Position numbers and translations under genes: made by a program
Part shown: in pieces, positions 1 to 64,000 of the stretch
Layout: each line of letters opens with the position of its first letter
How positions within the stretch are numbered: position 1 is the first letter of the stretch
The notes under the pieces: generated by a model
What the model was told of the DNA's origin: nothing
Database searches by the model: none
The model's input: only the letters and a program-made list of their open reading frames with translations
NCBI GenBank assembly: GCA_016196755.1
Contig: JACPXC010000058.1
Span: 1-64,000 of the forward strand
Source of the DNA: Elusimicrobiota bacterium
GTDB lineage: Bacteria; Elusimicrobiota; Elusimicrobia; UBA1565
Reading direction: 5' to 3'
DNA: 64,000 nucleotides

Positions 1-187
1 CCCAAATCTGCCGTGCCGTCGCTGTTGTCGTACCCCCAAGGCCCCTTCGGAGGGGCCGCGGGAGCTGGGTGACAAGTTCCGTGTTACCTTGCCCGAGGAT
101 TAAGGGGTGACATAGGGAAATCAGGCTCATGGCACTGACCTGTGGGCTGCCGGGCCTGAGCAAGGCGGGTCTGAGAGCCAGTGCAAA
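1..187. other. Non-coding stretch, no gene seen
   Basis: No credible reading frame lies here. A GC-rich hairpin is visible at 40-57 (GGCCCCT, 4-nt loop, AGGGGCC); it could be the terminator of a gene outside the window, but there is no good T-run after it. Between 104 and 185 there are further imperfect complementary segments (GCACTG near 131 with CAGTGC near 179), so the stretch may belong to a longer structured leader that ends in the riboswitch-like element downstream. I do not recognise a known RNA class in it. Confidence 0.4.
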
Positions 188-237
188 GTTACGCGCCTCG
201 GGCGCGTGGATCCTCGAATCGCCGAACGGCCGGCGAT
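188..237. repeat. Bipartite hairpin repeat, copy 1
   Basis: First of three copies of a short dispersed element. Hairpin A is ACGCGCC-TCG-GGCGCGT at 191-207, preceded by AAGTT. GGATC follows, then hairpin B (ATCGCCG 218-224, loop AACGGC 225-230, CGGCGAT 231-237). Hairpin A is identical in all three copies. In hairpin B only the loop is conserved while the stem differs, which is what compensatory change in a structured element would produce. Here the element lies in the leader before the cobalamin-riboswitch-like RNA. Confidence 0.7.
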
Positions 238-240
238 GCT

Positions 241-402
241 GGGACCATTAGGTCCCGAAAGGCCCATGGGTCCGCGGGGATGCAAAAGCTACGATAACGC
301 CGCGCAATCAGGGAAACTGGTGCGAATCCAGTACCGTGCCGCGACGGTGAGCCCAAGGACGTTCGGGCGAGTCCGGATACCTGAGCGCGAATATCTCCCG
401 AG
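241..402 (+). promoter_or_regulatory. Cobalamin riboswitch-like leader
   Basis: The core matches the conserved cobalamin aptamer. GGGAAACTGGTG at 311-322 is followed by GAATCCAGT, so ACTGG pairs with CCAGT. Then come ACCGTGCCGCGACGGTGA at 333-350 (ACCGT pairs with ACGGT) and a B12-box-like AGTCCGGATACCTG at 370-383. A perfect hairpin GGGACC-ATTA-GGTCCC lies at 241-256. The spacing is that of the compact form lacking some peripheral stems. The Shine-Dalgarno CAGGAGG of the next gene begins at 403, just after the B12 box, so ligand control of translation is plausible. Covariance-model confirmation is not available to me. Confidence 0.75.
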
Positions 403-414
403 CAGGAGGCTTGA

Positions 415-720
415 ATGAAGTCACGATCGGTCGTGTTGTCCCTTGCCGCCGCCGTCGCCGTGATCGCGTCCGTAGGAGCGACCCGGGCGACCCCGAATGA
501 AGAGTCCGGGCTCGAGGCGTCCTGCGCCTGCAACCCGTACCCGTCCAATTGGCCCGTGGTCGGATTGTTCCACACGAGCCAATGGGGGACGTCCGCCCTG
601 AAGCTGTTCGAGGTGCGGGTCCCCGGTGACGAGGCTTCCCTGAAGGACAGCGTCGCCCAATGCGACCTGCTTTGGACGAAGCTGTCGCAGTCGGGAATCT
701 GTCCCCGCCGCCAGCAATAG
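415..720 (+). CDS. Small exported protein behind a cobalamin riboswitch-like leader
   Basis: A 101-aa protein of unknown function. Residues 1-25 form a typical Sec signal peptide (basic MKSR, then an Ala/Val-rich core ending near ATRA). The mature part has about 75 residues with four cysteines, including a CAC motif near residue 37, which could give disulfides or a metal or cofactor site. The ATG is preceded by CAGGAGG at 403-409. Genes under this leader type usually encode cobalamin synthesis, B12 transport or B12-independent enzymes, and this sequence resembles none that I know. A periplasmic corrinoid- or cobalt-handling role is only inference from the leader. The neighbouring kinase gene is convergent. 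Confidence 0.75.
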   Translation: MKSRSVVLSLAAAVAVIASVGATRATPNEESGLEASCACNPYPSNWPVVGLFHTSQWGTSALKLFEVRVPGDEASLKDSVAQCDLLWTKLSQSGICPRRQQ

Positions 721-742
721 CCCTCCCTTCGCCGTCGGGAGC

Positions 743-2299
743 TTAGGAGCGGGCTTTGCCGCGGCGCTCGAGGCCGAGTCCGTTGAGGACCTTCTCCAGG
801 AAGGCCTGCTTGGTGAAGGGTTTCAGGAGATAGTCCTTCGCCCCGCGGGTCAGGGCCTGCTTGGCGGCTTCGGTGTGGCCCGAGAGGATGAGGACCGGGA
901 TGCGCTTGTCCTCCGAGAGACGCTGCATCCGGTCGAGGAGGTCGAGGCCGTTCATGTCGGGGAGCAGGATGTCGAGGACCAGGAGGTCGAAACGCCGGTG
1001 GCTCAGAAGCTCGAGGGCCTCCTGGCCCTTGAGCGTGGTGGTGAGCTCGACGTTCTCGGAGAAGCCGGCCAAAAACAGGCGGACGATCTCGACGACGTCG
1101 GCGTTGTCCTCGACGACCAGCAGGCGCTTCCTGCCGCCCTTGCTGGGCTGCTCCACGATGAGGTGCGGGGTGTCCGGCTCGGAGAGTGTCAGGGCGATCG
1201 TCACCGTCGAGCCGGCGCCGGCGCCCTCGGACTCGAGCCAGAGCCGGCCGCCGTGCAGGTCGATGGTCTGCTTGGCCAAGGGCAGGCCCAGGCCGAGGCC
1301 CGAGATCTCGCGGGTCAGCTCGGAGTCGGAATGGCTGAAGGCCTCGAAGAGGTGCGGGATGATCTCGGGCGCCACGCCGCGCCCCGAGTCGGAGACCCGC
1401 AGCCAAGCCTCGCGCTTGCCGTGGACGCTCAGGCTCAGGCGGACGGCTGCCCCGTCGGGCGAGAACTTGTACGCGTTGGAGAGGACGTTGTCGAGCGCTT
1501 CCTTGAGCTTGCCGGGGTCGGCCAGCACCCAGACCGGCCCTTCGACGCTCTCGGTCGCCAACCGCACGCCTCGCGCGGCGGCGTCGGCGGGGACCGGGGC
1601 CGCGCATTGCCGGACGAAAGTCGCCAGGTCGGTCGGGCGGAGGAGGACCTCCTGGGTGCCGATCGAGGATTCCTTAAAAGCGAGCAGGCGGTTGAGCATC
1701 TCGAGCAGGCTGTCGCCGCGGCGGCGGATGGCGCGCGCGGCGGTCAGCTGGGGCGGGGTCAAGGGGCCGAGGTCGCCGTCCTCGAGGGTCTTGGCGTAGC
1801 CCAGGATGACGGCCAGGGGGGTGCGCAGCTCGTGGCTGACCGAGGATATGAACTCATCCTTCATGCGGTTGACCTGGCGCAGCTCCAGATTCTCGGTCTG
1901 CAGGACCTGCATCTCGAGCCCGCGGCGCAGGAGGCGGTTCAGGTCCGCCTCGCGCAGGTCGAGGGCGGCCAGGTAGTCGATGGCGCCGTGCTTCATGGCT
2001 TCGACGGCCAGGCGCTCGGAGCCCATGCCGGAGACGATGACCACGGCCGTCTTGGGATGGAGCTGGCGGATCTGGTCGAGCAGCTTCATGCCGTCCATGT
2101 CGGGAAGGCGGTAGTCGATGAACGCCAGGTCGAAGAAGCCTCCGCGCAGGGCCTCGAGGGCCTCTCCGGCGCCGGCGACGCTGGTGACGGCCAGCTCCCA
2201 GCCCTTCTCGGCCCCCAGGCGCTGCTCGAGCACCTGGCGGTTGGCGGGCTCGTCGTCGACCACCAGGATCCGGAGCTTGGGGTTGGTCACGGGGGGCAT
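743..2299 (-). CDS. Soluble hybrid: receiver - histidine kinase - receiver
   Basis: A 518-aa protein with no membrane segment or signal peptide, so probably a cytosolic relay. An N-terminal receiver (about residues 8-125) has the acidic pocket VVDDE and acceptor Asp62 in IDYRLPDMDG. The usual Lys of the last receiver motif is missing: GAIDYLAALDL stands where GAxDYLxKPF is expected. Next come HisKA with the H-box VSHELRTPLA and a HATPase with N (NVLSNAYKFSPDG), G1 (DSGRGV) and G2 (GLGLGLPLA) boxes. The C-terminal receiver has LDILLPDMNG and an intact GAKDYLLKPF. I chose the ATG at 2299; an upstream in-frame start would run into the divergent hpt gene. A TATAGT lies just before it. No output domain is present, so phosphate probably passes to another protein. 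Confidence 0.9.
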   Translation of the reverse strand: MPPVTNPKLRILVVDDEPANRQVLEQRLGAEKGWELAVTSVAGAGEALEALRGGFFDLAFIDYRLPDMDGMKLLDQIRQLHPKTAVVIVSGMGSERLAVEAMKHGAIDYLAALDLREADLNRLLRRGLEMQVLQTENLELRQVNRMKDEFISSVSHELRTPLAVILGYAKTLEDGDLGPLTPPQLTAARAIRRRGDSLLEMLNRLLAFKESSIGTQEVLLRPTDLATFVRQCAAPVPADAAARGVRLATESVEGPVWVLADPGKLKEALDNVLSNAYKFSPDGAAVRLSLSVHGKREAWLRVSDSGRGVAPEIIPHLFEAFSHSDSELTREISGLGLGLPLAKQTIDLHGGRLWLESEGAGAGSTVTIALTLSEPDTPHLIVEQPSKGGRKRLLVVEDNADVVEIVRLFLAGFSENVELTTTLKGQEALELLSHRRFDLLVLDILLPDMNGLDLLDRMQRLSEDKRIPVLILSGHTEAAKQALTRGAKDYLLKPFTKQAFLEKVLNGLGLERRGKARS

Positions 2300-2370
2300 C
2301 CTACTATATGCGGGGTCCGGGGTTGGACAGGGAGGGCGGGGAAATCCTATCCTTGTCCGACGAACCATCG

Positions 2371-2913
2371 ATGGTCCACCCCGACATAGAGCGCATCCTC
2401 CTTGATGAGGACACCATCCGCGCCCGCGTGAAAGAGCTCGCGGGCCGGCTGTCGTCGGATTACGCCGGCAAGAAGCCGGTGATGATCGGCATCCTCAAGG
2501 GCAGCATCCCTTTCATGGCCGACCTGATGCGCTCGATGGGCGAGGACCATACCGTCGACTTCATGTGCCTCTCCTCGTACTCGGGGGCGGCCTCGACCGG
2601 GGTCGTGCGCATGATCCTCGACCTGCGCGAGAGCATCCAGGACCGCGACGTGCTCGTCGTCGAGGACATCATCGACACGGGCCTGACCCTGGGCTACCTG
2701 CGCCAGAACCTGCTGACCCGGCAGCCCCGCTCCCTGGAGCTGGTGACCCTGCTCGACAAACCGGACTGCCGCAAGGTCACGATCAGCCCGAAGTACTTCG
2801 GCTTCAAGATCCCCAACGAGTTCGTCGTCGGCTACGGCCTCGACTACAACGAGGCGTACCGTCATCTTCCCTATATCGGCGTACTAAAGGGCTCCGCCGT
2901 CCGCGGGTCCTGA
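2371..2913 (+). CDS. hpt: Hypoxanthine phosphoribosyltransferase
   Basis: A 180-aa purine-salvage enzyme that transfers phosphoribose from PRPP to hypoxanthine or guanine. The PRPP-binding signature VLVVEDIIDTGLTL lies near residues 93-106, and the segment LLDKPDCRK near 127 matches the family. The ATG at 2371 gives the usual N-terminus (DIERILLDEDTI); a TTG at 2353, about 12 nt after GGAGGGCGGGG (2330-2340), is an alternative. In many bacteria hpt precedes ftsH, as it does here with 16 nt between them. It is divergent from the hybrid kinase, leaving a short shared promoter region. Confidence 0.95.
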   Translation: MVHPDIERILLDEDTIRARVKELAGRLSSDYAGKKPVMIGILKGSIPFMADLMRSMGEDHTVDFMCLSSYSGAASTGVVRMILDLRESIQDRDVLVVEDIIDTGLTLGYLRQNLLTRQPRSLELVTLLDKPDCRKVTISPKYFGFKIPNEFVVGYGLDYNEAYRHLPYIGVLKGSAVRGS

Positions 2914-2929
2914 GGTCAGGAGGCCAGCC

Positions 2930-4750
<1,821 letters not shown>

Positions 4751-4752
4751 GG

Positions 4753-5601
4753 ATGGCCCTAGCCGCGCGCGCGCAAATGAAACTCATGGAGCGCCGGGCC
4801 CGCCTAGGCCGGCCGCTCGTGATGGGGATCGTCAACGCTACGGGCGACTCCTTCTTCGCCGCCAGCCGGGCCTCCGGGGAAGCGGCCGTCGCCGCCGGCC
4901 TGCGTCTGGCCGAGGAGGGCGCGGACCTCGTGGACGTGGGCGGCGAGTCGACGCGTCCGGGCTCGGACCCCGTTTCCGAGGACGAGGAGTCGGCGCGGGT
5001 CTTGCCCATCGTCGAGGCCTTGGCCGCTCGGCTCAAGATCCCGGTCTCGATCGACACCGCCAAGGCCGCCGTCGCCCGCCGTGCGCTGGACGCCGGGGCG
5101 GGAGTCCTCAACGACATCCTGGCCCTGCGAGCGCCCGGCATGCTCGAGGCCGCGGTCCGCTACCCCTTGGTCGTCCTCATGCACATGCAAGGCGTTAGCC
5201 CCAAGACTATGCAGGCCGACCCGCGCTACGACGATTGCGCGGGAGAGGTGCGGGGCTTCCTGGCCGAACGGCTGGCCGCCTTCCGAGCGGCGGGCGGCGA
5301 CTCCGCGCGCGCCTGGGTCGACCCGGGGCTCGGGTTCGGCAAGACGCTGGAGCACAACCTCGAGCTCATGCGCCGGCTCGAGGACCTGACGGTGCTCGGC
5401 CCTGTGCTGGTCGGCGCCTCACGCAAATCTTTCCTCGGGCGGCTCCTGGCCTCGGAGGGCGCTCCGCTTCCGCCCGAGGAGCGCCTCGAGGCCTCGCTGG
5501 CCGCGGCCTGCCGGGCGGCGGAGGCCGGGACGGTCTGCGTCCGCGTCCACGACGTGCGCGCCACGGTGCGCGCGCTCGAGGCCTGGAAGGCCCTCAGGTG
5601 A
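4753..5601 (+). CDS. folP: Dihydropteroate synthase
   Basis: A 282-aa TIM-barrel enzyme joining 6-hydroxymethyl-dihydropterin pyrophosphate to p-aminobenzoate in folate synthesis. Family motifs appear in order: MGIVNATGDSFF near residue 24, DLVDVGGESTRPGS, the SIDTAKA strand, GVLNDI, MHMQG, DPGLGFGKT, VGASRKSFLG and the C-terminal RVHDV. The first loop is unusual: most family members have MGI[LV]NVTPDSFS, whereas this protein has NATGDSFF, losing the usual Pro. The ATG at 4753 is 2 nt after the ftsH stop, and the last codons overlap the glmM GTG start by 4 nt, so the two are probably translationally coupled. Confidence 0.95.
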   Translation: MALAARAQMKLMERRARLGRPLVMGIVNATGDSFFAASRASGEAAVAAGLRLAEEGADLVDVGGESTRPGSDPVSEDEESARVLPIVEALAARLKIPVSIDTAKAAVARRALDAGAGVLNDILALRAPGMLEAAVRYPLVVLMHMQGVSPKTMQADPRYDDCAGEVRGFLAERLAAFRAAGGDSARAWVDPGLGFGKTLEHNLELMRRLEDLTVLGPVLVGASRKSFLGRLLASEGAPLPPEERLEASLAAACRAAEAGTVCVRVHDVRATVRALEAWKALR

Positions 5602-6944
5602 CCAAGCTCTTCGGTACCGACGGCGTTCGAGGCATCCCGGGGACCGAGCCCCTCACCCCGGCCACCGTGCGCCGCCTGGCCCGCCTGTGCGCCAAGGGCT
5701 TCCTCGCGCGCCGCCCGACCCGCGACCCATTCTGCCTGCTAGGCCGCGACACGCGCGGCTCGGGGCCGGCGCTGGCCCGGGCCTTGGCGGACGGCTTCGC
5801 CGCCGCGGGTGTGCGCACCGTCGAGCTTGGCGTCGTGCCGACGCCGGTCGTGTCGTACCTGACCCCGCGCCGCGGGGCGCTCTGCGGCGTGGTCGTCTCG
5901 GCCAGCCACAACCCGCCCGAGTTCAACGGGATCAAGTTCTTCACCGAGTGCGGGCGCAAGGTCTCCCCGGAGCTCGAGGCCGAGGTCGAGCGCGGCCTGC
6001 CGCGCTCTGCAGACCCCGGCGCTCGGCGCGCCCGGCTCGAGCGCGACGGGAGCGCGGCGGAGCAGTACCTCGACTTCCTGGTCTCGACTTTGCCGGCCCA
6101 CGAGGACCTCTCCGGCCTGCGCGTCGTCTTCGACGGCTCCAACGGGGCGGCCTCGGACCTCGGTCCTCGCCTCCTGCGCCGGCTCGGCTGCGAGGTGACG
6201 ACGCTGGGCTGCCGGCCGGACGGGACGAACATCAACCGGGGCTGCGGCGCGCTTGAGACCGGGCTTCTGAGCCGCACGGTGGCGGCGCGCAAGGCCGACT
6301 GCGGGATCGCGGTCGACGGCGACGCCGACCGCTGCGTGCTGGCCGACGAGACCGGCCGCCTGCTCGACGGCGACGCGCTGATCGCGCTCTCGGCCCTGCA
6401 CCTGCGCGACCTGGGGCTGCTGCGCGGCGACACCGTGGTCCTGACCGTCATGTCGAACTTGGGGCTCGTCGACTTCCTGCGCCGCGAGGGCATCGCCTCG
6501 GTCCAGGTGCCGGTCGGCGACCGCAACGTCACCGAAGCCCTCGACCAGGGAGATTTCGTGTTGGGCGGCGAGAACTCGGGCCACGTCGTCTTCCGCCGCT
6601 TAGCGCCCACCGGCGACGGCCTGCTCACCGCCCTGCAGACCCTGGCCGCCTGGCGCGCGCGGGGCGGGCTCCTGTCCGGCGCCCGCCGCCTGTATCGGAC
6701 CTTCCCCCAGGTGCTCCTGAACGTCCGGGTGTCGCGCCGCGTCCCCCTCGAAAAGCTCCCGACCTTCCAGAGCGAGCTCAAGCGGGCGGAAAGGAGCCTT
6801 AAGGATTCAGGCAGAGTTTTCGTAAGATATTCGGGTACCGAGCCGCTCCTGCGCATCCTGGTCGAAGCCGAGGACCGGGGTATGACAAAGGAGCTGTCCG
6901 GACGTCTCGCCGCTGCGTTCAAGCGCGAGGCCGAGGGGGTCTGA
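5598..6944 (+). CDS. glmM: Phosphoglucosamine mutase
   Basis: A 448-aa enzyme converting glucosamine-6-phosphate to glucosamine-1-phosphate for UDP-GlcNAc synthesis. The GTG at 5598, overlapping folP by 4 nt, gives the canonical N-terminus KLFGTDGVRG. The catalytic phosphoserine loop VVSASHNPPEFNG has its Ser near residue 102. The Mg-binding loop is DGDADRC near 240, the sugar loop GGENSGH near 327, and the C-terminal phosphate loop RYSGTEPLLRI near 413. Length is normal for the family. It works with GlmS (7705 or 27403) and GlmU (39069). pdxJ follows after 3 nt. Confidence 0.97.
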   Translation: MTKLFGTDGVRGIPGTEPLTPATVRRLARLCAKGFLARRPTRDPFCLLGRDTRGSGPALARALADGFAAAGVRTVELGVVPTPVVSYLTPRRGALCGVVVSASHNPPEFNGIKFFTECGRKVSPELEAEVERGLPRSADPGARRARLERDGSAAEQYLDFLVSTLPAHEDLSGLRVVFDGSNGAASDLGPRLLRRLGCEVTTLGCRPDGTNINRGCGALETGLLSRTVAARKADCGIAVDGDADRCVLADETGRLLDGDALIALSALHLRDLGLLRGDTVVLTVMSNLGLVDFLRREGIASVQVPVGDRNVTEALDQGDFVLGGENSGHVVFRRLAPTGDGLLTALQTLAAWRARGGLLSGARRLYRTFPQVLLNVRVSRRVPLEKLPTFQSELKRAERSLKDSGRVFVRYSGTEPLLRILVEAEDRGMTKELSGRLAAAFKREAEGV

Positions 6945-6947
6945 CCC

Positions 6948-7679
6948 ATGCCGCACGTCAAGCTGGGCGTCAATATCGACCACGTGGCGACGCTGCGCCA
7001 GGCGCGCAAGGACGTCGATCCGGACCCGGTGAGCGCCGCGCGCGTCGCCCGGTCCGCCGGGGCTGACCTCATCGTCTGCCACCTGCGCCAGGACCGGCGC
7101 CACATCCAGGATAAGGACCTGCACGCCCTGCGCAAGGTCCTTAAGACCGGCCTCCACCTGGAGCTGGCCGACCGTCCCGAGATGATCAAGATCGCCCTCG
7201 ACATCCAGCCCGACTGGGTCTGCATCGTCCCGGAGACCCCCGACGAGGTCACCACCGAGGGCGGCCTGGACCTCAAGGGCGGCAAGGCCGGCTCGCTCGA
7301 CAAGACCATCAAGCGCCTCAAGGACGCCGGCGTGGGCGTGAGCCTGTTCGTCGACCCGGAGGCCGTGGCCGTGCGCATGGCCCACAACCTGGGCGCCGAC
7401 GCGGTGGAGCTCTGCACCTCCGAGTACGCCAAGGCGGTGGGGCGCCATAAGCAGCACAACGAGCTCGAGAAGCTGGAGCTGGCCGGCTACCTGGCCCATG
7501 AGCTCAAGCTCGAGCTGCACGCCGGGCACGCGCTCGACTACTCCAACGTCGTCCCGGTGGCGCAGATCCCCCACATGCGCTGTCTCAACATCGGCTTCGC
7601 CGTCATCGCGCGCTCCCTGTTCATGGGCCTCAAGCCCGCGGTCGCCGAGATGAAGCGGCTTCTGCAGCAGCAGCCGTAG
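6948..7679 (+). CDS. pdxJ: Pyridoxine 5'-phosphate synthase
   Basis: A 243-aa TIM-barrel enzyme condensing 1-deoxyxylulose-5-phosphate with 3-amino-2-oxopropyl phosphate, the last ring-forming step of DXP-dependent vitamin B6 synthesis. The N-terminus LGVNIDHVATLRQAR is diagnostic. Other family segments are VCHLRQDRRHI, VPETPDEVTTEGGLD, VSLFVDP, HAGHALDY and the C-terminal NIGFAVIARSLFMGL. Length is normal. The ATG at 6948 lies 3 nt after the glmM stop. Because GlmS aminotransfer and PLP supply are biochemically unrelated, the grouping with glmM/glmS is probably just a conserved housekeeping order. Confidence 0.97.
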   Translation: MPHVKLGVNIDHVATLRQARKDVDPDPVSAARVARSAGADLIVCHLRQDRRHIQDKDLHALRKVLKTGLHLELADRPEMIKIALDIQPDWVCIVPETPDEVTTEGGLDLKGGKAGSLDKTIKRLKDAGVGVSLFVDPEAVAVRMAHNLGADAVELCTSEYAKAVGRHKQHNELEKLELAGYLAHELKLELHAGHALDYSNVVPVAQIPHMRCLNIGFAVIARSLFMGLKPAVAEMKRLLQQQP

Positions 7680-7704
7680 GGGCCCCGGCCCCAAGGAGCG
7701 CGCC

Positions 7705-9556
<1,852 letters not shown>

Positions 9557-9582
<26 letters not shown>

Positions 9583-9925
9583 GGGCGCGCCGTTCGCGGT
9601 CGGCCTGGACATCGTCGAGGTGGAGCGCGTGCGCAAGGCGGCGCGCAGCGCGCGCTTTCTCAAGCGCGTCTTCTCCAAGGACGAGATCGCCTACTGCATG
9701 GGCCGCAAGAGCCCCTGGCAGCACTTCGCCGTGCGCTTCGCGGCCAAGGAGGCGGTGTTCAAGGCCTTGGGCATGAAAGGCGTCTCCCTGCTCCACATCT
9801 CGGTGGCGCGCGACGCCAACGGCCGTCCCAGCGTGCTGGTGGCCGGCAAGCCCGAGCCGGGGATCGCGCTCTCGTTGACCCACAGCGACCATTACGCCGC
9901 CGCCGTGGCGGTGCGCTGGGCGTGA
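9557..9925 (+). CDS. acpS: Holo-[acyl-carrier-protein] synthase
   Basis: A 122-aa phosphopantetheinyl transferase that moves 4'-phosphopantetheine from CoA to acyl carrier protein. Signature motifs are GLDIVEVERV near residue 16 (Mg-binding Asp) and FAAKEAVFKALG near residue 56. The start is inferred as TTG at 9557, inside the end of glmS, because no ATG or GTG lies before the conserved N-terminal strand; AGGA at 9550-9553 could serve as its ribosome site. Overlap with nnrD is 4 nt. An acpS-nnrD pair is common in bacteria. Confidence 0.92.
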
Positions 9926-10830
9926 CGGACTTCTCGCTGGCCGAGCTGCGGCGCTGGCTGCCGGCCCGCCCGCGCGATTCTCATAAGGGGGACTTCGGGC
10001 ACGTCCTCGTCGTCGCCGGCTCGCGCGGGATGGGCGGGGCCGCGGCCTTGGCGGCGCGCGGCGTCCTGCGCTCGGGGGCCGGCCTCGTCACCGTGGCCTT
10101 GCCCGCCAGCCAGCAGCTCATCGTCGCCGGGCTTCTGGCGGAGGCCATGACCCTGCCGCTGCCCGAGGGGCCGGGCGGGGCTCTCAGGGCCGACGCCGTA
10201 GCGGCCCTCGTCACGGCGCATGAGAAGCGGGAATTCACGGCGCTGGCGATCGGTCCCGGCCTGGGCTCGACCCAGGAGACCGGCCGCGTCGTCCTGGGGG
10301 CGCTGGCCAGCCTCAAGATCCCGGCCGTCCTCGATGCCGACGCGTTGAACCTCCTGGCGCTCCACCCGCGTCCGGAGGTCCGGATCCTGCTCTCCACCCG
10401 CAAGGCCCCGTTCGTCCTCACCCCGCACCCGGGCGAGGCGGCGCGGCTCCTGCGCGAGAAGGTGGAGAAGGTCGTGGCCGACCGGGGCGACGCTGCCCTG
10501 CGGCTGGTCGAAGAGTTGGGCGGGGTCTGCCTGCTCAAGGGCCGACGCACGATCGTGGCCCGGGCCGGGAAGACCTGGGTCAACCCGACCGGCAACGCGG
10601 GCCTCGCCAAAGGCGGCACCGGCGACCTGCTGACCGGCATCATCGCCGGGCTGTGGTCTCAGCGCCTGCGCGTAAACGAAGACGACGGCGGCTTCGAGGC
10701 CGCCTGCCTGGGGGCGTACCTGCACGGCTACGCGGCCGACGAGGCCGTCAAGCGCTGGAGCGACCGCTGCCTGCTGGCTTCCGACGTCCTCGAATCCCTC
10801 CCCGCCGCCTTCAAGAAGCTCGGGGCCTGA
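9922..10830 (+). CDS. nnrD: ADP-dependent (S)-NAD(P)H-hydrate dehydratase
   Basis: A 302-aa ribokinase-fold repair enzyme that dehydrates NAD(P)HX, a damaged form of NAD(P)H, using ADP or ATP. Motifs are HKGDFGHVLVVAGSRGMGGA near residue 22, AIGPGLGS near 107, LDADALN near 137, TPHPGEAARLL near 163 and the nucleotide loop NAGLAKGGTGDLLTGIIAGL near 227. Only the dehydratase domain is present; the NnrE epimerase domain that is often fused in front is absent from this protein. The start is GTG at 9922, overlapping the acpS stop. Confidence 0.93.
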   Translation: MTDFSLAELRRWLPARPRDSHKGDFGHVLVVAGSRGMGGAAALAARGVLRSGAGLVTVALPASQQLIVAGLLAEAMTLPLPEGPGGALRADAVAALVTAHEKREFTALAIGPGLGSTQETGRVVLGALASLKIPAVLDADALNLLALHPRPEVRILLSTRKAPFVLTPHPGEAARLLREKVEKVVADRGDAALRLVEELGGVCLLKGRRTIVARAGKTWVNPTGNAGLAKGGTGDLLTGIIAGLWSQRLRVNEDDGGFEAACLGAYLHGYAADEAVKRWSDRCLLASDVLESLPAAFKKLGA

Positions 10831-10868
10831 GGCGCGTTCGCGTCCCGCCTAAGGTGCCGTCGGCGCGC

Positions 10869-10898
10869 TTGATGTGCGGGCGTGGTTGCGGATATCAT
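10869..10898 (+). promoter_or_regulatory. Putative promoter of the Cys-rich exported protein
   Basis: TTGATG at 10869-10874 and TATCAT at 10893-10898 are separated by 18 nt, a sigma70-like arrangement. The -10 ends only 6 nt before the ATG at 10905 and there is no Shine-Dalgarno, so the transcript would be essentially leaderless. Confidence 0.5.
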
Positions 10899-10904
10899 CT
10901 GGCG

Positions 10905-11687
10905 ATGAAAATCGATGAGCGCAAGGTCTTGGTATCCGTCTGGCTTGCGGCCGGCTTCGCTTCGCCCGGCGCATGGGCCGCGGGACCGGCGGGGGCGTTC
11001 CTGGAACAGGCACGGCGGTCCGCCGCTCCAGCGATCACGGCGCTCGCGGTTCAGCAGGGCCCGGCGGCTGGGGCCGTGGGAGGAACCCCGGCGCCGGACA
11101 TGCCCGGGCGGGCCGGCCCCGACGGGAAGGAGCACGCCCTCCAGTATTGCAGGGATCCCTTGGTCTTCCCAAAAGAGAAGTATCGGCAGACCTGCGCCGT
11201 GATCGTCCATGGGGCGGCGTTCTTCGAGCCCGCCTTGATCGACTATTGCCGCGGATTTAAGTACCAGTGGTATAAGATCTATTGCGTGGACCAAGGAAGG
11301 AACTCGCGCTTCCCCCAGGGGGCGCTAAGCGATTGCGCGCAGACCAGCCCCAGCGGTGCGGCGGGAGACCGGACCAGGCTGGAGTGTCTTTTGAGTGTGG
11401 CCCGGCCCGAAGAGCGGGACGTCTACTCCCAGACCAAGGTCGTTCAGGCTGCCAATCATTCCAATTTCGGCGTCGCGCATCGCTGGATACTCTATGAGGC
11501 CGCTTTGTATTGCCGAGGCTGGGACCGGCATCATTTCGTAGATGAGAACTGGCATAGCAACCCGACGCACCGGCAGGACGCCTGCTGGCGGGATGGCAAC
11601 GGCGCAAGCTGCGCCGCACGGGTCTATTGCAGCCGGAAGCAGGCGGACAACCAGCAGACCATCCTTTATTCCGGCTGGATCGAGTAA
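10905..11687 (+). CDS. Exported cysteine-rich protein, unknown function
   Basis: A 260-aa protein with a signal peptide at about residues 1-25 (MKIDERK, a hydrophobic stretch, then GAWAAG). A low-complexity Ala/Gly/Pro spacer runs to about residue 75. The mature domain holds about ten Cys in short, evenly spaced motifs (YCRD, TCAV, YCRG, YCVD, DCAQ, ECLL, YCRG, ACWR, SCAA, YCSR), suggesting several disulfides. There are also many Tyr, Trp and His residues. I recognise no family. The ATG at 10905 gives the signal peptide; the frame stays open upstream, but that part is the antisense of nnrD. GC is lower than in neighbouring genes. Confidence 0.8.
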   Translation: MKIDERKVLVSVWLAAGFASPGAWAAGPAGAFLEQARRSAAPAITALAVQQGPAAGAVGGTPAPDMPGRAGPDGKEHALQYCRDPLVFPKEKYRQTCAVIVHGAAFFEPALIDYCRGFKYQWYKIYCVDQGRNSRFPQGALSDCAQTSPSGAAGDRTRLECLLSVARPEERDVYSQTKVVQAANHSNFGVAHRWILYEAALYCRGWDRHHFVDENWHSNPTHRQDACWRDGNGASCAARVYCSRKQADNQQTILYSGWIE

Positions 11688-11714
11688 GCCGATCCGCTCC
11701 CCCCGCTCATGAGA

Positions 11715-11720
11715 TATACT
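11715..11720 (+). promoter_or_regulatory. -10-like box 7 nt before tsaE
   Basis: TATACT at 11715-11720 lies 7 nt before the tsaE ATG. There is no Shine-Dalgarno and no obvious -35. The position fits a leaderless mRNA starting at or next to the ATG. Confidence 0.45.
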
Positions 11721-11727
11721 CGGGCCG

Positions 11728-12192
11728 ATGCCTTCGGCCCGGGTCGTCGTCCTGCGCGATGAAGCCGCCACGCTGAGCGCCGCGGCCGCGCTGGCGGCGC
11801 GCCTGGAGGCGCCGATGGTCGTGGCGCTCAGCGGGCCCCTGGGCGCCGGCAAGACCACCTTCGTGCGCGGAGTCTTGAACGCCCTCGGCCACCGAGGGGT
11901 CGTTTCCAGCCCCACCTTCGCGATGATCAACGAGTATCGCCGCCTCAAGCCGCGGGTCTATCACATGGACCTCTATCGTGCCGAGTCCGCCGACCTGCCG
12001 GGCCTGGCCCTCGACGAGTACTTGGCCGATGACCAAGCCGTCTGTCTCATCGAGTGGCCGGAGGTCGCCGCGCCCCAGCTTCCGGGCGACCGCATCGAGG
12101 CGGCCCTGGAGCACGCTCCCGAGGGGCGGCTCATCACGCTGCGCGGCACCGGCCCCCGGGCCCGCGCCGCCCTGCGCGGGGGGGAGTTGTGA
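11728..12192 (+). CDS. tsaE: tRNA threonylcarbamoyladenosine biosynthesis ATPase TsaE
   Basis: A 154-aa P-loop ATPase of the TsaB-TsaD-TsaE complex that makes the t6A modification next to the anticodon of ANN-decoding tRNAs. Walker A GPLGAGKTTF is near residue 37. The family segments SSPTFAMINEY near 65 and HMDLYR near 81 follow, then the Walker B-like ICLIEWPE-type segment (VCLIEWPEVA) near 109. Length is typical. The last 4 nt overlap the GTG of tsaB, and together they form a two-gene t6A unit. tsaD is not in the window. Confidence 0.95.
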   Translation: MPSARVVVLRDEAATLSAAAALAARLEAPMVVALSGPLGAGKTTFVRGVLNALGHRGVVSSPTFAMINEYRRLKPRVYHMDLYRAESADLPGLALDEYLADDQAVCLIEWPEVAAPQLPGDRIEAALEHAPEGRLITLRGTGPRARAALRGGEL

Positions 12193-12782
12193 AGAAGGGC
12201 TTCTTGTTAGCCGTCGATACGGCAGGCGACTCCGTGGACCTGGCCGTCGACGACGGCGGCCGGGTGCGGAGGCTCCGGCGCGCGGTGCGCCATGCCGACG
12301 ATGCCCTGTGGCCCGCCCTCGAGTCCCTCCTCAAGAAGGCCGGCCTGCGCTTGGAAGGGCTCAGGGGCATCGTCTGCGCCACCGGCCCCGGCCGCTTCAC
12401 GGCGGTGCGCATCGGCGTCACCTTCGCGGACACGCTTGCCCGGGCGCGCGGTGTGCCGGTGGTCGGTCTGACGCGCTTCGCGGCCTTCGCGCCGCGCCTT
12501 AAAGGCGGCCCGGACGGCCTCCACGGTCTTGTGATTCCCGCACTGCGCGAAGAGAGCTATCTCCAGATATGGCGCAAGAAGGGCGCGTCCATCACCCCCG
12601 CCGCCGACCCGGCCTGGGCGGCTGCCGGCGGCCTCAATACGGCGCTCGACGGAGCCCTCCCGCAGGACGCCTCCGGTGCGACCGCCGCAGACCTCATTGA
12701 GCCAGGCCGGCGACTCTTGGCGCTGAAGCGACGACCGTCCTTGAGTCCCCTCTACCTCAAACCCGCCAACTATTCCAAGTGA
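12189..12782 (+). CDS. tsaB: tRNA threonylcarbamoyladenosine biosynthesis protein TsaB
   Basis: A 197-aa actin-fold, non-catalytic partner of TsaD. The N-terminus FLLAVDTAGDSVDLAV matches the phosphate-binding strand of the ASKHA fold, and VCATGPGRFTAVRIGV near residue 60 is the conserved family motif (usually GPGSFTGLRIG). The C-terminal part is divergent and shorter than in E. coli TsaB (231 aa). The GTG at 12189 overlaps the tsaE stop. The gene ends 3 nt before the convergent brnA-like stop, with no clear terminator between them. Confidence 0.93.
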   Translation: MKKGFLLAVDTAGDSVDLAVDDGGRVRRLRRAVRHADDALWPALESLLKKAGLRLEGLRGIVCATGPGRFTAVRIGVTFADTLARARGVPVVGLTRFAAFAPRLKGGPDGLHGLVIPALREESYLQIWRKKGASITPAADPAWAAAGGLNTALDGALPQDASGATAADLIEPGRRLLALKRRPSLSPLYLKPANYSK

Positions 12783-12784
12783 AG

Positions 12785-13066
12785 TTATGCCCCGCGCTGA
12801 TGGGTGCGCAACTCCTTCTCGATTCGCTCCGAGAGGTAAATTTTCAGCAGGGACTGGTAGGGGACATCCCTCTTGTTAGCCAATACCCGCAGCTCTTCTA
12901 ACATCGATTCGGGGAGGCGGAGGGAAATCGATTTTACCGATGGCCGCAGGTTAGGAAAGACCACTCTCTTTCCCTTCTTCCAATCCAGGTATTTTGTGGA
13001 ATCACGGGAAGCCCAAAATATCCGCTCTTCCTTCTCGCTCTTGAATCGGGGGATCTTAGTCTTCAT
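12785..13066 (-). CDS. BrnA-like / CopG-type antitoxin
   Basis: A 93-aa protein. The C-terminal half has a ribbon-helix-helix signature, PSVKSISLRLPESMLEELRV near residues 42-60, followed by a helix rich in charged residues; this is the DNA-binding and dimerising part of CopG/BrnA antitoxins. The N-terminal KIPRFKSEKEERIFW segment matches the toxin-binding region of such proteins. It lies downstream of, and overlaps by 11 nt, the BrnT-like toxin, the usual toxin-first order of brnTA. Function would be neutralising the toxin and repressing the operon. Local GC is lower than in the surroundings, suggesting acquisition. Confidence 0.85.
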   Translation of the reverse strand: MKTKIPRFKSEKEERIFWASRDSTKYLDWKKGKRVVFPNLRPSVKSISLRLPESMLEELRVLANKRDVPYQSLLKIYLSERIEKELRTHQRGA

Positions 13067-13361
13067 GGGTCTTGTACTCCTCGCGTTCTCGGCGCCTCAT
13101 GTCCCGTGCCGAGATCGCACGAATCAGATTCTTGCGCACAGTAAAGGCGACGAAGAGCATGCGTTCCGCGTCAGTGCGTCCTAAGGCGTAGAATCGTGGT
13201 TCCTTCTGCGAATGCGCATCGTCAGAGCTGACGATAAGGGGTTGATTGAAGAATATCTGCTCGCACTCAAACTGGGTGACTCTGTGCCCTTCCCAATTCT
13301 TATCGGCGTTCCCTTCGTCCCATAAAAAGCCGACGCACCCCGACAGATCAAGCTCGCTCAT
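13056..13361 (-). CDS. BrnT family (DUF497) ribonuclease toxin
   Basis: A 101-aa RelE-fold toxin of the BrnT family, whose members inhibit translation by cleaving RNA. The family pattern is visible: GFLWDEGNADKNWEGHRVT at residues 11-29 (usually F-WDE-KA--N--KH-V), then DARYEAIGxxxx-type PRFYALGRTDAERMLFVAFT near 60 and the C-terminal IRAISARDMRRREREEY. A GAGGAGGG lies before the ATG at 13361, and TATACT sits a few bases upstream on this strand. It is the first gene of the leftward module. Confidence 0.87.
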   Translation of the reverse strand: MSELDLSGCVGFLWDEGNADKNWEGHRVTQFECEQIFFNQPLIVSSDDAHSQKEPRFYALGRTDAERMLFVAFTVRKNLIRAISARDMRRREREEYKTHED

Positions 13362-13489
13362 CCCTCCTCATTAGTATATGGTGATGATATACATCTCGTC
13401 AAGGGGCCGCGGCCACGCCGCGAGCGGGGGCCTTGCGAAATATCATAATCATGATATCCTAGTATCAGTGACCTGATATCGGGGGCATT
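13362..13489. promoter_or_regulatory. Divergent promoter/operator region between two toxin-antitoxin modules
   Basis: This 128-nt AT-rich gap serves both modules. Inverted repeats are visible: GATG-ATATA-CATC at 13383-13395 on the brnT side, and ATATCAT-AATC-ATGATAT at 13440-13457 on the phd side. TGATATC occurs twice (13452-13458 and 13474-13480). They look like operators for the BrnA-like and Phd-like repressors respectively. GGGGG at 13481-13485 could be the ribosome site for phd. Confidence 0.65.
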
Positions 13490-13747
13490 ATGCAGATTCG
13501 TCCCATCTCAGACCTACGCAACCGCGCCAACGAGATTTCCGAGCTTTGCCACGAGACCTCCGAGCCGGTCTTCATCACTAAGAACGGCAAGAGCGACCTC
13601 GTGGTCATGAGTGAAGCCGCCTACGAGCGTCTTCAGGCCCGCCTGGAGCTCTACTCCAAGCTCGATGAAGCCGAAGCCGACGCGCTCCGCGGCGACCGAG
13701 GCACCGCCCACGATAAGATGATGCGGGAACTGCGCCGCGGCCTGTGA
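13490..13747 (+). CDS. Phd/YefM family antitoxin
   Basis: An 85-aa antitoxin. The N-terminal DNA-binding fold is recognisable from IRPISDLRNRANEISELC near residue 3 and PVFITKNGKSDLVVMSEAAY near residues 25-45, the classic Phd/YefM pattern. The C-terminal third is charged and probably wraps the toxin. Its stop overlaps the GTG of the ParE-like toxin by 4 nt. It probably represses its own operon through the TGATATC palindromes just upstream. Confidence 0.92.
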   Translation: MQIRPISDLRNRANEISELCHETSEPVFITKNGKSDLVVMSEAAYERLQARLELYSKLDEAEADALRGDRGTAHDKMMRELRRGL

Positions 13748-14046
13748 AGCGTCGGGAAGTGGTCTACCTGGCCCGTGCCAGGCGGGACCTTTTGGAGATA
13801 CGTGACTACATCAAGAAGGACGCTCCCGGACGGGCCGTCGCTTGGGTCGAGCGAATGGACAAGGCTTTGGGTAGGCTGGCGGACTATCCGGAATCCGGGA
13901 CGGTCCCTAGGGACGAACGCCTAGCCGCCAAGGGCTACCGGGTCGTCGTCATAGGCGAATATCTGGCTTTCTATCTGCCGCACAAAGGGCGTGTCGAAGT
14001 CAGGCGCGTCGTCCACGGCAAACGCCGCTACGGCTTCATCGTCTGA
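13744..14046 (+). CDS. ParE/RelE superfamily toxin
   Basis: A 100-aa toxin of the ParE/RelE fold. Typical segments are YLARARRDLLEIRDYI near residue 8, the AVAWVERMDKALGRLADYPESG stretch (helices followed by the YP-SG turn) near 32-55, and the C-terminal YRVVVIGEYLAFYLPHKGRVEVRRVVHGKR-type strands (RVVHGKRRY near residue 88). The YP-SG and VVHGKR features favour ParE (gyrase poison) over RelE (mRNA cleavage), but this cannot be settled from sequence. GTG start at 13744. Confidence 0.9.
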   Translation: MKRREVVYLARARRDLLEIRDYIKKDAPGRAVAWVERMDKALGRLADYPESGTVPRDERLAAKGYRVVVIGEYLAFYLPHKGRVEVRRVVHGKRRYGFIV

Positions 14047-14089
14047 GTGGCACCTGAGGGGCCATCCACGTATAATTAAGGAAGCCCCC

Positions 14090-15208
14090 GTGAGCTCCGC
14101 CCACATCCCCCGCGTCGGCCTTTGGAACAAGGCCAAGGACCTGGCCAAGCCTCTTTTCAAGGCTTTGGGCCTGGGCAGCCTTTGGGGGACCCTGGGGGAG
14201 AAGTACCATTGGGGCACGGTCTTCCTCAACTACGTGGCGATGCGCTCGCCCCTGATGCGCTGGATGCGCATCGGCATCTGGCCCCAGGCGCTTTACGTGG
14301 AAGGCACGAACATCTGCAATGCGCGCTGCGTGTTCTGCGCCTACCCGCAGATGGAGCGCGCCAAGTCCACGATGCCGATGGGCGAGTTCAAGCGCGTCAT
14401 CGGCGAGTTCGCGGCGGCGGGAGGGGCCGAGGTCGACCTCTCCCCGATCGTGGGCGACCCGTTCGTCGACAAGCACATCTTCGAGCGGATGGACTTCCTG
14501 ATGACTCTGCCGGGCGTCCGGCGCTTCCATTTCTTCACGAACGCCATCTTGATGAAGCCGGAGTACGCCGAGCGGCTCCTCGGCTACGGTTCCCGCCTGA
14601 CCATCTACTGTTCCTTCGGCGGCTTCGACCAGCCCACCTACCACCAGGTCATGGGGGTCGATAAGTTCGTCGAGGCGGTCGACGGCATCCGGACCCTCAT
14701 CGAGGCCAAGCGCGCCTCGGACTCTAAGCTCGGCATCCAGGTCAATCTGCGCATCCCGCCCGGAAACGCCAAGGGCGAGTTCTGGGACTTCATCGTCAAA
14801 GCCCGCGACGAAGGGCTCATCACCATCGACGGCATCGACGCCTACGACTCCTGGGCCGGCATGATCAAGGAGTCGGACCTGGCCGTGGCCGGCCTGGCCG
14901 CCCGCCCGATGCCGGTCAAGCGCGGGCCCTGCCACCGCCTGGTCACGAGCCCGGTCCTCCTCGTCGACGGACGGGTCAACGCCTGCGCCTGCCGCGACGT
15001 CGAGGCGAACCTCATCATCGGCGACACCAAGACGGAGTCCCTGGCGGACATCCTGAGCTCCCCGGCCCTGCAGGACCTGCTCGACAAGCACGAGCGCGAG
15101 GACTTCCCCGAGGTCTGCAAGCGCTGCACCTACTACGACTCGCTCTATCCGGCCGTGATGCGCGGCAAGAGCTTCCCGTTCTGGCGCCGGCTCGTCGCCG
15201 GGTTCTAG
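14090..15208 (+). CDS. Radical SAM protein with SPASM-like C-terminus
   Basis: A 372-aa enzyme. The radical-SAM cluster motif CNARCVFC (Cys76, 80, 83) follows a Gly-Thr-Asn turn typical of SPASM-type members. The C-terminal region has further Cys (GPCHRLV, NACACRDVE, EVCKRC), likely ligands of auxiliary iron-sulfur clusters, and a LADILSSPALQ segment common in peptide- and sugar-modifying radical SAM proteins. The substrate is unknown. The N-terminal 60 residues are hydrophobic/basic and may associate with membranes. The start is taken as GTG at 14090, with AAGGAAG upstream; a TATAAT lies at 14071-14076. The stop overlaps rimI by 1 nt. Confidence 0.85.
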   Translation: MSSAHIPRVGLWNKAKDLAKPLFKALGLGSLWGTLGEKYHWGTVFLNYVAMRSPLMRWMRIGIWPQALYVEGTNICNARCVFCAYPQMERAKSTMPMGEFKRVIGEFAAAGGAEVDLSPIVGDPFVDKHIFERMDFLMTLPGVRRFHFFTNAILMKPEYAERLLGYGSRLTIYCSFGGFDQPTYHQVMGVDKFVEAVDGIRTLIEAKRASDSKLGIQVNLRIPPGNAKGEFWDFIVKARDEGLITIDGIDAYDSWAGMIKESDLAVAGLAARPMPVKRGPCHRLVTSPVLLVDGRVNACACRDVEANLIIGDTKTESLADILSSPALQDLLDKHEREDFPEVCKRCTYYDSLYPAVMRGKSFPFWRRLVAGF

Positions 15209-15648
15209 TGGCGATCGTGGTCCGCGACGCCAGGGACTCGGACCTGGGAGCCCTGGCCGAGCTCGAGGCCGGCGTTGCCGGCGCGGCCGGCTGGACCCGC
15301 GCGCAGTTCGCCGAGGACTTCGGCCGGCCCGGCCGGTTGGTGCTGGCGGCGGAGTCCGGCGGGCAGGTGGCCGGCCACGCGGCAGCCCGGCTCTCCGAGG
15401 GCGAAGCCCAACTCCTGACCATCGCCGTGCGCCCCGAACTGGGCCGCCGCGGGGTGGGTGCCGCGCTCCTCGCGGCCCTCTCGGAGCGGGCCCGCGACGC
15501 GGGCTGCCGGGCGATCACCTTCGAGGTCTCCGAGCGCAACGCCCCCGCGCGCGCCTTCTACGTCCGCGCGGGGGCGCGCGTTGTGGGGCGGCGGCCTAAG
15601 TTCTACAATGACGGCGCCGACGCTCTTCTCATGGACATCACGCTGTGA
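15208..15648 (+). CDS. rimI: GNAT acetyltransferase, RimI-like
   Basis: A 146-aa GNAT-fold enzyme. The acetyl-CoA loop is LLTIAVRPELGRRGVGAALL (V-P--RR-G-G-ALL) near residues 71-90, followed by EVSERNAPARAFYVRAG (the E-S--N--A---Y---GF block) near 111, which matches RimI. RimI acetylates the N-terminal Ala of ribosomal protein S18, and rimI often lies near tsaB. Here it is about 2.4 kb downstream of tsaB, separated by the toxin-antitoxin modules and the radical SAM gene. A different N-acetyltransferase substrate is possible. GTG start at 15208. Confidence 0.85.
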   Translation: MAIVVRDARDSDLGALAELEAGVAGAAGWTRAQFAEDFGRPGRLVLAAESGGQVAGHAAARLSEGEAQLLTIAVRPELGRRGVGAALLAALSERARDAGCRAITFEVSERNAPARAFYVRAGARVVGRRPKFYNDGADALLMDITL

Positions 15649-17768
15649 CTCCCGCCCGGCTCCTGCTCGCCCTCGTCCTGCTCGCCCCGGGCTCCGCCCT
15701 GGCGGCCGGCAAGAGCGCGTACCAGCATTACCTGAAGGCCCTCCTCCATACCAACCAGGCGCAGTACGCCGAGGCGATGAAGGAGTACGAGGCGGCGCTG
15801 GCCCTCGATCCCCTGTCCTCGACGATGCTCCGGCAGGCCACGCGGCTGGCCCTGGAGATGAACGACGCCGCCAAGGCGCTCGACTACGCGTCCAAGACCT
15901 GCGAGCTGGCACCCGAGGACCCCGAGGCCTTCTTCCTGCTCGGCCAGGTGCGCTGGGCGCGCGGCGAAGGGCCGGAGTCGCGCGCCGCCTTCGAGAAGGC
16001 GCTGGCGCTGAGGCCCGGCTACTCCGAGGCCCTCTTCGCCCTGGGCAACCTGCTGGGCGCCCTGGCCCCCGAGGACGCCAAGCCCTACCTCGAGCGCTAC
16101 GTGAAGGAGAACCCCGACGACTCCTCGGAGGCCCTCTTCCAGATAGCCCTGCTCGAGAGCCGGGCCGGCCGCGACAGCGAGGCCGAGTCCCGGCTCAAGG
16201 AGGCCATTACGGCGGACGCCGACAACATGCCGGCCCGCCACGCCCTGGCCGAGCTCTACGAGCTGCGCCGCGACACCGACGCGGCGCTGGCAGCCTACAG
16301 CGGCATCATCGAGCGCGACCCGCGCAACGTCGTCCTCCTCGACCACGTCGGCGAGATCTATGTGCTCAAGGACGATGCCGCCAAGGCCAAGGAGCACTTC
16401 CTGCGCGCCAAGGAGATCGCCCCGTCGCACCCCGCCACCTGCCTGTGGCTGGCGCTCATGGCCGAGGAGGCGGGCGACTACGCCGAGGCCGCCAAGCAGG
16501 TCTCCGAGAGCGCGGCGCTCAGCGAGGACGCGGCCTTGAGCCTGCGGCTCAGCTACTATCTCACCCAAGCCGGGCGCCTCAAGGACGCGGTGACGGTGCT
16601 CGAGAAGGCCCACGCCCGCTGGCCGGCCAACGAGGAGGTGGCGTACTTCTTCGGGTTGGGCCTCGACGACCTCAAGTCGACGGCCAAGGCCGCGGCGATG
16701 ATGGAGAAGGTCCTCAAGCTCCGGCCCGGCCACCGCGACGCGCTCTTCCAACTCGGGGCCATGCGCGAGAAGCGCGGCGAGCTCAAGGCCGCCGAGGCCG
16801 CCTTCCGCACCCTGCTCAAGGGCCACCCTAACGACGCGGCCGCGCTCAACTATCTGGGCTATTCGCTGGCCGACCGGGGCACTCGCCTCGAGGAGGCCTT
16901 AGCCTTAGTCGAGCGCGCCGCGGCCCTGGATCCGGAAAGCGGCGCCTACATGGACTCGGTGGGCTGGACCCTCTTCAAGCTCGGGAAGATCGACGAGGCG
17001 GTGGCGCGGCTCAAGCTGGCCGTGGCGGCGCTGCCCGGCGACGAGACGGTCTCCGGGCACCTGGCCGACGCGCAGGAAGCCGCCGGCGACGCCGCCGGGG
17101 CCTGGGAGTCGGTCAAGCGCGCCCAGGCCGCGGCCCCCGACAACGCGGCCTTGGCCAAGCGGGCCGAGCGCCTCGAGGAGGCGGTCGACCCCGGGGAGCT
17201 CGGCGCGCGGACCCTGGCCCTGCAGAAGGCGCTGCGCGGCAAGCTGGGCTCCTACGGCGGGCCCTGCGTGGTCGAGGGCACGCTCGGAGGACGGACCTTC
17301 AAGTTCAACGCGTTCGTCCACTACCGCGCCGGCCGGGCGCTGGGCCTCGAGGTCCTGGGTCCCCTGTTCGTCCCGTTGTTCCGGGCGGACCTGGGGATCG
17401 ACGAATCATTCACGATGGACCCCTTCGCCATCGAGGGCGTCTCGCCGGAAGCCGCGCGCGACGCGGTCTACGCGGCCCTGCGCCTCATGCGCACCTGGTT
17501 CGACGGCTCGGCGTTCGACGGCCGGCCCGCCGTCTTCAAGCGCTCGTGGCGCAAACCCGCGCGCGTGGAGACCGCGTCCGCCGTCGTGACGCTCGACAAG
17601 GCCGGAGCCCTGGTCGACACGGTGGGCACGGCGTCCGGCGGCCTCGAGCTGGCCCTGTCGGACTACCGTCCCTTGGGCGGCCGCACCGTGCCGTCCGTCC
17701 TCCGGGTACAGACTCGCGGGTTCGCCCTGGAGTTCCGGTTCTCGCGCCCCGAAGTGCGCTTCGAGTAG
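15645..17768 (+). CDS. Exported TPR protein with LolB-like C-terminal domain
   Basis: A 707-aa protein. A signal peptide covers about residues 1-21 (LLLALVLLAPGSALAAG). From about 25 to 510 there are around a dozen TPR units (for example AQYAEAMKEYEAALALDP, NYLGYSLADRGTRLEEAL). From about 525 to the end lies a beta-rich domain (GGPCVVEGTLGGRTFKFNAF, then VLGPLFVPLFRADL, and SDYRPLGGRTVPSVLRV) whose strand pattern resembles the LolA/LolB/DUF4292 lipoprotein-carrier fold. ispE follows after 3 nt, and in gammaproteobacteria the gene upstream of ispE is lolB, which supports the fold call. A role in lipoprotein or lipid delivery to the outer membrane is inferred. The GTG start overlaps rimI by 4 nt. 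Confidence 0.8.
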   Translation: MTPARLLLALVLLAPGSALAAGKSAYQHYLKALLHTNQAQYAEAMKEYEAALALDPLSSTMLRQATRLALEMNDAAKALDYASKTCELAPEDPEAFFLLGQVRWARGEGPESRAAFEKALALRPGYSEALFALGNLLGALAPEDAKPYLERYVKENPDDSSEALFQIALLESRAGRDSEAESRLKEAITADADNMPARHALAELYELRRDTDAALAAYSGIIERDPRNVVLLDHVGEIYVLKDDAAKAKEHFLRAKEIAPSHPATCLWLALMAEEAGDYAEAAKQVSESAALSEDAALSLRLSYYLTQAGRLKDAVTVLEKAHARWPANEEVAYFFGLGLDDLKSTAKAAAMMEKVLKLRPGHRDALFQLGAMREKRGELKAAEAAFRTLLKGHPNDAAALNYLGYSLADRGTRLEEALALVERAAALDPESGAYMDSVGWTLFKLGKIDEAVARLKLAVAALPGDETVSGHLADAQEAAGDAAGAWESVKRAQAAAPDNAALAKRAERLEEAVDPGELGARTLALQKALRGKLGSYGGPCVVEGTLGGRTFKFNAFVHYRAGRALGLEVLGPLFVPLFRADLGIDESFTMDPFAIEGVSPEAARDAVYAALRLMRTWFDGSAFDGRPAVFKRSWRKPARVETASAVVTLDKAGALVDTVGTASGGLELALSDYRPLGGRTVPSVLRVQTRGFALEFRFSRPEVRFE

Positions 17769-17771
17769 GCG

Positions 17772-18671
17772 ATGCCCCTGCAGGTCCAGGTCCAGTGTCC
17801 CGCCAAGGTGAACCTCTTCCTCGAGGTCACCGGCAAGCGCCGCGACGGCTATCATCTGCTGGCCACCTTGTTCGCCAAGGTCGGGCTCTTCGACGTGATC
17901 GAGGCGGAGCGCACCGATGAGCCCGGCTTCGCCCTGGAGATCGTCGACGAGGCCGGGCAGGGGCTCCAGGCCGGACCCGACAATCTGGTCCTGCGCGCGG
18001 CCAACGCCATGCGCGCCGAGTTCGGACTGGGCTACGGCGCCCGGCTGAGGCTGATCAAGCGCATCCCCATGGGCGCCGGCCTCGGCGGGGGCTCGTCCGA
18101 CGCGGCCGGGACCCTGCTCGCGCTGGCCCGCCTCAACCGCCTCGAGATGGACCGCTCGGCGATGGCCCGGGTGCGCAAGCTCGCCCCCAGGCTGGGGGCC
18201 GACGTGCCGTTCTTCCTGCGCCGGGAGGGCTTCAGCGATGCCCGCGGCATCGGCGACAAATTCAAGGTCCTAGAGATCCCCAAGGCCCTGCCGTGGATGG
18301 TCCTGGCCTGGCCGGGGGTGCACTGCCCGACGCCGGAGGCCTATAAACGTCTCCTCCGGCCCGCCGCCCCCGTCGTGTTGACCCGACTCGGCCAGCTTGA
18401 TAGACTCAAAAAAAGGCTGGCGGCGGGACGGCCGCTGGCCGACTGGGAGGGCCTGCTGTTCAACCGCCTCGAGGACGCCGTCCTGGGCTTTCGTCCCGAG
18501 GTCCGTCAGGCGAAGGATATCCTCGTCAAGACCGGCCTGCGGGGAGTCTTGATGTCGGGCTCGGGGGCCAGCGTATTCGGCTTTGCCGGCTCGCACCGCG
18601 AGGCCGAGGCGGCCGCGGGGCGCCTGGCGGCCTATCCGTGGAAGGTTTACGTCATAAGCTGTCTCGGGTGA
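17772..18671 (+). CDS. ispE: 4-diphosphocytidyl-2-C-methyl-D-erythritol kinase
   Basis: A 299-aa GHMP kinase of the MEP isoprenoid pathway. The N-terminal substrate motif CPAKVNLFLEVTGKRRDGYH is near residue 11 and the ATP-binding Gly-rich loop PMGAGLGGGSSDAA near 97. LGADVPFFL near 139 and the C-terminal MSGSGASVFGF near 258 complete the GHMP set. Length is typical. The ATG lies 3 nt after the TPR/LolB-like gene. spoVG follows after 10 nt. Confidence 0.97.
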   Translation: MPLQVQVQCPAKVNLFLEVTGKRRDGYHLLATLFAKVGLFDVIEAERTDEPGFALEIVDEAGQGLQAGPDNLVLRAANAMRAEFGLGYGARLRLIKRIPMGAGLGGGSSDAAGTLLALARLNRLEMDRSAMARVRKLAPRLGADVPFFLRREGFSDARGIGDKFKVLEIPKALPWMVLAWPGVHCPTPEAYKRLLRPAAPVVLTRLGQLDRLKKRLAAGRPLADWEGLLFNRLEDAVLGFRPEVRQAKDILVKTGLRGVLMSGSGASVFGFAGSHREAEAAAGRLAAYPWKVYVISCLG

Positions 18672-18681
18672 GCGGGGCGAT

Positions 18682-18975
18682 ATGGAGATCACGGAGATAC
18701 GGGTCCACCTCCGCGGCGAGGACAGGCTCAAGGCCTTCGTCACCGTGACGTTCGATAACGCTTTCGTCGTGCGCAACATGAAGATCGTCGTGGGAAGCAA
18801 GGGCCTGATCCTCTGCATGCCGTCGCGCAAGCTCGCCAACGGCACCTACAAGGACGTGGCCCATCCCATCACGTTGGAGTTTCGCAAGGTCTTGGAGGAC
18901 CGCATCCTCGCGGCCTACGAGGCCGAGGTCAAGAAGGGCGCGCCGCTAGACACGGGCCACCCCGACGACGCCTGA
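18682..18975 (+). CDS. spoVG: SpoVG family RNA/DNA-binding regulator
   Basis: A 97-aa protein. The family pattern is clear: EITEIRVHL at residue 2, KAFVTVTFDNAFVVRNMKIV near 17-36, GLILCMPSRKLANGTYKDVAHPI near 43-65, then a C-terminal helix. SpoVG proteins bind nucleic acid, and in Firmicutes and spirochaetes they act as global regulators, so the name does not imply sporulation. An ispE-spoVG (or ispE-purR-spoVG) order is seen in several phyla. tRNA-Gln lies 11 nt downstream and may share its transcript. Confidence 0.93.
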   Translation: MEITEIRVHLRGEDRLKAFVTVTFDNAFVVRNMKIVVGSKGLILCMPSRKLANGTYKDVAHPITLEFRKVLEDRILAAYEAEVKKGAPLDTGHPDDA

Positions 18976-18986
18976 CGCCGATACGA

Positions 18987-19060
18987 TCCCGGGTGGTGTA
19001 ATGGTAACACACCAGCCTTTGGAGCTGGGTTTCCAGGTTCGAGTCCTGGCCCGGGAGCCA
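18987..19060 (+). tRNA. tRNA-Gln (anticodon TTG)
   Basis: The 74-nt cloverleaf is complete. The acceptor TCCCGGG pairs perfectly with CCCGGGA, followed by discriminator G and an encoded CCA. The D arm is TGGTGTAATGGTAACACA. The anticodon stem CCAGC/GCTGG encloses loop CTTTGGA, whose positions 34-36 are TTG, reading CAA. The T arm is CCAGG-TTCGAGT-CCTGG. Confidence 0.95.
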
Positions 19061-19073
19061 CACTCCGCGCCGC

Positions 19074-19661
19074 TCAGGCGGCGCTGAGCGCCAGGCAGAC
19101 CTTCTCGCCGCCCGGCAGGAGGATGTCGATGGGCTGGCGGGCAGGCGGCTTGGCCCCGCAGTCGACCCGGGTGAACTCCCACTGCTCGCTCTTCTCGGTG
19201 TCGGCGCCCACCAAGGCGGGGTCGAGCATCTTGTCGATGATGGTGTGGTACTCCTTGAACGTGGGGAGCTTGCGCTCGACGAACCACGACCAATAGGCCG
19301 ACTGCGGGAACTCCTTGCGCTGGAAGCCGTCGGCCTTCTCGATCTTGTCCTCGTCGATCCACTGCAGCCAGTTGCGCGACTGGGCGTCGATATAGGCGAA
19401 GTCGCTCTGGGCGGGCTCGCCCTTGGCCATCTCCTGGGTGTGGTAGAGGATGGCGCGCGGCCGCTTGGAGCCCGCGTCGAACAGGAGGTGCCCGTGGTCG
19501 AAGTCGCGCTCGTCGCCGAGGTGGCGGAACGCCTTCAGGTAGGCCTTGTCCACGAAGCGCTGGAGCAGGCCTTGGAACTGGGTCGGCGAGAGGGGGGAGT
19601 CGGCGGCTCGGGCCGCCGGGGCCAGGAAGGCGCACAGAGCGAGTATAAGGAAAGGGCTCAT
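19074..19661 (-). CDS. Exported protein of unknown function
   Basis: A 195-aa protein with a clear signal peptide (MSPFLILALCAFLAPAARAA, residues 1-20). The mature part is rich in Asp, Glu, Lys and aromatic residues, with two Cys (VDCGAKP, KVCLALS) near the C-terminus that could pair. I recognise no domain; the segment YSWFVERKLPTFKEY-like region near residue 128 is strongly aromatic. The start at 19661 is directly preceded by TACAAT on this strand. The gene converges on tRNA-Gln, with 13 nt between the ends. Confidence 0.75.
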   Translation of the reverse strand: MSPFLILALCAFLAPAARAADSPLSPTQFQGLLQRFVDKAYLKAFRHLGDERDFDHGHLLFDAGSKRPRAILYHTQEMAKGEPAQSDFAYIDAQSRNWLQWIDEDKIEKADGFQRKEFPQSAYWSWFVERKLPTFKEYHTIIDKMLDPALVGADTEKSEQWEFTRVDCGAKPPARQPIDILLPGGEKVCLALSAA

Positions 19662-19686
19662 ATTGTAGGAGTGTGTACTAAAGATG

Positions 19687-19704
19687 TTACGAGGGTATTA
19701 CAAT
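19687..19704 (+). promoter_or_regulatory. Possible promoter with 11-bp-spaced TTAC repeats
   Basis: TTAC occurs at 19687-19690 and again exactly 11 bp later at 19698-19701; the second is part of a -10-like TACAAT at 19699-19704. A TTTACAATCCG of the same form occurs at 37841-37851 upstream of the GH18 gene. The leader to the next ATG at 19800 would be about 90 nt. Confidence 0.35.
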
Positions 19705-19799
19705 CCGCCGGTCATCTTATTGTTCCCGGCCCTCTATGGGACCGGACGGCTCCCATCGATTACCCTAGGCGGACAGACAGTTGCAGCAGGAGGTCCACC

Positions 19800-20966
19800 A
19801 TGCCCCGATCTTCCATAGGCGCTCTGGCCGCCGTCCTCGCTCTGAGCGCCTCCTGGGCCCGCACGGCGTCCCAAGAGGCCTTTCCTTCGATCGCCGTCCC
19901 GCAGATGCAGCTTACCGAGCTGACCGGGGAGATCCGGATCGAGACGCCCAACCGGGCCGAGACCGTGGCCGGGAAGTCTTTGCCATTCATAAGGGCCGGT
20001 TCGCTGGTCCGGGTGCTTTCCGGCAGGGCCGAGTTCGAGACCGATTACCACGCCGTCATCCGGGCCAGGAAAGGCGACTCGTTCCGCTTCACAGCCATCG
20101 CTCCGGCGGGCGCCAAGCCCGGGGTCGTCCGCATAGCGGCGGCGACCTCCGAGCGCGACACTCCTTCCTTGATGGTCAAGGTCGGCGAGCAGGGCTTCCG
20201 GATCCACCGGCGCGGCGTCCTCGAGGTCGCCGGCACGTCCCCGGGCGAGTCCACCGTCCGCACCGAAGGAGGCAGCCCCCAGATTCCCGCGGTGGAGATC
20301 TCGCGCGAGGGGGCGCTCATGGCCGGCGCGCGCAACCTGCCGCCGGGTCGCCGACTCGTCGTCGCGGTCGACCCATATCCAGGCTTCGAGAACGCTCCCG
20401 CCAGCCTGGCGTCCTTGAGCGTCGTCCGCGAGAGCGATTCCGTCTTCTCCGTCAAGGCGCTGCGCTACGGCGAGAACGTCCAAGCCACCCGGGAGGACCG
20501 CGTCGATGAGGCGATCTCCGGGTGGCCGGCGTCCTCGCGCCGGACCGCGGAGCTCATGATGAGCAAATACGGCCTGCCCGACCGGGTCTCCTCGGGGAAG
20601 CTGGTCTGGGAGAACAGCAGTCCCTGGAAGGAGACGACGGTATACCGCATCGGCACCATGCACGCCTTCCCGCTCCAGCACGAGGACATCCTGCGGCAGT
20701 CGGCCGCCTATGAGGTCCCGCGCGAGAAGGGGCCGGAGCTCGAAAGGCTGGACATCGGGGTGAGCGTCGAGCGCGACTACAAGGGGCTCTCCGCCGTCAG
20801 CGACTCCGAGGACGGCAACTTCCTGGCGGTCAACCTCGCCGTCGAGGTGCTCAAGGGCGACAAGACTCCGGAGCAGGCGCGCGAGACCTATTCGCGGGCT
20901 ATCATGCTGTCGGCCGAGGGAAAGAGCTCCCCGTACACGCAGGGCTTCCTCTTCCAGAGGCCCTAG
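19800..20966 (+). CDS. Exported FecR-like protein, paralogue A
   Basis: A 388-aa protein with a signal peptide at residues 1-24. The N-terminal region (QLTELTGEIRIE, FIRAGSLVRVLSGRAEFETD, DYHAVIRARKGDSFRF) has the repeating strand pattern of FecR domains, which report on surface or peptidoglycan states. The C-terminal domain has the motif MSKYGLPDRVSSGKLVWENS followed by PWKETTVYR, a conserved bacterial domain to which I can give no function. The next gene is a diverged copy with the same architecture. AGGAGG lies 7 nt before the ATG at 19800. Confidence 0.8.
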   Translation: MPRSSIGALAAVLALSASWARTASQEAFPSIAVPQMQLTELTGEIRIETPNRAETVAGKSLPFIRAGSLVRVLSGRAEFETDYHAVIRARKGDSFRFTAIAPAGAKPGVVRIAAATSERDTPSLMVKVGEQGFRIHRRGVLEVAGTSPGESTVRTEGGSPQIPAVEISREGALMAGARNLPPGRRLVVAVDPYPGFENAPASLASLSVVRESDSVFSVKALRYGENVQATREDRVDEAISGWPASSRRTAELMMSKYGLPDRVSSGKLVWENSSPWKETTVYRIGTMHAFPLQHEDILRQSAAYEVPREKGPELERLDIGVSVERDYKGLSAVSDSEDGNFLAVNLAVEVLKGDKTPEQARETYSRAIMLSAEGKSSPYTQGFLFQRP

Positions 20967-20967
20967 C

Positions 20968-22119
20968 ATGTCCGTCACGGCGATGCTCGGCCTGGCGTTG
21001 GCGGCGGGCTTGGCCGCGTCGCGGGCCGACGCGGGGGCGAAGACCGTTGCCCCTCGGCTTCAGTTGACGCACCTCACCGGCGAGCTGCTCATCGAGCCGG
21101 CGCCGGAGCGCGGAGGGGGGGCCGGGAGCAAGCTCCCCTATATCCGCCCCGGCTCGACGCTCCGCGTCCTCTCCGGCGCGGCGACCTTCGAGTCGGACCA
21201 CCACGCCGTCATCCGCGCCAAGGAAGGCGGCGCCTTCACCTTCACGGCCTCGTCAACCAAAGCGGGCCGCCCGGCCGTCGTGCGGGTGGCGCAGGCCGCC
21301 GAAGGCGACCCCGAGGCGCTCGAGGTCGTGGTCGCCGCCGAGAAGTTCCTGCTCGCCGAGGACGGCGCGTCGGTCTCCCTCATCCCGGAGGGCTCCGGCG
21401 TCGTGCGGGTGGCGGTGGTCGGGCCGGTACAGCTGGTCACCGCCAGCGACGCCAAAGACGCCGACCGCCTCGAGTACGGCGACTTCCCCGACGTCGGCAT
21501 CGGCATCCCCGGCATCGGCCTGAGCGTCTCGGTACCCAAGCGCACGGGATTTTCCAGCAAGCCGCTCAAGCTGGCGGCGCTGCGGATCACGCGGCCCGAA
21601 GGCGGGGGCCTCCTCGTGGAGGGTGCAGACGGGACGCTGGAGGCGGCCGAGGCCGTCGACCAGGCCGTGGCGGGCTGGCCGCCGCCGGCCCGGCAGACGG
21701 CCTCCCTGCTCATGGAAAAGTACGGCCCCCCCGGTGCGGCGTCCGCCGGCGAGCTGGTGTGGAACAACAACGGACCCTGGAACCGGACGGTCCTGCGCCC
21801 CGACGACAGGGCCGGGCTGTTCCGCCGCGCTCAGGGGGGTATCCTCCAGCAGTACGTGCGCTACGAGCTGCCGCGCGGGAAGATGGCGGCGCTGGCGGAG
21901 CTCGGCGTGGGACTCCGGTGGGACGGCGACAGCCGCGAGCTTTCGGCCGCCAGCGGCTCCGAGGAGACCAATTTCCTCGCCCTCAACGTGGCCGACGCGG
22001 TGGTCAACGGCCGCTTGGCGCCCGACCGGGCGCGCGCGTTCTACGACAGCGTGCTCGAGACTTCACGGGCCGGACGTTCCTCGCCCTATCTCGAGGGGCT
22101 CATGTTCGAGCAGTACTGA
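20968..22119 (+). CDS. Exported FecR-like protein, paralogue B
   Basis: A 383-aa protein starting 1 nt after the stop of paralogue A. Signal peptide about residues 1-22. Matching blocks show a tandem duplication: LTHLTGELLIE, YIRPGSTLRVLSGAATFESD, HHAVIRAKEGGAFTF, then MEKYGPPGAASAGELVWNNN with PWNRTVLR, and the C-terminal GRSSPYLEGLMFEQY against GKSSPYTQGFLFQRP. The middle part (GIGIPGIGLSVSVPKR) differs from A, which is where the two may recognise different ligands. Its last 34 nt overlap the convergent gene at 22086. Confidence 0.8.
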   Translation: MSVTAMLGLALAAGLAASRADAGAKTVAPRLQLTHLTGELLIEPAPERGGGAGSKLPYIRPGSTLRVLSGAATFESDHHAVIRAKEGGAFTFTASSTKAGRPAVVRVAQAAEGDPEALEVVVAAEKFLLAEDGASVSLIPEGSGVVRVAVVGPVQLVTASDAKDADRLEYGDFPDVGIGIPGIGLSVSVPKRTGFSSKPLKLAALRITRPEGGGLLVEGADGTLEAAEAVDQAVAGWPPPARQTASLLMEKYGPPGAASAGELVWNNNGPWNRTVLRPDDRAGLFRRAQGGILQQYVRYELPRGKMAALAELGVGLRWDGDSRELSAASGSEETNFLALNVADAVVNGRLAPDRARAFYDSVLETSRAGRSSPYLEGLMFEQY

Positions 22120-22742
22120 GCCCGGGCCAGGCTGGTCTTGAAATCCTCGCGCTGACAGGCGGACAGGCGGGTCAGGACCTCGTCGATCAAGGGGATGCGG
22201 GGCGCGCCCAGGCCCAGCTCCACGGCGAGGCGGTGATCGAAGACGAAGCTCTCCCTGCGTCCTACCGTCCGAAGGAAGCGCCGGGCCTCGGGATCCTCCA
22301 AGTACCGGCTGGCCTTGTCGGCGTACTCGCTGAGGATGGCCCCGACCCGCAGCGCCAGTGCCCGCCAGTCCGGCGGGAGCGCCGCGAGCGCACGCCGGTA
22401 GGACTGCCGCCGATCCTTGGTGAGCGGGGACTCGGTCCGCATGATGACGGCCTTGGCCGTCTCGAACTGCTGCTGGGACCAGCGCAGGCGCGCCTTGAGC
22501 TCGGAGCCGTTGGCGTCCATCCACGCGAGGGTGGCGGAGACCCCGGCCGGCGTGCCGGGAGGCGGTCCGACCTCGACGTCGTGGAGCGCCGCCACGCCGG
22601 CCAGATAATCCTCGTAGCCGGGGAAGTACGCGGCAGCCAGGCGTTCCATGAAGGCGGACCGGACGCCGGCGGGCGCGCGGATGGCGCCCGCCCGCCGGGC
22701 CGGCGGTACTGCCGAGGAACTATCTCTGCTCGCCTGTGGCAT
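22086..22742 (-). CDS. Conserved-looking cytosolic protein, unknown function
   Basis: A 218-aa protein without signal peptide or membrane segment and of helical composition (ERLAAAYFPGYEDYLAGVAAL, then a Trp/Arg-rich middle). I recognise no family. The first 30 residues are low-complexity Ala/Arg/Pro, so the ATG at 22649 (MERLAAAYF) is a reasonable alternative start. The N-terminal end overlaps the rhodanese gene by 23 nt, suggesting co-transcription. The last 34 nt overlap the end of the convergent FecR-like gene. Confidence 0.55.
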   Translation of the reverse strand: MPQASRDSSSAVPPARRAGAIRAPAGVRSAFMERLAAAYFPGYEDYLAGVAALHDVEVGPPPGTPAGVSATLAWMDANGSELKARLRWSQQQFETAKAVIMRTESPLTKDRRQSYRRALAALPPDWRALALRVGAILSEYADKASRYLEDPEARRFLRTVGRRESFVFDHRLAVELGLGAPRIPLIDEVLTRLSACQREDFKTSLARAQYCSNMSPSR

Positions 22743-23121
22743 CGGCGTCGCCTGCGGGCTCGGGCTTGCGCTCGGAGGGGAGGTCGACGGCCTTCTCGAC
22801 CGGCAGGCCCGCGGCGGCCCATTCCTCCGCGCCGCCCTTGTAGACGGCGACCTTGAAGCCCTTGGAGGAGAGCAGCTCGCCGGCCTTGTGGGAGGCGTCG
22901 CAGGCGGGGTTGGCGCAATAGGTGACGACCTCCTTGGACTTGTCGAGCTCCTTGAATCGGCCGGCGAGCTGGCTGAGCGGTATCTTCTTCGAACCCTTTA
23001 TGACGCCCAAGCGGTAAAACTCGGGGGAGAGGACGTTGACCAGCTCGAACGGCTCCTTGCCTTCGATCTTCTGCTTGAGCTCCTCTTTGGTGAGCTCCTT
23101 GAGTCGAGTGGCGTGGGTCAT
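22720..23121 (-). CDS. Rhodanese-domain sulfurtransferase
   Basis: A 133-aa single rhodanese domain. The elements are in order: FELVNVLSPEFYRLGVIKGSKKI (usually DVR---EY--GHI-GA--IP) near residue 25, and KEVVTYCANPACDAS near 61, where the first Cys is in the active-site loop. GGAEEWAAAGLPV near 97 closes the fold. The ATG at 23121 follows AGGAGG at good spacing. An extended -10-like TGTGATAAT lies upstream on this strand. The C-terminal tail is Pro/Glu-rich. The second Cys (PAC) five residues after the first is common in YgaP-type rhodaneses. Sulfur donor and acceptor are unknown. Confidence 0.88.
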   Translation of the reverse strand: MTHATRLKELTKEELKQKIEGKEPFELVNVLSPEFYRLGVIKGSKKIPLSQLAGRFKELDKSKEVVTYCANPACDASHKAGELLSSKGFKVAVYKGGAEEWAAAGLPVEKAVDLPSERKPEPAGDADATGEQR

Positions 23122-23211
23122 GTTGAAGCCTCCTTTTCGGCTCCTCGAAATTATCACAACGGCGTTGACCGGCCCTTGTCGGTCCGGTAACGGATTTATG
23201 ACGTGCCGGGC

Positions 23212-24993
23212 TTAGTCGTCCTCTACGACGCCGAAGCGCAGGTCGGTGAGCAGGTTGTAGGCGACACCGATGGTCTCGACGGTCTGGTGCCTGGAAGCGA
23301 GCAGGGGGGCGGCGTAGCTGGCCCGCCGGTCGGTGACGAGGTAGTTGAGACTGACGGCGTGGCGCCCGAAGACGCGGACCGCCACGGAGGCGTCGAGACG
23401 GCCGATATCTTCCTCGCCGGGGGCCTTGTTGGCGCCTATGTCGCTGATGTGGTAGCCGCGCCCCGCGAGGTCGAGCATGACGCGCCGGGCCAGGATCAGG
23501 CGCAGGGCCACGAGGGCCTGCGGGGTGGCGCCGTAGTGGTAGTCGCGCTCGTCGCCCTGCGGGACGATGCTCCCGGCCGTGCCGTAGCCGATGCCGCCCA
23601 GCGCCGAACCCTGCAGGACGGCGTTGCGCGCCAGGCGCCACTGCAGCGTGGTCCCGAGGGAGACCGCCGTGGTCGAGAAGCGAAAGACCTGCGGCGAGAG
23701 GTGATCGAAGGAGCCGTAGAGGCCCCATATCCCGTGGAGCTCCCCGGCGCTCTCGTAGCCGCTGCCGAAGAGCAGACCGCGGGTCATGATGTTCGCATAG
23801 TGCGTGCGCCTCATGCGCAAGGTGCTGAGCTCGAGCGTGAAGTAGTCGAGCGGGCGCAGGTAGGCGTAGCCGGGCTTGCCGGGGTGGCCGTAAGCCATGG
23901 AGACGTCGGCGACCGCCACGTTCCGTCCGACGATGCCCGCGTGGCGCGGGTCCCGGACCATCGAGTTGCCGCCGCCTCCGGCCTGGATGCGTCCGAAGCG
24001 CGGGGCCCCTCGGCTCTTGAGGACCGGAGTGTAGCGCTTGTCGAACAGGAGCCGGTTGAGGCCGGTAGGCGGGGAGAGCAGGGCGGCCGCGAACTCGCGC
24101 CAGCGCCCCGGCCGCTCTTCCTCACTGCCCTCCAGCACGAGGTTGGCCATCCGCAGGAGCGGCTCGCCGAGGAGAGGACCGCCCATCCCGGTGGCTACCT
24201 GGTCGTTGATCGAGGGCCGGCTGCGCTCGCCGGCGATCTCCCATACCAGACTGCCTACGTTGCTGTAGAGCATCCCTTCCCAGAAGTTGAGGCCGGTGGC
24301 GCGCGCTGAGCCGTGATAGATCGCGCCCTGATAGGGATGGCCGATCTGATTGACCCGGAACTGGTCCTCATCGACCACCCAGGCCCCCCGGCGCAGATGG
24401 TCCCAGGCCGTTGCGAGGTTGGAGCCGTAGACGTCCTCTCCTAAGATGCGGCGGTCGAAGACGTTGAGGGCGATCTGGAAGACCGCGATCTCGATGGCGG
24501 GGATCAGGTAGTTCTTGCGGGTGGGCGGTTCGCCCGGCAGGACGAGATCGGGCGTGGTCGGTCCGGGATTGACGGGGAGCGCGGTGGAGGGATGGACCAC
24601 CGACTCGAATGCCCGCGCCGGGGCGGCGGAATCCCCGGCGCGGGCCAGGGCCGCGGGTGCGTTGCCCCGGGGGAAGGGCCAGCCGTAGCCCCAGCGGAAC
24701 GGGGTCGGCAGGTACGGCGTCCCTCCGGCGCGCGATCCCCGGTACATCCAGCGCGCGGCCGCGGGTTCCCCGGCGGCCGCCACGCAGTCGCGGAAGTCGC
24801 CGTCGGCCGCGCGGCGCTCGGCCCGGGTGCCGCCCAGCCAGTAGCTCCGGTCGTGCCGGAGGCAGCATTCCCGGCGAGCCGGGGGGCCGTCAGGGAAGAG
24901 GCTGCAGCCGTCGGAGGTGAAAGGCCGGGGGACGGCCGCCGCGGCGCAGCCTGCCGCGGACGCGAGGACGCTCAGCGCGAGCAGGGTCCGCAT
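23212..24993 (-). CDS. PLA2-motif / DUF3943 fusion, outer-membrane lipoprotein candidate
   Basis: A 593-aa protein. The signal peptide ends in AAGC (Cys16), a plausible lipobox with Ala at -3. Residues 27-57 contain DGCSLFPDG and CCLRHDRSYWLGGT, the CCxxHDxxY arrangement of secretory phospholipase A2 (catalytic His47-Asp48 expected). From about 155 the sequence turns into a DUF3943-type domain (NYLIPAIEIAVFQIALNVFD, HLRRGAWVVDEDQFRVNQIG, HPYQGAIYHGSARA), followed by alternating strands (HYGATPQALVALRLILARR) that fit a membrane barrel. It directly follows two PAP2 phosphatases in one leftward unit, so phospholipid turnover in the envelope is the likely theme. The PLA2 activity is inferred. Confidence 0.75.
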   Translation of the reverse strand: MRTLLALSVLASAAGCAAAAVPRPFTSDGCSLFPDGPPARRECCLRHDRSYWLGGTRAERRAADGDFRDCVAAAGEPAAARWMYRGSRAGGTPYLPTPFRWGYGWPFPRGNAPAALARAGDSAAPARAFESVVHPSTALPVNPGPTTPDLVLPGEPPTRKNYLIPAIEIAVFQIALNVFDRRILGEDVYGSNLATAWDHLRRGAWVVDEDQFRVNQIGHPYQGAIYHGSARATGLNFWEGMLYSNVGSLVWEIAGERSRPSINDQVATGMGGPLLGEPLLRMANLVLEGSEEERPGRWREFAAALLSPPTGLNRLLFDKRYTPVLKSRGAPRFGRIQAGGGGNSMVRDPRHAGIVGRNVAVADVSMAYGHPGKPGYAYLRPLDYFTLELSTLRMRRTHYANIMTRGLLFGSGYESAGELHGIWGLYGSFDHLSPQVFRFSTTAVSLGTTLQWRLARNAVLQGSALGGIGYGTAGSIVPQGDERDYHYGATPQALVALRLILARRVMLDLAGRGYHISDIGANKAPGEEDIGRLDASVAVRVFGRHAVSLNYLVTDRRASYAAPLLASRHQTVETIGVAYNLLTDLRFGVVEDD

Positions 24994-25824
24994 CTACCAC
25001 CGCCGGACCCACGCCAGCCCGCCGCCCCCGCGGACCGCGCGCGGCTCCAGGCGGCCGAGGCCGGGGTCCGATCGCGGCCGGAAATGCAGGAGCTTGGGCA
25101 TCAGGTAGCCCGTGGCGGCCCCTAGCGCGGCCCCGACCAGGATATCGGAGGCGTAATGGTCGTTGGAAGCCACGCGGAGCAGGGCGACCCCGGCGGCCGC
25201 CGTCAAGGAGGCCGCGCATACCGCGGCGTCCGCCGCGCCGCCGTAGAGCTCCAGGGCCTGATGCTGGACGCAGACCAGCGACGCCGCGGCGAAGACGTTG
25301 GCGGCATGCCCGCTCCAGAAGCTCTTAACGCAGCGCGGGTCGTATCTCGATCGCGGGTCGCAGACGGCGCCGTCGGGCCGGGCGCGCGGGAAGGCGTTGG
25401 AGATCGAGAGGTTCAGGACCTCGGTGACGGCGAAGGTCTCGGCGTTGATGAGCGCCAGTTGGCCGGCCGTGTCCTTATTGCCCCCGGCCCAGAGGGCGGT
25501 CAGCGGGCCGTCGAGCATCGCGTAGCCTATCAGCGGAAAGGTCAAGAGGTCGCCGATGAGCTCGGCGCGGTCGCCGCTCGACTGGGAGCGGATGATGAGG
25601 ACCTCGCGCGCGCCCTTGTCGAAGAGGATGGGCCCCTTCCAGGCGGCGGTCTCGGGGGGCTTCACCAAGTAGAAGTTCGCCGCAGCGCCGGCCACGGCGG
25701 CTCCGGTGACCGCCAGCTCCGTCTTCCGGAAGCGCGGCCAGGCGGGGTCCCAGGCGTAGCGTGCCGGCTCCGCGCCCCACAAGGCGGAGGCCAGCGACAG
25801 GAGCAGGGTCGCCAGCGGGGTCAT
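24994..25824 (-). CDS. PAP2-family membrane phosphatase (1)
   Basis: A 276-aa protein with a signal or anchor segment at the N-terminus and several hydrophobic segments. PAP2 active-site blocks are present: SFWSGHAANVFAAAS near residue 167 (SGH motif) and RVASNDHYASDILVGAALG near 217 (R-x5-H-x3-D). The first block, normally K-x6-RP, is degenerate (NAFPRARPDG). Substrates are probably lipid phosphates such as phosphatidate, undecaprenyl pyrophosphate or lipid A phosphate. The stop directly abuts the ATG of the PLA2/DUF3943 gene. The start overlaps the other PAP2 gene by 4 nt. Confidence 0.85.
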   Translation of the reverse strand: MTPLATLLLSLASALWGAEPARYAWDPAWPRFRKTELAVTGAAVAGAAANFYLVKPPETAAWKGPILFDKGAREVLIIRSQSSGDRAELIGDLLTFPLIGYAMLDGPLTALWAGGNKDTAGQLALINAETFAVTEVLNLSISNAFPRARPDGAVCDPRSRYDPRCVKSFWSGHAANVFAAASLVCVQHQALELYGGAADAAVCAASLTAAAGVALLRVASNDHYASDILVGAALGAATGYLMPKLLHFRPRSDPGLGRLEPRAVRGGGGLAWVRRW

Positions 25825-26582
25825 CGGAACCTGACGCTCAGGCCGGCTCCGAAAGGGGAGACGTACGGCGAGACGGCGTAGCGGTCGGGATAGGCGTTTC
25901 GGCGTCCCTTATAGACCGCGCGCCCCGAGGCGATCCCGAGTCCGGCCCCGAAGATGACGTCCGAGAAGTAATGGTTGCGCCGCTCCATCCGCGTGTAGCC
26001 CACGAAGGCAGCCAGCATGCTCGACGGCAGGCCGATCTTCCAGCCCCAGCGCGAGCCCGCCAGAGACGCCAGCGCGAACGAAGCCGAGGTGTGGCCCGAA
26101 GGGAAAGCTTGGCGGTCGGTCTCGTCGGGCCGCAACCGGTCCACGCTGACCTTCAGGATGAGGGTCTGGATCCCCGCCAGGGACAAGGCCTCGAAGCCGA
26201 GCAGGCCCGCCTCCTTGGCCGTCTCGTTGTCGCCGTACCAGCCGCCGGCGTAGGTGGCCGCCATCGCGGCCATCAGAACGCCGGGGTAGCCGATGACGTC
26301 GGCGGCGTTGGTCACGTCCCGGCCCAACGGTTGATGCGTCTCCAAGGTCCGGGCGATGCGGAAGTCGTCGAAATCGGCGCTCTCGCCGAAGCGGGAGTTT
26401 GCGGCCAGCGCCCCGGCGGCCGCGAAGGTAAGGATTCCCTCGGTTCGGAGCTCCTCGCGGACGCCGCGGATGAGGTCGAAGGGGAATTCGCGGACGCCGG
26501 TGATGTCGCGGGCGCGGGCGTCGCCGGGCCGCGCGAGGAGGAGTGCCGCTAATATGGCCGCGACGGCGCGAGGGAGGCTCAC
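25821..26582 (-). CDS. PAP2-family membrane phosphatase (2)
   Basis: A 253-aa protein. All three PAP2 blocks are intact: KVSVDRLRPDETD near residue 143, AFPSGHTSASFALASLAG near 158 and YTRMERRNHYFSDVIFGAGL near 195. An N-terminal signal peptide (AAILAALLLARPGDARA) and 4-5 hydrophobic segments fit an inner-membrane enzyme with a periplasmic active site. The GTG start at 26582 lies 6 nt after a -10-like TATACT with no Shine-Dalgarno. It is the first gene of the three-gene unit PAP2-PAP2-PLA2/DUF3943. Confidence 0.9.
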   Translation of the reverse strand: MSLPRAVAAILAALLLARPGDARARDITGVREFPFDLIRGVREELRTEGILTFAAAGALAANSRFGESADFDDFRIARTLETHQPLGRDVTNAADVIGYPGVLMAAMAATYAGGWYGDNETAKEAGLLGFEALSLAGIQTLILKVSVDRLRPDETDRQAFPSGHTSASFALASLAGSRWGWKIGLPSSMLAAFVGYTRMERRNHYFSDVIFGAGLGIASGRAVYKGRRNAYPDRYAVSPYVSPFGAGLSVRFR

Positions 26583-26588
26583 CGGCCG

Positions 26589-26594
26589 AGTATA
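26589..26594 (-). promoter_or_regulatory. -10-like box 6 nt before the PAP2 operon start
   Basis: On the minus strand TATACT (26594 to 26589) is followed by six bases and then the GTG start at 26582. No Shine-Dalgarno is present. The geometry matches that before tsaE, the 10905 gene and the second glmS, and predicts a leaderless mRNA. Confidence 0.45.
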
Positions 26595-26657
26595 GCCTCG
26601 GCCGGCCGAGGGAGGCAGAGCGGCCCGGCAACGGTTTTGTATCGGACCCGCGACCGA

Positions 26658-26701
26658 AGTCCGTCACGAGTCCGCTACAAGTCCGTTCCCAGTCCGCTAT
26701 G
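26658..26701 (+). promoter_or_regulatory. Four tandem 11-bp repeats, putative regulator box
   Basis: AGTCCGTCACG, AGTCCGCTACA, AGTCCGTTCCC and AGTCCGCTATG follow one another without gaps. The AGTCCG core is exact in all four, at 11-bp spacing, one helical turn. This is the geometry bound by OmpR/PhoB winged-helix dimers. A -10-like TAGAAT lies at 26723-26728, before the Spy-like gene. TCCGTCACC appears twice at 11-bp spacing at 37740-37759. Confidence 0.6.
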
Positions 26702-26753
26702 GCAAAGCCGCGCCTCCACGCATAGAATGCCTCGGACTCTTTCAGGAGGACAC

Positions 26754-27233
26754 ATGAGCATATCGAGGACTTTGACCGTAGCCGCCGCGCTGGCTCTGCC
26801 CAGCTCGGCGGCCGCCCCCGTCGAGGAATCCGAGCGCGAGGCCCCCGGCGGCGCCCAATGGAAGGAGAAGCTGGGTCTCAGCGCCGAACAGGCGCGCAAG
26901 TTCTTAGCCGCCGAAGAGGCCCGAGAAACCGACGTGAAGACCCTGCGCGACGGCCTCAGCGCCGCGATCGTCAAGCTCCATTCGCTCCTCACCGACGGAG
27001 CTCCCGAGAAGGACGTCCAGGAGGCGCTCGCCGCCGTCGCCAAGCGGCGCAAGGCGCTGGCGGACCGCAACGACCAATTCGACGCGGCGATCTCGTCGTA
27101 CCTCACCGCGTCGCAGAGGGCGAAGCTGCTGGTCTGGCGCTCGCTCTTGGCCGCGCAGGTAAGGACGTGGAAGGGCGGCGAAACGGGGGATCTTAGGGAC
27201 CTCGAGCCCGGAGAAGAGCTCGAGCCGGATTGA
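26754..27233 (+). CDS. Spy/CpxP-like periplasmic protein
   Basis: A 159-aa protein with a short signal peptide (residues 1-20). The mature part is all-helical: WKEKLGLSAEQARKFLAAEEARE near residue 36, KLHSLLTDGAPEKDVQEALAAV near 72 and a YLTASQRAKLLVWRSLLAAQ helix near 114, the last resembling the LTxxQ motif of Spy/CpxP/ZraP proteins. Such proteins act as periplasmic chaperones or metal-stress sensors. The AGGAGGA before the ATG at 26754 is strong. The promoter carries four 11-bp repeats, fitting control by a two-component regulator as in the Cpx, Bae or Zra systems. Confidence 0.7.
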   Translation: MSISRTLTVAAALALPSSAAAPVEESEREAPGGAQWKEKLGLSAEQARKFLAAEEARETDVKTLRDGLSAAIVKLHSLLTDGAPEKDVQEALAAVAKRRKALADRNDQFDAAISSYLTASQRAKLLVWRSLLAAQVRTWKGGETGDLRDLEPGEELEPD

Positions 27234-27280
27234 CGGATTCGGTACGGCAACGCCGGAATCTCGAGCGGGAGTTATTAGAC

Positions 27281-27301
27281 CTGTTGACAACCCTGTTGAC
27301 A
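27281..27301. repeat. Direct repeat CTGTTGACA x2
   Basis: CTGTTGACA occurs at 27281-27289 and at 27293-27301, 12 bp apart. Each contains a perfect -35-like TTGACA on the plus strand, but no -10 follows at suitable distance; the convergent tRNA-Cys comes next. It could be a protein-binding site or part of the end of the Spy-like transcript. Confidence 0.4.
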
Positions 27302-27320
27302 GCTCAACCCTTCGCAAAAC

Positions 27321-27396
27321 TGGAGGTGCGAGCAGGAATCGAACCTGCGCATAACGGTTTTGCAGACCGTCCCCTTAACCACTTGGGTATCGCACC
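27321..27396 (-). tRNA. tRNA-Cys (anticodon GCA)
   Basis: Read on the minus strand, acceptor GGTGCGA pairs with TCGCACC, followed by discriminator T and an encoded CCA. The anticodon stem ACGGT/ACCGT encloses loop CTGCAAA with anticodon GCA. The T arm is GCAGG-TTCGAAT-CCTGC. It lies 6 nt downstream of glmS copy 2 on the same strand. Confidence 0.95.
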
Positions 27397-27402
27397 TTAG
27401 AT

Positions 27403-29262
27403 TCATTCGACCGTGACGCTCTTGGCCAGGTTCCGCGGCTGGTCTATGTCGCAGCCGCGGAGGTCGGCGATGTGGTACGCCAAAAGCTGGAGCGGCACGA
27501 TGTTGAGGATCGGCGAGAGCCGCTCGTCGACCGGCGGCAGCTCGAGGAGATGCTCGGCCCGGCCGCTCAGGCGCTTCTCGCCGCGCGTGCAGAGCGCGAT
27601 GAGCCGGGCGCCGCGCGAGCGCGCCTCCTCGATGTTGGAAAGGGTCTTCTCGAGCGTCTCGGACTCGGTGGCGATGGCCACGACGGGCATGCTCGGGTCG
27701 ATGAGCGCCAGCGGCCCGTGCTTCATCTCGCCGGCGGGGAAGCCCTCGGCGTGGATGTAGGAGATCTCCTTGAGCTTGAGCGCCCCTTCCAGCGCGGTCG
27801 GATAGTTCACCCCGCGGCCGATATACAGGAAGTGCTCGGCCTTGTGATGCGCCTCGGCTATCACGCGGACCTGAGGTTCGAGGCGCAGGGACTCTTCGAT
27901 GAGCTCCGGCAGGGACTGAAGGCCCTCGGTCCAGCTCAACGCCTCGGCCTCCGAGATGGAGGCGCGGGCGACCCCGGCGTGCAGGGTCAGGACGTTGAGA
28001 GCCGTGAGCTGGCCGATGAAGGCCTTAGTCGAGGCCACCCCGCACTCGGGGCCGCAGCAGGTGTGGAAGCTGTAGTCCGCCTGGCGCGGGATGGCGGCGC
28101 CGACGGTATTTCCTATCGAAAGGACCTCGAGGCCGGCGTCCTGGGCTAGGCGCACGGCGGCCAGGGTGTCGGCGGTTTCGCCGGACTGGCTGATGGCGAC
28201 GACGAGGGTCCCGGGGGGCAGCACCGGGCGGCGGTAGCGGAACTCGGAGGCGGTCTCGACCTGGGTCGCCAGTCCGGCATGGCGTTCGAGCAGGTACTTA
28301 CCGACGATGCCGGCGTGCCAGGAGGTTCCGCAAGCCAGGATGTGGACGCCCGCCGCGGAGCGCAGCGACTCGGCGGCGAGGCCGGTCTCGCGCTTGAGGA
28401 CGCCGTCGCCCAGCGGGAGCAGGCGGCCGCGCAGGGTGTTGCGCACGGACCGCGGCTGCTCGTGGATCTCCTTGATCATGAAATGGCGGTGGCCGTCCTT
28501 CTCGGCGGCCGCGCTGTCCCAGTTGATGTCGGCCGGGAGCTTCGCGAGCGGAAGGCCTTCGGCGTCGAGGAACTCGCAGCGGTCCCCGCGCAGGACCGCG
28601 AACTCCCCGTCCTCGAGATAGACGACCTTGCGGGTGTGCTTGAGCAGCGCCGGGACGTCCGAGGCGATGAAGTTCTCGGCTTCGCCGAGGCCGACGACCA
28701 GCGGCGAGTCCTTCTTGGCCGCCACGATGACGCCCGGCGCCCGCGACCAGAGCGCGGCCAGGGCGTAGGCGCCGCGGACCTTCTTGAGGATGGCGCGGAC
28801 CGCGTCGGACAGGGCGCGCTCGGCGGCGGCCTCGGAACCGGTGAAGCCGCGGAGCTCTTCCTCTATCAGGTGGGGCAGGACCTCGGTGTCGGTGGCGGAG
28901 GTGAAGTCGTGGCCGGCCTCGGCGAGCGCGTGTTTGAGAGGAAGGTAGTTCTCGATGATCCCGTTGTGGATCACCGCCACCGAGCCCTCGCAGTCGAGGT
29001 GCGGATGGGCGTTGACTTCGGACGGCCCTCCGTGGGTCGCCCAGCGGGTGTGCCCAAGACCGATGAAGCCTTCGAGGGGGGCGCGGTTGAGCAAGGCGCC
29101 CAGGTTGGCGAGCTTGCCGACGCTGCGCGAGACGCCGATCGAGCCGTTGGAGAAAACGGCCACGCCGGCGGAGTCGTAGCCGCGGTACTCGAGCCTCTTG
29201 AGCCCGTCCAAGAGGATCGGCACGGCTTGTCTCGGTCCCGCGTAACCCACTATTCCGCACAT
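27403..29262 (-). CDS. glmS: Glutamine-fructose-6-phosphate aminotransferase (copy 2)
   Basis: A 619-aa second GlmS. The amidotransferase domain starts with Cys2 in CGIVGYAGPRQAVPIL; GHTRWATHGG, HNGIIENYLP and both SIS domains (VVAISQSGETADTLAA, CGPECGVASTKAFIGQ, EMKHGPLALID) are intact, as is the C-terminal DQPRNLAKSVTVE. Compared with copy 1 it is 6 residues shorter overall and differs throughout, so this is an old paralogue rather than a recent copy. The ATG at 29262 is set by the family N-terminus and lies 6 nt after TATAAT with no Shine-Dalgarno. It may supply GlcN-6-P for the exopolysaccharide genes, but that is inference. Confidence 0.96.
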   Translation of the reverse strand: MCGIVGYAGPRQAVPILLDGLKRLEYRGYDSAGVAVFSNGSIGVSRSVGKLANLGALLNRAPLEGFIGLGHTRWATHGGPSEVNAHPHLDCEGSVAVIHNGIIENYLPLKHALAEAGHDFTSATDTEVLPHLIEEELRGFTGSEAAAERALSDAVRAILKKVRGAYALAALWSRAPGVIVAAKKDSPLVVGLGEAENFIASDVPALLKHTRKVVYLEDGEFAVLRGDRCEFLDAEGLPLAKLPADINWDSAAAEKDGHRHFMIKEIHEQPRSVRNTLRGRLLPLGDGVLKRETGLAAESLRSAAGVHILACGTSWHAGIVGKYLLERHAGLATQVETASEFRYRRPVLPPGTLVVAISQSGETADTLAAVRLAQDAGLEVLSIGNTVGAAIPRQADYSFHTCCGPECGVASTKAFIGQLTALNVLTLHAGVARASISEAEALSWTEGLQSLPELIEESLRLEPQVRVIAEAHHKAEHFLYIGRGVNYPTALEGALKLKEISYIHAEGFPAGEMKHGPLALIDPSMPVVAIATESETLEKTLSNIEEARSRGARLIALCTRGEKRLSGRAEHLLELPPVDERLSPILNIVPLQLLAYHIADLRGCDIDQPRNLAKSVTVE

Positions 29263-29268
29263 GGGGGG

Positions 29269-29274
29269 ATTATA
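29269..29274 (-). promoter_or_regulatory. TATAAT 6 nt before glmS copy 2
   Basis: On the minus strand TATAAT (29274 to 29269) is followed by six C residues and the ATG. There is no purine-rich ribosome site. This is the clearest leaderless-type start in the window. Confidence 0.5.
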
Positions 29275-29429
29275 GGCGCGAGGCGCGGCCGTGCCCATGG
29301 AGAGGGCGTCAAGGTCTTTGGAAAGAAGAGTGACGCGCGGATACACAAAACCGTTGCGCCGGCGTCCGAGCGCCGGAACATCGGGATGATAGGATGGCTT
29401 TCGCCAGGATTCGGAGGAGACACCTAACG

Positions 29430-30860
29430 ATGACTAGAAAACTCTCGGTGCAGGCCTGCGATCGGGAAGGCCCCGTGGAATTCCGGCGCTCGCAAGGAGT
29501 GGGCGCCGCGGAAGCGCCGGCCGGAGGCTCCGACGCGCCGGTCTTCGAGAAGCTGCTGCAGAAGATCATGTCGCGCGACGCTCGCGTCGCCGTCATGGGC
29601 TTGGGCTATGTCGGCCTGCCGCTGGTGCGGCTCTTCGCCGCCAAGGGGTTCCCCGTGATGGGGTTCGACCTCGACCAGGCGAAGGTGGATCAGCTCAACC
29701 GCGGCCGTTCCTATATCAAGTCGGTGCCCTCCGCGGCCATCGCCAAGCACGTAGCCGAGAAGCAGCTGATGGTCACCAGCGACGTCCGGCACCTCGCCAC
29801 GGCCGACGCGATCTTCATCTGCGTCCCGACGCCTCTGACCGGGGACGGCAAGCCGGACGTCTCCTCGATCCGCCAGACCGCGAAGGCGATCTCCAACTCG
29901 CTGAGGCGAGGACAGCTCATCGTCCTGGAAAGCACGAGCTACCCGGGCACGACCCGCGAGATCATGAAGCCCGAGCTCGAGCGCAAGGGACTGCGCTGCG
30001 GGACGGACTTCTTCCTCGCCTTCTCGCCGGAGCGCGAGGACCCTGGGAACAAGGACTTCACGATGGAGCAGATCCCCAAGATCGTCGGCGGCATCGACGA
30101 CGCCTCGCGCCAGGCCGCGGCGACCCTATATAAGGAAGCCGTGAACAAGGTGGTCGAGGTCTCCTCCTGCGAGGCGGCCGAGGCGGCCAAGCTGCTCGAG
30201 AACATCTACCGCTGCGTCAACATAGCGCTCGTCAACGAGCTGAAGATGTGCTTCGACCGCATGGGCATCGACGTCTGGGAGGTCATCGGAGCGGCCTCCA
30301 CCAAGCCGTTCGGGTTCCAGGCCTTCTACCCGGGCCCGGGCCTGGGCGGGCACTGCATCCCGATCGACCCGTTCTATCTTTCATGGAAGGCTCGCGAGTT
30401 CCAGTTCAACACACGCTTCATCGACCTGGCCGGCGAGCTCAACATCCAGATGCCGTTCTACGTGATCGCGAAGCTTGAGGAGGCCCTGCGCGTGCGCGGC
30501 AAGAAGCTCGCAGGGGCCCGCATCTTGATGCTCGGGCTGGCCTACAAGAAGGACATCGACGACCCGCGCGAGTCGCCGGCCTTCCGGCTGCTCGAACTGC
30601 TCGAGCAGAAGGGGGCGTCGGTGGTCTACAACGACCCCAACATCCCGAAGTTCCCGACGATGCGCCATTACCAGCATCTGAAGGTGAAGGCGGTGCCGCT
30701 GACGCCGACGGTCCTGGAAGGCGTGGATGCGGCCCTGGTCGTGACCGACCACGGCGACTTCGATTACGAGATGATCGCCAAGCACGCGCCCCTGATCGTC
30801 GACACGCGCAACGCCTGCGGGGGCCTCGAGCGGTGGCGCGAGAAGATCGTGCGGGCGTGA
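29430..30860 (+). CDS. wbpA: UDP-N-acetyl-D-glucosamine 6-dehydrogenase (WbpA-like)
   Basis: A 476-aa nucleotide-sugar dehydrogenase oxidising C6 of a UDP-sugar to the acid. After a 45-residue N-terminal extension comes the Rossmann motif VAVMGLGYVGLPLVRLFAAKG, then FICVPTPLTGDGKPDVS, ESTSYPGTTRE, and FLAFSPEREDPGN. The catalytic Cys sits in GLGGHCIPIDPFYLSWKARE, the WbpA-type sequence rather than the UDP-glucose type. LMLGLAYKKDIDDPRESPA follows. UDP-GlcNAc or UDP-ManNAc is therefore the likely substrate. The ATG at 29430 is chosen for GGAGGAG at 29413-29419; an earlier ATG exists at 29394. Its stop overlaps the GTG of the DUF2334 gene. Confidence 0.92.
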   Translation: MTRKLSVQACDREGPVEFRRSQGVGAAEAPAGGSDAPVFEKLLQKIMSRDARVAVMGLGYVGLPLVRLFAAKGFPVMGFDLDQAKVDQLNRGRSYIKSVPSAAIAKHVAEKQLMVTSDVRHLATADAIFICVPTPLTGDGKPDVSSIRQTAKAISNSLRRGQLIVLESTSYPGTTREIMKPELERKGLRCGTDFFLAFSPEREDPGNKDFTMEQIPKIVGGIDDASRQAAATLYKEAVNKVVEVSSCEAAEAAKLLENIYRCVNIALVNELKMCFDRMGIDVWEVIGAASTKPFGFQAFYPGPGLGGHCIPIDPFYLSWKAREFQFNTRFIDLAGELNIQMPFYVIAKLEEALRVRGKKLAGARILMLGLAYKKDIDDPRESPAFRLLELLEQKGASVVYNDPNIPKFPTMRHYQHLKVKAVPLTPTVLEGVDAALVVTDHGDFDYEMIAKHAPLIVDTRNACGGLERWREKIVRA

Positions 30861-32437
30861 GCATCGCGCTGGCGGCGCTGGCGCTGGCGGGGGCGGCCCT
30901 TGCCGCCTCCGCCGCGCCGGCGAAGCCGTCGTCGCTGAAGGTCTGCGTATACTACGACCCGGGTCCGGAGCCCTCGGGAGGCAACGGGCTCCTGCACGCG
31001 GTGATGCTCGAGAACCTGCTCGGGCACTTTCGGGAGGCCGCCGTCGTCCTGTCGCCGGCTGCCGGTTACTCCGCCGGCGGGCTCGGGACATGCGACAGGG
31101 TGGCCTATATCGGCAGCCGCTACGACGCTGTCCTCGAGCGGGACTTCCTGACCGACGCCGCGCGCTTTGACAAGCCGTTCCTGTGGGTCAACTACAACAT
31201 CCGTCAGCTCCAGGAGGCGATGGGGGCCGAGGCGTTCGGCGCCAAATGGGGTTTCGTATTCCTCGGCTTGCGCGGCTTCGACCCCCCCTCGAAGGCCGGC
31301 GGCATCCCCGATTTCTACCGCGGCTTCGAGTACGGAGGGGAGCATTTCACCAAGCTGGCCTATGTCCGCAAGGAGGACGGCGCCGTCGTCGCCGCCCCCG
31401 AGCTGGCGCTCTTGGGCGGCGTGACCGGGAAGGTGCTCGCCAAGGCGATCCACTCCCGCAGCGGCGACTCCACCCCCTATGTCGTTCAGAAGGGCGGCTC
31501 CTTCTTTGTGGGCGACAACCCCTTCGTCTACATCGGCGAGGACGACCGCTACCTCATCCTTGCCGACCTGCTTTTCGACTTCCTCAAGCTGGCGCCCCGA
31601 GATGCCCGGCGCCACGCCCTGGTCCGGCTCGAGGACGTCCATCCGAACTACGACCTGAAGCTGCTTCACCGAGCGATCGACGTGCTCAAGGAGCGCAAGG
31701 TCCCCTTCGCGTTATCGGTCATACCCAAGTACGTGCCGGCCGGGCGACCGGAGGCCGAGGGCGTCGGGCTCAAGGACCGCCCCGAGTTCGTCAAGGCCCT
31801 GCTCTACGCCCAGGCCAACGGCGGCGTCCTCCTCCTTCACGGCTACACCCACAGCGTGGCCGGGCTCGACGCCTGCCCTCCCTTGGCGTCGGGGGCGGAC
31901 TACGAATTCTGGGACCGCTGCCGGCAGGCGCCGCTGTCCTACGACTCGGCGGACTTCGCCCGGGGTAGGATGGCCAAGGCGCGGGCGTCGCTGGCGGCGG
32001 TCGGACTCTCGGCCGTGGGCTGGGTGACGCCGCATTACACCGCGTCCCCGATCGATTTCGCGGTGTTCGCCGGGGAGTTCGACCGCACGGTCCAGCGCGC
32101 CCGCTACGCCGTGGGCGAGCCGGGCGGCCCGGTCTCGGTCAGCCAGTTCTTTCCCTACACCGTCTATAAGGACCATTACGGCCAGTTCGTGTGGCCGGAA
32201 AACCTGGGTTTCGTGGGGATGCCGGACGCCGCCCCGGGAGAGCGCGGGGCGGTGGAGATCGTCCGCTCGGCGCGCCGGACGCGGGTCGTCCGGGACGCCT
32301 GGGCCTCTTTCTTCTGGCACCCCCAGCTCGCCAATACGCCCGGCGAGGTCGAGCGCCTTGGAACGCTGACCGACGAGATCCGCGCCTTGGGCTACGAGTT
32401 CGTGTCGCTCGACGCCCTGCGGGCGCGCGACGAGTAG
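30857..32437 (+). CDS. DUF2334 polysaccharide-deacetylase-like protein
   Basis: A 526-aa exported protein with a signal peptide at about residues 1-20. The N-terminal part is a divergent Rossmann-like region (KVCVYYDPGPEP, RVAYIGSRYD). From about residue 255 the DUF2334 deacetylase-like fold is recognisable: LVRLEDVHPNYDLKLL (metal Asp and His), PFALSVIPKYV, LLLHGYTHSVAG (H-x3-H) and WVTPHYTASPID. C-terminal SFFWHPQL supplies a further His. It is probably a metal-dependent de-N-acetylase acting on a periplasmic polysaccharide. Translational overlap (GTGA) with wbpA suggests they modify the same glycan. Confidence 0.82.
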   Translation: MSIALAALALAGAALAASAAPAKPSSLKVCVYYDPGPEPSGGNGLLHAVMLENLLGHFREAAVVLSPAAGYSAGGLGTCDRVAYIGSRYDAVLERDFLTDAARFDKPFLWVNYNIRQLQEAMGAEAFGAKWGFVFLGLRGFDPPSKAGGIPDFYRGFEYGGEHFTKLAYVRKEDGAVVAAPELALLGGVTGKVLAKAIHSRSGDSTPYVVQKGGSFFVGDNPFVYIGEDDRYLILADLLFDFLKLAPRDARRHALVRLEDVHPNYDLKLLHRAIDVLKERKVPFALSVIPKYVPAGRPEAEGVGLKDRPEFVKALLYAQANGGVLLLHGYTHSVAGLDACPPLASGADYEFWDRCRQAPLSYDSADFARGRMAKARASLAAVGLSAVGWVTPHYTASPIDFAVFAGEFDRTVQRARYAVGEPGGPVSVSQFFPYTVYKDHYGQFVWPENLGFVGMPDAAPGERGAVEIVRSARRTRVVRDAWASFFWHPQLANTPGEVERLGTLTDEIRALGYEFVSLDALRARDE

Positions 32438-32438
32438 G

Positions 32439-35400
32439 CTACTTCACGAGAGCGAAGCTCTGGTAGAGGACCTTGGAGTCGACCCGCTTGATCTTGGCGA
32501 CGTAGACCCCGGACTCCCGCACCCGGCCCGAGCCGTCCTTGGCGTCCCATACGATGGGCGGCCCGCCTTGGCGGGACCCCCGGAAGACCTCGTGCCCGGC
32601 CACGCTGTAGATGTTGACCTCCTCGGCGTCGATCCCGAACGCCGCCACGTCGTTGATGCCGTCGGCCAGCGCCGGGCTCAGGAACTTCTGGGGAGCCCGG
32701 GCGAGGTCGCCCGGTCCCAGCGCCGGGACAAATCCCGCCGTGAGGCCGGTGCCGCCCACGTTGACGGAGACGTTGGTGAACCGGACCGTGGCATCCTCGT
32801 TGTAGAGCGCCACGCTCCCGGCATTGTAGGGCCGCTCGGTATCCGTGAAGGTCGTCACGGTCTGTCCGTTGATGGACACGGTCATCGTGTCGAGGTTCTG
32901 GAGGATCCGGACGTTGGTCCAGGCCCCGATCGGCACCGCGGGCGACGGACCCGTGGCCAGGAAGCGCTGCCCGCCGGGATAGGCGGGGTCGCGCTTACCG
33001 AGCTCCCAGCCGTTGGGCTTAGGGGCCAGGTAGTAGAAGTGCTCGTCATCGGTGTAGTTCCAGACCACCCAGGCCGTCTCCCAGGCGTTGGGCGGGTTGT
33101 TCTGGCGCAGCTGGGCGATGGTGTTGAGCGACACCGAGAAGTCCAGCGGCACGCCAAACGAGGGCCCGACCACCATCGAGGCGTGGGTCTCCTCCGGCGC
33201 CAGGCTCGGCGTCGGGCTCTCCTCGAGCCAGTACATCGACCCGTCGGTCTTGACCTGCGTGCAGCCGTAGCCGGCGTAGGCCGACCGCCAGGGACCGAAG
33301 GTCGCTCCATCGGGCATACAGGTGTTGAGCGGATAGTTCTGGAAGTTTTCCGTCAGAGTCCCTCCTGCCGCCCCCGGACCCGCCGAGGCCGTCGTCGTCG
33401 CCGCGCAGGCGGTCTCGCTGCCGCTGGAGGCCATGAGCCCCAGGTTGTCGAGCCGCGTCGCGGCGCTCTGCTCGCTCCTAAACGAGTAGCCGCTGCCGAC
33501 CAGCTGTTCCGTCCCGTTCCCCTGCCTGACGTAGGCGCTGTATTTTCGCGCGGCCAGGTCGACCACGAGACGGATGCGGTAGGCCAGGCCGGCGCTGTAG
33601 GGGATCGCCGCCGCCGCCGCGTAGGCGGCGCCGTCGCGAGCGTCGATGAAGCCCGAATTGTTGAAGCGCACCGCGGCCGCCAGCGAGGCGTAGCCGGAGG
33701 CCGCGCCGTTGGAGAGGCCGCTGACTCCGTCCATCCGGGCTATGGCGGGCGTGGCGTCGTAGGATACCGTGAAGGCCCCCGTTTGGCCCCCCAGCGCGGA
33801 GTTCTGCCAAGTGCCGGCGCTCGTGATGCAGGCGCCCCCCGGCGGCGGCGGCGGCGGCGCGGACGCCGTGGTGAAGCTGCCGTTTGCCGAGGTCGCCAGG
33901 TTTCCGGCCGCGTCGCGCGACTTGACCCGATATTGATAGACCGCGCCGGTGTTCAGCCCGCTCAGGGCCGCGGAGTGGCTGGTCGTCAGGGCCGAGACCA
34001 GAGGGCTCGCCGAGCCGTAGGAGGCCGTGGGGCCGTACTCGACCTGGGTGTCGGCCGGTTCGTCGGTCGTCCAGGCTATCGTCGCCGAGCTCTGCCCGAT
34101 GCCCGAGGACGTCGCCCCGCTGAGGACTGGGGCGGTCGTATCGGGAGGCGGCAGCGCGGCGGCCGTCAACGCGCAGGCCGTCTCGCTGCCGGCCGACGCG
34201 AATAGACCGAGGTTGTCGAGACGTCCCGCGCCGGCCTGCTCGGTCCTAAACGAGTAGCCGCTGCCGATGAGCTGCTCCGTCCCGGCGCCCTGTCTGACGT
34301 AGGCGCTGTACTTGCGCGTTGCCAGATCGACGACGAGGCGGAACCGATAGGTCAGGCCGGAGACGTAAGGGATAGCCGCCGCCGCCGCGTAGGCGGCGCC
34401 GTTGCGGGCGTCGATGGCGCCGGTGTTGTTGAAGCGCACGGCGGCCGCCAGCGCGGTGTAGCCGGAGGCCGCCCCGTTGGAAAGGCCGCTGACCCCGTCC
34501 ATGTTCGCCGTTCCGGGCACCGCGTCGAAGCTGACGGTGAAGGGCCCCGTCTGCGCCCCGAACGCGGCGTTCTGCCAGGTCCCTGCGCTGACGTAGCAGC
34601 CTGCCGCCGGCGGCGGAGGGGGAGGAGGCGGCGCGGCCGCCGTGGTGAAGCTGGCGTTGGCCGAGGTCGCGAGGTTTCCGGCCGCGTCGCGCGACTTGAC
34701 CCGGTAATGGTAGACGGTGCCGGCGCTCAGCCCGCTCAAGGCCGCCGAGTGGGCCGTGGTCAGCGCCGCGGCGAGCGGACTCGCCGAGCCGTAGGAGGAC
34801 GTCGGGCCGTATTCTACCTGGGTGTCGGAGGGCTCGTTGGTCGTCCAGGCGATCGTCGCCGAGTTCTGGCCGATGGCGGAGGCCGCCACCCCGCTCAAGA
34901 CCGGAGCGGTCGTATCGGGAGGCGGCAGCGCGGCGGCCGTGACCGCGCAGGCCGTCTGGTTGCCGCTCGAGGCCAAGAGGCCGAGGTTGTCGAGACGTCC
35001 GGCCCCGGCCTGCTCGGTCCTAAACGAGTAGCCGTTGCCGATGAGCTTCTCCGTCCCTGTCCCCTGCCTGACGTAGGCGCTGTACTTGCGCGCCGCAAGG
35101 TCCACCACGAGGCGGAAGCGATAGGTCAGGCCGGCGCTGTAGGGGATCGCCGCCGCCGCCGCGTAGGCGGCGCCGTTGCGGGCGTCGATGGAGCCGGTGT
35201 TGTTGAAGCGCACGGCCGCCGCCAGGGCGGCGTAGCCGGAGGCCGCTCCGTTGGAGAGGCCGCTGACTCCGTCCATGTTGGCCGTTCCGGGCACGGCGTC
35301 GAAGCTGACGGTGAAGGGCCCCGTTTGCGCCCCGAACGCGGCGTTCTGCCAGGTCCCGGCGCTGACGTAGCAGCCTGCCGCCGGAGGCGGAGGGGGAGGG

Positions 35401-36566
35401 GGCGGCGTCGCCGCCGTGGTGAAGGTGGCGTTGGCCGAGGTCGCGAGGTTTCCGGCCGCGTCGCGCGACTTGACCCGGTAGTGGTAGACGGTGCCTGCGC
35501 TCAGCCCGCTCAAGGCGGCCGAGTGGGCCGTGGTCTGCGCCGCGGCGAGCGGACTCGCCGAGCCGTAGGAGGACGTCGGGCCGTATTCGACCTGGGTGTC
35601 GGAGGGCTCGTTGGTCGTCCAGGCGATCGTCGCCGAGTTTTGGCCGATGCCGGAGGCCGCCACGCCGCTCAAGACCGGGGCGGTCGTGTCGCTCGAGCCG
35701 CCGGGAGTGATCTCCCGGACGCTCATCCTCTTGTATTTGAGGCCGTTGGTCCCGACGTTGTCTGAGCGGAAGTAGACGGCCAGGTTGGGCTTGCCGGTCT
35801 CCGAGCCGGTCCGCGAATCGCCGGCGTTAAGGCGCATGGCGGGGTCGATCCCGGACTTGCAGGCCTTGCCGCCGACGCCGAAGTTCGAGCCGTTGTCCTC
35901 GTGCTCGTTGACCTTCACCCAGGTCCCTCCGTTGGCCCCGTCGGTGAGGTCCATGTAGTTCTCGATCTTGACGTTGCCGTTGGGGAGGTCGTAGACGACG
36001 TACTTCCAGCCGATCCAGGTGTTCTTCGGCATCCCGCCGGAGAAGTGCGTCTTGTTCTTGATGGGCACGGAGTTGGGATGGGAGGTCTCCTTCTCCAGGT
36101 CGATGCGGCCGTCGTAGCGGAAGCGCGCGCCGATGCCGCGCGTGTCGCAGAGGTTGGTCGTGTCGGCCGTATGGTTCGTCCGGGCGATTCCGACGATGCC
36201 GCCGTACGCGGTGCCGGAGTCGGAGACGCGCATCGCGTAGACCGTCATCTCGACGTTGCGCCAGCCCGACGCCCCGGGATTGTAGATGTATAGGCGGGGA
36301 GTGCTGCCCGACAGGAGCAGCTGCCCTTGGCCGTCGATGGAATAGGTGGCGTTGCCCCGGCCGTGGGTCCAGGAGTCGAGCGGGTCGTCGCCCCACGTGA
36401 ACGTCCGGGCCTGGCCGCCGCCCCAGTTCGCGGCCCACTGCTTTCCGCCGGACGTCGTCGGGTACATCTGGACGACGCCGAACTGGTCGTTGGCGGCGCG
36501 GGAGGGTGCGGCCGGCCCCGAGAGCAGGAGCAGGGCGGCCAGGACGGCGTAGTGTTGCTTTTTCAT
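32439..36566 (-). CDS. Giant exported repeat protein: lectin-like, 3x (Fn3 + GTW) repeats, FlgD-like C-end
   Basis: A 1375-aa surface or secreted protein. Signal peptide residues 1-24. Residues 25-285 form a jelly-roll-like domain (WTHGRGNATYSIDGQGQL). Residues 293-550, 551-808 and 809-1068 are three repeats, each a fibronectin type III domain (DTTAPVLSG to TSANATFTTA), a poly-Pro linker and a Cys-containing domain starting with SAGTWQNAAFG. Residues about 1080-1290 look like a LamG/DUF1080-type sugar-binding domain (DEHFYYLAPKPNGWELGKRD). The last 60 residues have the FlgD/Ig-like pattern VWDAKDGSGRVRESGVYVAKI common at C-termini of secreted proteins. The ATG overlaps the PorV-like stop by 4 nt, so the pair is coupled. 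Binding of extracellular polysaccharide is likely. Confidence 0.85.
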   Translation of the reverse strand: MKKQHYAVLAALLLLSGPAAPSRAANDQFGVVQMYPTTSGGKQWAANWGGGQARTFTWGDDPLDSWTHGRGNATYSIDGQGQLLLSGSTPRLYIYNPGASGWRNVEMTVYAMRVSDSGTAYGGIVGIARTNHTADTTNLCDTRGIGARFRYDGRIDLEKETSHPNSVPIKNKTHFSGGMPKNTWIGWKYVVYDLPNGNVKIENYMDLTDGANGGTWVKVNEHEDNGSNFGVGGKACKSGIDPAMRLNAGDSRTGSETGKPNLAVYFRSDNVGTNGLKYKRMSVREITPGGSSDTTAPVLSGVAASGIGQNSATIAWTTNEPSDTQVEYGPTSSYGSASPLAAAQTTAHSAALSGLSAGTVYHYRVKSRDAAGNLATSANATFTTAATPPPPPPPPAAGCYVSAGTWQNAAFGAQTGPFTVSFDAVPGTANMDGVSGLSNGAASGYAALAAAVRFNNTGSIDARNGAAYAAAAAIPYSAGLTYRFRLVVDLAARKYSAYVRQGTGTEKLIGNGYSFRTEQAGAGRLDNLGLLASSGNQTACAVTAAALPPPDTTAPVLSGVAASAIGQNSATIAWTTNEPSDTQVEYGPTSSYGSASPLAAALTTAHSAALSGLSAGTVYHYRVKSRDAAGNLATSANASFTTAAAPPPPPPPPAAGCYVSAGTWQNAAFGAQTGPFTVSFDAVPGTANMDGVSGLSNGAASGYTALAAAVRFNNTGAIDARNGAAYAAAAAIPYVSGLTYRFRLVVDLATRKYSAYVRQGAGTEQLIGSGYSFRTEQAGAGRLDNLGLFASAGSETACALTAAALPPPDTTAPVLSGATSSGIGQSSATIAWTTDEPADTQVEYGPTASYGSASPLVSALTTSHSAALSGLNTGAVYQYRVKSRDAAGNLATSANGSFTTASAPPPPPPGGACITSAGTWQNSALGGQTGAFTVSYDATPAIARMDGVSGLSNGAASGYASLAAAVRFNNSGFIDARDGAAYAAAAAIPYSAGLAYRIRLVVDLAARKYSAYVRQGNGTEQLVGSGYSFRSEQSAATRLDNLGLMASSGSETACAATTTASAGPGAAGGTLTENFQNYPLNTCMPDGATFGPWRSAYAGYGCTQVKTDGSMYWLEESPTPSLAPEETHASMVVGPSFGVPLDFSVSLNTIAQLRQNNPPNAWETAWVVWNYTDDEHFYYLAPKPNGWELGKRDPAYPGGQRFLATGPSPAVPIGAWTNVRILQNLDTMTVSINGQTVTTFTDTERPYNAGSVALYNEDATVRFTNVSVNVGGTGLTAGFVPALGPGDLARAPQKFLSPALADGINDVAAFGIDAEEVNIYSVAGHEVFRGSRQGGPPIVWDAKDGSGRVRESGVYVAKIKRVDSKVLYQSFALVK
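33369..35690 (-). repeat. Three 774-bp tandem repeats inside the giant exported protein
   Basis: The DTTAPVLSG start of each unit lies at 35690, 34916 and 34142 on the minus strand, exactly 774 bp (258 codons) apart both times. Units 1 and 2 are nearly identical in DNA over long runs; unit 3 is clearly diverged and has lost some linker prolines. This points to a recent unequal-crossover duplication of one unit. Each unit is Fn3, Pro-rich linker, then a GTWQN domain with two Cys. Confidence 0.85.
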
Positions 36567-37531
36567 TGGTCTTTTCCTCCAAAGCTGTAGCGAATCCCGA
36601 CGAGGTGGGTCCCGGCGTTGTCCGAGATCAGATTGCGGCTGAGCTTGAAGGCGTAGTCCAAGCCCAAGGAGCTAAAGCGCAGTCCGATGCCGGCGCTGAA
36701 CTGGTCGGGGGTGGCGCCGGCGCGGAACCTGACCCGGCCGTCCTGCAGCGACTTCTCGAGCCCGACGCCGGGGCGGCCGCGCTCGCTGAGAGTTCCAGCG
36801 AGCGCGTTGCGGTGGGCGTAGTCGCCCGTCAGGCGCAGGCCCCAATCCTTGAAATCGTAGGCGAGCCCGGCCTGGAACTCGCGCGGGACGCGGTCCTGGG
36901 TCCGCAGGCCCATCTCGGGCTCGTTGAAATTGCGTACCGCCATGCCGGCCTGAAGGGCCCCGGTGAGCGAGACGATGACACCCAAGTCGAAGGCCGGAGC
37001 CCCGCGCGAGGTCCCCTCGGCGAACACGGGGTCCGCCGAGGCCAGCGGGTCGGAGCCGGCCATGTAGCGGTGGTAGAGGTACTTCGCGGTGATGCCGGCT
37101 TTGACCGAGCGCGAGAGCGAGCGCGCCAGCGAAAGGGCCACGGCTCTCTCCTCTAATAGGCTGGAAGCCCGGAAGTCGGACAAGCCGACCCCCACGACCC
37201 CGGCCTTGGTCGGGAAGCCGAAGGCGGCGAACCCCTGGCTGATGCTCCCGGCGCCCTCGAGCCCCGCGTAGAGCTGGTTGTACATGAGGTAGGCCTCGGG
37301 CCCCTTGAGGCCGGCCGGCGCGGCGGCATTGAGGAACAAGGCGGCGGAGTCGCCGTCGGAAGCCAGGGAGGCGCCGCCCATGGCGGAGGCTTGCGGCGTG
37401 ACGACGGGCTCCTGGAAGGCGGCGTGGACGGTACCGGCGCAGAGCGCGAGGAGGAGGGCCGCGGCCTTGACGGCGCGAACCCGCCAAGGCGGGAGGAGGA
37501 GGACGGGCAGCGATGGACTTTCGTTTTGCAT
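36563..37531 (-). CDS. PorV/PorQ-like outer-membrane barrel protein
   Basis: A 322-aa protein with a signal peptide that ends near VHAAF. The mature start ASAMGGASLASDGDSAALFLNAA is the conserved pattern of the PorV/PorQ/UPF0164 family (an N-terminal GG-G-A-------NPA turn), followed by alternating barrel strands and a terminal aromatic strand (LVGIRYSFG). PorV proteins in Bacteroidetes carry substrates of type IX secretion; many other phyla have relatives of unknown role. Coupling to the giant protein (ATGA overlap) suggests export or anchoring of that protein. The ATG at 37531 is chosen; a GTG at 37546 overlaps the GGAGG. Confidence 0.75.
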   Translation of the reverse strand: MQNESPSLPVLLLPPWRVRAVKAAALLLALCAGTVHAAFQEPVVTPQASAMGGASLASDGDSAALFLNAAAPAGLKGPEAYLMYNQLYAGLEGAGSISQGFAAFGFPTKAGVVGVGLSDFRASSLLEERAVALSLARSLSRSVKAGITAKYLYHRYMAGSDPLASADPVFAEGTSRGAPAFDLGVIVSLTGALQAGMAVRNFNEPEMGLRTQDRVPREFQAGLAYDFKDWGLRLTGDYAHRNALAGTLSERGRPGVGLEKSLQDGRVRFRAGATPDQFSAGIGLRFSSLGLDYAFKLSRNLISDNAGTHLVGIRYSFGGKDQ

Positions 37532-37551
37532 GGCGGAGTGGACCACCTCCG

Positions 37552-37920
37552 AGCTCTAGGCTCTCGTCTTCACCGGTCGGTGAACGTCTCTCGGGGGCGG
37601 ATCCCGGGGCGAGGCCCCATGGAGCTCCGGAGACTGTCGGCCGGTCGGAATGTGAACCGGTCCGCTTGTGTTCTTTGATCGCCGCCCGGGAGGGCGGCCC
37701 TCGCTCTGGCAGCCGGCGAGGTCACGACGTGGATAAGGCTCCGTCACCGATCCGTCACCAGGAGTATGCCCGATGGGACGGCCGGAATCCAGCGCGTTTC
37801 ATAACTTCGTAACATCGCGTCGAAGAAATGGGTCAGCTCCTTTACAATCCGTCCATGGACCGCGGGCGTAGGTTCGCGTAACCTGTCTTACGGGACCGAG
37901 GGTCCAGGAGGCATCGGGTA
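37552..37920. promoter_or_regulatory. Divergent regulatory region with 11-bp-spaced TCCGTCACC repeats
   Basis: This 369-nt gap lies between the leftward PorV-like operon and the rightward GH18 gene. TCCGTCACC is repeated at 37740-37748 and 37751-37759 (11-bp spacing), the same core and spacing as at 26658. A perfect hairpin GCCGCCC-GGGA-GGGCGGC is at 37681-37698. A -10-like TACAAT at 37843-37848 would serve the GH18 gene. The rest shows nothing I can name. Confidence 0.5.
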
Positions 37921-39072
37921 GTGCGAACCTTGGCGCGCGTCCTGCTTGCGGCCGTGCTCGTCTCCCCGGCGGCGGGGGAGGAGCCCATGGCGAGGGAACC
38001 TTGGGTGACGGCGTATTATCCCGGCTGGCGGCAGGCCCGCTTGAGCCCGGCCGACATCGATTTCGGCGCCGTGACGCACCTGATCCACTTCTCGGTCGTC
38101 CCGCGCGACGACGGCAGCCTCGACGCGAAGATCAACCTGCTCAAGCCGGCCAACGTCCGGGCCGCCGTGTCGGCTTCCCACGCGGCGGGCAAGAAGATCC
38201 TTTTCACGGTGGGGGGGCAGGGCTCGCGGGAGCGCTTCGTCTCGGCGATGGGCGACGGGCGGCGGAGGGTCTTCATCGCGTCTCTTATCGCCTTCATGCG
38301 CGAGAACGGCTACGACGGCATCGACGTCGACATGGAGGAGGTCCTGCCCGCCGACGCCAAGGCCTTCTCGCGCTTCATCACCGAGCTGCGCGCGGAGCTC
38401 GACGCCATCACCCCGCGGCCGCTCCTCACCGCGGCGGTGCTCTGGGAGCCGGCGCTCTTCGCCCGCTTGGCCGGGTCCTTCGACCAGATCAACCTCATGA
38501 CCTACAACCTCGCGGGCCCGTACCCGGGCTGGGTGGTGTGGCACAGCGGGGCGCTCTACGACGGCGGCCAGCGCTTTCCCAACGGGCGGGCCCCTCTTCC
38601 CTCGGTCGACGGACTCGTGGCGACCTTCCTGGCGGCCGGCGTGCCGCGCGAGAAGCTGGGCGTGGGCTTGAGCTTCAACGGCTACGTCTGGAGCGGCGGC
38701 GAGGTCAGCCGGCCGCGGCAGACCTGGAAGGATCCTCCGGCGATGAGGAACGTCCCCTACTACGCCCTGGCCGACACCTACCGCATCAGGGAATACGACG
38801 ACAAGAGCCCCGGCTATCACTGGGACGCCCATGCGCAGGCGCCCTATCTCAGCATCGAGGGGGCCGACCCCGCGGACGCGCAGTTCGTCTCCTATGAGAA
38901 CGAGCTCAGCGTGGGGAAGCGCGTGGAGTACGTGCGCGAGAAAGGCCTGGGCGGCCTCATCGTCTGGGACTTGGGCGCCGCCTGGCGCGCCGACCAGCCT
39001 CCCGAGCGGCGCGACGTCCTGCTGCAGGCCCTAAAGCAGGCGCGCCTGGGCGGCAAGCCGGGGCCGCGGTGA
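37921..39072 (+). CDS. Glycoside hydrolase family 18 (chitinase-like)
   Basis: A 383-aa exported enzyme with a signal peptide at residues 1-20. The GH18 catalytic signature DGIDVDME is at residues 132-139, with Glu139 the expected proton donor. Other barrel strands are VTAYYPGWRQ, ILFTVGGQGS, INLMTYNLAG and GGLIVWDLG. The substrate could be chitin, peptidoglycan GlcNAc-MurNAc or the organism's own amino-sugar polymer. The GTG at 37921 follows CAGGAGG. The stop overlaps glmU by 4 nt, an unusual pairing of a GlcNAc-polymer hydrolase with a UDP-GlcNAc synthase. Confidence 0.9.
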   Translation: MRTLARVLLAAVLVSPAAGEEPMAREPWVTAYYPGWRQARLSPADIDFGAVTHLIHFSVVPRDDGSLDAKINLLKPANVRAAVSASHAAGKKILFTVGGQGSRERFVSAMGDGRRRVFIASLIAFMRENGYDGIDVDMEEVLPADAKAFSRFITELRAELDAITPRPLLTAAVLWEPALFARLAGSFDQINLMTYNLAGPYPGWVVWHSGALYDGGQRFPNGRAPLPSVDGLVATFLAAGVPREKLGVGLSFNGYVWSGGEVSRPRQTWKDPPAMRNVPYYALADTYRIREYDDKSPGYHWDAHAQAPYLSIEGADPADAQFVSYENELSVGKRVEYVREKGLGGLIVWDLGAAWRADQPPERRDVLLQALKQARLGGKPGPR

Positions 39073-40367
39073 ATGTTCCTGACATCGTGGTGCTGGCCGG
39101 GGGGGCGGGCTCGCGGATGCGGGTCGACCACCCCAAGGCTCTCCATCCCGTCTTCTTCCGCCCCATGATCCGCCACGTGCTCGACGCGGCCGCGGCGCTC
39201 CCGCACCGGGCCTTCTGCCTGGTCGTCGGCCGGGGGGAGCGCGAGCTGCGCGAGCAGTGCCGGGCGTATCCGGACCTGCGCATCGTCCGCCAAGAGGCCC
39301 CGCAGGGCGCCGCCGACGCCCTGCGCGAGGTCCAGTCGGCCCTGGGCGGACCGGACGCCGACGTCCTGGTACTCGAGGGCGACCGCGCCCTCTTGAGCGC
39401 GCGTTCGCTGGCCGAGCTGCTGAGCGCGCATGCCGCCTCCGGCGCCGCCTGCACCCTGGGCCTGCCGGCGGGCCCGGAGCGGGAACCGGCCGCCTACTGC
39501 TTCCGCTCCCGGGACCTCTTCAACGCGCTCAAGCTGGACCCGTCCGGGGCGGACGGCGCCGAGCCGACGCTGGGCGACGCCGCGGCGGCGCTGGCGGCCC
39601 AGGGCGGCGCGATCTCGGAGTACCGCTTCGCCGATCCCGACGAGACCTTGGACATCAACGACCACGAGGGTCTGTGGCGCGTCGAGGCCGTCATGCGCGC
39701 GCGCCTCAACCGGGAGCTCATGCTCAAGGGGGTCTCGATCCAGGACCCAGGCGCGACGCTCATCGACCCGCGCTGCCGGATAGAGCCCGACGTCCGGATC
39801 GAGGCGGGCTGCACGCTGATCAACTCGACGATCGGAGCCGGGGCGGTGCTCGAGAACTCCTGCCGGGTGATAGATTCCGAGGTGGGCCAGGGCAGCACCA
39901 TCCGCCAGGGGACCTGCCTGGAAAAGTCCCGGGTGGGGAGGGACTGCCGGCTGGGGCCCTACGCGCGCTTGCGCGCGGGCTCGCACCTCGACGACGCCGT
40001 CTGGGTGGGGAGCTTCGTCGAGATCGAGAACGCTGCTTTGGGCTCCGGGACGCGCGCGGCGCATCTGAGCTTCATCGCCGACGCCCTGATCGGGCGCAAC
40101 GTCGAGATCGGCTGCGGCTTCATCGCCTGCAACTCCAGCGGCCGGCCGCTCAAGCAGCGCACGGTCATCGAGGACAACGTCTTCATCGGGAGCGCCTCCC
40201 AGGCGATCGCCCCGGTGACTTTGGGCGCGGGGAGCTTCATCGCCACGGGGACCAGCGTCACCGAGGACGTTCCTCCCGACTCCTTCGTGATCAGCCGCGG
40301 CCGCCAGGTCACCAAGCCCGGCTACGCCAAGAAGTACGGGCGGGCAAAAGGCGCCCCGGCGGCCTGA
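39069..40367 (+). CDS. glmU: Bifunctional UDP-GlcNAc pyrophosphorylase / GlcN-1-P acetyltransferase
   Basis: A 432-aa protein. The N-terminal uridylyltransferase loop is VVLAGGAGSRMRVDHPKALH. The middle has QGAADALREV and DETLDINDHEGLWRVE, and the left-handed beta-helix starts near residue 225. The acetyltransferase site AAHLSFIADALIGRNVEIG with its catalytic His is near 337, and NSSGRPLKQRT and IGSASQAIAPVTLGAGSFI follow. It is slightly shorter than E. coli GlmU (456 aa), with the loss in the N-terminal half, so uridylyltransfer should be checked. It completes the GlmS-GlmM-GlmU route within this window. GTG start at 39069. Confidence 0.9.
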   Translation: MNVPDIVVLAGGAGSRMRVDHPKALHPVFFRPMIRHVLDAAAALPHRAFCLVVGRGERELREQCRAYPDLRIVRQEAPQGAADALREVQSALGGPDADVLVLEGDRALLSARSLAELLSAHAASGAACTLGLPAGPEREPAAYCFRSRDLFNALKLDPSGADGAEPTLGDAAAALAAQGGAISEYRFADPDETLDINDHEGLWRVEAVMRARLNRELMLKGVSIQDPGATLIDPRCRIEPDVRIEAGCTLINSTIGAGAVLENSCRVIDSEVGQGSTIRQGTCLEKSRVGRDCRLGPYARLRAGSHLDDAVWVGSFVEIENAALGSGTRAAHLSFIADALIGRNVEIGCGFIACNSSGRPLKQRTVIEDNVFIGSASQAIAPVTLGAGSFIATGTSVTEDVPPDSFVISRGRQVTKPGYAKKYGRAKGAPAA

Positions 40368-40370
40368 GAA

Positions 40371-40397
40371 GTTACGCGCCTCGGGCGCGTAAACGGC
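40371..40397. repeat. Bipartite hairpin repeat, copy 2 (reduced)
   Basis: Hairpin A (ACGCGCC-TCG-GGCGCGT, 40374-40390) is identical to the other copies and preceded by AAGTT as in copy 1. The loop sequence AAACGGC follows directly at 40391-40397, without the stem that surrounds it in copies 1 and 3. It lies exactly between the convergent ends of glmU and an ACT-domain gene, where it may act as a bidirectional terminator. Confidence 0.7.
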
Positions 40398-40622
40398 TTA
40401 CTCCGGCAGCGCCCTCAAGCCCGACTTGCGCAGCCCCTCGGGCAGGCCGCTCGAGAGCGGCGCCGAGAACCGGATCTCGGCCCTATCCCCGAAGCTCGAC
40501 ACCGCCAATCCGTCCACGTTGAGGCCGGAGTCCGAGAGATACTTGGTCAGCTTCGCCAACTGGCCGGGCTTGCTCTTCACCTCGATGCTGAAGCGCGTCG
40601 TCGGGTTTCTGGCGGGATGCAT
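40398..40622 (-). CDS. Small ACT-domain protein (1)
   Basis: A 74-aa single-domain protein. RFSIEVKSKPGQLAKLTKYLSD near residues 9-30 has the beta-alpha pattern and the PGQLAKL turn of ACT domains, which bind amino acids or other small ligands at dimer interfaces. GLNVDGLAVSSFGDRAEIRF continues the fold. The ATG at 40622 follows AAAGGAGG, and TATAAA lies just before it. It is likely a stand-alone regulatory subunit. The neighbouring gene upstream is another ACT protein. Confidence 0.82.
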   Translation of the reverse strand: MHPARNPTTRFSIEVKSKPGQLAKLTKYLSDSGLNVDGLAVSSFGDRAEIRFSAPLSSGLPEGLRKSGLRALPE

Positions 40623-40651
40623 TGCGTCCTCCTTTATAGATGCGCGCGGCG

Positions 40652-41077
40652 TCAATCGCAGACCGGATAGCTGGGCTCGAAGCCGAGCTTCCGGACCAGT
40701 TCCATGGCGTTGGCGGTCTGGTCGACCGCCAGGACGATCCTCATGTTCTCGCCCTCGATGCTGCTGTAGAGCGAGAGGATGTTTATGTCCTTTTCCGCGA
40801 GGGACCGGGCGAGCTTGTGGAGCTCCCACGGATGGTGGGGGATCTCGAGCTCGAACACCTGCTCCTCGCGGACCGAGATCCCGATGCGCTTGAGCTTCTC
40901 GCGCATCGCGGTGCTGTGGGGGGCCAGGAACTGGATCGTCGTCTTGTCGCCTTGGCGGATCGTGATCACCGATTTATAAGGGACCTTCTCCTTGACCAGC
41001 AGCCGGGTCAGCCGCGCGTGCACGGCCGGCTCATCGGGGAATTCGACGCTGTACTGGGCCATCGCTTCTTGTCGCAT
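40652..41077 (-). CDS. ACT-domain protein (2)
   Basis: A 141-aa protein. Residues about 5-65 form a compact alpha/beta unit (YSVEFPDEPAVHARLTRLL, SVITIRQGDKTTIQFLAP). Residues about 78-138 resemble an ACT domain: VFELEIPHHPWELHKLARSL, DINILSLYSSIEGENMRIVLAV. It probably senses a small molecule, but no catalytic domain is attached. The ATG at 41077 follows GGAGG, with a TATAAT at 41104-41099 on this strand. It is probably co-transcribed with the smaller ACT gene 29 nt downstream. Confidence 0.78.
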   Translation of the reverse strand: MRQEAMAQYSVEFPDEPAVHARLTRLLVKEKVPYKSVITIRQGDKTTIQFLAPHSTAMREKLKRIGISVREEQVFELEIPHHPWELHKLARSLAEKDINILSLYSSIEGENMRIVLAVDQTANAMELVRKLGFEPSYPVCD

Positions 41078-41278
41078 GTTTCCTCCGGCTACATCCCCAT
41101 TATAGGCGCCGCCCTCCGCGCCGGCCCATAGAGGCGCTGTAGCGATAATTTCACGTCGCGCTCGCGGGGCGTTCATGGGGCCGACAAGGATTTGTTCCAC
41201 AGCCGCCATGGCTCGCGGCGGGCGGTTCGGTCTAGACTCATCCACGGGTCGGCAACCGGAGACGCAAGGAGGACTCGA

Positions 41279-42007
41279 ATGATCGTCGCGGCACATCAGC
41301 CCAACTTCATGCCGTGGGTCGGCTATTTCGACAAGATGCGCAAGGCGGATCTCTTCGTCTCCGTCGACCACGTCCAGATGGAGCGCCAGAGCTTCCAGAA
41401 CCGCACCCGGATCAAGACCGGCGCCGGCGCCCAGTGGATCACGGTCCCGGTCGTCCAGGCGTCGCGCGACGAGCTCATTATGGAGAAGCGGATCGACAAC
41501 AGCCGCGACGGCCGCTCGCGCTGGAGCCGGACGATGCTTCTGACGCTCAAGTACGCCTACCAGTCGGCGCCGGGCTTCAAGGCGTGGGAGAACGCGTTGG
41601 CCGAGGTCCTCGAGGCCCGCGAGGAGAGCCTCAGCGAGCTCAACGCCCGCCTCATCGAGCTCTTCCGCGGAGCGCTGGGGATCCAGACCCCTATGGTCAA
41701 GAGCTCTAGCCTCGCCGTCGAGGGTCGCAGATCCGAGATGGTCCTCGACCTGTGCCGGAAGGTAGGCGCCGACGCCTATCTGGCCGGCGCGGGGGCGTCG
41801 AAGGGCTATCTCGACGTCGCGGCGTTCGAGCGGGCCGGGATCAAGGTCCTCTGGCAGGACTTCCAACACCCGCGCTACCGGCAGTTGCCCGGCCCCGAGG
41901 AGTTCATCGAGCGGCTCTCGGTCGTCGACATGCTGTTTAACTGCGGCACCGAGGCCGCCGACTACTTCCGCCCCGCGGTCAGCCCTCGGACGCGGGTGCC
42001 GGCATGA
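41279..42007 (+). CDS. WbqC-like family protein
   Basis: A 242-aa protein of the WbqC family. The N-terminus IVAAHQPNFMPWVGYFDKMRKAD with the HQP-F-PW-GYF pattern is diagnostic, followed by VQMERQSFQNRTRIK (usually -----NRN-I) and WITVPV. The C-terminal segment is GADAYLAGAGASKGYLD and KVLWQDFQHPRYRQ. WbqC-type genes occur in O-antigen and glycan clusters and are thought to modify amino sugars; no reaction is firmly assigned. AGGAGG lies before the ATG. The stop overlaps the PIG-L gene by 4 nt, the first junction of a tightly coupled cluster. Confidence 0.9.
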   Translation: MIVAAHQPNFMPWVGYFDKMRKADLFVSVDHVQMERQSFQNRTRIKTGAGAQWITVPVVQASRDELIMEKRIDNSRDGRSRWSRTMLLTLKYAYQSAPGFKAWENALAEVLEAREESLSELNARLIELFRGALGIQTPMVKSSSLAVEGRRSEMVLDLCRKVGADAYLAGAGASKGYLDVAAFERAGIKVLWQDFQHPRYRQLPGPEEFIERLSVVDMLFNCGTEAADYFRPAVSPRTRVPA

Positions 42008-42654
42008 GCTCCCGCGCCGATGTCCTGTCGAAATACGCAGGGGAGACCGTCCTGGCCGTCGGGGCTCATCCGGACGACCTCGAGCTCGCCGTCGGGGGGA
42101 CCTTGGCGCGCCTGAGCCGGAGCGGCGCGCGGGTGGTGATGGCCGTCCTCAGCATCCCCAACAACCTCCAGGTGCGGCGCGCCGAGGCTCGCAAGGCCGC
42201 CGAGACCCTGGGCTGCGAGGTCCGCCTGCTCACCGCCGGACGGTGCTGCCGGGTCGAGGACCTCAAGAACCACGAGCTGGTCGGCATGATCGACGGGCTG
42301 GTCAAGGAGCTCAGGCCCGCGGCGATGTTCTCGCACTGCCTGGCGAATCTCCATCTCGACCATAAGCTGGCCTACGACGCCTGCATGGCCTCCCAGAGGC
42401 TGGGCTACTTCGACCTGTTCTGCTACTCACCGACCAGTTGTCACCAGGTGCACATCCCTTTTCAGCCTCAGATCTATATCGACATCTCGACGACCATCGA
42501 GGCGAAGATGAAGGCGATCCGGCACCACGCCAGCCAGTTCGAGAAGCGGGGGCTCAAGACCGACCATTATCGCGCCGCGTCGGGCCAGGTCGGCGGGATC
42601 GTCGGAGTCGACTACGCCGAGGGTCTGGAAGTGGTGCGGATGAGGCTCAACTGA
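42004..42654 (+). CDS. PIG-L family de-N-acetylase (1)
   Basis: A 216-aa zinc-dependent deacetylase of the LmbE/PIG-L family. The metal and catalytic motif GAHPDDLELAVGG is near residues 20-32. NLHLDHKLAYDAC near 118 gives the second zinc motif (H-x2-H), and PTSCHQVHIPFQPQIYIDIS near 146 is the family's sugar-binding region. Relatives MshB and BshB deacetylate GlcNAc-inositol and GlcNAc-malate in low-molecular-weight thiol synthesis; others act on glycolipids or natural products. The second PIG-L gene at 44214 is a paralogue with the same block order. The ATG overlaps the wbqC-like stop. Confidence 0.92.
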   Translation: MSSRADVLSKYAGETVLAVGAHPDDLELAVGGTLARLSRSGARVVMAVLSIPNNLQVRRAEARKAAETLGCEVRLLTAGRCCRVEDLKNHELVGMIDGLVKELRPAAMFSHCLANLHLDHKLAYDACMASQRLGYFDLFCYSPTSCHQVHIPFQPQIYIDISTTIEAKMKAIRHHASQFEKRGLKTDHYRAASGQVGGIVGVDYAEGLEVVRMRLN

Positions 42655-42681
42655 GCGCGCCGGGAACGCGCTGGAGGGACT

Positions 42682-42840
42682 ATGAAGATTCGAACGGCCG
42701 AGGGAGAAGGGGAGTACGGCACCGAACGCGAGCGCCGGCGCCGCCGCTGGAGCGAGATGGAGCGCAAGATGCGCAAGGAACGGCGCCACCCCCGGGTAGA
42801 GGATTACTACGGGACCCGGGGCGCGGGGGTGAAATCATGA
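42682..42840 (+). CDS. 52-aa basic protein between PIG-L and GS-like genes
   Basis: A 52-aa frame with GGAGGG well placed before its ATG at 42682 and an ATGA overlap with the next gene at its end. The product is highly charged: an Arg/Glu-rich helix (RERRRRRWSEMERKMRKERR) and a Tyr/Gly/Arg tail. It has no hydrophobic segment or Cys. The good ribosome site and coupled end argue that it is translated. The resemblance to a small RNA- or protein-binding helix is only compositional. I recognise no family. Confidence 0.65.
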   Translation: MKIRTAEGEGEYGTERERRRRRWSEMERKMRKERRHPRVEDYYGTRGAGVKS

Positions 42841-44204
42841 CCGTCGCCGAAGCCGCCGCTTTGCCGAATGAGGCCGCAGTCCCGGCCGCGGTCCCGTCGA
42901 CCGGGCCCGCCGCCGCGGTCTCCCCTCCGTCATTTGAGTCCGTCAGCCGCCTGATCGCCGCGCGCGGGATCAGCTTCGCCGAGTTCTGGTTCACGGACCT
43001 GGGAGGCTATCCGTGGCGGATCGCCATGGCCGCCGACGCGGTCACGGAGAAGCTCTTCTCCTCCGGCCTGACCCTAGACGGCCAGCCGGTCGGAGGCGCC
43101 TGGGACGGCGTCATGCTGCTCCAGCCGCGCTTCGACGCCGTCTACGCGGACCCCTCGGGTCCGAGCCTTACGATGTTCTGCGACATCCTGGATCCCTCCA
43201 GCCGCGCCCCGATGGAGCTCGAGCCGCGCCACGTCCTCGAGCGCGCCGCGAACCTCGTCGAGGAGCGCCTGGGTGCCAAGCTCGTGCTCGGCGCGGAGCC
43301 CGAGTTCATCCTGCTGCAGCCCGACGGAAAGCCGGCCGGAGAGCGCGTCGTATGGGACTTCCTGCGCGGTCTGGCCTTGGCGCTCGGCGAGGCGGGGGTC
43401 AAGGTGGATTGGTTCCGCACCGGTCCGGCCTCCGGGCAGGGCCGCGTCCAGATGCGCGCGGGAGCGCCGCTGCTCATGGCCGATCGCGTGATGCTCTATC
43501 GCCAGTGCGCCTCGACGCTGTCTCGCGCGCAGGGCCTGAAGGTGGCCTTCCTGCCCAGGCCCCTGGCCGGAGGCGGGACGCCCGGGATGCCCATCCATCT
43601 GGCGCTCTGGAAGGACGGGGTCAATCTGTTCCACGACGGCCGGGGTTGGGCCCTGACCAGCCCGCTCTGCCGGTCCTTCGCCGCCGGGCTCCTCACGCAC
43701 CTGCGTTCGCTGGCGGCCTTCTGCGCGCCGACCAGCAACTCGTACCGCCGGCTCATCTCCGGGGTCTCCGGGCCCACGTCGCCGCTGTTGTCGGCGGTAG
43801 ACCGGGCGGCCGCCTGCCGGATCCCGGCCCGCTGCACGTCGCCGGGCTCGCGCCGCGTGAAGTTCTGCTGCCCTGACTCCACCGCGAACCCGTATCTGGC
43901 CTTCGCGGCGGTCCTGATGGCGGGGCTAGACGGGATCGAACGGGGCCTCGAGGCTCCGGTCGACGGCGGGGAGCCGATGCGTGTGCGGATGCCGCATTCC
44001 TTGGAGGGCGCGCTGGACTCGCTCGACGGAGACCGCGCCTACCTGACCAGGACGGGGGTCTTCACCGACCGCCTCGTCGACGCCTGGATCAAGGACCGCT
44101 GGACGCGTTTTGTCGTTCCTATCCGCTCGCGCCCGCATCCCTGGGAGCTGGCGGAAGGCGAGGAGCACGGACGGACGCGCGGCGGCGACGCCGCGATCAC
44201 CTGA
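42837..44204 (+). CDS. Glutamine-synthetase-fold protein with degenerate active site
   Basis: A 455-aa GlnA-superfamily member: GAEPEFILL at residues 152-160, LALWKDGVNLFHDG, TSNSYRRLISG, DRAAACRIP and PDSTANPYLAFAAVLMAGLDGI. Compared with GlnA numbering, the Glu129/Glu131 equivalents (Glu154, Glu156) are kept. Position 212 is Thr195/Arg194, 220 is Arg203, His269 is Pro, Glu327 is Ser, Glu357 is Lys342 and Arg359 is Cys344. Arg321 and Arg339 equivalents remain. Normal ammonia ligation to glutamate is therefore unlikely; another ligase reaction or a binding role is possible. It sits between two PIG-L deacetylases, which make free amines that a ligase could acylate. Start at 42837, overlapping the 52-aa gene. 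Confidence 0.85.
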   Translation: MTVAEAAALPNEAAVPAAVPSTGPAAAVSPPSFESVSRLIAARGISFAEFWFTDLGGYPWRIAMAADAVTEKLFSSGLTLDGQPVGGAWDGVMLLQPRFDAVYADPSGPSLTMFCDILDPSSRAPMELEPRHVLERAANLVEERLGAKLVLGAEPEFILLQPDGKPAGERVVWDFLRGLALALGEAGVKVDWFRTGPASGQGRVQMRAGAPLLMADRVMLYRQCASTLSRAQGLKVAFLPRPLAGGGTPGMPIHLALWKDGVNLFHDGRGWALTSPLCRSFAAGLLTHLRSLAAFCAPTSNSYRRLISGVSGPTSPLLSAVDRAAACRIPARCTSPGSRRVKFCCPDSTANPYLAFAAVLMAGLDGIERGLEAPVDGGEPMRVRMPHSLEGALDSLDGDRAYLTRTGVFTDRLVDAWIKDRWTRFVVPIRSRPHPWELAEGEEHGRTRGGDAAIT

Positions 44205-44213
44205 GGAGGCTAG

Positions 44214-44876
44214 ATGACATCGACCGTGACGCAAGCGGCGGGACTGCTGTCGAAGTACAAGGAGAAGAAGGTGCTCGTCGTGGGGGCGCACCCCGACGAC
44301 ATCGAGCTGGGGGCGGGGGGCACGGTGGCCCGCCTGGCGGCTCAGGGCTCGGACGTGAAGATGGTGGTCGTCTGCACCCCGAACAACCTGGCCAAGCGCA
44401 ACGCCGAGGCCCGCAAGGCCGCGGAGATCCTGGGGGCGGGGATCGAGTTCCTGTTCCCGGAGAAGGAGATGCGCGTGGAGGACGTAAAGACCTATCAGCT
44501 CATCGACCGGATCGACCGTCTGGTGCGCGAGCTCGACCCGGCCGTGGTGATCACCCACGCGGCCTCGAACTTCCACTTGGACCATGTGATGGTCCATAAG
44601 GCCTGCGTGGGAGCCCAGCGGCTGCATTTCTTCGACATGCTCTGCTTCTATCCCACGAGCTGTCACCCGGTCAGCACCCCGTTCCATCCCCAGGCCTACA
44701 TCGACATCTCGGGCACCATCGAGCGGAAGATGGCGGCGATCAACCAGCACGTCACGCAGTTCGGCTGCCGCGGGCTGACGACGGACCACTACGTGGCGGT
44801 CGCCCGGGAGTACGGGCGCCTGGCCGGTGTGGAGTACGCCGAGGGCCTCGAGGTGTCGCGGTTGAACCTCGGTTGA
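44214..44876 (+). CDS. PIG-L family de-N-acetylase (2)
   Basis: A 220-aa paralogue of the protein at 42004. Shared blocks are GAHPDDIELGAGG, TPNNLAKRNAEARKAAEILG, NFHLDHVMVHKACVGAQRL, YPTSCHPVSTPFHPQAYIDIS and GVEYAEGLEVSRLNLG; zinc and catalytic residues are intact in both. TGAGGAGG lies before the ATG, 9 nt after the GS-like stop. The two copies probably deacetylate related but different sugars or work as a heteromer. Members of this family take GlcNAc-containing small molecules, glycolipids or nucleotide sugars; the substrate here is unknown. Confidence 0.92.
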   Translation: MTSTVTQAAGLLSKYKEKKVLVVGAHPDDIELGAGGTVARLAAQGSDVKMVVVCTPNNLAKRNAEARKAAEILGAGIEFLFPEKEMRVEDVKTYQLIDRIDRLVRELDPAVVITHAASNFHLDHVMVHKACVGAQRLHFFDMLCFYPTSCHPVSTPFHPQAYIDISGTIERKMAAINQHVTQFGCRGLTTDHYVAVAREYGRLAGVEYAEGLEVSRLNLG

Positions 44877-44924
44877 AGCCGGTGACGCACGTCGCAGACG
44901 GACTAACCCAACACTAGGAGACAA

Positions 44925-45782
44925 ATGACCATGCGTAATCTATTGGCCGCGGCCGTCGTCGGGATCGGAGCGTGCGCCTTCGCGGGCAGCGCGTACAGCA
45001 CGGGGACCGCGGCCGTCGCGCCGGCGGCGCCCTTGAAGGCGGAGCTCGAGGCGGCGTATCGCCTCAAGGAGGAGAAGCGGACGGCCGAGGCGCTGACGGC
45101 GTTCGAGGCCATCGCCAAGAAGAACCCCCGCAACCAGGCCGTGCTCGCGGAGCTCGGCTACCTCCATGCCGGCCTCAAGCACTACAAGCAGGCGGCGAGC
45201 TACCTGGCGGCAGCGTCGCGCCGGGCCCCGTCCGACATGCGCTTGCGCATGGACCTGGGCTACATCCATCACGCCCTCAAGCAGCCGGCGGCTGCGGCGG
45301 CGCAGTTCAAGGCCGTGGCCGCGGTCCCGGGAGAGTTCCAGACCCAGGCTCAGGACGCCCTGAGCCTGGCGGCGGGCAAGCCCGCGCCGTCGGCGATCAA
45401 GCAGCGTCTCCTGCGCGAGCAGGGCTACGCGGCGCTCAATCGGCAGGACAAGGCCGGCGCGCTCAAGGCCTTCGAGGCCGCGGCGCTCAACGACCCGAAG
45501 GACGCCGTGGCGCTCAAGCAGTTGGCCTTCCTCCGGCTCGATGCCGGGTCGCTGGCCGCGGCCGCGGAGAGCCTCGAGGCGGTCCGCGCGATCGAGCCGT
45601 CGGATTACGAGGCGGCGCTGCAGCTCGGCTACACCTACGACCGGCTGCAGAAGAAGGAGCAGGCCCGCGCGGCGTTCGGCGCCGCGTTGGCGAGCTCCGA
45701 CGCGAAGCTCCATGACGCCGCTCGGTCGGCGCTGCAGTCGTCGGGCGGAGCCAGCGCTCCCGCCCTCGGCTCGCCGCGCTGA
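44925..45782 (+). CDS. Exported TPR protein, paralogue of the NfrA-like TPR region
   Basis: A 285-aa protein with a signal peptide (about residues 1-25) and four to six TPR-type helical repeats. The block DMRLRMDLGYIHHALKQPAA with GEFQTQAQDAL matches DMRLRMELGYARQASGALAA with SEFQDQAREAL in the NfrA-like protein at 45952. This one has no C-terminal barrel, so it is a soluble periplasmic version. It probably assists the exopolysaccharide export system downstream, although a strong terminator separates them. TAGGAGA precedes the ATG. Confidence 0.8.
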   Translation: MTMRNLLAAAVVGIGACAFAGSAYSTGTAAVAPAAPLKAELEAAYRLKEEKRTAEALTAFEAIAKKNPRNQAVLAELGYLHAGLKHYKQAASYLAAASRRAPSDMRLRMDLGYIHHALKQPAAAAAQFKAVAAVPGEFQTQAQDALSLAAGKPAPSAIKQRLLREQGYAALNRQDKAGALKAFEAAALNDPKDAVALKQLAFLRLDAGSLAAAAESLEAVRAIEPSDYEAALQLGYTYDRLQKKEQARAAFGAALASSDAKLHDAARSALQSSGGASAPALGSPR

Positions 45783-45801
45783 GCTCGCGGACACGGGAAA
45801 A

Positions 45802-45839
45802 GCGGCCGGCCCGGAAGCCCCGGGCCGGCCGCCTCTTTT
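45802..45839 (+). terminator. Rho-independent terminator after the WbqC/PIG-L cluster
   Basis: A perfect 13-bp stem (GCGGCCGGCCCGG 45802-45814, CCGGGCCGGCCGC 45820-45832) with a 5-nt loop is followed by CTCTTTT. It closes the unit that starts at 41279 and separates it from the exopolysaccharide locus. Confidence 0.92.
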
Positions 45840-45951
45840 GGCTCATGGCACGAAGGTGAGGTTATTGTGAATCTCCCGCCGACAATCCGGCAACAAAGGA
45901 TTGACGCGGCGTCCATGGGAGGTGCAGACGCGAACCGCTACTCTCTCGTCG

Positions 45952-47577
45952 ATGAAGCGGAGCCGAAAATCGCGCGCGCCGGCGATCCTGGCGGTGGCCT
46001 GCGCGCTGCTGGCGTCGGGCTGCGCCGGCGGGGCCAAGCGCTCCACCCCGGCGGAACCCGGCCTCGCGCGGAGCCCCTCCGCGAGCCCCATGAGCCGGGC
46101 CTACGACCTCCTCAACGCCGGCCGCGCGGCCGAGGCGGAGGGCGTCCTGCGGGACATTTTGCGCGAGGACCCCCGCAACCGCCAGGCCCGGCTCGAGCTG
46201 GCATATCTCGAGGTGCGCGCGAAGCGCTGGAAGAGCGCGGTCGTCCTGCTCGGCGACCTGCTCGAGGCCGATCCCGCCGACATGCGCCTGCGCATGGAGC
46301 TGGGCTACGCCCGTCAGGCCTCCGGGGCCCTGGCGGCGGCGGCCGACGACTTCGCCATCGTGGCGCGGGGCCCCAGCGAGTTCCAGGATCAGGCGCGGGA
46401 GGCTCTCGCGGTCCTCGCCTGGCAGCAGTCGCCCGAAGCCCGCGCGATAGCGAGCAACGCCCTCATCGACAGGGGCTACGGCGAGCTCGGCCGCGGCGAG
46501 ACCGCCGCGGCCCGCGAGTCCTTCCGTGACGCCTTGCGCGCGGACCCGGGCAGGGCCGAGGTCGCCAAGCAGCTGGGCTACATGAGCCTGGCGGATGGAG
46601 ATCCCGCCGGAGCCGCCAAGGAGTTCTCCAAGGTGCGGCGGCTGTTCCCCCAGGACCACCGCACCGCGCTCGAGCTCGGCTACGTCTACGACAGCCTCCA
46701 TGACGAGGCGGGCGCGGAGAGGTCCTTCGAGGCCGCGGCCGCGAGCCCGGATTCCGAGATCCGCGAGGCGGCGGAGGCCGCCTTGCGGAATATCCGGGGC
46801 CGGAAGGACCCCTATTACGTCGACGTGTACGCCGCCCCGACGCATACCACGCGCTTCTCGGACACGATCCTGTCGCTGGAGGTCGTCGCGGGCTACAAGC
46901 CGCCGCGTTGGGGGCCTTTGAGCGCGTACCTCGCCAGCCGTCTCACGCAGGACTCCCGCTCGCGCAGCGGGACCCGGCCGGACATCTACTCGGACAACCT
47001 GGTCTCTCTCGCCCCGGGCCTCCGGCTCCAGCCCAAGGGCTATAACCTCAGCTTGACCGCCGAATGGGGGCTCTCGGTGAACCTGCTGCGCTCTCAGGAG
47101 CACCCCCATGCCACGCAGGCCGACGGCCGCGTGGTGCTCTCCGACTACCACTACTGGGGAGGTCCGGTCCGGACCTTCGTCGACCTCGGCGGCAGCCTCG
47201 GACACTACGACCGCTACCACGGCAACATCATCCTCGACCTCCAGCTTCGCGGCGGGATCGAGGTATGGGACAACGGCGTCTCCCAGCTCAGCGTCTACGG
47301 CCCGGTCAAGCTGCTCAAGGACCGGAACCGCGACTTCTACAACAACCTCTTCGAGGTCGGTCTGGGCGCCGAGTTCCAGCCCGCGACCAAGGTCAACCTG
47401 AAGGCCCGGGTGGAGCGCCTGTTCGGGCGCTACGCGGGGGTGTCGGGCCGCGACCCGAACCCGTACGGCCCGCGCTACGCCGACTGGCGCGCGACGCTCC
47501 TCTATTCCGCCCATTTCAGCTGGGAGCGGCAGCCTAGCCGCAAGCCTCGCAAGGCCAGGAACGCCTATCTATGGTGA
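45952..47577 (+). CDS. NfrA-like lipoprotein: TPR domain plus outer-membrane barrel
   Basis: A 541-aa protein. The signal peptide ends in LASGC, a proper lipobox, so it should be a lipoprotein. Residues about 50-290 are TPR repeats (LAYLEVRAKRWKSAVVLLGD and others). From about 295 the sequence turns into a barrel with alternating strands (LSLTAEWGLSVNLLRSQEHP, TFVDLGGSLGHYDRYHGN, NNLFEVGLGAEFQPATKVNL, aromatic end), matching the C-terminal region of NfrA/BcsC-type porins. It should carry a polysaccharide across the outer membrane. NfrB overlaps its end. The ATG at 45952 gives the lipoprotein signal. NfrA of E. coli is longer and not a lipoprotein. Confidence 0.82.
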   Translation: MKRSRKSRAPAILAVACALLASGCAGGAKRSTPAEPGLARSPSASPMSRAYDLLNAGRAAEAEGVLRDILREDPRNRQARLELAYLEVRAKRWKSAVVLLGDLLEADPADMRLRMELGYARQASGALAAAADDFAIVARGPSEFQDQAREALAVLAWQQSPEARAIASNALIDRGYGELGRGETAAARESFRDALRADPGRAEVAKQLGYMSLADGDPAGAAKEFSKVRRLFPQDHRTALELGYVYDSLHDEAGAERSFEAAAASPDSEIREAAEAALRNIRGRKDPYYVDVYAAPTHTTRFSDTILSLEVVAGYKPPRWGPLSAYLASRLTQDSRSRSGTRPDIYSDNLVSLAPGLRLQPKGYNLSLTAEWGLSVNLLRSQEHPHATQADGRVVLSDYHYWGGPVRTFVDLGGSLGHYDRYHGNIILDLQLRGGIEVWDNGVSQLSVYGPVKLLKDRNRDFYNNLFEVGLGAEFQPATKVNLKARVERLFGRYAGVSGRDPNPYGPRYADWRATLLYSAHFSWERQPSRKPRKARNAYLW

Positions 47578-49466
47578 TGCCGGACGCCGAATCCGTCCTG
47601 CGCGGGTTGACCTCCTTCGCCGCGGTCTCGATCCTCATCAGCGGCCTCGACGACCTCTTCATCGACCTCTGCTACCACGGCGGGGAGCTGAGGCGCCGCT
47701 TCTCGCCGCCGAACCGGCCGGCGGTCACCGAAGCCGAGCTCCGGGCGCTGCCCGAGCAGCACATCGCCGTCATGATCCCGGCTTGGCAGGAAGACGCCGT
47801 CATCGCCCGGATGCTGCACAACACCCTGGCGACGGTCGAGTACCGCAGCTACGACATCTTCGTCGGGACCTACCCCAACGACGAGGCGACGATGCTGGCC
47901 GTGGCCGCGGTCGCCGAGAGAGACCCCCGCGTGCACCGCATCGTCTGCCCGCACGACGGGCCGACGAACAAGGCCGACTGCCTCAACTGGATCATCGCGG
48001 GGATCCGCCACCACGACAAGACGTCGGGCAATCGCGCGGAGATCCTCATGCTCCACGACTCCGAGGACCTGGTCCATCCGCTCTCCTTCAAGCTCATGAA
48101 CCGGTTCATCCCCGAGGCGTCGATGGTCCAGCTCCCGGTGATCCCCTTCGAGGCGCCGGCCGCGCATCTCACCGCCGGCACCTACCTCGACGAGTTCGCG
48201 GAGTCCCACGTCAAGGACATGGTGGTGCGCGAGCGCCTCAGCGGCATGGTTCCTTCAGCGGGAGTGGGGACCGGCTTTTCGCGCGACTCCGTGGAGCGGC
48301 TGGCGGCCAAACACGACAACCAGATCTTCAACGTGGCCACCTTCACGGAGGACTACGACCTGGCCTTCCGGCTCAAGGCCATCGGGGAGCACTCGGTGCT
48401 CGTCCAGTTCTTCATCGAACGCACCCTCTCAGGAGCGGCCGGGCGCTTCGGCGAGGGGGGCCGGCTCCGCGTGGTGCGCGAGCTGGTCGGCACGCGAGGC
48501 TACTTCCCCGCCACTTTCGGCACCGCCGTCCGCCAGAAGGCGCGCTGGACCCTGGGGATCGTCTTCCACGGCTGGCAGCAGCGCGGCTGGGAGGGGGACC
48601 TGGCCCTGCGCTACATGATCTGGCGGGACCGCAAGGCCCTGTTGACGAACTCGGTCAACGTGCTCGGGTACCTGCTCCTGGCCGAGCCCCTGCTCTGCCC
48701 CCCTAGGGCCGGGGACGGTTGGCTCCACGCGGTGATCCTGCTCGACGCCGTCCTCCTCGTCAACCGCTGCGCCCAACGCGCCTGGTGCATCGCGCGGGTC
48801 TCGTGCTTGAAGCAGGCGGCGCTCTCTTTGCCGCGCATCGTCTGGGGGAACTTCATCAATTTCTTCGCGGTGGCCCGGGCCTCGTATCTCTTCGCACGGA
48901 CGGCCTTGACGGGGAAGCAGCCGGTCTGGGCCAAGACCGCCCACGCTTTCCCCACCGAGGACCAGCTCATGGGCTACAAGCGCAAGCTGGGGGACCTGCT
49001 GCTCGAGTCCCACCGGATCACCTTGGCGCATCTGGGAGAGGCGCTCGGCGCCCAGAAGGCCGGCGGGAAGCGTCTCGGCGAGACCCTAGTCGAGCTCGGC
49101 TTCCTCGAGGAGAGCGCGCTCGTCGAGGTCTTGTCGGAGCAGCTCAAGGTGGAGTCGATCCGGCTCGACTACGACAAGCTGCGCCGCGAGGACCTCGACC
49201 TCATAGGGGAATGCGCCTGCCGCGAGCACCTGATGGTGGTCGCCGACGCCTCGGTCCGTCCGGCGGTCGTGGCGGCCGCCGTCATCGATGATAAGCGCAT
49301 GAAGGGCTGGCTCGACGCGAATTTCCCCATGCCGTACCGGCTGGTCCTGGCCGGCGGACGCAGCATCGTCGGAGTGATCGAAAGAGCCAGCGCGGAGCGC
49401 GCCGGGCTCGCAGAGGCCGCCGCCGCCCCGCGTCCGGGCCTGGCGTGGAACCACCAACTGCATTGA
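47571..49466 (+). CDS. NfrB-like glycosyltransferase with C-terminal MshEN domain
   Basis: A 631-aa inner-membrane GT2-type enzyme. Near residues 8-30 lies a hydrophobic segment. The catalytic domain has HIAVMIPAWQEDAVIARML, MLHDSEDLVHP (the acidic motif), FTEDYDLAFRL (TED) and RQKARWTLGI (QxxRW). Hydrophobic segments follow near 360-430. The C-terminal 130 residues form an MshEN (GSPII_E N-terminal) domain with two tandem motifs, KLGDLLLESHRITLAHLGEA and RLGETLVELGFLEESALVEV, the c-di-GMP-binding arrangement. In E. coli, NfrB is a c-di-GMP-activated transferase making a ManNAc polymer. TGATG overlap with the nfrA-like gene; ATG 47577 is an alternative start. Confidence 0.88.
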   Translation: MVMPDAESVLRGLTSFAAVSILISGLDDLFIDLCYHGGELRRRFSPPNRPAVTEAELRALPEQHIAVMIPAWQEDAVIARMLHNTLATVEYRSYDIFVGTYPNDEATMLAVAAVAERDPRVHRIVCPHDGPTNKADCLNWIIAGIRHHDKTSGNRAEILMLHDSEDLVHPLSFKLMNRFIPEASMVQLPVIPFEAPAAHLTAGTYLDEFAESHVKDMVVRERLSGMVPSAGVGTGFSRDSVERLAAKHDNQIFNVATFTEDYDLAFRLKAIGEHSVLVQFFIERTLSGAAGRFGEGGRLRVVRELVGTRGYFPATFGTAVRQKARWTLGIVFHGWQQRGWEGDLALRYMIWRDRKALLTNSVNVLGYLLLAEPLLCPPRAGDGWLHAVILLDAVLLVNRCAQRAWCIARVSCLKQAALSLPRIVWGNFINFFAVARASYLFARTALTGKQPVWAKTAHAFPTEDQLMGYKRKLGDLLLESHRITLAHLGEALGAQKAGGKRLGETLVELGFLEESALVEVLSEQLKVESIRLDYDKLRREDLDLIGECACREHLMVVADASVRPAVVAAAVIDDKRMKGWLDANFPMPYRLVLAGGRSIVGVIERASAERAGLAEAAAAPRPGLAWNHQLH

Positions 49467-49476
49467 AGCGGAGGAG

Positions 49477-50655
49477 ATGATGAAGAAGCCCGTTGTATTG
49501 ACCGTCTTCGGTACCCGTCCCGAGGTCATCAAGCTGGCCCCCGTTCTCAGGGCGCTGCGCGAGAGCGCCGACCTCGAGTCCCGCTTCTGCGTGACCGCCC
49601 AGCACCGCCAGATGCTCGACGTCATGCTCTCCGACTTCGAGCTGCGTCCCGACTACGACCTCGACCTCATGCGCCGCGACCAGGACCTGAGCGGATTTGC
49701 GACGCGCGCCCTGGGACGCCTCCAGGACGTGCTCCGGCGGGTGCGCCCGGATTTCGTTCTCGTCCAGGGCGACACCACGACGGCGTTCGTGACGGCGCTG
49801 GCGTCCTTCTACGAGAAAGTGCCGGTGGGGCACGTGGAGGCCGGCCTGCGGTCCTACGACCGGGCCAACCCGTATCCGGAGGAGACCAACCGCGTCATGA
49901 TCTCCCGCTTGAGCGAGCTGCATTTCGTCCCGACCGACGTCGCCCGGAGGAACCTCCTCGCGGAGGGCATCCCCTCCGGCCAGATCGTCGAGACCGGCAA
50001 CACGGTCGTCGACGCTCTGCGCCACGACGCCGCGCGGCCGCGCGGCGTCAAGGAACCCGCCCTGCGGAGCGCTCTCGAGACGCTGGCGCACGGCGACAAG
50101 GCGGCGGTCGTGACGACCCACCGGCGCGAGAACCACGGCCGTCCGCTGCTGTCCTTGTGCTCGGCCTTCCAGACCCTCGTCGAGCGGCACCCCGACCTGC
50201 ACCTGTTCTACCCGGTGCACATGAACCCCAACGTCTCGAGGGTCGTACGCCGCCGCCTGCGGCACCCGCGGGTCCACCTCCTGCCCTCGCTCGATTATTT
50301 CGACCTGCTCTACCTGCTGCGCCGCTGCCACTTCGTCCTGACCGACTCCGGCGGCCTCCAGGAGGAAGGGCCGTCGCTCGGCAAGCCGGTCGTCGTCCTG
50401 CGCGAAGTGACCGAGCGGCCCGAGGGTGTGCGCGCCGGAGTCGCCGTGCTGGCCGGCACGCGCGCCGAGTGGGTCGTCCGCGCGGCGTCGCGGCTCATGC
50501 GCGACCGGGCGCACTACGCGGCGATGTCGCGCGGCTCGGGGATCTTCGGCGACGGGCGGGCCAGCGAGCGGATCGTCGCCAGCATCCGCCACCGTTTCGG
50601 TTTTCTTCGTCGGAGACCGGCGCCGTTTCGCGCGGTCATGGAAGGTTCAAAATGA
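49477..50655 (+). CDS. wecB: UDP-N-acetylglucosamine 2-epimerase (non-hydrolysing)
   Basis: A 392-aa enzyme interconverting UDP-GlcNAc and UDP-ManNAc. Motifs in order are TVFGTRPEVIKLAPVLRAL near residue 8, VQGDTTTAFV near 89, GHVEAGLRSYDRANPYPEET near 110, VTTHRRENHGRP near 209, MNPNVSRVV near 249 and LTDSGGLQEEGPSLGKPVVV near 287. All catalytic Asp, Glu and His positions seem kept. Its position directly after the NfrB-like gene matches the E. coli requirement of WecB for NfrB polymer synthesis. GGAGGAG precedes the ATG. The stop overlaps a 19-codon frame. Confidence 0.95.
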   Translation: MMKKPVVLTVFGTRPEVIKLAPVLRALRESADLESRFCVTAQHRQMLDVMLSDFELRPDYDLDLMRRDQDLSGFATRALGRLQDVLRRVRPDFVLVQGDTTTAFVTALASFYEKVPVGHVEAGLRSYDRANPYPEETNRVMISRLSELHFVPTDVARRNLLAEGIPSGQIVETGNTVVDALRHDAARPRGVKEPALRSALETLAHGDKAAVVTTHRRENHGRPLLSLCSAFQTLVERHPDLHLFYPVHMNPNVSRVVRRRLRHPRVHLLPSLDYFDLLYLLRRCHFVLTDSGGLQEEGPSLGKPVVVLREVTERPEGVRAGVAVLAGTRAEWVVRAASRLMRDRAHYAAMSRGSGIFGDGRASERIVASIRHRFGFLRRRPAPFRAVMEGSK

Positions 50656-50711
50656 AACTACCGAGCGTCCATGGCCGCCGTGCATCCATGACGTCTATCC
50701 TACGGCGATGA
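50652..50711 (+). CDS. 19-codon leader frame between wecB and the PilZ-GT2 gene
   Basis: ATG at 50652 overlaps the wecB stop (ATGA) and follows GGAAGG. The frame of 19 codons (MKLPSVHGRRASMTSILRR) ends in a TGA that overlaps the ATG of the PilZ-GT2 gene, again as ATGA. That glycosyltransferase has no ribosome site of its own, so this frame may deliver ribosomes to it by coupling. The peptide itself may be irrelevant. Confidence 0.5.
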   Translation: MKLPSVHGRRASMTSILRR

Positions 50712-52315
50712 TTCCTTCACAGGTCCCGGGACCCCTCGAGCCGGTCCGGGAGAAGCGCCAGCACCGCCGTTTCCGGGAACGCTTTCCCGTGACGCTGGTC
50801 GCGTCGAACGGCTTCGCCTCCTCGACCGTGGTGCCGGGAGCGGCCAAGGACTACGACGCGGCCGGCGCCTGCGTCCAGACCAGGCGGCCGCTGGGCGTGG
50901 GGGACGCGGTCCGCGTGCGCCTGCACCTGCCGAGGGCCATCTCCGAGTTCTTCCGCGGACTGCCCTGCGAGTTGGGCGCCAGGGTGAGCGCCCTGCGCCG
51001 CCAGAAGGCGCCGGGCGCTCCGCCCTACGAGGTGGTGGTGCGCTGGGACAAGCCGCTGGGCGAGATGGTGAACGCCGTGATCGCCTCCTACCAGCGGAAG
51101 ATCGGCGCGCTGGTCGGCCTGACGATGCTGGCCGTCGTCTGGGCCAAATGGGCCAGCCTCGACTTCTTCTGGTACGCGCCGTTCTTCTACGTCTACAGCC
51201 TCACCCTGTCGGCCTACCTGCTCTCGCGCTTCCTCATCTCCTGGCGGCACCGCCCCCCGCCCCCGAGCTCCTATACGCCCACGGTCAGCATCATCATCTC
51301 GGTGCGCAACGAGGAGGCGGCGATCGGGCGCACGGTCGACACCTGCTATCGGACGGACTATCCGGATGGGCTGCGCGAGGTCATCGTCGTCGACGATGGT
51401 TCGACCGACGGTACCGCGGCCGTGCTCCGCGGCCTTCAGCGGAAGTACGCCGGCCTCAAGCTCAGCAGCCTCCCGCCCGGCGGGAAGCGCCAGGCGATGG
51501 CCGAGGGGGTGCGCAAGGCGACGGGCGAGATCATCATCTTCGTCGATTCCGACACCTTCCTCTTCCCCGACGCCCTGCGCAACATCGTCCGCGGCTTCGA
51601 GGACCCGATGCTGGGAGCCTCGGCCGGCTACACGGAGGTCGAGAACGCCAACACCAACGCCCTGACCGGCCTGCAGGAGGTCCGCTACTTCGTCTCCTAT
51701 CGGCTGCTCAAGTCCTCGGAGAGCCATTTCGACTGCGTGACCTGCTGTCCCGGCTGCCTGTCGGCCTACCGGCGCAGGTACGTCCTAGACGTCCTCGAGC
51801 CGTGGCTCAAGCAGCGCTTCCTCGGCGCTCCGGCGACCTTCGGCGACGACCGCAGCCTGACGAACTACATCCTGCGCAAGTATCGCGTCATCTATAACGA
51901 CACGGCCGTGGCCTCTACCCTGGTCCCGGAGACCTGGGGGCACTATATGCGCCAGCAGGTGCGCTGGAAGAAATCGTGGCTGCGGGAGACTCTGATCGCC
52001 TGCGGCTTCATGTACAAGAAGCATCCCATCGCCGCGCTCTCCTTCTATTCGGCCTCGCTCTTCAGCCTCATGTCGCCCGCGATGGCCGGGCGCGTGGTCT
52101 ACCTGTCGTTTGACGGCGACAACGCCATCTTCCTCTTCTACATGCTGGGGCTGATCCTCATCGGCCTGCTGCAGTCGCTCTACTTCCTCTACCAGCGTCC
52201 CAGCCCGCATTGGCTGCTGGGGATGCTTTGGATGGCCAGCGCCCTCCTCGTCACCGGGCCGCAGACCTACTACGCGCTCCTCACGGTCCGCAAGAACCAT
52301 TGGGGGACCCGGTGA
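50708..52315 (+). CDS. PilZ-linked processive GT2 synthase (PgaC / hyaluronan-synthase-like)
   Basis: A 535-aa inner-membrane synthase. Residues about 15-125 resemble a PilZ domain: QHRRFRERFPVTL (the R-x3-R c-di-GMP motif) and KDYDAAGACVQT, where the second motif has Asp instead of the usual Ser (D-x-S-x2-G). Two membrane segments follow near 137 and 160. The GT2 domain has SIIISVRNEEAAIGRTV, VIVVDDGSTDG, FVDSDTFLFPD (DxD), GDDRSLTNYIL and QQVRWKKSWLRE (QxxRW), then four C-terminal membrane segments. This is the layout of processive GlcNAc or hyaluronan synthases. It should make the polymer handled by the deacetylases encoded next. Confidence 0.87.
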   Translation: MIPSQVPGPLEPVREKRQHRRFRERFPVTLVASNGFASSTVVPGAAKDYDAAGACVQTRRPLGVGDAVRVRLHLPRAISEFFRGLPCELGARVSALRRQKAPGAPPYEVVVRWDKPLGEMVNAVIASYQRKIGALVGLTMLAVVWAKWASLDFFWYAPFFYVYSLTLSAYLLSRFLISWRHRPPPPSSYTPTVSIIISVRNEEAAIGRTVDTCYRTDYPDGLREVIVVDDGSTDGTAAVLRGLQRKYAGLKLSSLPPGGKRQAMAEGVRKATGEIIIFVDSDTFLFPDALRNIVRGFEDPMLGASAGYTEVENANTNALTGLQEVRYFVSYRLLKSSESHFDCVTCCPGCLSAYRRRYVLDVLEPWLKQRFLGAPATFGDDRSLTNYILRKYRVIYNDTAVASTLVPETWGHYMRQQVRWKKSWLRETLIACGFMYKKHPIAALSFYSASLFSLMSPAMAGRVVYLSFDGDNAIFLFYMLGLILIGLLQSLYFLYQRPSPHWLLGMLWMASALLVTGPQTYYALLTVRKNHWGTR

Positions 52316-54189
52316 ACGGCCGGTTCCTTCGTATCTGGGCGCTGATCCTCGCCGGCTCATGCCTCTTCGGGCTCTGGATCAGCTTCGGCCGGGCTTTCGT
52401 CCGTCAGCGCTTCTTCGCCCCGCTGCCTCTCCCCGAGGCATCGCGCACCCACGCGAGCTTCGTCGCCGTGCTGCTTCCTCGGGTATCGGTGAAGCCGCGA
52501 CGCTACGCGATCTCGGCCGACCAGCTCGGGGAGCTCTTGGGCGGACTGACGGCGGCCGGGTACAACTCGATCGGGCTCGACGACGTAGAGCAGTTCTACG
52601 CTCGCGGGCGGGGCCTGCCCCCCAAGGCCCTGCTCATCGCCTTCGCCCAGGATGACCCGCGGGGTCTGGAAGCCGCCGACGAGGCGATGAGCCGCCTGCG
52701 CCTGCGCGCGGTCGCCTTCGTCGGGGGAAGCGCGGCGGTAAAGGGGGTCGAGCGGCGCCGATATCTGAGCCGCCACGCCGTCAACCAGATGCGGCGGAGC
52801 GGGACTTGGGACTTCGGCCGCGCCTGGCGCAAGCTCGCTCAGGGTACCCAGGGCGGCTCGGGCGGCTCGGGCGCCGGCGTCCGGGCCGTGCTCGACCAAG
52901 ACGGCGGCCGAGCCCCGTCGCCGGGACCCGGGACCCTGCGCTTCATCAGCTCCGAATCGGGGCTCAACGAGGTTACTACCGATCCGCGCTCGCTCAAGAT
53001 CCTCGCTCTGCGCCCCGAGCGTACTCCGGAGGAGAACGCGCGGATAGTCCGCATGTCGTGGCCGCGCGCGACGGAGTTCGCCGAGGACTTCAAGGGCGCC
53101 GGTCTGCGCCCGGACTGGGTCGCGGGCTGGGGTGTGGTCTCGGCGGGTAAAGGGCGGCTGGCGATCCTTCCTACGCCGCGTCAATCGGGAGCCGGGGTCT
53201 TCCTGCGCGGCACGGAGACCTGGCGGGACATGGTCGTGGAGTTCGCCCTCAAGAAGGTTCAGCGGGAATTCTGGGCCTACGCCCGCTACGATGAGGCCGC
53301 GGGACGCTTCATCCGCGTCGGCGCGCGCGACGGCGCGTGGTACGTCGAGCAGAAGGTCGGGCCGAACAACCTCGTCAGCATGCTCGCCCGGGCGCCGATC
53401 CGCGAGGGCGGCTTGCCCGCCAGGGTGCGACTGGTGCTCAAAGGCGGAACCGCGATCGTCCACGTCGACGGACGGATGCTCTTCGGACGCGCTCTCCGGG
53501 TCCATCCCGGGGTCTCCCGCGGCCGTCTTCTCCTGGGGGTCTACGACGCGCGCTCGGCCTCGGCCCTGGGGGTCGTCACCGGGGTGCGCGCCGCGCCGCT
53601 GCGCGAGCAATGGCTTACCTTCAACAGCTCGGCGGGCGGCTTCGACGAGGCGCTCCTCGAGCCCCTGCGTGAGGCGGCGGTCCAGGCCCGGGCCGTCTCT
53701 CCGCCTTGGATCCGGGTCGGACGCCACGGCGGGGTGTCGGTCGTCGAGTCGCAAGGGCTGCTTGTGCGCTCGTTGGCGGGGTTCTATGGCTGCCGTCTCG
53801 TGCCGACGGCGGAGCTCCCCGAGGGCAGCCTCGCGATACCGGCCGCGGCCGGCGGACCCCAGCGGCTGGCGGCCGAGCTCGTCGCCGCGGTCAGGGACTT
53901 GGGCGCCGCCGGGCTCAACATCCGCCTGCGCGCCGGCGAGCTCAGGCATGCCGAGAACGTGGCCTTCCTCAAGAGGCTGCGCGCCGACTTTCAGGTCCGG
54001 CGCTGGGAGCTGTGGACGACGGTCGACGGAGCGGCGGGGCCGGAGCCGGCGCTGGCCCGCGCCGTCGACGGAGTCCTCGTTCCCTCGCGCCGCACCCACG
54101 CGGGCTTCGAGGTGCTGGAGAGCGTCCAACGGCCGCCGGACGCCCTGGCCGCCGCCGGCGCGCGTTCGGGTACGGGAGGGGGACGATGA
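52312..54189 (+). CDS. Membrane-anchored deacetylase-like protein with LamG-like insert
   Basis: A 625-aa protein with one N-terminal membrane anchor (residues 8-26), otherwise periplasmic. Residues about 50-140 resemble the start of a NodB-type deacetylase (YAISADQLGELLGGLTAAGY, SIGLDDVEQFYARG, ALLIAFAQDDPRGLEAADEA), as in PgaB, but the metal motif is altered: AFAQDDP instead of TFDDG. Residues about 245-430 look like a LamG/DUF1080 sugar-binding fold (ETWRDMVVEFALKKVQREFW). The C-terminal part has Rossmann- or TIM-like alternation. It may bind rather than hydrolyse the polymer. GTGA overlap with the synthase and ATGA with the next gene. Confidence 0.7.
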   Translation: MNGRFLRIWALILAGSCLFGLWISFGRAFVRQRFFAPLPLPEASRTHASFVAVLLPRVSVKPRRYAISADQLGELLGGLTAAGYNSIGLDDVEQFYARGRGLPPKALLIAFAQDDPRGLEAADEAMSRLRLRAVAFVGGSAAVKGVERRRYLSRHAVNQMRRSGTWDFGRAWRKLAQGTQGGSGGSGAGVRAVLDQDGGRAPSPGPGTLRFISSESGLNEVTTDPRSLKILALRPERTPEENARIVRMSWPRATEFAEDFKGAGLRPDWVAGWGVVSAGKGRLAILPTPRQSGAGVFLRGTETWRDMVVEFALKKVQREFWAYARYDEAAGRFIRVGARDGAWYVEQKVGPNNLVSMLARAPIREGGLPARVRLVLKGGTAIVHVDGRMLFGRALRVHPGVSRGRLLLGVYDARSASALGVVTGVRAAPLREQWLTFNSSAGGFDEALLEPLREAAVQARAVSPPWIRVGRHGGVSVVESQGLLVRSLAGFYGCRLVPTAELPEGSLAIPAAAGGPQRLAAELVAAVRDLGAAGLNIRLRAGELRHAENVAFLKRLRADFQVRRWELWTTVDGAAGPEPALARAVDGVLVPSRRTHAGFEVLESVQRPPDALAAAGARSGTGGGR

Positions 54190-57100
54190 AGACGACTATC
54201 CTGGCGGCGGCGCTCTGCGCGCTGGGCGCCGCGCGCGGGCATGCCGCGGCGTTCGAGGCGGGCCGCCAGCTCATGCTCGAGCGGCGCTACCCGGAAGCCG
54301 TGCGCAATCTCGAGCTCGCGGCGCGCGAGGCCCCGGGCTCCCCGGAGGTCCTGCTCAACCTCGGTTGGGCTTATTGGCATTCCAAACGCATCGACGACGC
54401 GTTCCGGGTGGGGAGCATGCTCGTGAAGCTCGATCCCGGCAGCCGCGTCTCCCTGGTCTTCCTGGCCAACACCCACATCGAGCGCAAGGAGTATAAGTCG
54501 GCCGTGAAGCTGGCCGAACGCGCGCTGGCGTTGGCGCCCGGCGACCACGACGCCTCGATGGTCCTGGCGCGGGCCATGTTCCTGGACGGCCGGGAGACGT
54601 CCGCGATGACGGTGCTCGAGAAGGTCATCGAGCTCCATCCCGGCGACCGCGCGGCGACGTTCCGCAAGGCGAGCTTTCTTTCCGTGATGGGCCGCAAGCA
54701 CGAGGCGCTCTCCCTTCTTGACGAGCTCTTGGCCGCCGACCGCGACAATCCCGCCTACCGCCGCAGCCGGGCCAGAGTGCTCGCCGAGCTCGGTCGTCAG
54801 GAGGACGCCAAGAACGAATGGAAGGAGTTGGCGCGCCGCGCGCCGGACGCTCAGGCGCTCATGAACCTGGGTTGGGCCTACTGGAAGGAGCGGGACTTAG
54901 ACGAGGCATGGAAGATCGCCGAGAACCTGCTCAAGCTCGATGACAGGAATCCCGTCTTCTTACGCTTCATGTCGAACCTCGAGATCGAGCGGATGAACTA
55001 CCCCCAGGCCCTGCGTCTGGCCCAGAAGGCCTTGAGTGAGGCGCCCGGAGACCGCGACGCGGAGCTCATCCTCTCGAAGGCCCTCTTCCGCATGCAGCGC
55101 GAAGGTGAGGCCATGGCCATCCTCGAGCGCCTGGTCAACCGATACCCCGACAACCCGGCGGTGGAGTACCGCTGGGCCGAGTTCCTGGCCCGGACCGGCC
55201 GCGCCGAGCGCTCCTTGCTCCACTTCGAGCGTCTCATCAAGGCCGACCCGCTCAACGACACCTACCGAATGACTCGCGCGATGGCCCTCTACGAGACGGG
55301 GCTCTTCGATGACGCGGTGGCGGTGTGGGGCGCGCTTGCCGCGCGCAAGGACCCGCACCCTGCCGCGCTGCGCCGGCTCCGCGACGATGCGTTCAACCGC
55401 GGCGCCTGGAGCGAGGCGGTCTCTTGGCAGAAGAAGCTCATCGCCGGCAGCCCCGACGACCCCGCCGGCTGGGAGAAGCTGGCCAGGATATACGTCGAGA
55501 TGAAGCGCTTCGACAAGGCGCTCTGGGCGGTGGAGCGCGCCATCGCGGCCGACCCGGTGCCCATCAACGCCTACTACATGCGCGGGGAGGTCTTGACCCG
55601 GCTGCAGGACTGGCCGGGGGCGGCGGCGGCCTATCGGACCGTCCTCGAGCGCAACCCCGGAAGCCTGCGCGGCCTCGACGGGCTTTCCTATGTGTACCAG
55701 GCCCAGGGGCTCACGCGAGAGGCGCTCGAAACCGTGAGCCGGATCGAGAGCCTGACGTCGCCGTCGGTCTCCCCGTTCGTCGAGATCCGCAAGGCGCAGC
55801 TCCTGGCCGACGCCGGCCGCTTCAAAGAGGCCGAGCGCCTCCTCAAGCGGCTCTCCCAGGACAAGCGGACGGTCATCCCGATCCTGCTCTACCACGGCCT
55901 CTCGCGTTTCGAGCGCAGCGACGCCATCCCGCGCTCCGCGTTCCGCACCCAGATGCTGGCGCTCAAGGAGCGCGGCTACGTCGCGCTGACGGTCTCCGAG
56001 CTCGACCGGGTGTTCCAAGGCAAGAGCCTCCTTCCGGCCAAGCCCATCCTGATCACCTTCGACGATGGGCGCACGGATTCATTCGAGAACGCCGATCCCG
56101 TCCTCAAGGAGACGGGCTTCCGGGCCTCGATGTTCGTGCACACCTCGAAGCTGCGCAAGACCCATTTCCACGCCAGCCCCTCGGACATCGCCCGGTGGCA
56201 TTCGACGGGGCGCTGGGACATGCAGTCGCACGGCTACCAGGCCCACGACCCGATGCCGCTCGACGCCTTCGGGCGCAAAGGCCACTTCCTGCCCAACCGC
56301 ATGTGGCTGGCCTCGGCCGGCCGGCTGGAACGCCTGCCCGAGTATCGCGCCAGGGTGGAAAACGACTACGTCAAGGCGAAGCAGAACGTGTCGGATATCC
56401 TCCCAGGGCACGAGGTCGTGGGCTTCGCCTACCCCTACGGCGACTACGGCCAGACCGACTATTCCAACACCCCCGAGTCGGCCGGCATCAACCAGGCCCT
56501 GGTCAGGAAGAACTACCGCCTGGCCTTCGTGCAGGAGCAGTACGGCATCAACACCCTGTCCTCGAACCCGACAGACCTGCGCCGCTACGAGGTGCCGCGC
56601 GGCATGACGGGAGAGGCGCTGACGGCCCGGCTCGCCCTGGGCGACCCGCGCGTGCAGGCCGAGCTGGCCCAGGCCCAGCTGTATATCCGCGCCGGCCAGT
56701 TGGGCCGCGCCGAGTCGCTTTACGCGAGGCTCAGCACCCGCGGCATCGACGAGCCTCGGCTCTGGGCCGACCGCGGCGCCGCCTACCAGAAGGCCGGGGA
56801 CCTTGCCCGGGCCCAAGAGTTGTTCTCCCGGGCGGCGGAGGCCGAGACGGAGAAAGGCGGCAATGCGGCCGAGATGTACCGAAAGCTGCTCGCTCAGTCG
56901 GAGCACGCCGGCGCCCCGGTGGCCTCCGCGGGTACCCAGCGCTTCAGCGACAGCGATACCAACGCGATCACCAAGACGGCTATGCGCGGCGCCGGCGTCG
57001 CGGGCGCGGCCCGGTTGGAAGGCTGGGCCGGCGAGGGACGGTATTTGGACCGGCGGATGCCGGGAGGCGCACTACCCATCCGGGCCCAGGAGGGAGGCCT

Positions 57101-57779
57101 GCAGGCGCGCTGGTTCGCGGCCCGAGGGCTTCAGTTCGACGGCCTCTATACGCGCCGCGCCTTCTCCCAGGGGGCCACGGGGTTCGCCGACGTCTACGCG
57201 GCGGCGGTCTCCTACCAGCTCCTGCCGACCCTGCGCATCGGGGTGCGCGACGGGATGGGCAACGTCGAGACGGCCGCCGCCATCCGTCAGGGGCGGAGAT
57301 TCCACACCGACGGGGCGGGCCTGGTATGGGATCCCGCCCTGACGTGGAAGGCCAGCGCTGATTACGACCAGAGCCGCTACAACGACTCGAACCTGCAGCA
57401 GGACGTGCGTCTGCGCCTGATGAAGACGCTCACGGAGCGGATCGCCGTGGGGGCGACCTACCTGCGGCGGGACTCGAGCTTGACGGCGGTCGAGTACTTC
57501 ACGCCGCGGAACCTCCGCCAGTACATGGCGTCGGTGAGCCTCAACCAGACGCTCGGGCCCCTCAGCCCGCGGACCGGTCTAGCACTCGCCGCGGCGATGC
57601 TCCAGTATGAGGCGGGGCGCGGCGTCCAGTCGAACGGGACGCGCACGGTCCATTCGATGCGCGGAGTGCTGTCGTTGAGGCCCGTCGACCGCGCCACGCT
57701 CAGCGTCGACGCGCAGTACGCCCAGGCGCCGACCTACGTCAGCCGGCGGGTCGACGGGACGCTCGGCATCAGCTTTTGA
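54186..57779 (+). CDS. PgaA/PgaB-like fusion: TPR - NodB deacetylase - TPR - outer-membrane barrel
   Basis: A 1197-aa exported protein with a signal peptide at residues 1-21. Residues 22-560 are about fifteen TPR-type repeats (LNLGWAYWHSKRIDDAFRVG, MNLGWAYWKERDLDEAWKI). Residues about 564-800 are a NodB polysaccharide deacetylase: VIPILLYHGLS, ILITFDDGRTDSFENADPVL (Asp626-Asp627), WDMQSHGYQAHD (His pair) and GFAYPYGDYG. Residues 810-890 are TPR again (YIRAGQLGRAESLYARLSTR). From about 930 comes a barrel (GLQARWFAARGLQFDGLYTR) ending in TLGISF with a terminal Phe. In E. coli, PgaA (TPR + porin) and PgaB (deacetylase) are separate; here both functions share one chain. It is likely the outer-membrane exit for a partially deacetylated polymer. 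Confidence 0.87.
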   Translation: MKTTILAAALCALGAARGHAAAFEAGRQLMLERRYPEAVRNLELAAREAPGSPEVLLNLGWAYWHSKRIDDAFRVGSMLVKLDPGSRVSLVFLANTHIERKEYKSAVKLAERALALAPGDHDASMVLARAMFLDGRETSAMTVLEKVIELHPGDRAATFRKASFLSVMGRKHEALSLLDELLAADRDNPAYRRSRARVLAELGRQEDAKNEWKELARRAPDAQALMNLGWAYWKERDLDEAWKIAENLLKLDDRNPVFLRFMSNLEIERMNYPQALRLAQKALSEAPGDRDAELILSKALFRMQREGEAMAILERLVNRYPDNPAVEYRWAEFLARTGRAERSLLHFERLIKADPLNDTYRMTRAMALYETGLFDDAVAVWGALAARKDPHPAALRRLRDDAFNRGAWSEAVSWQKKLIAGSPDDPAGWEKLARIYVEMKRFDKALWAVERAIAADPVPINAYYMRGEVLTRLQDWPGAAAAYRTVLERNPGSLRGLDGLSYVYQAQGLTREALETVSRIESLTSPSVSPFVEIRKAQLLADAGRFKEAERLLKRLSQDKRTVIPILLYHGLSRFERSDAIPRSAFRTQMLALKERGYVALTVSELDRVFQGKSLLPAKPILITFDDGRTDSFENADPVLKETGFRASMFVHTSKLRKTHFHASPSDIARWHSTGRWDMQSHGYQAHDPMPLDAFGRKGHFLPNRMWLASAGRLERLPEYRARVENDYVKAKQNVSDILPGHEVVGFAYPYGDYGQTDYSNTPESAGINQALVRKNYRLAFVQEQYGINTLSSNPTDLRRYEVPRGMTGEALTARLALGDPRVQAELAQAQLYIRAGQLGRAESLYARLSTRGIDEPRLWADRGAAYQKAGDLARAQELFSRAAEAETEKGGNAAEMYRKLLAQSEHAGAPVASAGTQRFSDSDTNAITKTAMRGAGVAGAARLEGWAGEGRYLDRRMPGGALPIRAQEGGLQARWFAARGLQFDGLYTRRAFSQGATGFADVYAAAVSYQLLPTLRIGVRDGMGNVETAAAIRQGRRFHTDGAGLVWDPALTWKASADYDQSRYNDSNLQQDVRLRLMKTLTERIAVGATYLRRDSSLTAVEYFTPRNLRQYMASVSLNQTLGPLSPRTGLALAAAMLQYEAGRGVQSNGTRTVHSMRGVLSLRPVDRATLSVDAQYAQAPTYVSRRVDGTLGISF

Positions 57780-57810
57780 GCCCTACAGACGGATCCCAGG
57801 AGGAGTGATC

Positions 57811-58980
57811 ATGACCGTCGAGACGATGACGAAGCCGGAGAGCCGGCGCTGGTCGTATCCGAAGGCCGATTTCGCGAAGATGTACGCCCCGATCGAGAAG
57901 CTCTCGCACGCCGTCAAGCTCCGCGGCCTCCTGCGGGCCAAGTTCGCCCTGCGGCGCGCCGACCCGAAGAGCTGCTACCTGCACACCGCCGGAGCCTACG
58001 ACGCCCTGACGGCGGCGATGCTGACCGACCTGGGCTTCGAGGCCGTCTACGCCAGCGGCTGGCAGCTCGCCGTGGCGCACAGCATGTATCCGGACATCGG
58101 GATCTACCCGTCGCACATGATGGCGGACCTCGTCCGCGAGCTGGGACGCGGCATCGAGGGCCTGCGCGACCGGCATTTCTACGACAACGGCGGTTCGGTC
58201 AAGGACGCCCCGCCGATCTTCGCCGACATCGAGGCCGGCTTCGGCGGCCCGACCCAGACCTTCGCGCTGACCCGCGAGATGATCCGGGCCGGCGCCGCGG
58301 GGGTGCACCTCGAGGACCAGGACCCGGCCGAGCGGACCTGCGGGCACATCGTCGCGCACCACGGAGTCAAGCGCTCCAAGGTCCTCGTGCCTACCCACAA
58401 ATGGATCGAGAAGCTCATCGCCGTCAAGGCGGCCGCGCAGGCCGCGGAGTCCGAGCTCGTGGTCATCGCCCGCACCGACGCCGTCGACGGCTCGGTCCCG
58501 GGCGGCCGGGAAGGCAGCGTCGAGCACGCCGTCGAGCGGGCCCTCGAGGCCGCCTCGCTGGGTGTCGACGTCATCTGGCCGGAGTTCAACGACACCGACA
58601 TCGACGGACCGCGGCGCTTCGCCGAGGGCGTGCACGCGCACTTCCCGGAGCAGATCCTGGGGTTCAACCTCTCGCCGTCGCTGCACTGGGGCGAGGCGAA
58701 GGCCAAGGGCCGGCTCCTGAGCAACCAAGAGCTCGGCGAACTGGGCTACACCCTGCAGTTCTCGACCCTGTTCGCGTTCCGCACCGCGGGGATGGCGCTC
58801 GAGACCTGGCTCAAGGGCTTCCGGCGCTCGGGCCTCGACGCCCTGGCGGACCTGCAGCTCGTGGAGAAGGGCACCCTGGGCGACGAGCCGCGCACCCGGA
58901 TGCACCAGAAGTTCGCCGGTACGGACCGGTGGCTGACGCTCGAGAAGCTGGCTAAGGGGCAGTCGACGCGGAAGGGTTAG
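57811..58980 (+). CDS. Isocitrate-lyase-like protein (ICL/PEPM family), altered active site
   Basis: A 389-aa TIM-barrel protein of the isocitrate lyase/PEP mutase superfamily. AVYASGWQLAVAHSMYPDIG, IFADIEAGFGGPTQTFALT, AGVHLEDQ and NLSPSLHWGEAKAKG match isocitrate lyase; the length is near short ICLs. The catalytic signature, normally KKCGH, reads RTCGHI here: the Cys and His remain but both Lys are gone. Glyoxylate-shunt activity should therefore not be assumed; methylisocitrate or another 2-hydroxy acid lyase is possible. No malate synthase is in the window. AGGAGG lies before the ATG at 57811. It follows the exopolysaccharide genes by 31 nt and ends at a strong hairpin. Confidence 0.82.
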   Translation: MTVETMTKPESRRWSYPKADFAKMYAPIEKLSHAVKLRGLLRAKFALRRADPKSCYLHTAGAYDALTAAMLTDLGFEAVYASGWQLAVAHSMYPDIGIYPSHMMADLVRELGRGIEGLRDRHFYDNGGSVKDAPPIFADIEAGFGGPTQTFALTREMIRAGAAGVHLEDQDPAERTCGHIVAHHGVKRSKVLVPTHKWIEKLIAVKAAAQAAESELVVIARTDAVDGSVPGGREGSVEHAVERALEAASLGVDVIWPEFNDTDIDGPRRFAEGVHAHFPEQILGFNLSPSLHWGEAKAKGRLLSNQELGELGYTLQFSTLFAFRTAGMALETWLKGFRRSGLDALADLQLVEKGTLGDEPRTRMHQKFAGTDRWLTLEKLAKGQSTRKG

Positions 58981-58989
58981 CAGGTGCGG

Positions 58990-59034
58990 GCGGCCCCCGG
59001 AGGGTGGTGCAGCCCTCCGGGGGCCGCGCTGTTT
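58990..59034 (+). terminator. Terminator hairpin after the ICL-like gene
   Basis: A perfect 15-bp stem (GCGGCCCCCGGAGGG 58990-59004, CCCTCCGGGGGCCGC 59013-59027) with an 8-nt loop is followed by GCTGTTT. The T-run is short. Hairpin A of repeat copy 3 begins directly after it. Confidence 0.8.
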
Positions 59035-59089
59035 ACGCGCCTCGGGCGCGTGGATCGAAGGATTGCGAAACGGCCGCAATCCTTCGATC
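59032..59089. repeat. Bipartite hairpin repeat, copy 3 (fullest)
   Basis: Hairpin A (ACGCGCC-TCG-GGCGCGT, 59035-59051) matches copies 1 and 2 exactly. GGATC follows, then hairpin B with a perfect 15-bp stem (GATCGAAGGATTGCG 59053-59067, CGCAATCCTTCGATC 59075-59089) around loop AAACGGC. The B stem differs from copy 1 while the loop is the same. It lies just after a terminator, before the convergent GlsB-like gene. Confidence 0.75.
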
Positions 59090-59211
59090 TGGAGCAATCA
59101 ACGGCGGACGATAATCCAAGGTAGTCGCAACATCAAGTGGGGATGCACTTGGCAACGCGTGACTCGCGCGCATCGGCAGGAAGGCTGGCTGCGCGCGTAA
59201 ATAGCCGCTGT

Positions 59212-59439
59212 TCAAACTCTCTTGAGTACCCGAGTGATCGCGACAAGCACGACCGCCCCGACAAACGACACCAAGATCGCCCCGGCCAACCCGCGGCCCG
59301 GCGTGCCGAGCAGCCAAGTGCCGACGACGCCGCCAAGCAGCCCCAGCACGACGTCGACGACGACCCCGTAGCCGCCGCCCCGCATGAGCTTGCCGGTCAG
59401 CCAGCCGGCCACCAGCCCGACAAGGAGCGTATAGAGCAT
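59212..59439 (-). CDS. GlsB/YeaQ/YmgE family membrane protein
   Basis: A 75-aa protein with three hydrophobic Gly-rich segments (LLVGLVAGWLTGKLM, VVLGLLGGVVGTWLLG, GAILVSFVGAVVLVAI), the classic pattern of transglycosylase-associated (YeaQ/YmgE) stress proteins. These are small inner-membrane proteins induced by general stress; their biochemical role is not established. GGAGGG lies before the ATG. It lies 9 nt downstream of the ferritin-like gene and is probably the last gene of the leftward kinase-ferritin-GlsB unit. The upstream 59090-59211 stretch is AT-richer and shows no gene. Confidence 0.88.
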   Translation of the reverse strand: MLYTLLVGLVAGWLTGKLMRGGGYGVVVDVVLGLLGGVVGTWLLGTPGRGLAGAILVSFVGAVVLVAITRVLKRV

Positions 59440-59448
59440 GCGCCCTCC

Positions 59449-60009
59449 TCAGGGAGTCTGCGGCTCGTAGGTCTTGGCGCGCAGCTGGATTATGGACGCC
59501 AGGTCCTCGGCGTGCTCCTCTTCCTTCTCCAGGATGCCTTCGAGCAGGCGGCGGGTGGTGGGGTCGTTGGCGCCGACGTAGCGGATCATCTCGGAGTAGC
59601 TCTCGATGGCGATGCGCTCGGCCACGAGGTCTTCGGCGATCATCTCGGAGAGGTCCTTGCCCACGATGTACTCCGAATGGCTGCGCTGGGTCAGCGTGGC
59701 GGGGGAGAAGTCGGGCTCGCCGCCGAGCTGGACGATGCGTGCGGCCAGGAGGTCGGCGTGGGCCTGCTCCTCGGCGGCGTGCTCGGCGAACTCCGCGGCG
59801 ACGCCCAGGGCGTGGATGCCCTGGGCCATGAAGTGATGGCGCTTGTAGCGCAGGACGCAGACCAGCTCCGTGGCCAGCGCCTCGTTGAGGATCTTGACGA
59901 CCGTCCCGCGGTCGGCTTTGTAGCCAGGGGTTACGGCTCCCTCGCGGATGTGGCGCCGGGCCCGCTCGCGCAGAGCGCGGACGTCGGTCAGGAAGGGCTT
60001 GCCGTTCAT
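59449..60009 (-). CDS. Ferritin-like / bacterioferritin-type protein
   Basis: A 186-aa four-helix protein. Iron-site residues can be followed through the helices: EALATELVCVLRYKRHHF near residue 43, HAAEEQAHADLLAARIVQL (E-x2-H) near 77, EDLVAERIAIESYSEMIRY near 125 and EGILEKEEEHAEDLASII (E-x2-H) near 157. This is the bacterioferritin/Dps-like arrangement. Iron storage or peroxide detoxification is expected. The ATG overlaps the kinase stop (ATGA), an unusual coupling of a histidine kinase with a ferritin, suggesting they respond to the same stress. Confidence 0.88.
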   Translation of the reverse strand: MNGKPFLTDVRALRERARRHIREGAVTPGYKADRGTVVKILNEALATELVCVLRYKRHHFMAQGIHALGVAAEFAEHAAEEQAHADLLAARIVQLGGEPDFSPATLTQRSHSEYIVGKDLSEMIAEDLVAERIAIESYSEMIRYVGANDPTTRRLLEGILEKEEEHAEDLASIIQLRAKTYEPQTP

Positions 60010-60818
60010 AGGGCCTCCAACGGAGGAAGGAAGAACGTGAACCGCGCGCCGCGGCCGGGCTCGCTCTCCGCGCGGATCTCGCCGCGGTGCCCGAGGACGA
60101 TCTCCTTGCAGATGGCCAGGCCCAGCCCCGTCCCGCGGTAGCCGCGGACGTCGAGGGGGCGGCTCTGGTCGGGGGCGGGGAGCTGGACGAACTCGGTGAA
60201 GAGCTCCCCGAGGCGGTCGGAGGGGATTCCGGCGCCGTCGTCCTGCACGGACACGGAGACGCCGCCCGCCGGTGAGGCGCCGACCGACACGACGACCCGC
60301 TCCTTGGCGTAGCGCAGGGCGTTGGCGACGAGGTTGCGTACCACCTGGCCGATCAGGTCGGGGTCGGCGTCGACGGCGGGGGGCTTGGGGCCCAGCTCGA
60401 CCTGGAGCCTCTGGCCGCCGCCCAGCAGCTTGAACTCCCGGACGACCTCGGCGACGACCTCGGCCGCGTCGCAGCGGCGCAGCTGGATGTTGAACTTGCC
60501 CGAGCGCAGGTGCGCGAGGTCCAGGACGTTGTCGATGAGCCGGCCCTGGCGGTCGACGTTGCGCGAGATCAGGTCGACCATGCGCGTCTGGCGCGGGGTC
60601 AGGGGCCCGGCGACCCCGTCCTTGAGGTAGTAGGACGCGGTCTTCATGATGGCCAATGTGTTCCGCAGCTCGTGCGAGACCCGGCTCAGGAAGCTGCTCT
60701 TGGCCTCGGCCGAGCTCAGCTCCTCTTGCAGCTCCGCCAAGAGGCGCCGTGAGCGCTCGCGGGCGCCGCTCATCGGGCTCTCAGAAGGTGAGGACGGCGA
60801 CTTGGTCTCGATATCCAT
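60006..60818 (-). CDS. Soluble sensor histidine kinase
   Basis: A 270-aa protein without membrane segments. After a Ser/Pro-rich start and a short coiled coil (RSRRLLAELQEELSSAEAK) comes HisKA with FLSRVSHELRNTLAIMKTAS (phospho-acceptor His), then a HATPase with N box (NLVANALRYAKE), G1 (DDGAGIPSDRLGELF) and G2 (GTGLGLAICKEIV). No sensor domain is visible. The ATG at 60818 follows GGAGG; a TATAAT lies at 60851-60846 on this strand. The partner regulator is not adjacent and could be the regulator at 61475. The first 25 codons of a longer frame are rejected because they include the promoter. Confidence 0.88.
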   Translation of the reverse strand: MDIETKSPSSPSESPMSGARERSRRLLAELQEELSSAEAKSSFLSRVSHELRNTLAIMKTASYYLKDGVAGPLTPRQTRMVDLISRNVDRQGRLIDNVLDLAHLRSGKFNIQLRRCDAAEVVAEVVREFKLLGGGQRLQVELGPKPPAVDADPDLIGQVVRNLVANALRYAKERVVVSVGASPAGGVSVSVQDDGAGIPSDRLGELFTEFVQLPAPDQSRPLDVRGYRGTGLGLAICKEIVLGHRGEIRAESEPGRGARFTFFLPPLEAL

Positions 60819-60916
60819 GGCGTTCTGCCTCCGCTGCGTAGCCTGATTATAGGGCCCGAGGCTCCGCGGACCTAGGGACGAAACGAAAAGCATTTTTGAA
60901 TTCCAAGTGACGGAAG

Positions 60917-60946
60917 AAAAAGGAGAGGCCCCCGTGGGGCCTCTCC
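60917..60946 (-). terminator. Rho-independent terminator after the YtxH gene
   Basis: An 11-bp stem (GGAGAGGCCCC 60922-60932 with GGGGCCTCTCC 60936-60946, loop CGT) reads on the minus strand into TTTTTCTTCC. It ends the YtxH transcript before the kinase promoter. Confidence 0.9.
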
Positions 60947-60972
60947 TTTATATAGGAGCCGCCGTCCGCGCC

Positions 60973-61266
60973 TCAGCGGGAGGGCGCGTAGTCCTCGGCC
61001 TTGTCCTTGGCGATCTCGAAGGCCTCCTCGGCGCCTTCCTTGATCGCGCCGACGCCGGCCGCCGCCTTGACCCGCACCGGCAGGGCGTCCCCGATCGAGC
61101 TCAGCCAAGAGCGCGTCTTCTTGCGGTTGCGCCGCGACCAGTCCTCGATGTCCTCGCGCGTCTGGTTGCCGGCCTTGGGCGCGAAGAGCAGCCCCGCCGC
61201 GGCGCCGACGATCACGCCGGTGAGAAGATACCAGCCCCCGAACGAACGGTTATGTTTGTTGTCCAT
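60973..61266 (-). CDS. YtxH-domain protein
   Basis: A 97-aa protein. One membrane segment near residues 12-28 contains GGWYLLTGVIVGAAAGLLFAP, the YtxH signature (G---G--AGLL-AP-sG), followed by KAGNQTREDIEDW and a charged amphipathic C-terminus. YtxH proteins belong to general-stress regulons and have no proven activity. The ATG at 61266 follows GGAGG. It is divergent from the two-component operon starting at 61475 and shares its promoter region (61267-61474), where a perfect palindrome ATGAC-G-GTCAT lies at 61393-61403 and TATCAT at 61431-61436. Confidence 0.88.
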   Translation of the reverse strand: MDNKHNRSFGGWYLLTGVIVGAAAGLLFAPKAGNQTREDIEDWSRRNRKKTRSWLSSIGDALPVRVKAAAGVGAIKEGAEEAFEIAKDKAEDYAPSR

Positions 61267-61474
61267 GGTGGGACCTCCATTCCTTACTAGGCCCCGCCAG
61301 CCTACCACGGGGGCGTCCTCGACGGCCATGGACGGCGTGTAAACCAAATGCGCGGGCCGGTTTGCGCTGCGTCATGAGAAGTAGACAAATCGATGACGGT
61401 CATGCAATTCTCTCGCGCCCCTTCTGCGTCTATCATAGGCCCAGTCTCAATTTCGCCGCATGGAGAACACAAAG

Positions 61475-62164
61475 ATGCCTAAAGAGAAGATCTTGATCGT
61501 CGAGGACGAGAAGGACCTCGTGAAGCTCATCCGCTACAACTTGGAGAAGGAGCAGTTCCGCGTCACGGCCGCGCGCGACGCGGAGACCGCCCTTAAGATG
61601 GCGCGCAAGTCCCGGCCGGACCTGATCCTCCTGGACATCATGCTCCCCAAGATGGACGGCCTCGAGTTCCTCAAGACGATCCGCCCCGAGATCGAGGCCC
61701 CTATCATCCTGCTCTCGGCCAAGCGCAGCGAGGTCGACCGCATCCTCGGCCTCAAGCTGGGCGCCGACGACTACATGGTCAAGCCCTTCTCGATCGGCGA
61801 GCTCCAGGCCCGCATATCGGGGCACCTGCGCCGCCACCAGGGCCAGACCAACGGCGACGGGCGCAAGAACGTCTCGGTCGGCGGCATCGACATGGACTTC
61901 GAGCGCCACGAGATCCTGGTCCGCGGCAAGCCCGCCCACCTGGCTCCCAAGGAGTTCGCGATCCTCAAGCTCCTCATTGAGGCCAACGGCAAGGTCCTCT
62001 CCCGCGACCGCCTGCTCGAGCTCATCTGGGGCCACGAGAAGGACATGGAGATCGATACCCGCACGGTCGACCAGCACATCGCCCGCCTGCGCCGGAAGCT
62101 CGGCGCGGAGAGCGAGCGGATCATGACGGTCCCGAACTTCGGCTACCAGATAAAGATGCGCTAG
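61475..62164 (+). CDS. OmpR/PhoB-family response regulator
   Basis: A 229-aa regulator. The receiver (about 3-118) has ILIVEDEKDLVKLI, the acceptor Asp in LILLDIMLPKMDG, the switch Ser in IILLSAKRS and Lys in DDYMVKPFS. The C-terminal winged helix (about 135-228) has the typical HLAPKEFAILKLLIEANGKV, TRTVDQHIARLRRKLG and RTV-type recognition helix, ending GFGYR-like NFGYQIKMR. It should bind 11-bp direct repeats as a dimer; such repeats occur at 26658 and 37740 in this window. I chose ATG 61475 because GGAG lies 9 nt before it; ATG 61460 is the alternative. The kinase starts immediately after the stop. Confidence 0.93.
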   Translation: MPKEKILIVEDEKDLVKLIRYNLEKEQFRVTAARDAETALKMARKSRPDLILLDIMLPKMDGLEFLKTIRPEIEAPIILLSAKRSEVDRILGLKLGADDYMVKPFSIGELQARISGHLRRHQGQTNGDGRKNVSVGGIDMDFERHEILVRGKPAHLAPKEFAILKLLIEANGKVLSRDRLLELIWGHEKDMEIDTRTVDQHIARLRRKLGAESERIMTVPNFGYQIKMR

Positions 62165-63781
62165 GTGAACAGGACGGCGACGCTGGATCGGGTCGTGGCG
62201 CCGGATGCGGGCTCGGCGTTCCGCGGGACCACCGAGAAGCTCCTTCAGGCCAACAGGGAGCTTCAGGCGGCCAACGCGGAGCTGCGCCGGCGCGTGGGCG
62301 AGCTGGGCGCGGCCAACTACGGCCTGGCCAACCTGCTCGCCTGCAGCCAGCTCCCGCTGGTGGTCGTGGATCGCGCTCTCCGCGTTCGGCGCTTCACGCC
62401 GAGCGCGGAGAAGGCGTTCGGCCTTCTGGCGTCGGACATCGGGAAACCCCTGGGCGCTTTGCGGCTCAACGTCGAGGCGCCCCGTCTCAGGGAGTCGGTC
62501 CGCGAGGTCGTGGAGGGGTCGTTTCTGGCCAAGCAGCTCGAGGCGCGCGACCGCAAGGGCGGCTGGCACTCGCTGGCGATCCGGCCGTATAAGACCGCCG
62601 CCAATGGGGTCGAGGGAGCCGTCCTGTCCTTGGCCGACATCAGCGAGGCCAAGGCCGCGGCGCTGGCGGTCTCGGCGGCGCGCGAGTACGCGGCGGCCAT
62701 CGTCGACTCGGTCAACGACTCCCTGCTCGTCTTGAACCGCCATCTCAAGGTGAAAAGAGCCAGCCCCTTCTTCCACAAGCTGTTCAAGGAGTCCGCGGCC
62801 GAGATCGAGGGACGCTCGATCTATGAGTTGGGGGACGGGCGCTGGAACGTCCCCGCTCTGCGCGCTCACCTCTCGGCGCTGGCGGCGCGCAGGACCGCGC
62901 GCTTCGACTGGAAAGGGGAGTTCGACGTTCCCAAGCTGGGGCGCCGGACCCTGACGATCTGCGGCACCCTCGTCGGCAGCGGGGTGGACGCCGAGCCCAG
63001 CATCGTTTTGGCCATCGATGACGTCAGCCTTCGCAAGCAGGCCGCCGAAGCCACCGTGCTTCGCAAAAACGAGGCCCGCCAGCGCGACTTCGTGGCCAAC
63101 GTCTCCCACGAGCTCATGACCCCGATCGCGGCCATCAAAGGCTACTCGGAGTCTCTGGTGGGCGGTGCGCTCGAGGACTCGGATAAAGGCCTCAAGTTCG
63201 CCAAGATCATCGAGACCCACGCCGACCGCCTGACCGAGCTCGTCGAAGATCTGCTCCGGCTCTCGCTCCACGACGCCGGCCGGCCCCGCGCGGGAATGGA
63301 GACGGTCCTCCTGCGGCCGGCGGTCGAGCGTCTGGCGCGCGGCGTGGCGTCTCTGGCGCGCAAACGGCGGGTCTCCCTGCGCGTCCGGGTCCCGGAGACC
63401 CTCAAGGTCTCCATGAACCGGGTCGAGCTCAACCAGGTGTTCCAGAACCTCTTCGAGAACGCCGTCAAGTACAACCGCAAGGGCGGGCGGGTCTACGTCA
63501 TGGCCAAGGCCATGGGACGCCGGGCCGTGGTCTCGGTGCAGGACACCGGGATCGGGGTCCCCAAGAAGGACCTGCCGCTCATCTTCGACCGCTTCCATCG
63601 GGCGCCGAACGCGCGCCTAGGGACCTCGCGAGGCAACGGCCTCGGCCTCTCCATCGTGCGCGCCATCTTGGTCCACCGAGGCTGCCGTATCTGGGCCGAT
63701 AGCGTGCTCGAGAAGGGGACGATCGTTCACTTCACCCTTCCCTTGGCCGAGCGCGGCCGCCGGCGGCGCCGCACGGCGTGA
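62165..63781 (+). CDS. Sensor histidine kinase with coiled coil and two PAS domains
   Basis: A 538-aa protein without convincing membrane segments. Residues 15-50 form a coiled coil (ANRELQAANAELRRRVGELG). Residues about 55-165 are a PAS domain of the type found in CheB/CheR fusions (VVDRALRVRRFTPSAEKAFG, LGALRLNVEAPRLRESVR). A second PAS lies near 175-285. HisKA has FVANVSHELMTPIAAIKGYS, and the HATPase has LFENAVKYNRKGG, QDTGIGVPKKDLPLIF and GNGLGLSIVRAI. It follows the regulator directly (GTG at 62165), forming a phosphate-starvation-like PhoB/PhoR-type pair, although the missing membrane segments argue for a cytosolic signal. Confidence 0.9.
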   Translation: MNRTATLDRVVAPDAGSAFRGTTEKLLQANRELQAANAELRRRVGELGAANYGLANLLACSQLPLVVVDRALRVRRFTPSAEKAFGLLASDIGKPLGALRLNVEAPRLRESVREVVEGSFLAKQLEARDRKGGWHSLAIRPYKTAANGVEGAVLSLADISEAKAAALAVSAAREYAAAIVDSVNDSLLVLNRHLKVKRASPFFHKLFKESAAEIEGRSIYELGDGRWNVPALRAHLSALAARRTARFDWKGEFDVPKLGRRTLTICGTLVGSGVDAEPSIVLAIDDVSLRKQAAEATVLRKNEARQRDFVANVSHELMTPIAAIKGYSESLVGGALEDSDKGLKFAKIIETHADRLTELVEDLLRLSLHDAGRPRAGMETVLLRPAVERLARGVASLARKRRVSLRVRVPETLKVSMNRVELNQVFQNLFENAVKYNRKGGRVYVMAKAMGRRAVVSVQDTGIGVPKKDLPLIFDRFHRAPNARLGTSRGNGLGLSIVRAILVHRGCRIWADSVLEKGTIVHFTLPLAERGRRRRRTA

Positions 63782-63795
63782 TCAGGGGAGGGAGC

Positions 63796-64000
63796 ATGAA
63801 AACTACGAGCGCGATACTCGGGATCCTTCTGACGGCGGCGGCCGCGCTGGCGCCGCGCCCTGCGGCGGCCCAGGCGGACGAGGATCTCCGCTCGCGCCCG
63901 GGGGTCACCTTCGGCGGGCGCGCGATGTACTTCCGCCCCAAGGACGCCGACTCGGGACGCCTCAACGGCGGCGCCCAACTTCGCCTGCACCTGACTTCCG
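63796..64000 (+). CDS. Outer-membrane barrel-like protein, N-terminal part (runs off the window)
   Basis: The frame starts at ATG 63796 after GGGAGGGAG and continues past the end of the window. The first 68 residues comprise a signal peptide (MKTTSAILGILLTAAAALAP, cleaved near AQA) and a mature start SRPGVTFGGRAMYFRPKDAD then LNGGAQLRLHLT. The alternating pattern and GG-rich turns suggest an outer-membrane barrel. It follows the two-component pair by 14 nt and may be a target or partner of it. The rest cannot be judged. Confidence 0.7.
   Translation, partial: MKTTSAILGILLTAAAALAPRPAAAQADEDLRSRPGVTFGGRAMYFRPKDADSGRLNGGAQLRLHLTS

Follow-up and report, generated by a model that had tools for sequence, protein, structure and literature searches.

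A glutamine synthetase-fold protein with a lost metal site, linked to WbqC and PIG-L genes in Elusimicrobiota and possibly part of an amino-sugar modification module

Glutamine synthetase (GS) is among the best-studied enzyme folds. The PIG-L family includes the enzymes BshB and MshB of bacillithiol and mycothiol synthesis, and among surface polysaccharide systems the poly-GlcNAc system PgaABCD has a TPR protein and the deacetylase PgaB. In Escherichia coli, NfrB and WecB are needed for a c-di-GMP-dependent surface glycan, which has been postulated to be ManNAc-based (PMC8669472). Here a locus with likenesses to each of these systems is described in a 64,000-nucleotide stretch (the window) of an Elusimicrobiota genome (assembly GCA_016196755.1, contig JACPXC010000058.1).

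The five forward-strand genes that an earlier note had placed at 41279–44876, encoding a WbqC protein, a PIG-L protein, a 52-aa ORF, a degenerate GS-like protein and a second PIG-L protein, are present as claimed (Table 1). The WbqC/PIG-L1 and 52-aa ORF/GS-like junctions are ATGA overlaps, and the GS-like and PIG-L2 genes are separated by a 9-bp gap. The two PIG-L proteins are paralogues with intact zinc sites, as had also been stated, being 54% identical with AHPDD and HxDH motifs in both. The boundaries given there were too narrow, the co-directional run extending to ~57.8 kb. The exopolysaccharide context of the cluster had been overlooked.

Table 1. Features of the cluster and of the surrounding locus (window coordinates)
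Feature	Position	Strand	Evidence
GH18 glycoside hydrolase, upstream	37921..39072	+	PF00704 E=8.5e-44; also in G044
GlmU-like sugar-nucleotide enzyme, conserved upstream	39069..40367	+	TIGR01173 321.7 bits (cut-off of 366.9 not reached); at the same location in G025, G055, G044
WbqC-family protein, 242 aa	41279..42007	+	PF08889 E=1.3e-67
PIG-L1, zinc de-N-acetylase family	42004..42654	+	PF02585 E=2e-15; zinc motifs AHPDD, LHLDH intact
52-aa basic ORF	42682..42840	+	Same place in two relatives
GS-fold protein (GS-like)	42837..44204	+	PF00120 (Gln-synt_C) E=3e-65
PIG-L2, second de-N-acetylase paralogue	44214..44876	+	PF02585 E=4e-21; zinc motifs intact
TPR protein, conserved downstream	44925..45782	+	TPR families; same region in G025, G055, G044, G049
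TPR protein, position of NfrA/PgaA-type export protein	45901..47577	+	TPR-only matches; conserved in G025, G044, G049
NfrB-type glycosyltransferase with MshEN c-di-GMP-binding domain	47571..49466	+	NF012033, NF053729 over cut-off
WecB, UDP-GlcNAc 2-epimerase (UDP-ManNAc supply)	49477..50655	+	TIGR00236 424.8 bits, cut-off 210
GT2 related to NodC/chitin synthase	50705..52315	+	Chitin_synth_2 E=2e-23; NodC 152 bits, below cut-off
Protein weakly similar to PgaB N-terminus	52300..54189	+	TIGR03938 E=1.6e-4; no Pfam match; conserved in relatives
TPR + polysaccharide deacetylase (PgaB-like) protein	54150..57779	+	Polysacc_deac_1 E=1.4e-13; PgaB 56 bits, below cut-off

In most genomes that carry it, the cluster stands at the head of an exopolysaccharide locus of c-di-GMP type, comprising NfrB, WecB, a NodC/chitin-synthase-like polymerase and a PgaB-like deacetylase. 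The MshEN-containing NfrB and WecB are shared with the E. coli NfrA–NfrB–WecB (NGR) system (PMC8669472, PMC8669469). The window NfrB is 39% identical to that of E. coli over 526 aa (E=1e-119) and scores 470.8 bits against NF008411, a strict model of E. coli NfrB, under the cut-off of 1170. Unlike the NGR system, the locus has an additional WbqC/PIG-L/GS-like module and the NodC/chitin-synthase-like polymerase; the C-terminal half of the TPR protein in the NfrA/PgaA position has no match to E. coli NfrA, its matches being to TPR only. With PgaABCD the locus shares a TPR protein and a PgaB-like deacetylase domain, but here TPR and deacetylase are fused in one protein and the GT2 is nearer to NodC than to PgaC (152 vs 92 bits). 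The GT2 also has an N-terminal motif that resembles PilZ by eye (RRFRERF...DYDAAG). Between the module and the Nfr genes, a terminator-like hairpin at 45802–45832 may set the two apart; a promoter scan found no promoter.

Six further Elusimicrobiota genomes and one draft Myxococcales metagenome-assembled genome (MAG) encode relatives of the GS-like protein, at 44–66% identity. WbqC was encoded within a few genes of it in all seven relatives and PIG-L in six, and PIG-L2 also adjoins it in G044 and G049. Linkage to PIG-L and WbqC, put forward in the earlier note as a test, therefore holds in two phyla, and none of the nitrogen-metabolism genes named there as the contrary outcome was seen beside it. 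PIG-L proteins of the window type, in the same clade as PIG-L1, occurred in 9 of 341 genomes of the phylum, including all seven with a GS-like match at E<=1e-70; the association is stronger than expected by chance. Among 57 relatives the window-type PIG-L was present in nine, each of which also carried the GT2 (found in 12), and every GS-like genome except the fragmentary G052 had it. The hypergeometric P values, uncorrected for kinship, were 2e-8 for PIG-L with GT2 and 1e-6 for GS-like with PIG-L. NfrB was found in six of the 57, five of which also had GS-like; G032 lacks NfrB. In G035 and the Myxococcales MAG, GS-like lies with WbqC and the Nfr genes are not nearby, which means that the module does not belong to a single polymer.

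The closest solved folds to the GS-like protein (AF2 model, pTM 0.84) are type-I GS, with E. coli GS as the top Foldseek match (TM 0.81/0.85) and Mycobacterium tuberculosis GS also matched. It shares with type-I GS (GlnA) the fold, the domain order and residues E129, E131, H271, R344 and R355 (E. coli positions throughout). It scores 254.5 bits against the curated type-I model TIGR00653, whose cut-off is 429.15, and its Pfam Gln-synt_N match is slightly below cut-off. The ligands of the n1/n2 metals in GS are E129, E131, E212, E220, H269 and E357. Unlike GlnA, the GS-like protein has lost four of these six (E212G, E220R, H269P, E357K), two with reversal of charge. The same G/R/P/K set was present in 7/7 GS-like proteins vs E/E/H/E in 36/36 other GS in the residue table, and E129 and E131 were the only metal ligands kept in all seven members compared, so that the label 'degenerate' given earlier is both apt and specific. 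The flap residue Glu327 is also replaced in every member and Arg359 is missing in most, the loops around Y179 and Y397 are deleted, and the gene is linked to polysaccharide genes, in further contrast to GlnA. The clade has support of 100/100. Judged by its residues, the GS-like protein should not be expected to carry out ordinary GS chemistry although it is predicted to fold as a GS. In the literature searched, there was no bacterial GS relative with a metal site uniformly lost yet under selection, and no usable literature was found on GS-like proteins with PIG-L or on GS pseudoenzymes.

The location of GS-like beside amino-sugar genes, usually in an exopolysaccharide locus, points to a step in surface-polymer synthesis or decoration. 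Because the cluster in most carriers heads an NfrB/WecB/chitin-synthase-like locus, the product is more likely to be a modified precursor of a polysaccharide than a free small molecule resembling a thiol. The explanation that we favour, with about even confidence, is that the cluster is a module modifying an amino sugar of a surface polysaccharide, with the GS-fold protein repurposed as a non-classical partner. We infer an order of steps, a sugar and a role for GS-like in which the cluster would be the precursor-modifying part of an exopolysaccharide locus of c-di-GMP type: the PIG-L enzymes would take the N-acetyl group off an amino-sugar precursor, WbqC would handle or re-substitute the deacetylated sugar, NfrB and/or the chitin-synthase-like GT2 would polymerize it, and the TPR and PgaB-like proteins would export and trim the polymer. 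The GS-fold protein would act as a dedicated partner with neither the GS metal site nor classical glutamyl-phosphate chemistry, most probably as an anion- or nucleotide-binding subunit or a regulator of WbqC/PIG-L, with Arg 220 and Lys 357 predicted to sit where metal ligands were. No signal peptides were seen by eye, and the module would probably work in the cytoplasm. The two carriers with no Nfr genes nearby, the lack of NfrB in G032 and the possible terminator ahead of the Nfr genes count against this explanation. A bolder form of this explanation, which we hold to be unlikely, is that the GS-fold clade now serves as a new enzyme, or as an obligatory subunit, and together with WbqC and PIG-L exchanges the precursor N-acetyl for another substituent ahead of c-di-GMP-controlled polymerization. 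The partnership of GS-like with PIG-L and WbqC offers a handle on the function of the widespread WbqC family, and may give insight into how the amino sugars of NfrB-type polymers (in E. coli, a phage receptor) are altered.

The ligase could be WbqC itself, which would have a HUP-class fold and follow PIG-L in the manner of BshC or MshC, with GS-like as an accessory. This is compatible with the modification module but names the chemistry, and we regard it as a possibility of fairly low probability. It is favoured by the pairing of WbqC with PIG-L, which is far commoner than GS-like: pairs recur in other Elusimicrobiota loci and PIG-L was found in 33 of 80 viral WbqC loci. In these the two families are likewise close together, but there is no GS-like match, including in the viral contigs, and the PIG-L proteins are distant (about 26–28% identity). 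The protein belongs to the WbqC family (PF08889, 228 bits vs a gathering threshold of 21.3) and the AF2 model has a pLDDT of 93.7. Its weak PDB fold matches of highest probability were HUP proteins (HldC 0.66, TyrRS 0.35, photolyase 0.33), and by eye its N-terminal motif looks like that of HIGH-type enzymes; against this, no PDB fold match had an E value below 0.001 and profile comparison with pantothenate synthetase (PanC, hhalign) gave a probability of 0.4%. Sequence search identified no PDB relative, and no functional paper on WbqC was found in the literature searched. Five significant WbqC matches were present in a viral structure library, as entries without names.

GS-like might instead be an enzyme with new chemistry independent of the GS metal pair, such as the transfer of an acyl or phosphoryl group to the amino sugar. 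Its GQGR.QMR segment and Lys 357, invariant across two phyla, suggest a selected pocket rather than decay, but a binding-only role accounts for the same conservation and the literature searched gave no precedent, and we consider this reading doubtful. More improbable still is the proposal of the earlier note that GS-like itself amidates the amino sugar that PIG-L releases, the product being a new small molecule, either thiol-like or an amidated amino sugar. The linkage to PIG-L is real, and the GS fold is kept together with the five shared residues. The amide-forming role is nevertheless unsupported because four of six metal ligands (two now Arg/Lys) and Glu327 are gone in all members; the loss of Arg359 in most, the loop deletions, the missing BshC and the exopolysaccharide type of the locus also count against it.

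The absence of the thiol-pathway ligase BshC was borne out, with 0/120 genomes of the phylum positive, own genome included, while Bacillus subtilis and two other controls were positive. Both window PIG-L copies share family and zinc motifs with BshB/MshB but fall far under the equivalog cut-offs (80 and 85 vs 182.5 bits for BshB1). A bacillithiol-like thiol route was ruled out as the pathway on these two grounds.

A role in ordinary nitrogen metabolism is scarcely credible, and so is the chance presence here of a GS paralogue in decay: GS-like is indeed GS-related, but the genome encodes a separate GS with all six metal ligands intact, WbqC is close by in every GS-like carrier, substitutions are identical and 44–66% identity persists across genera and two phyla, and third codon positions are the most variable between relatives (in the GS-like pairs tested from Elusimicrobiota, they changed more than twice as often as second positions). 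Nitrogen metabolism in particular was rejected on the basis of the neighbourhoods, the separate intact GS and the metal-ligand loss.

The 52-aa ORF had no match in Pfam/NCBIfam searches, and its homologues in G025 and G055 were missed by BLAST. From gap translations, the ORF looks coding because recognizable homologues occupy the same place in both genomes, between PIG-L1 and GS-like, with the common pattern ER.RK.RKE.RHPR..D.

The earlier note had placed five genes in one direction at 41279–44876, and both their positions and their single direction were confirmed, with two ATGA overlaps and otherwise short gaps. The source genome comprises 4.59 Mb in 67 contigs, of which the window is contig C21. 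A terminator-like hairpin downstream of the cluster may divide the transcript, the total of terminator-like sites being not above that of shuffled sequences. Upstream of WbqC are two short genes that are possible amino-acid-sensing regulators.

Features of the window in and around the cluster
Feature	Position	Strand	Family or observation
Small gene pairs	12785–14046		Toxin–antitoxin-like by eye (Phd/ParE-like; BrnT-like)
Sugar-nucleotide block	27403–32437		GlmS, nucleotide-sugar dehydrogenase (among specific models, those for UDP-ManNAc dehydrogenase scored best, though below cut-off), DUF2334 protein
Two ACT-domain genes	40398–41131	-	PF01842, E=4.5e-7; ACT_8, E=2.3e-5
WbqC	41279–42007	+	WbqC
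PIG-L1	42004–42654	+	PIG-L
52-aa ORF	42682–42840	+	None
GS-like	42837–44204	+	GS catalytic domain
PIG-L2	44214–44876	+	PIG-L
TPR	44925–45782
Hairpin	45802–45832		13 GC pairs, T-rich tail; between TPR and NfrA-like genes
NfrA-like	45901–47577		TPR
NfrB	47571–49466		39% identity to E. coli NfrB
PgaB-like	54150–57779		Many TPRs and a PgaB-like polysaccharide deacetylase domain fused in a single protein

Residue roles and the Salmonella numbering of glutamine synthetase (GS) were taken to be as in textbook accounts. In an alignment to E. coli GlnA, every relative of the GS-like protein had the same four substitutions, E212G, E220R, H269P and E357K, while all 36 other GS proteins aligned had E/E/H/E at these positions. 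E327 was also gone, the Y179 and Y397 regions were deleted and R359 was Cys except in genome G035 and a Myxococcales copy; D50, E129, E131, H271, R344 and R355 were retained. The AF2 model had a GS fold, with type-I GS nearest. The GS-like sequences grouped together (support 100/100) at the end of a long stem; which clade is their closest sister is uncertain, as long branches meet at that point. Third codon positions varied most between relatives, and the gene is therefore not simply decaying. Judged from its sequence, we conclude that the GS-like protein would not be a working glutamine synthetase; given the lost metal ligands and the strict conservation, the simplest reading is that it may act as a subunit or regulator.

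Whole or nearly whole GS-like genes were found in the window genome, in six other Elusimicrobiota genomes (G025, G055, G032, G049, G044 and G035) and in one Myxococcales MAG (JAJXSP010000020.1); these eight carriers are mostly draft MAGs, most of one order. In G044, a single-contig assembly, a frameshift divides the gene, and the C-terminal half carries the same four replacements; G052 has a fragment only. Matches at E<=1e-70 occurred in 7/341 genomes of the phylum panel. A scan of 84,980 species (one genome each) with two short peptide patterns, which would miss members varying in both, returned the listed carriers and ordinary GS proteins. No GS-like gene was found in viral contigs.

WbqC, PIG-L1 and GS-like occur in the window order in G025, G055, G032 and G044. 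In G049, GS-like and PIG-L2 come first, followed by a divergent ACT gene, WbqC and PIG-L1; in G035 GS-like directly adjoins WbqC, with PIG-L on a separate contig. After GS-like, the Myxococcales MAG has an opposite-strand gene (rhodanese-like by eye) and then an overlapping WbqC–PIG-L pair. Polysaccharide genes follow the module in five relatives: TPR, NfrA-like, NfrB, WecB, GT2 and PgaB-like in G025 and G049; the same set with GT2 missing at that place in G044; TPR as far as the contig end in G055; and GT2 directly in G032. Several relatives with polysaccharide genes have, upstream, a gene of GlmU type and divergently oriented genes for ACT-domain proteins; ACT-type genes like the window's pair were seen in G025, G055, G032 and G049. 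Among 57 relatives, where the P values take no account of shared ancestry and give a rough guide only, window-type PIG-L (9 genomes) always occurred with GT2 (12 genomes), seven of the eight genomes with GS-like (one a fragment) also had window-type PIG-L, and five of the six with NfrB had GS-like.

The c-di-GMP-dependent NGR glycan of E. coli, postulated to be ManNAc-based, requires NfrA, NfrB and WecB (PMC8669472; see also PMC8669469). The Nfr label of the window's export protein is positional, given by gene position. Most likely, the PIG-L enzymes would expose the amine of an amino-sugar precursor, on which WbqC and GS-like would then act ahead of polymerisation. These steps would be cytoplasmic, as no signal peptide was visible by eye in the N-termini.

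Analogy with BshC and MshC would make a HUP-class ligase role attractive for WbqC, but fold and profile comparisons did not bear it out. WbqC had no solved relative by sequence and no significant fold match in the PDB, and no paper on its function was found in the literature searched. BshC was absent from all 120 genomes searched of the 341 in the panel, the window genome included. WbqC itself was present in 96/341 panel genomes. It was also common in viral contigs of IMG/VR, at least 80 of which carried it (L129–L208), 33 of these 80 having PIG-L within the few kilobases fetched, a virus-borne pair. Several Elusimicrobiota loci (L075, L076, L084, L087, L092, L096 and L097) encode WbqC, an AAA-type ATPase and PIG-L in order. 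WbqC and PIG-L are therefore a recurrent pair, to which GS-like is a rare addition. The loci with the ATPase resemble exopolysaccharide-associated ATPase loci. Where two PIG-L genes are present, one may be dispensable, since G049 PIG-L1 (loci L029 and L042) has HEDR instead of HxDH and has lost the third zinc ligand; its PIG-L2 is intact.
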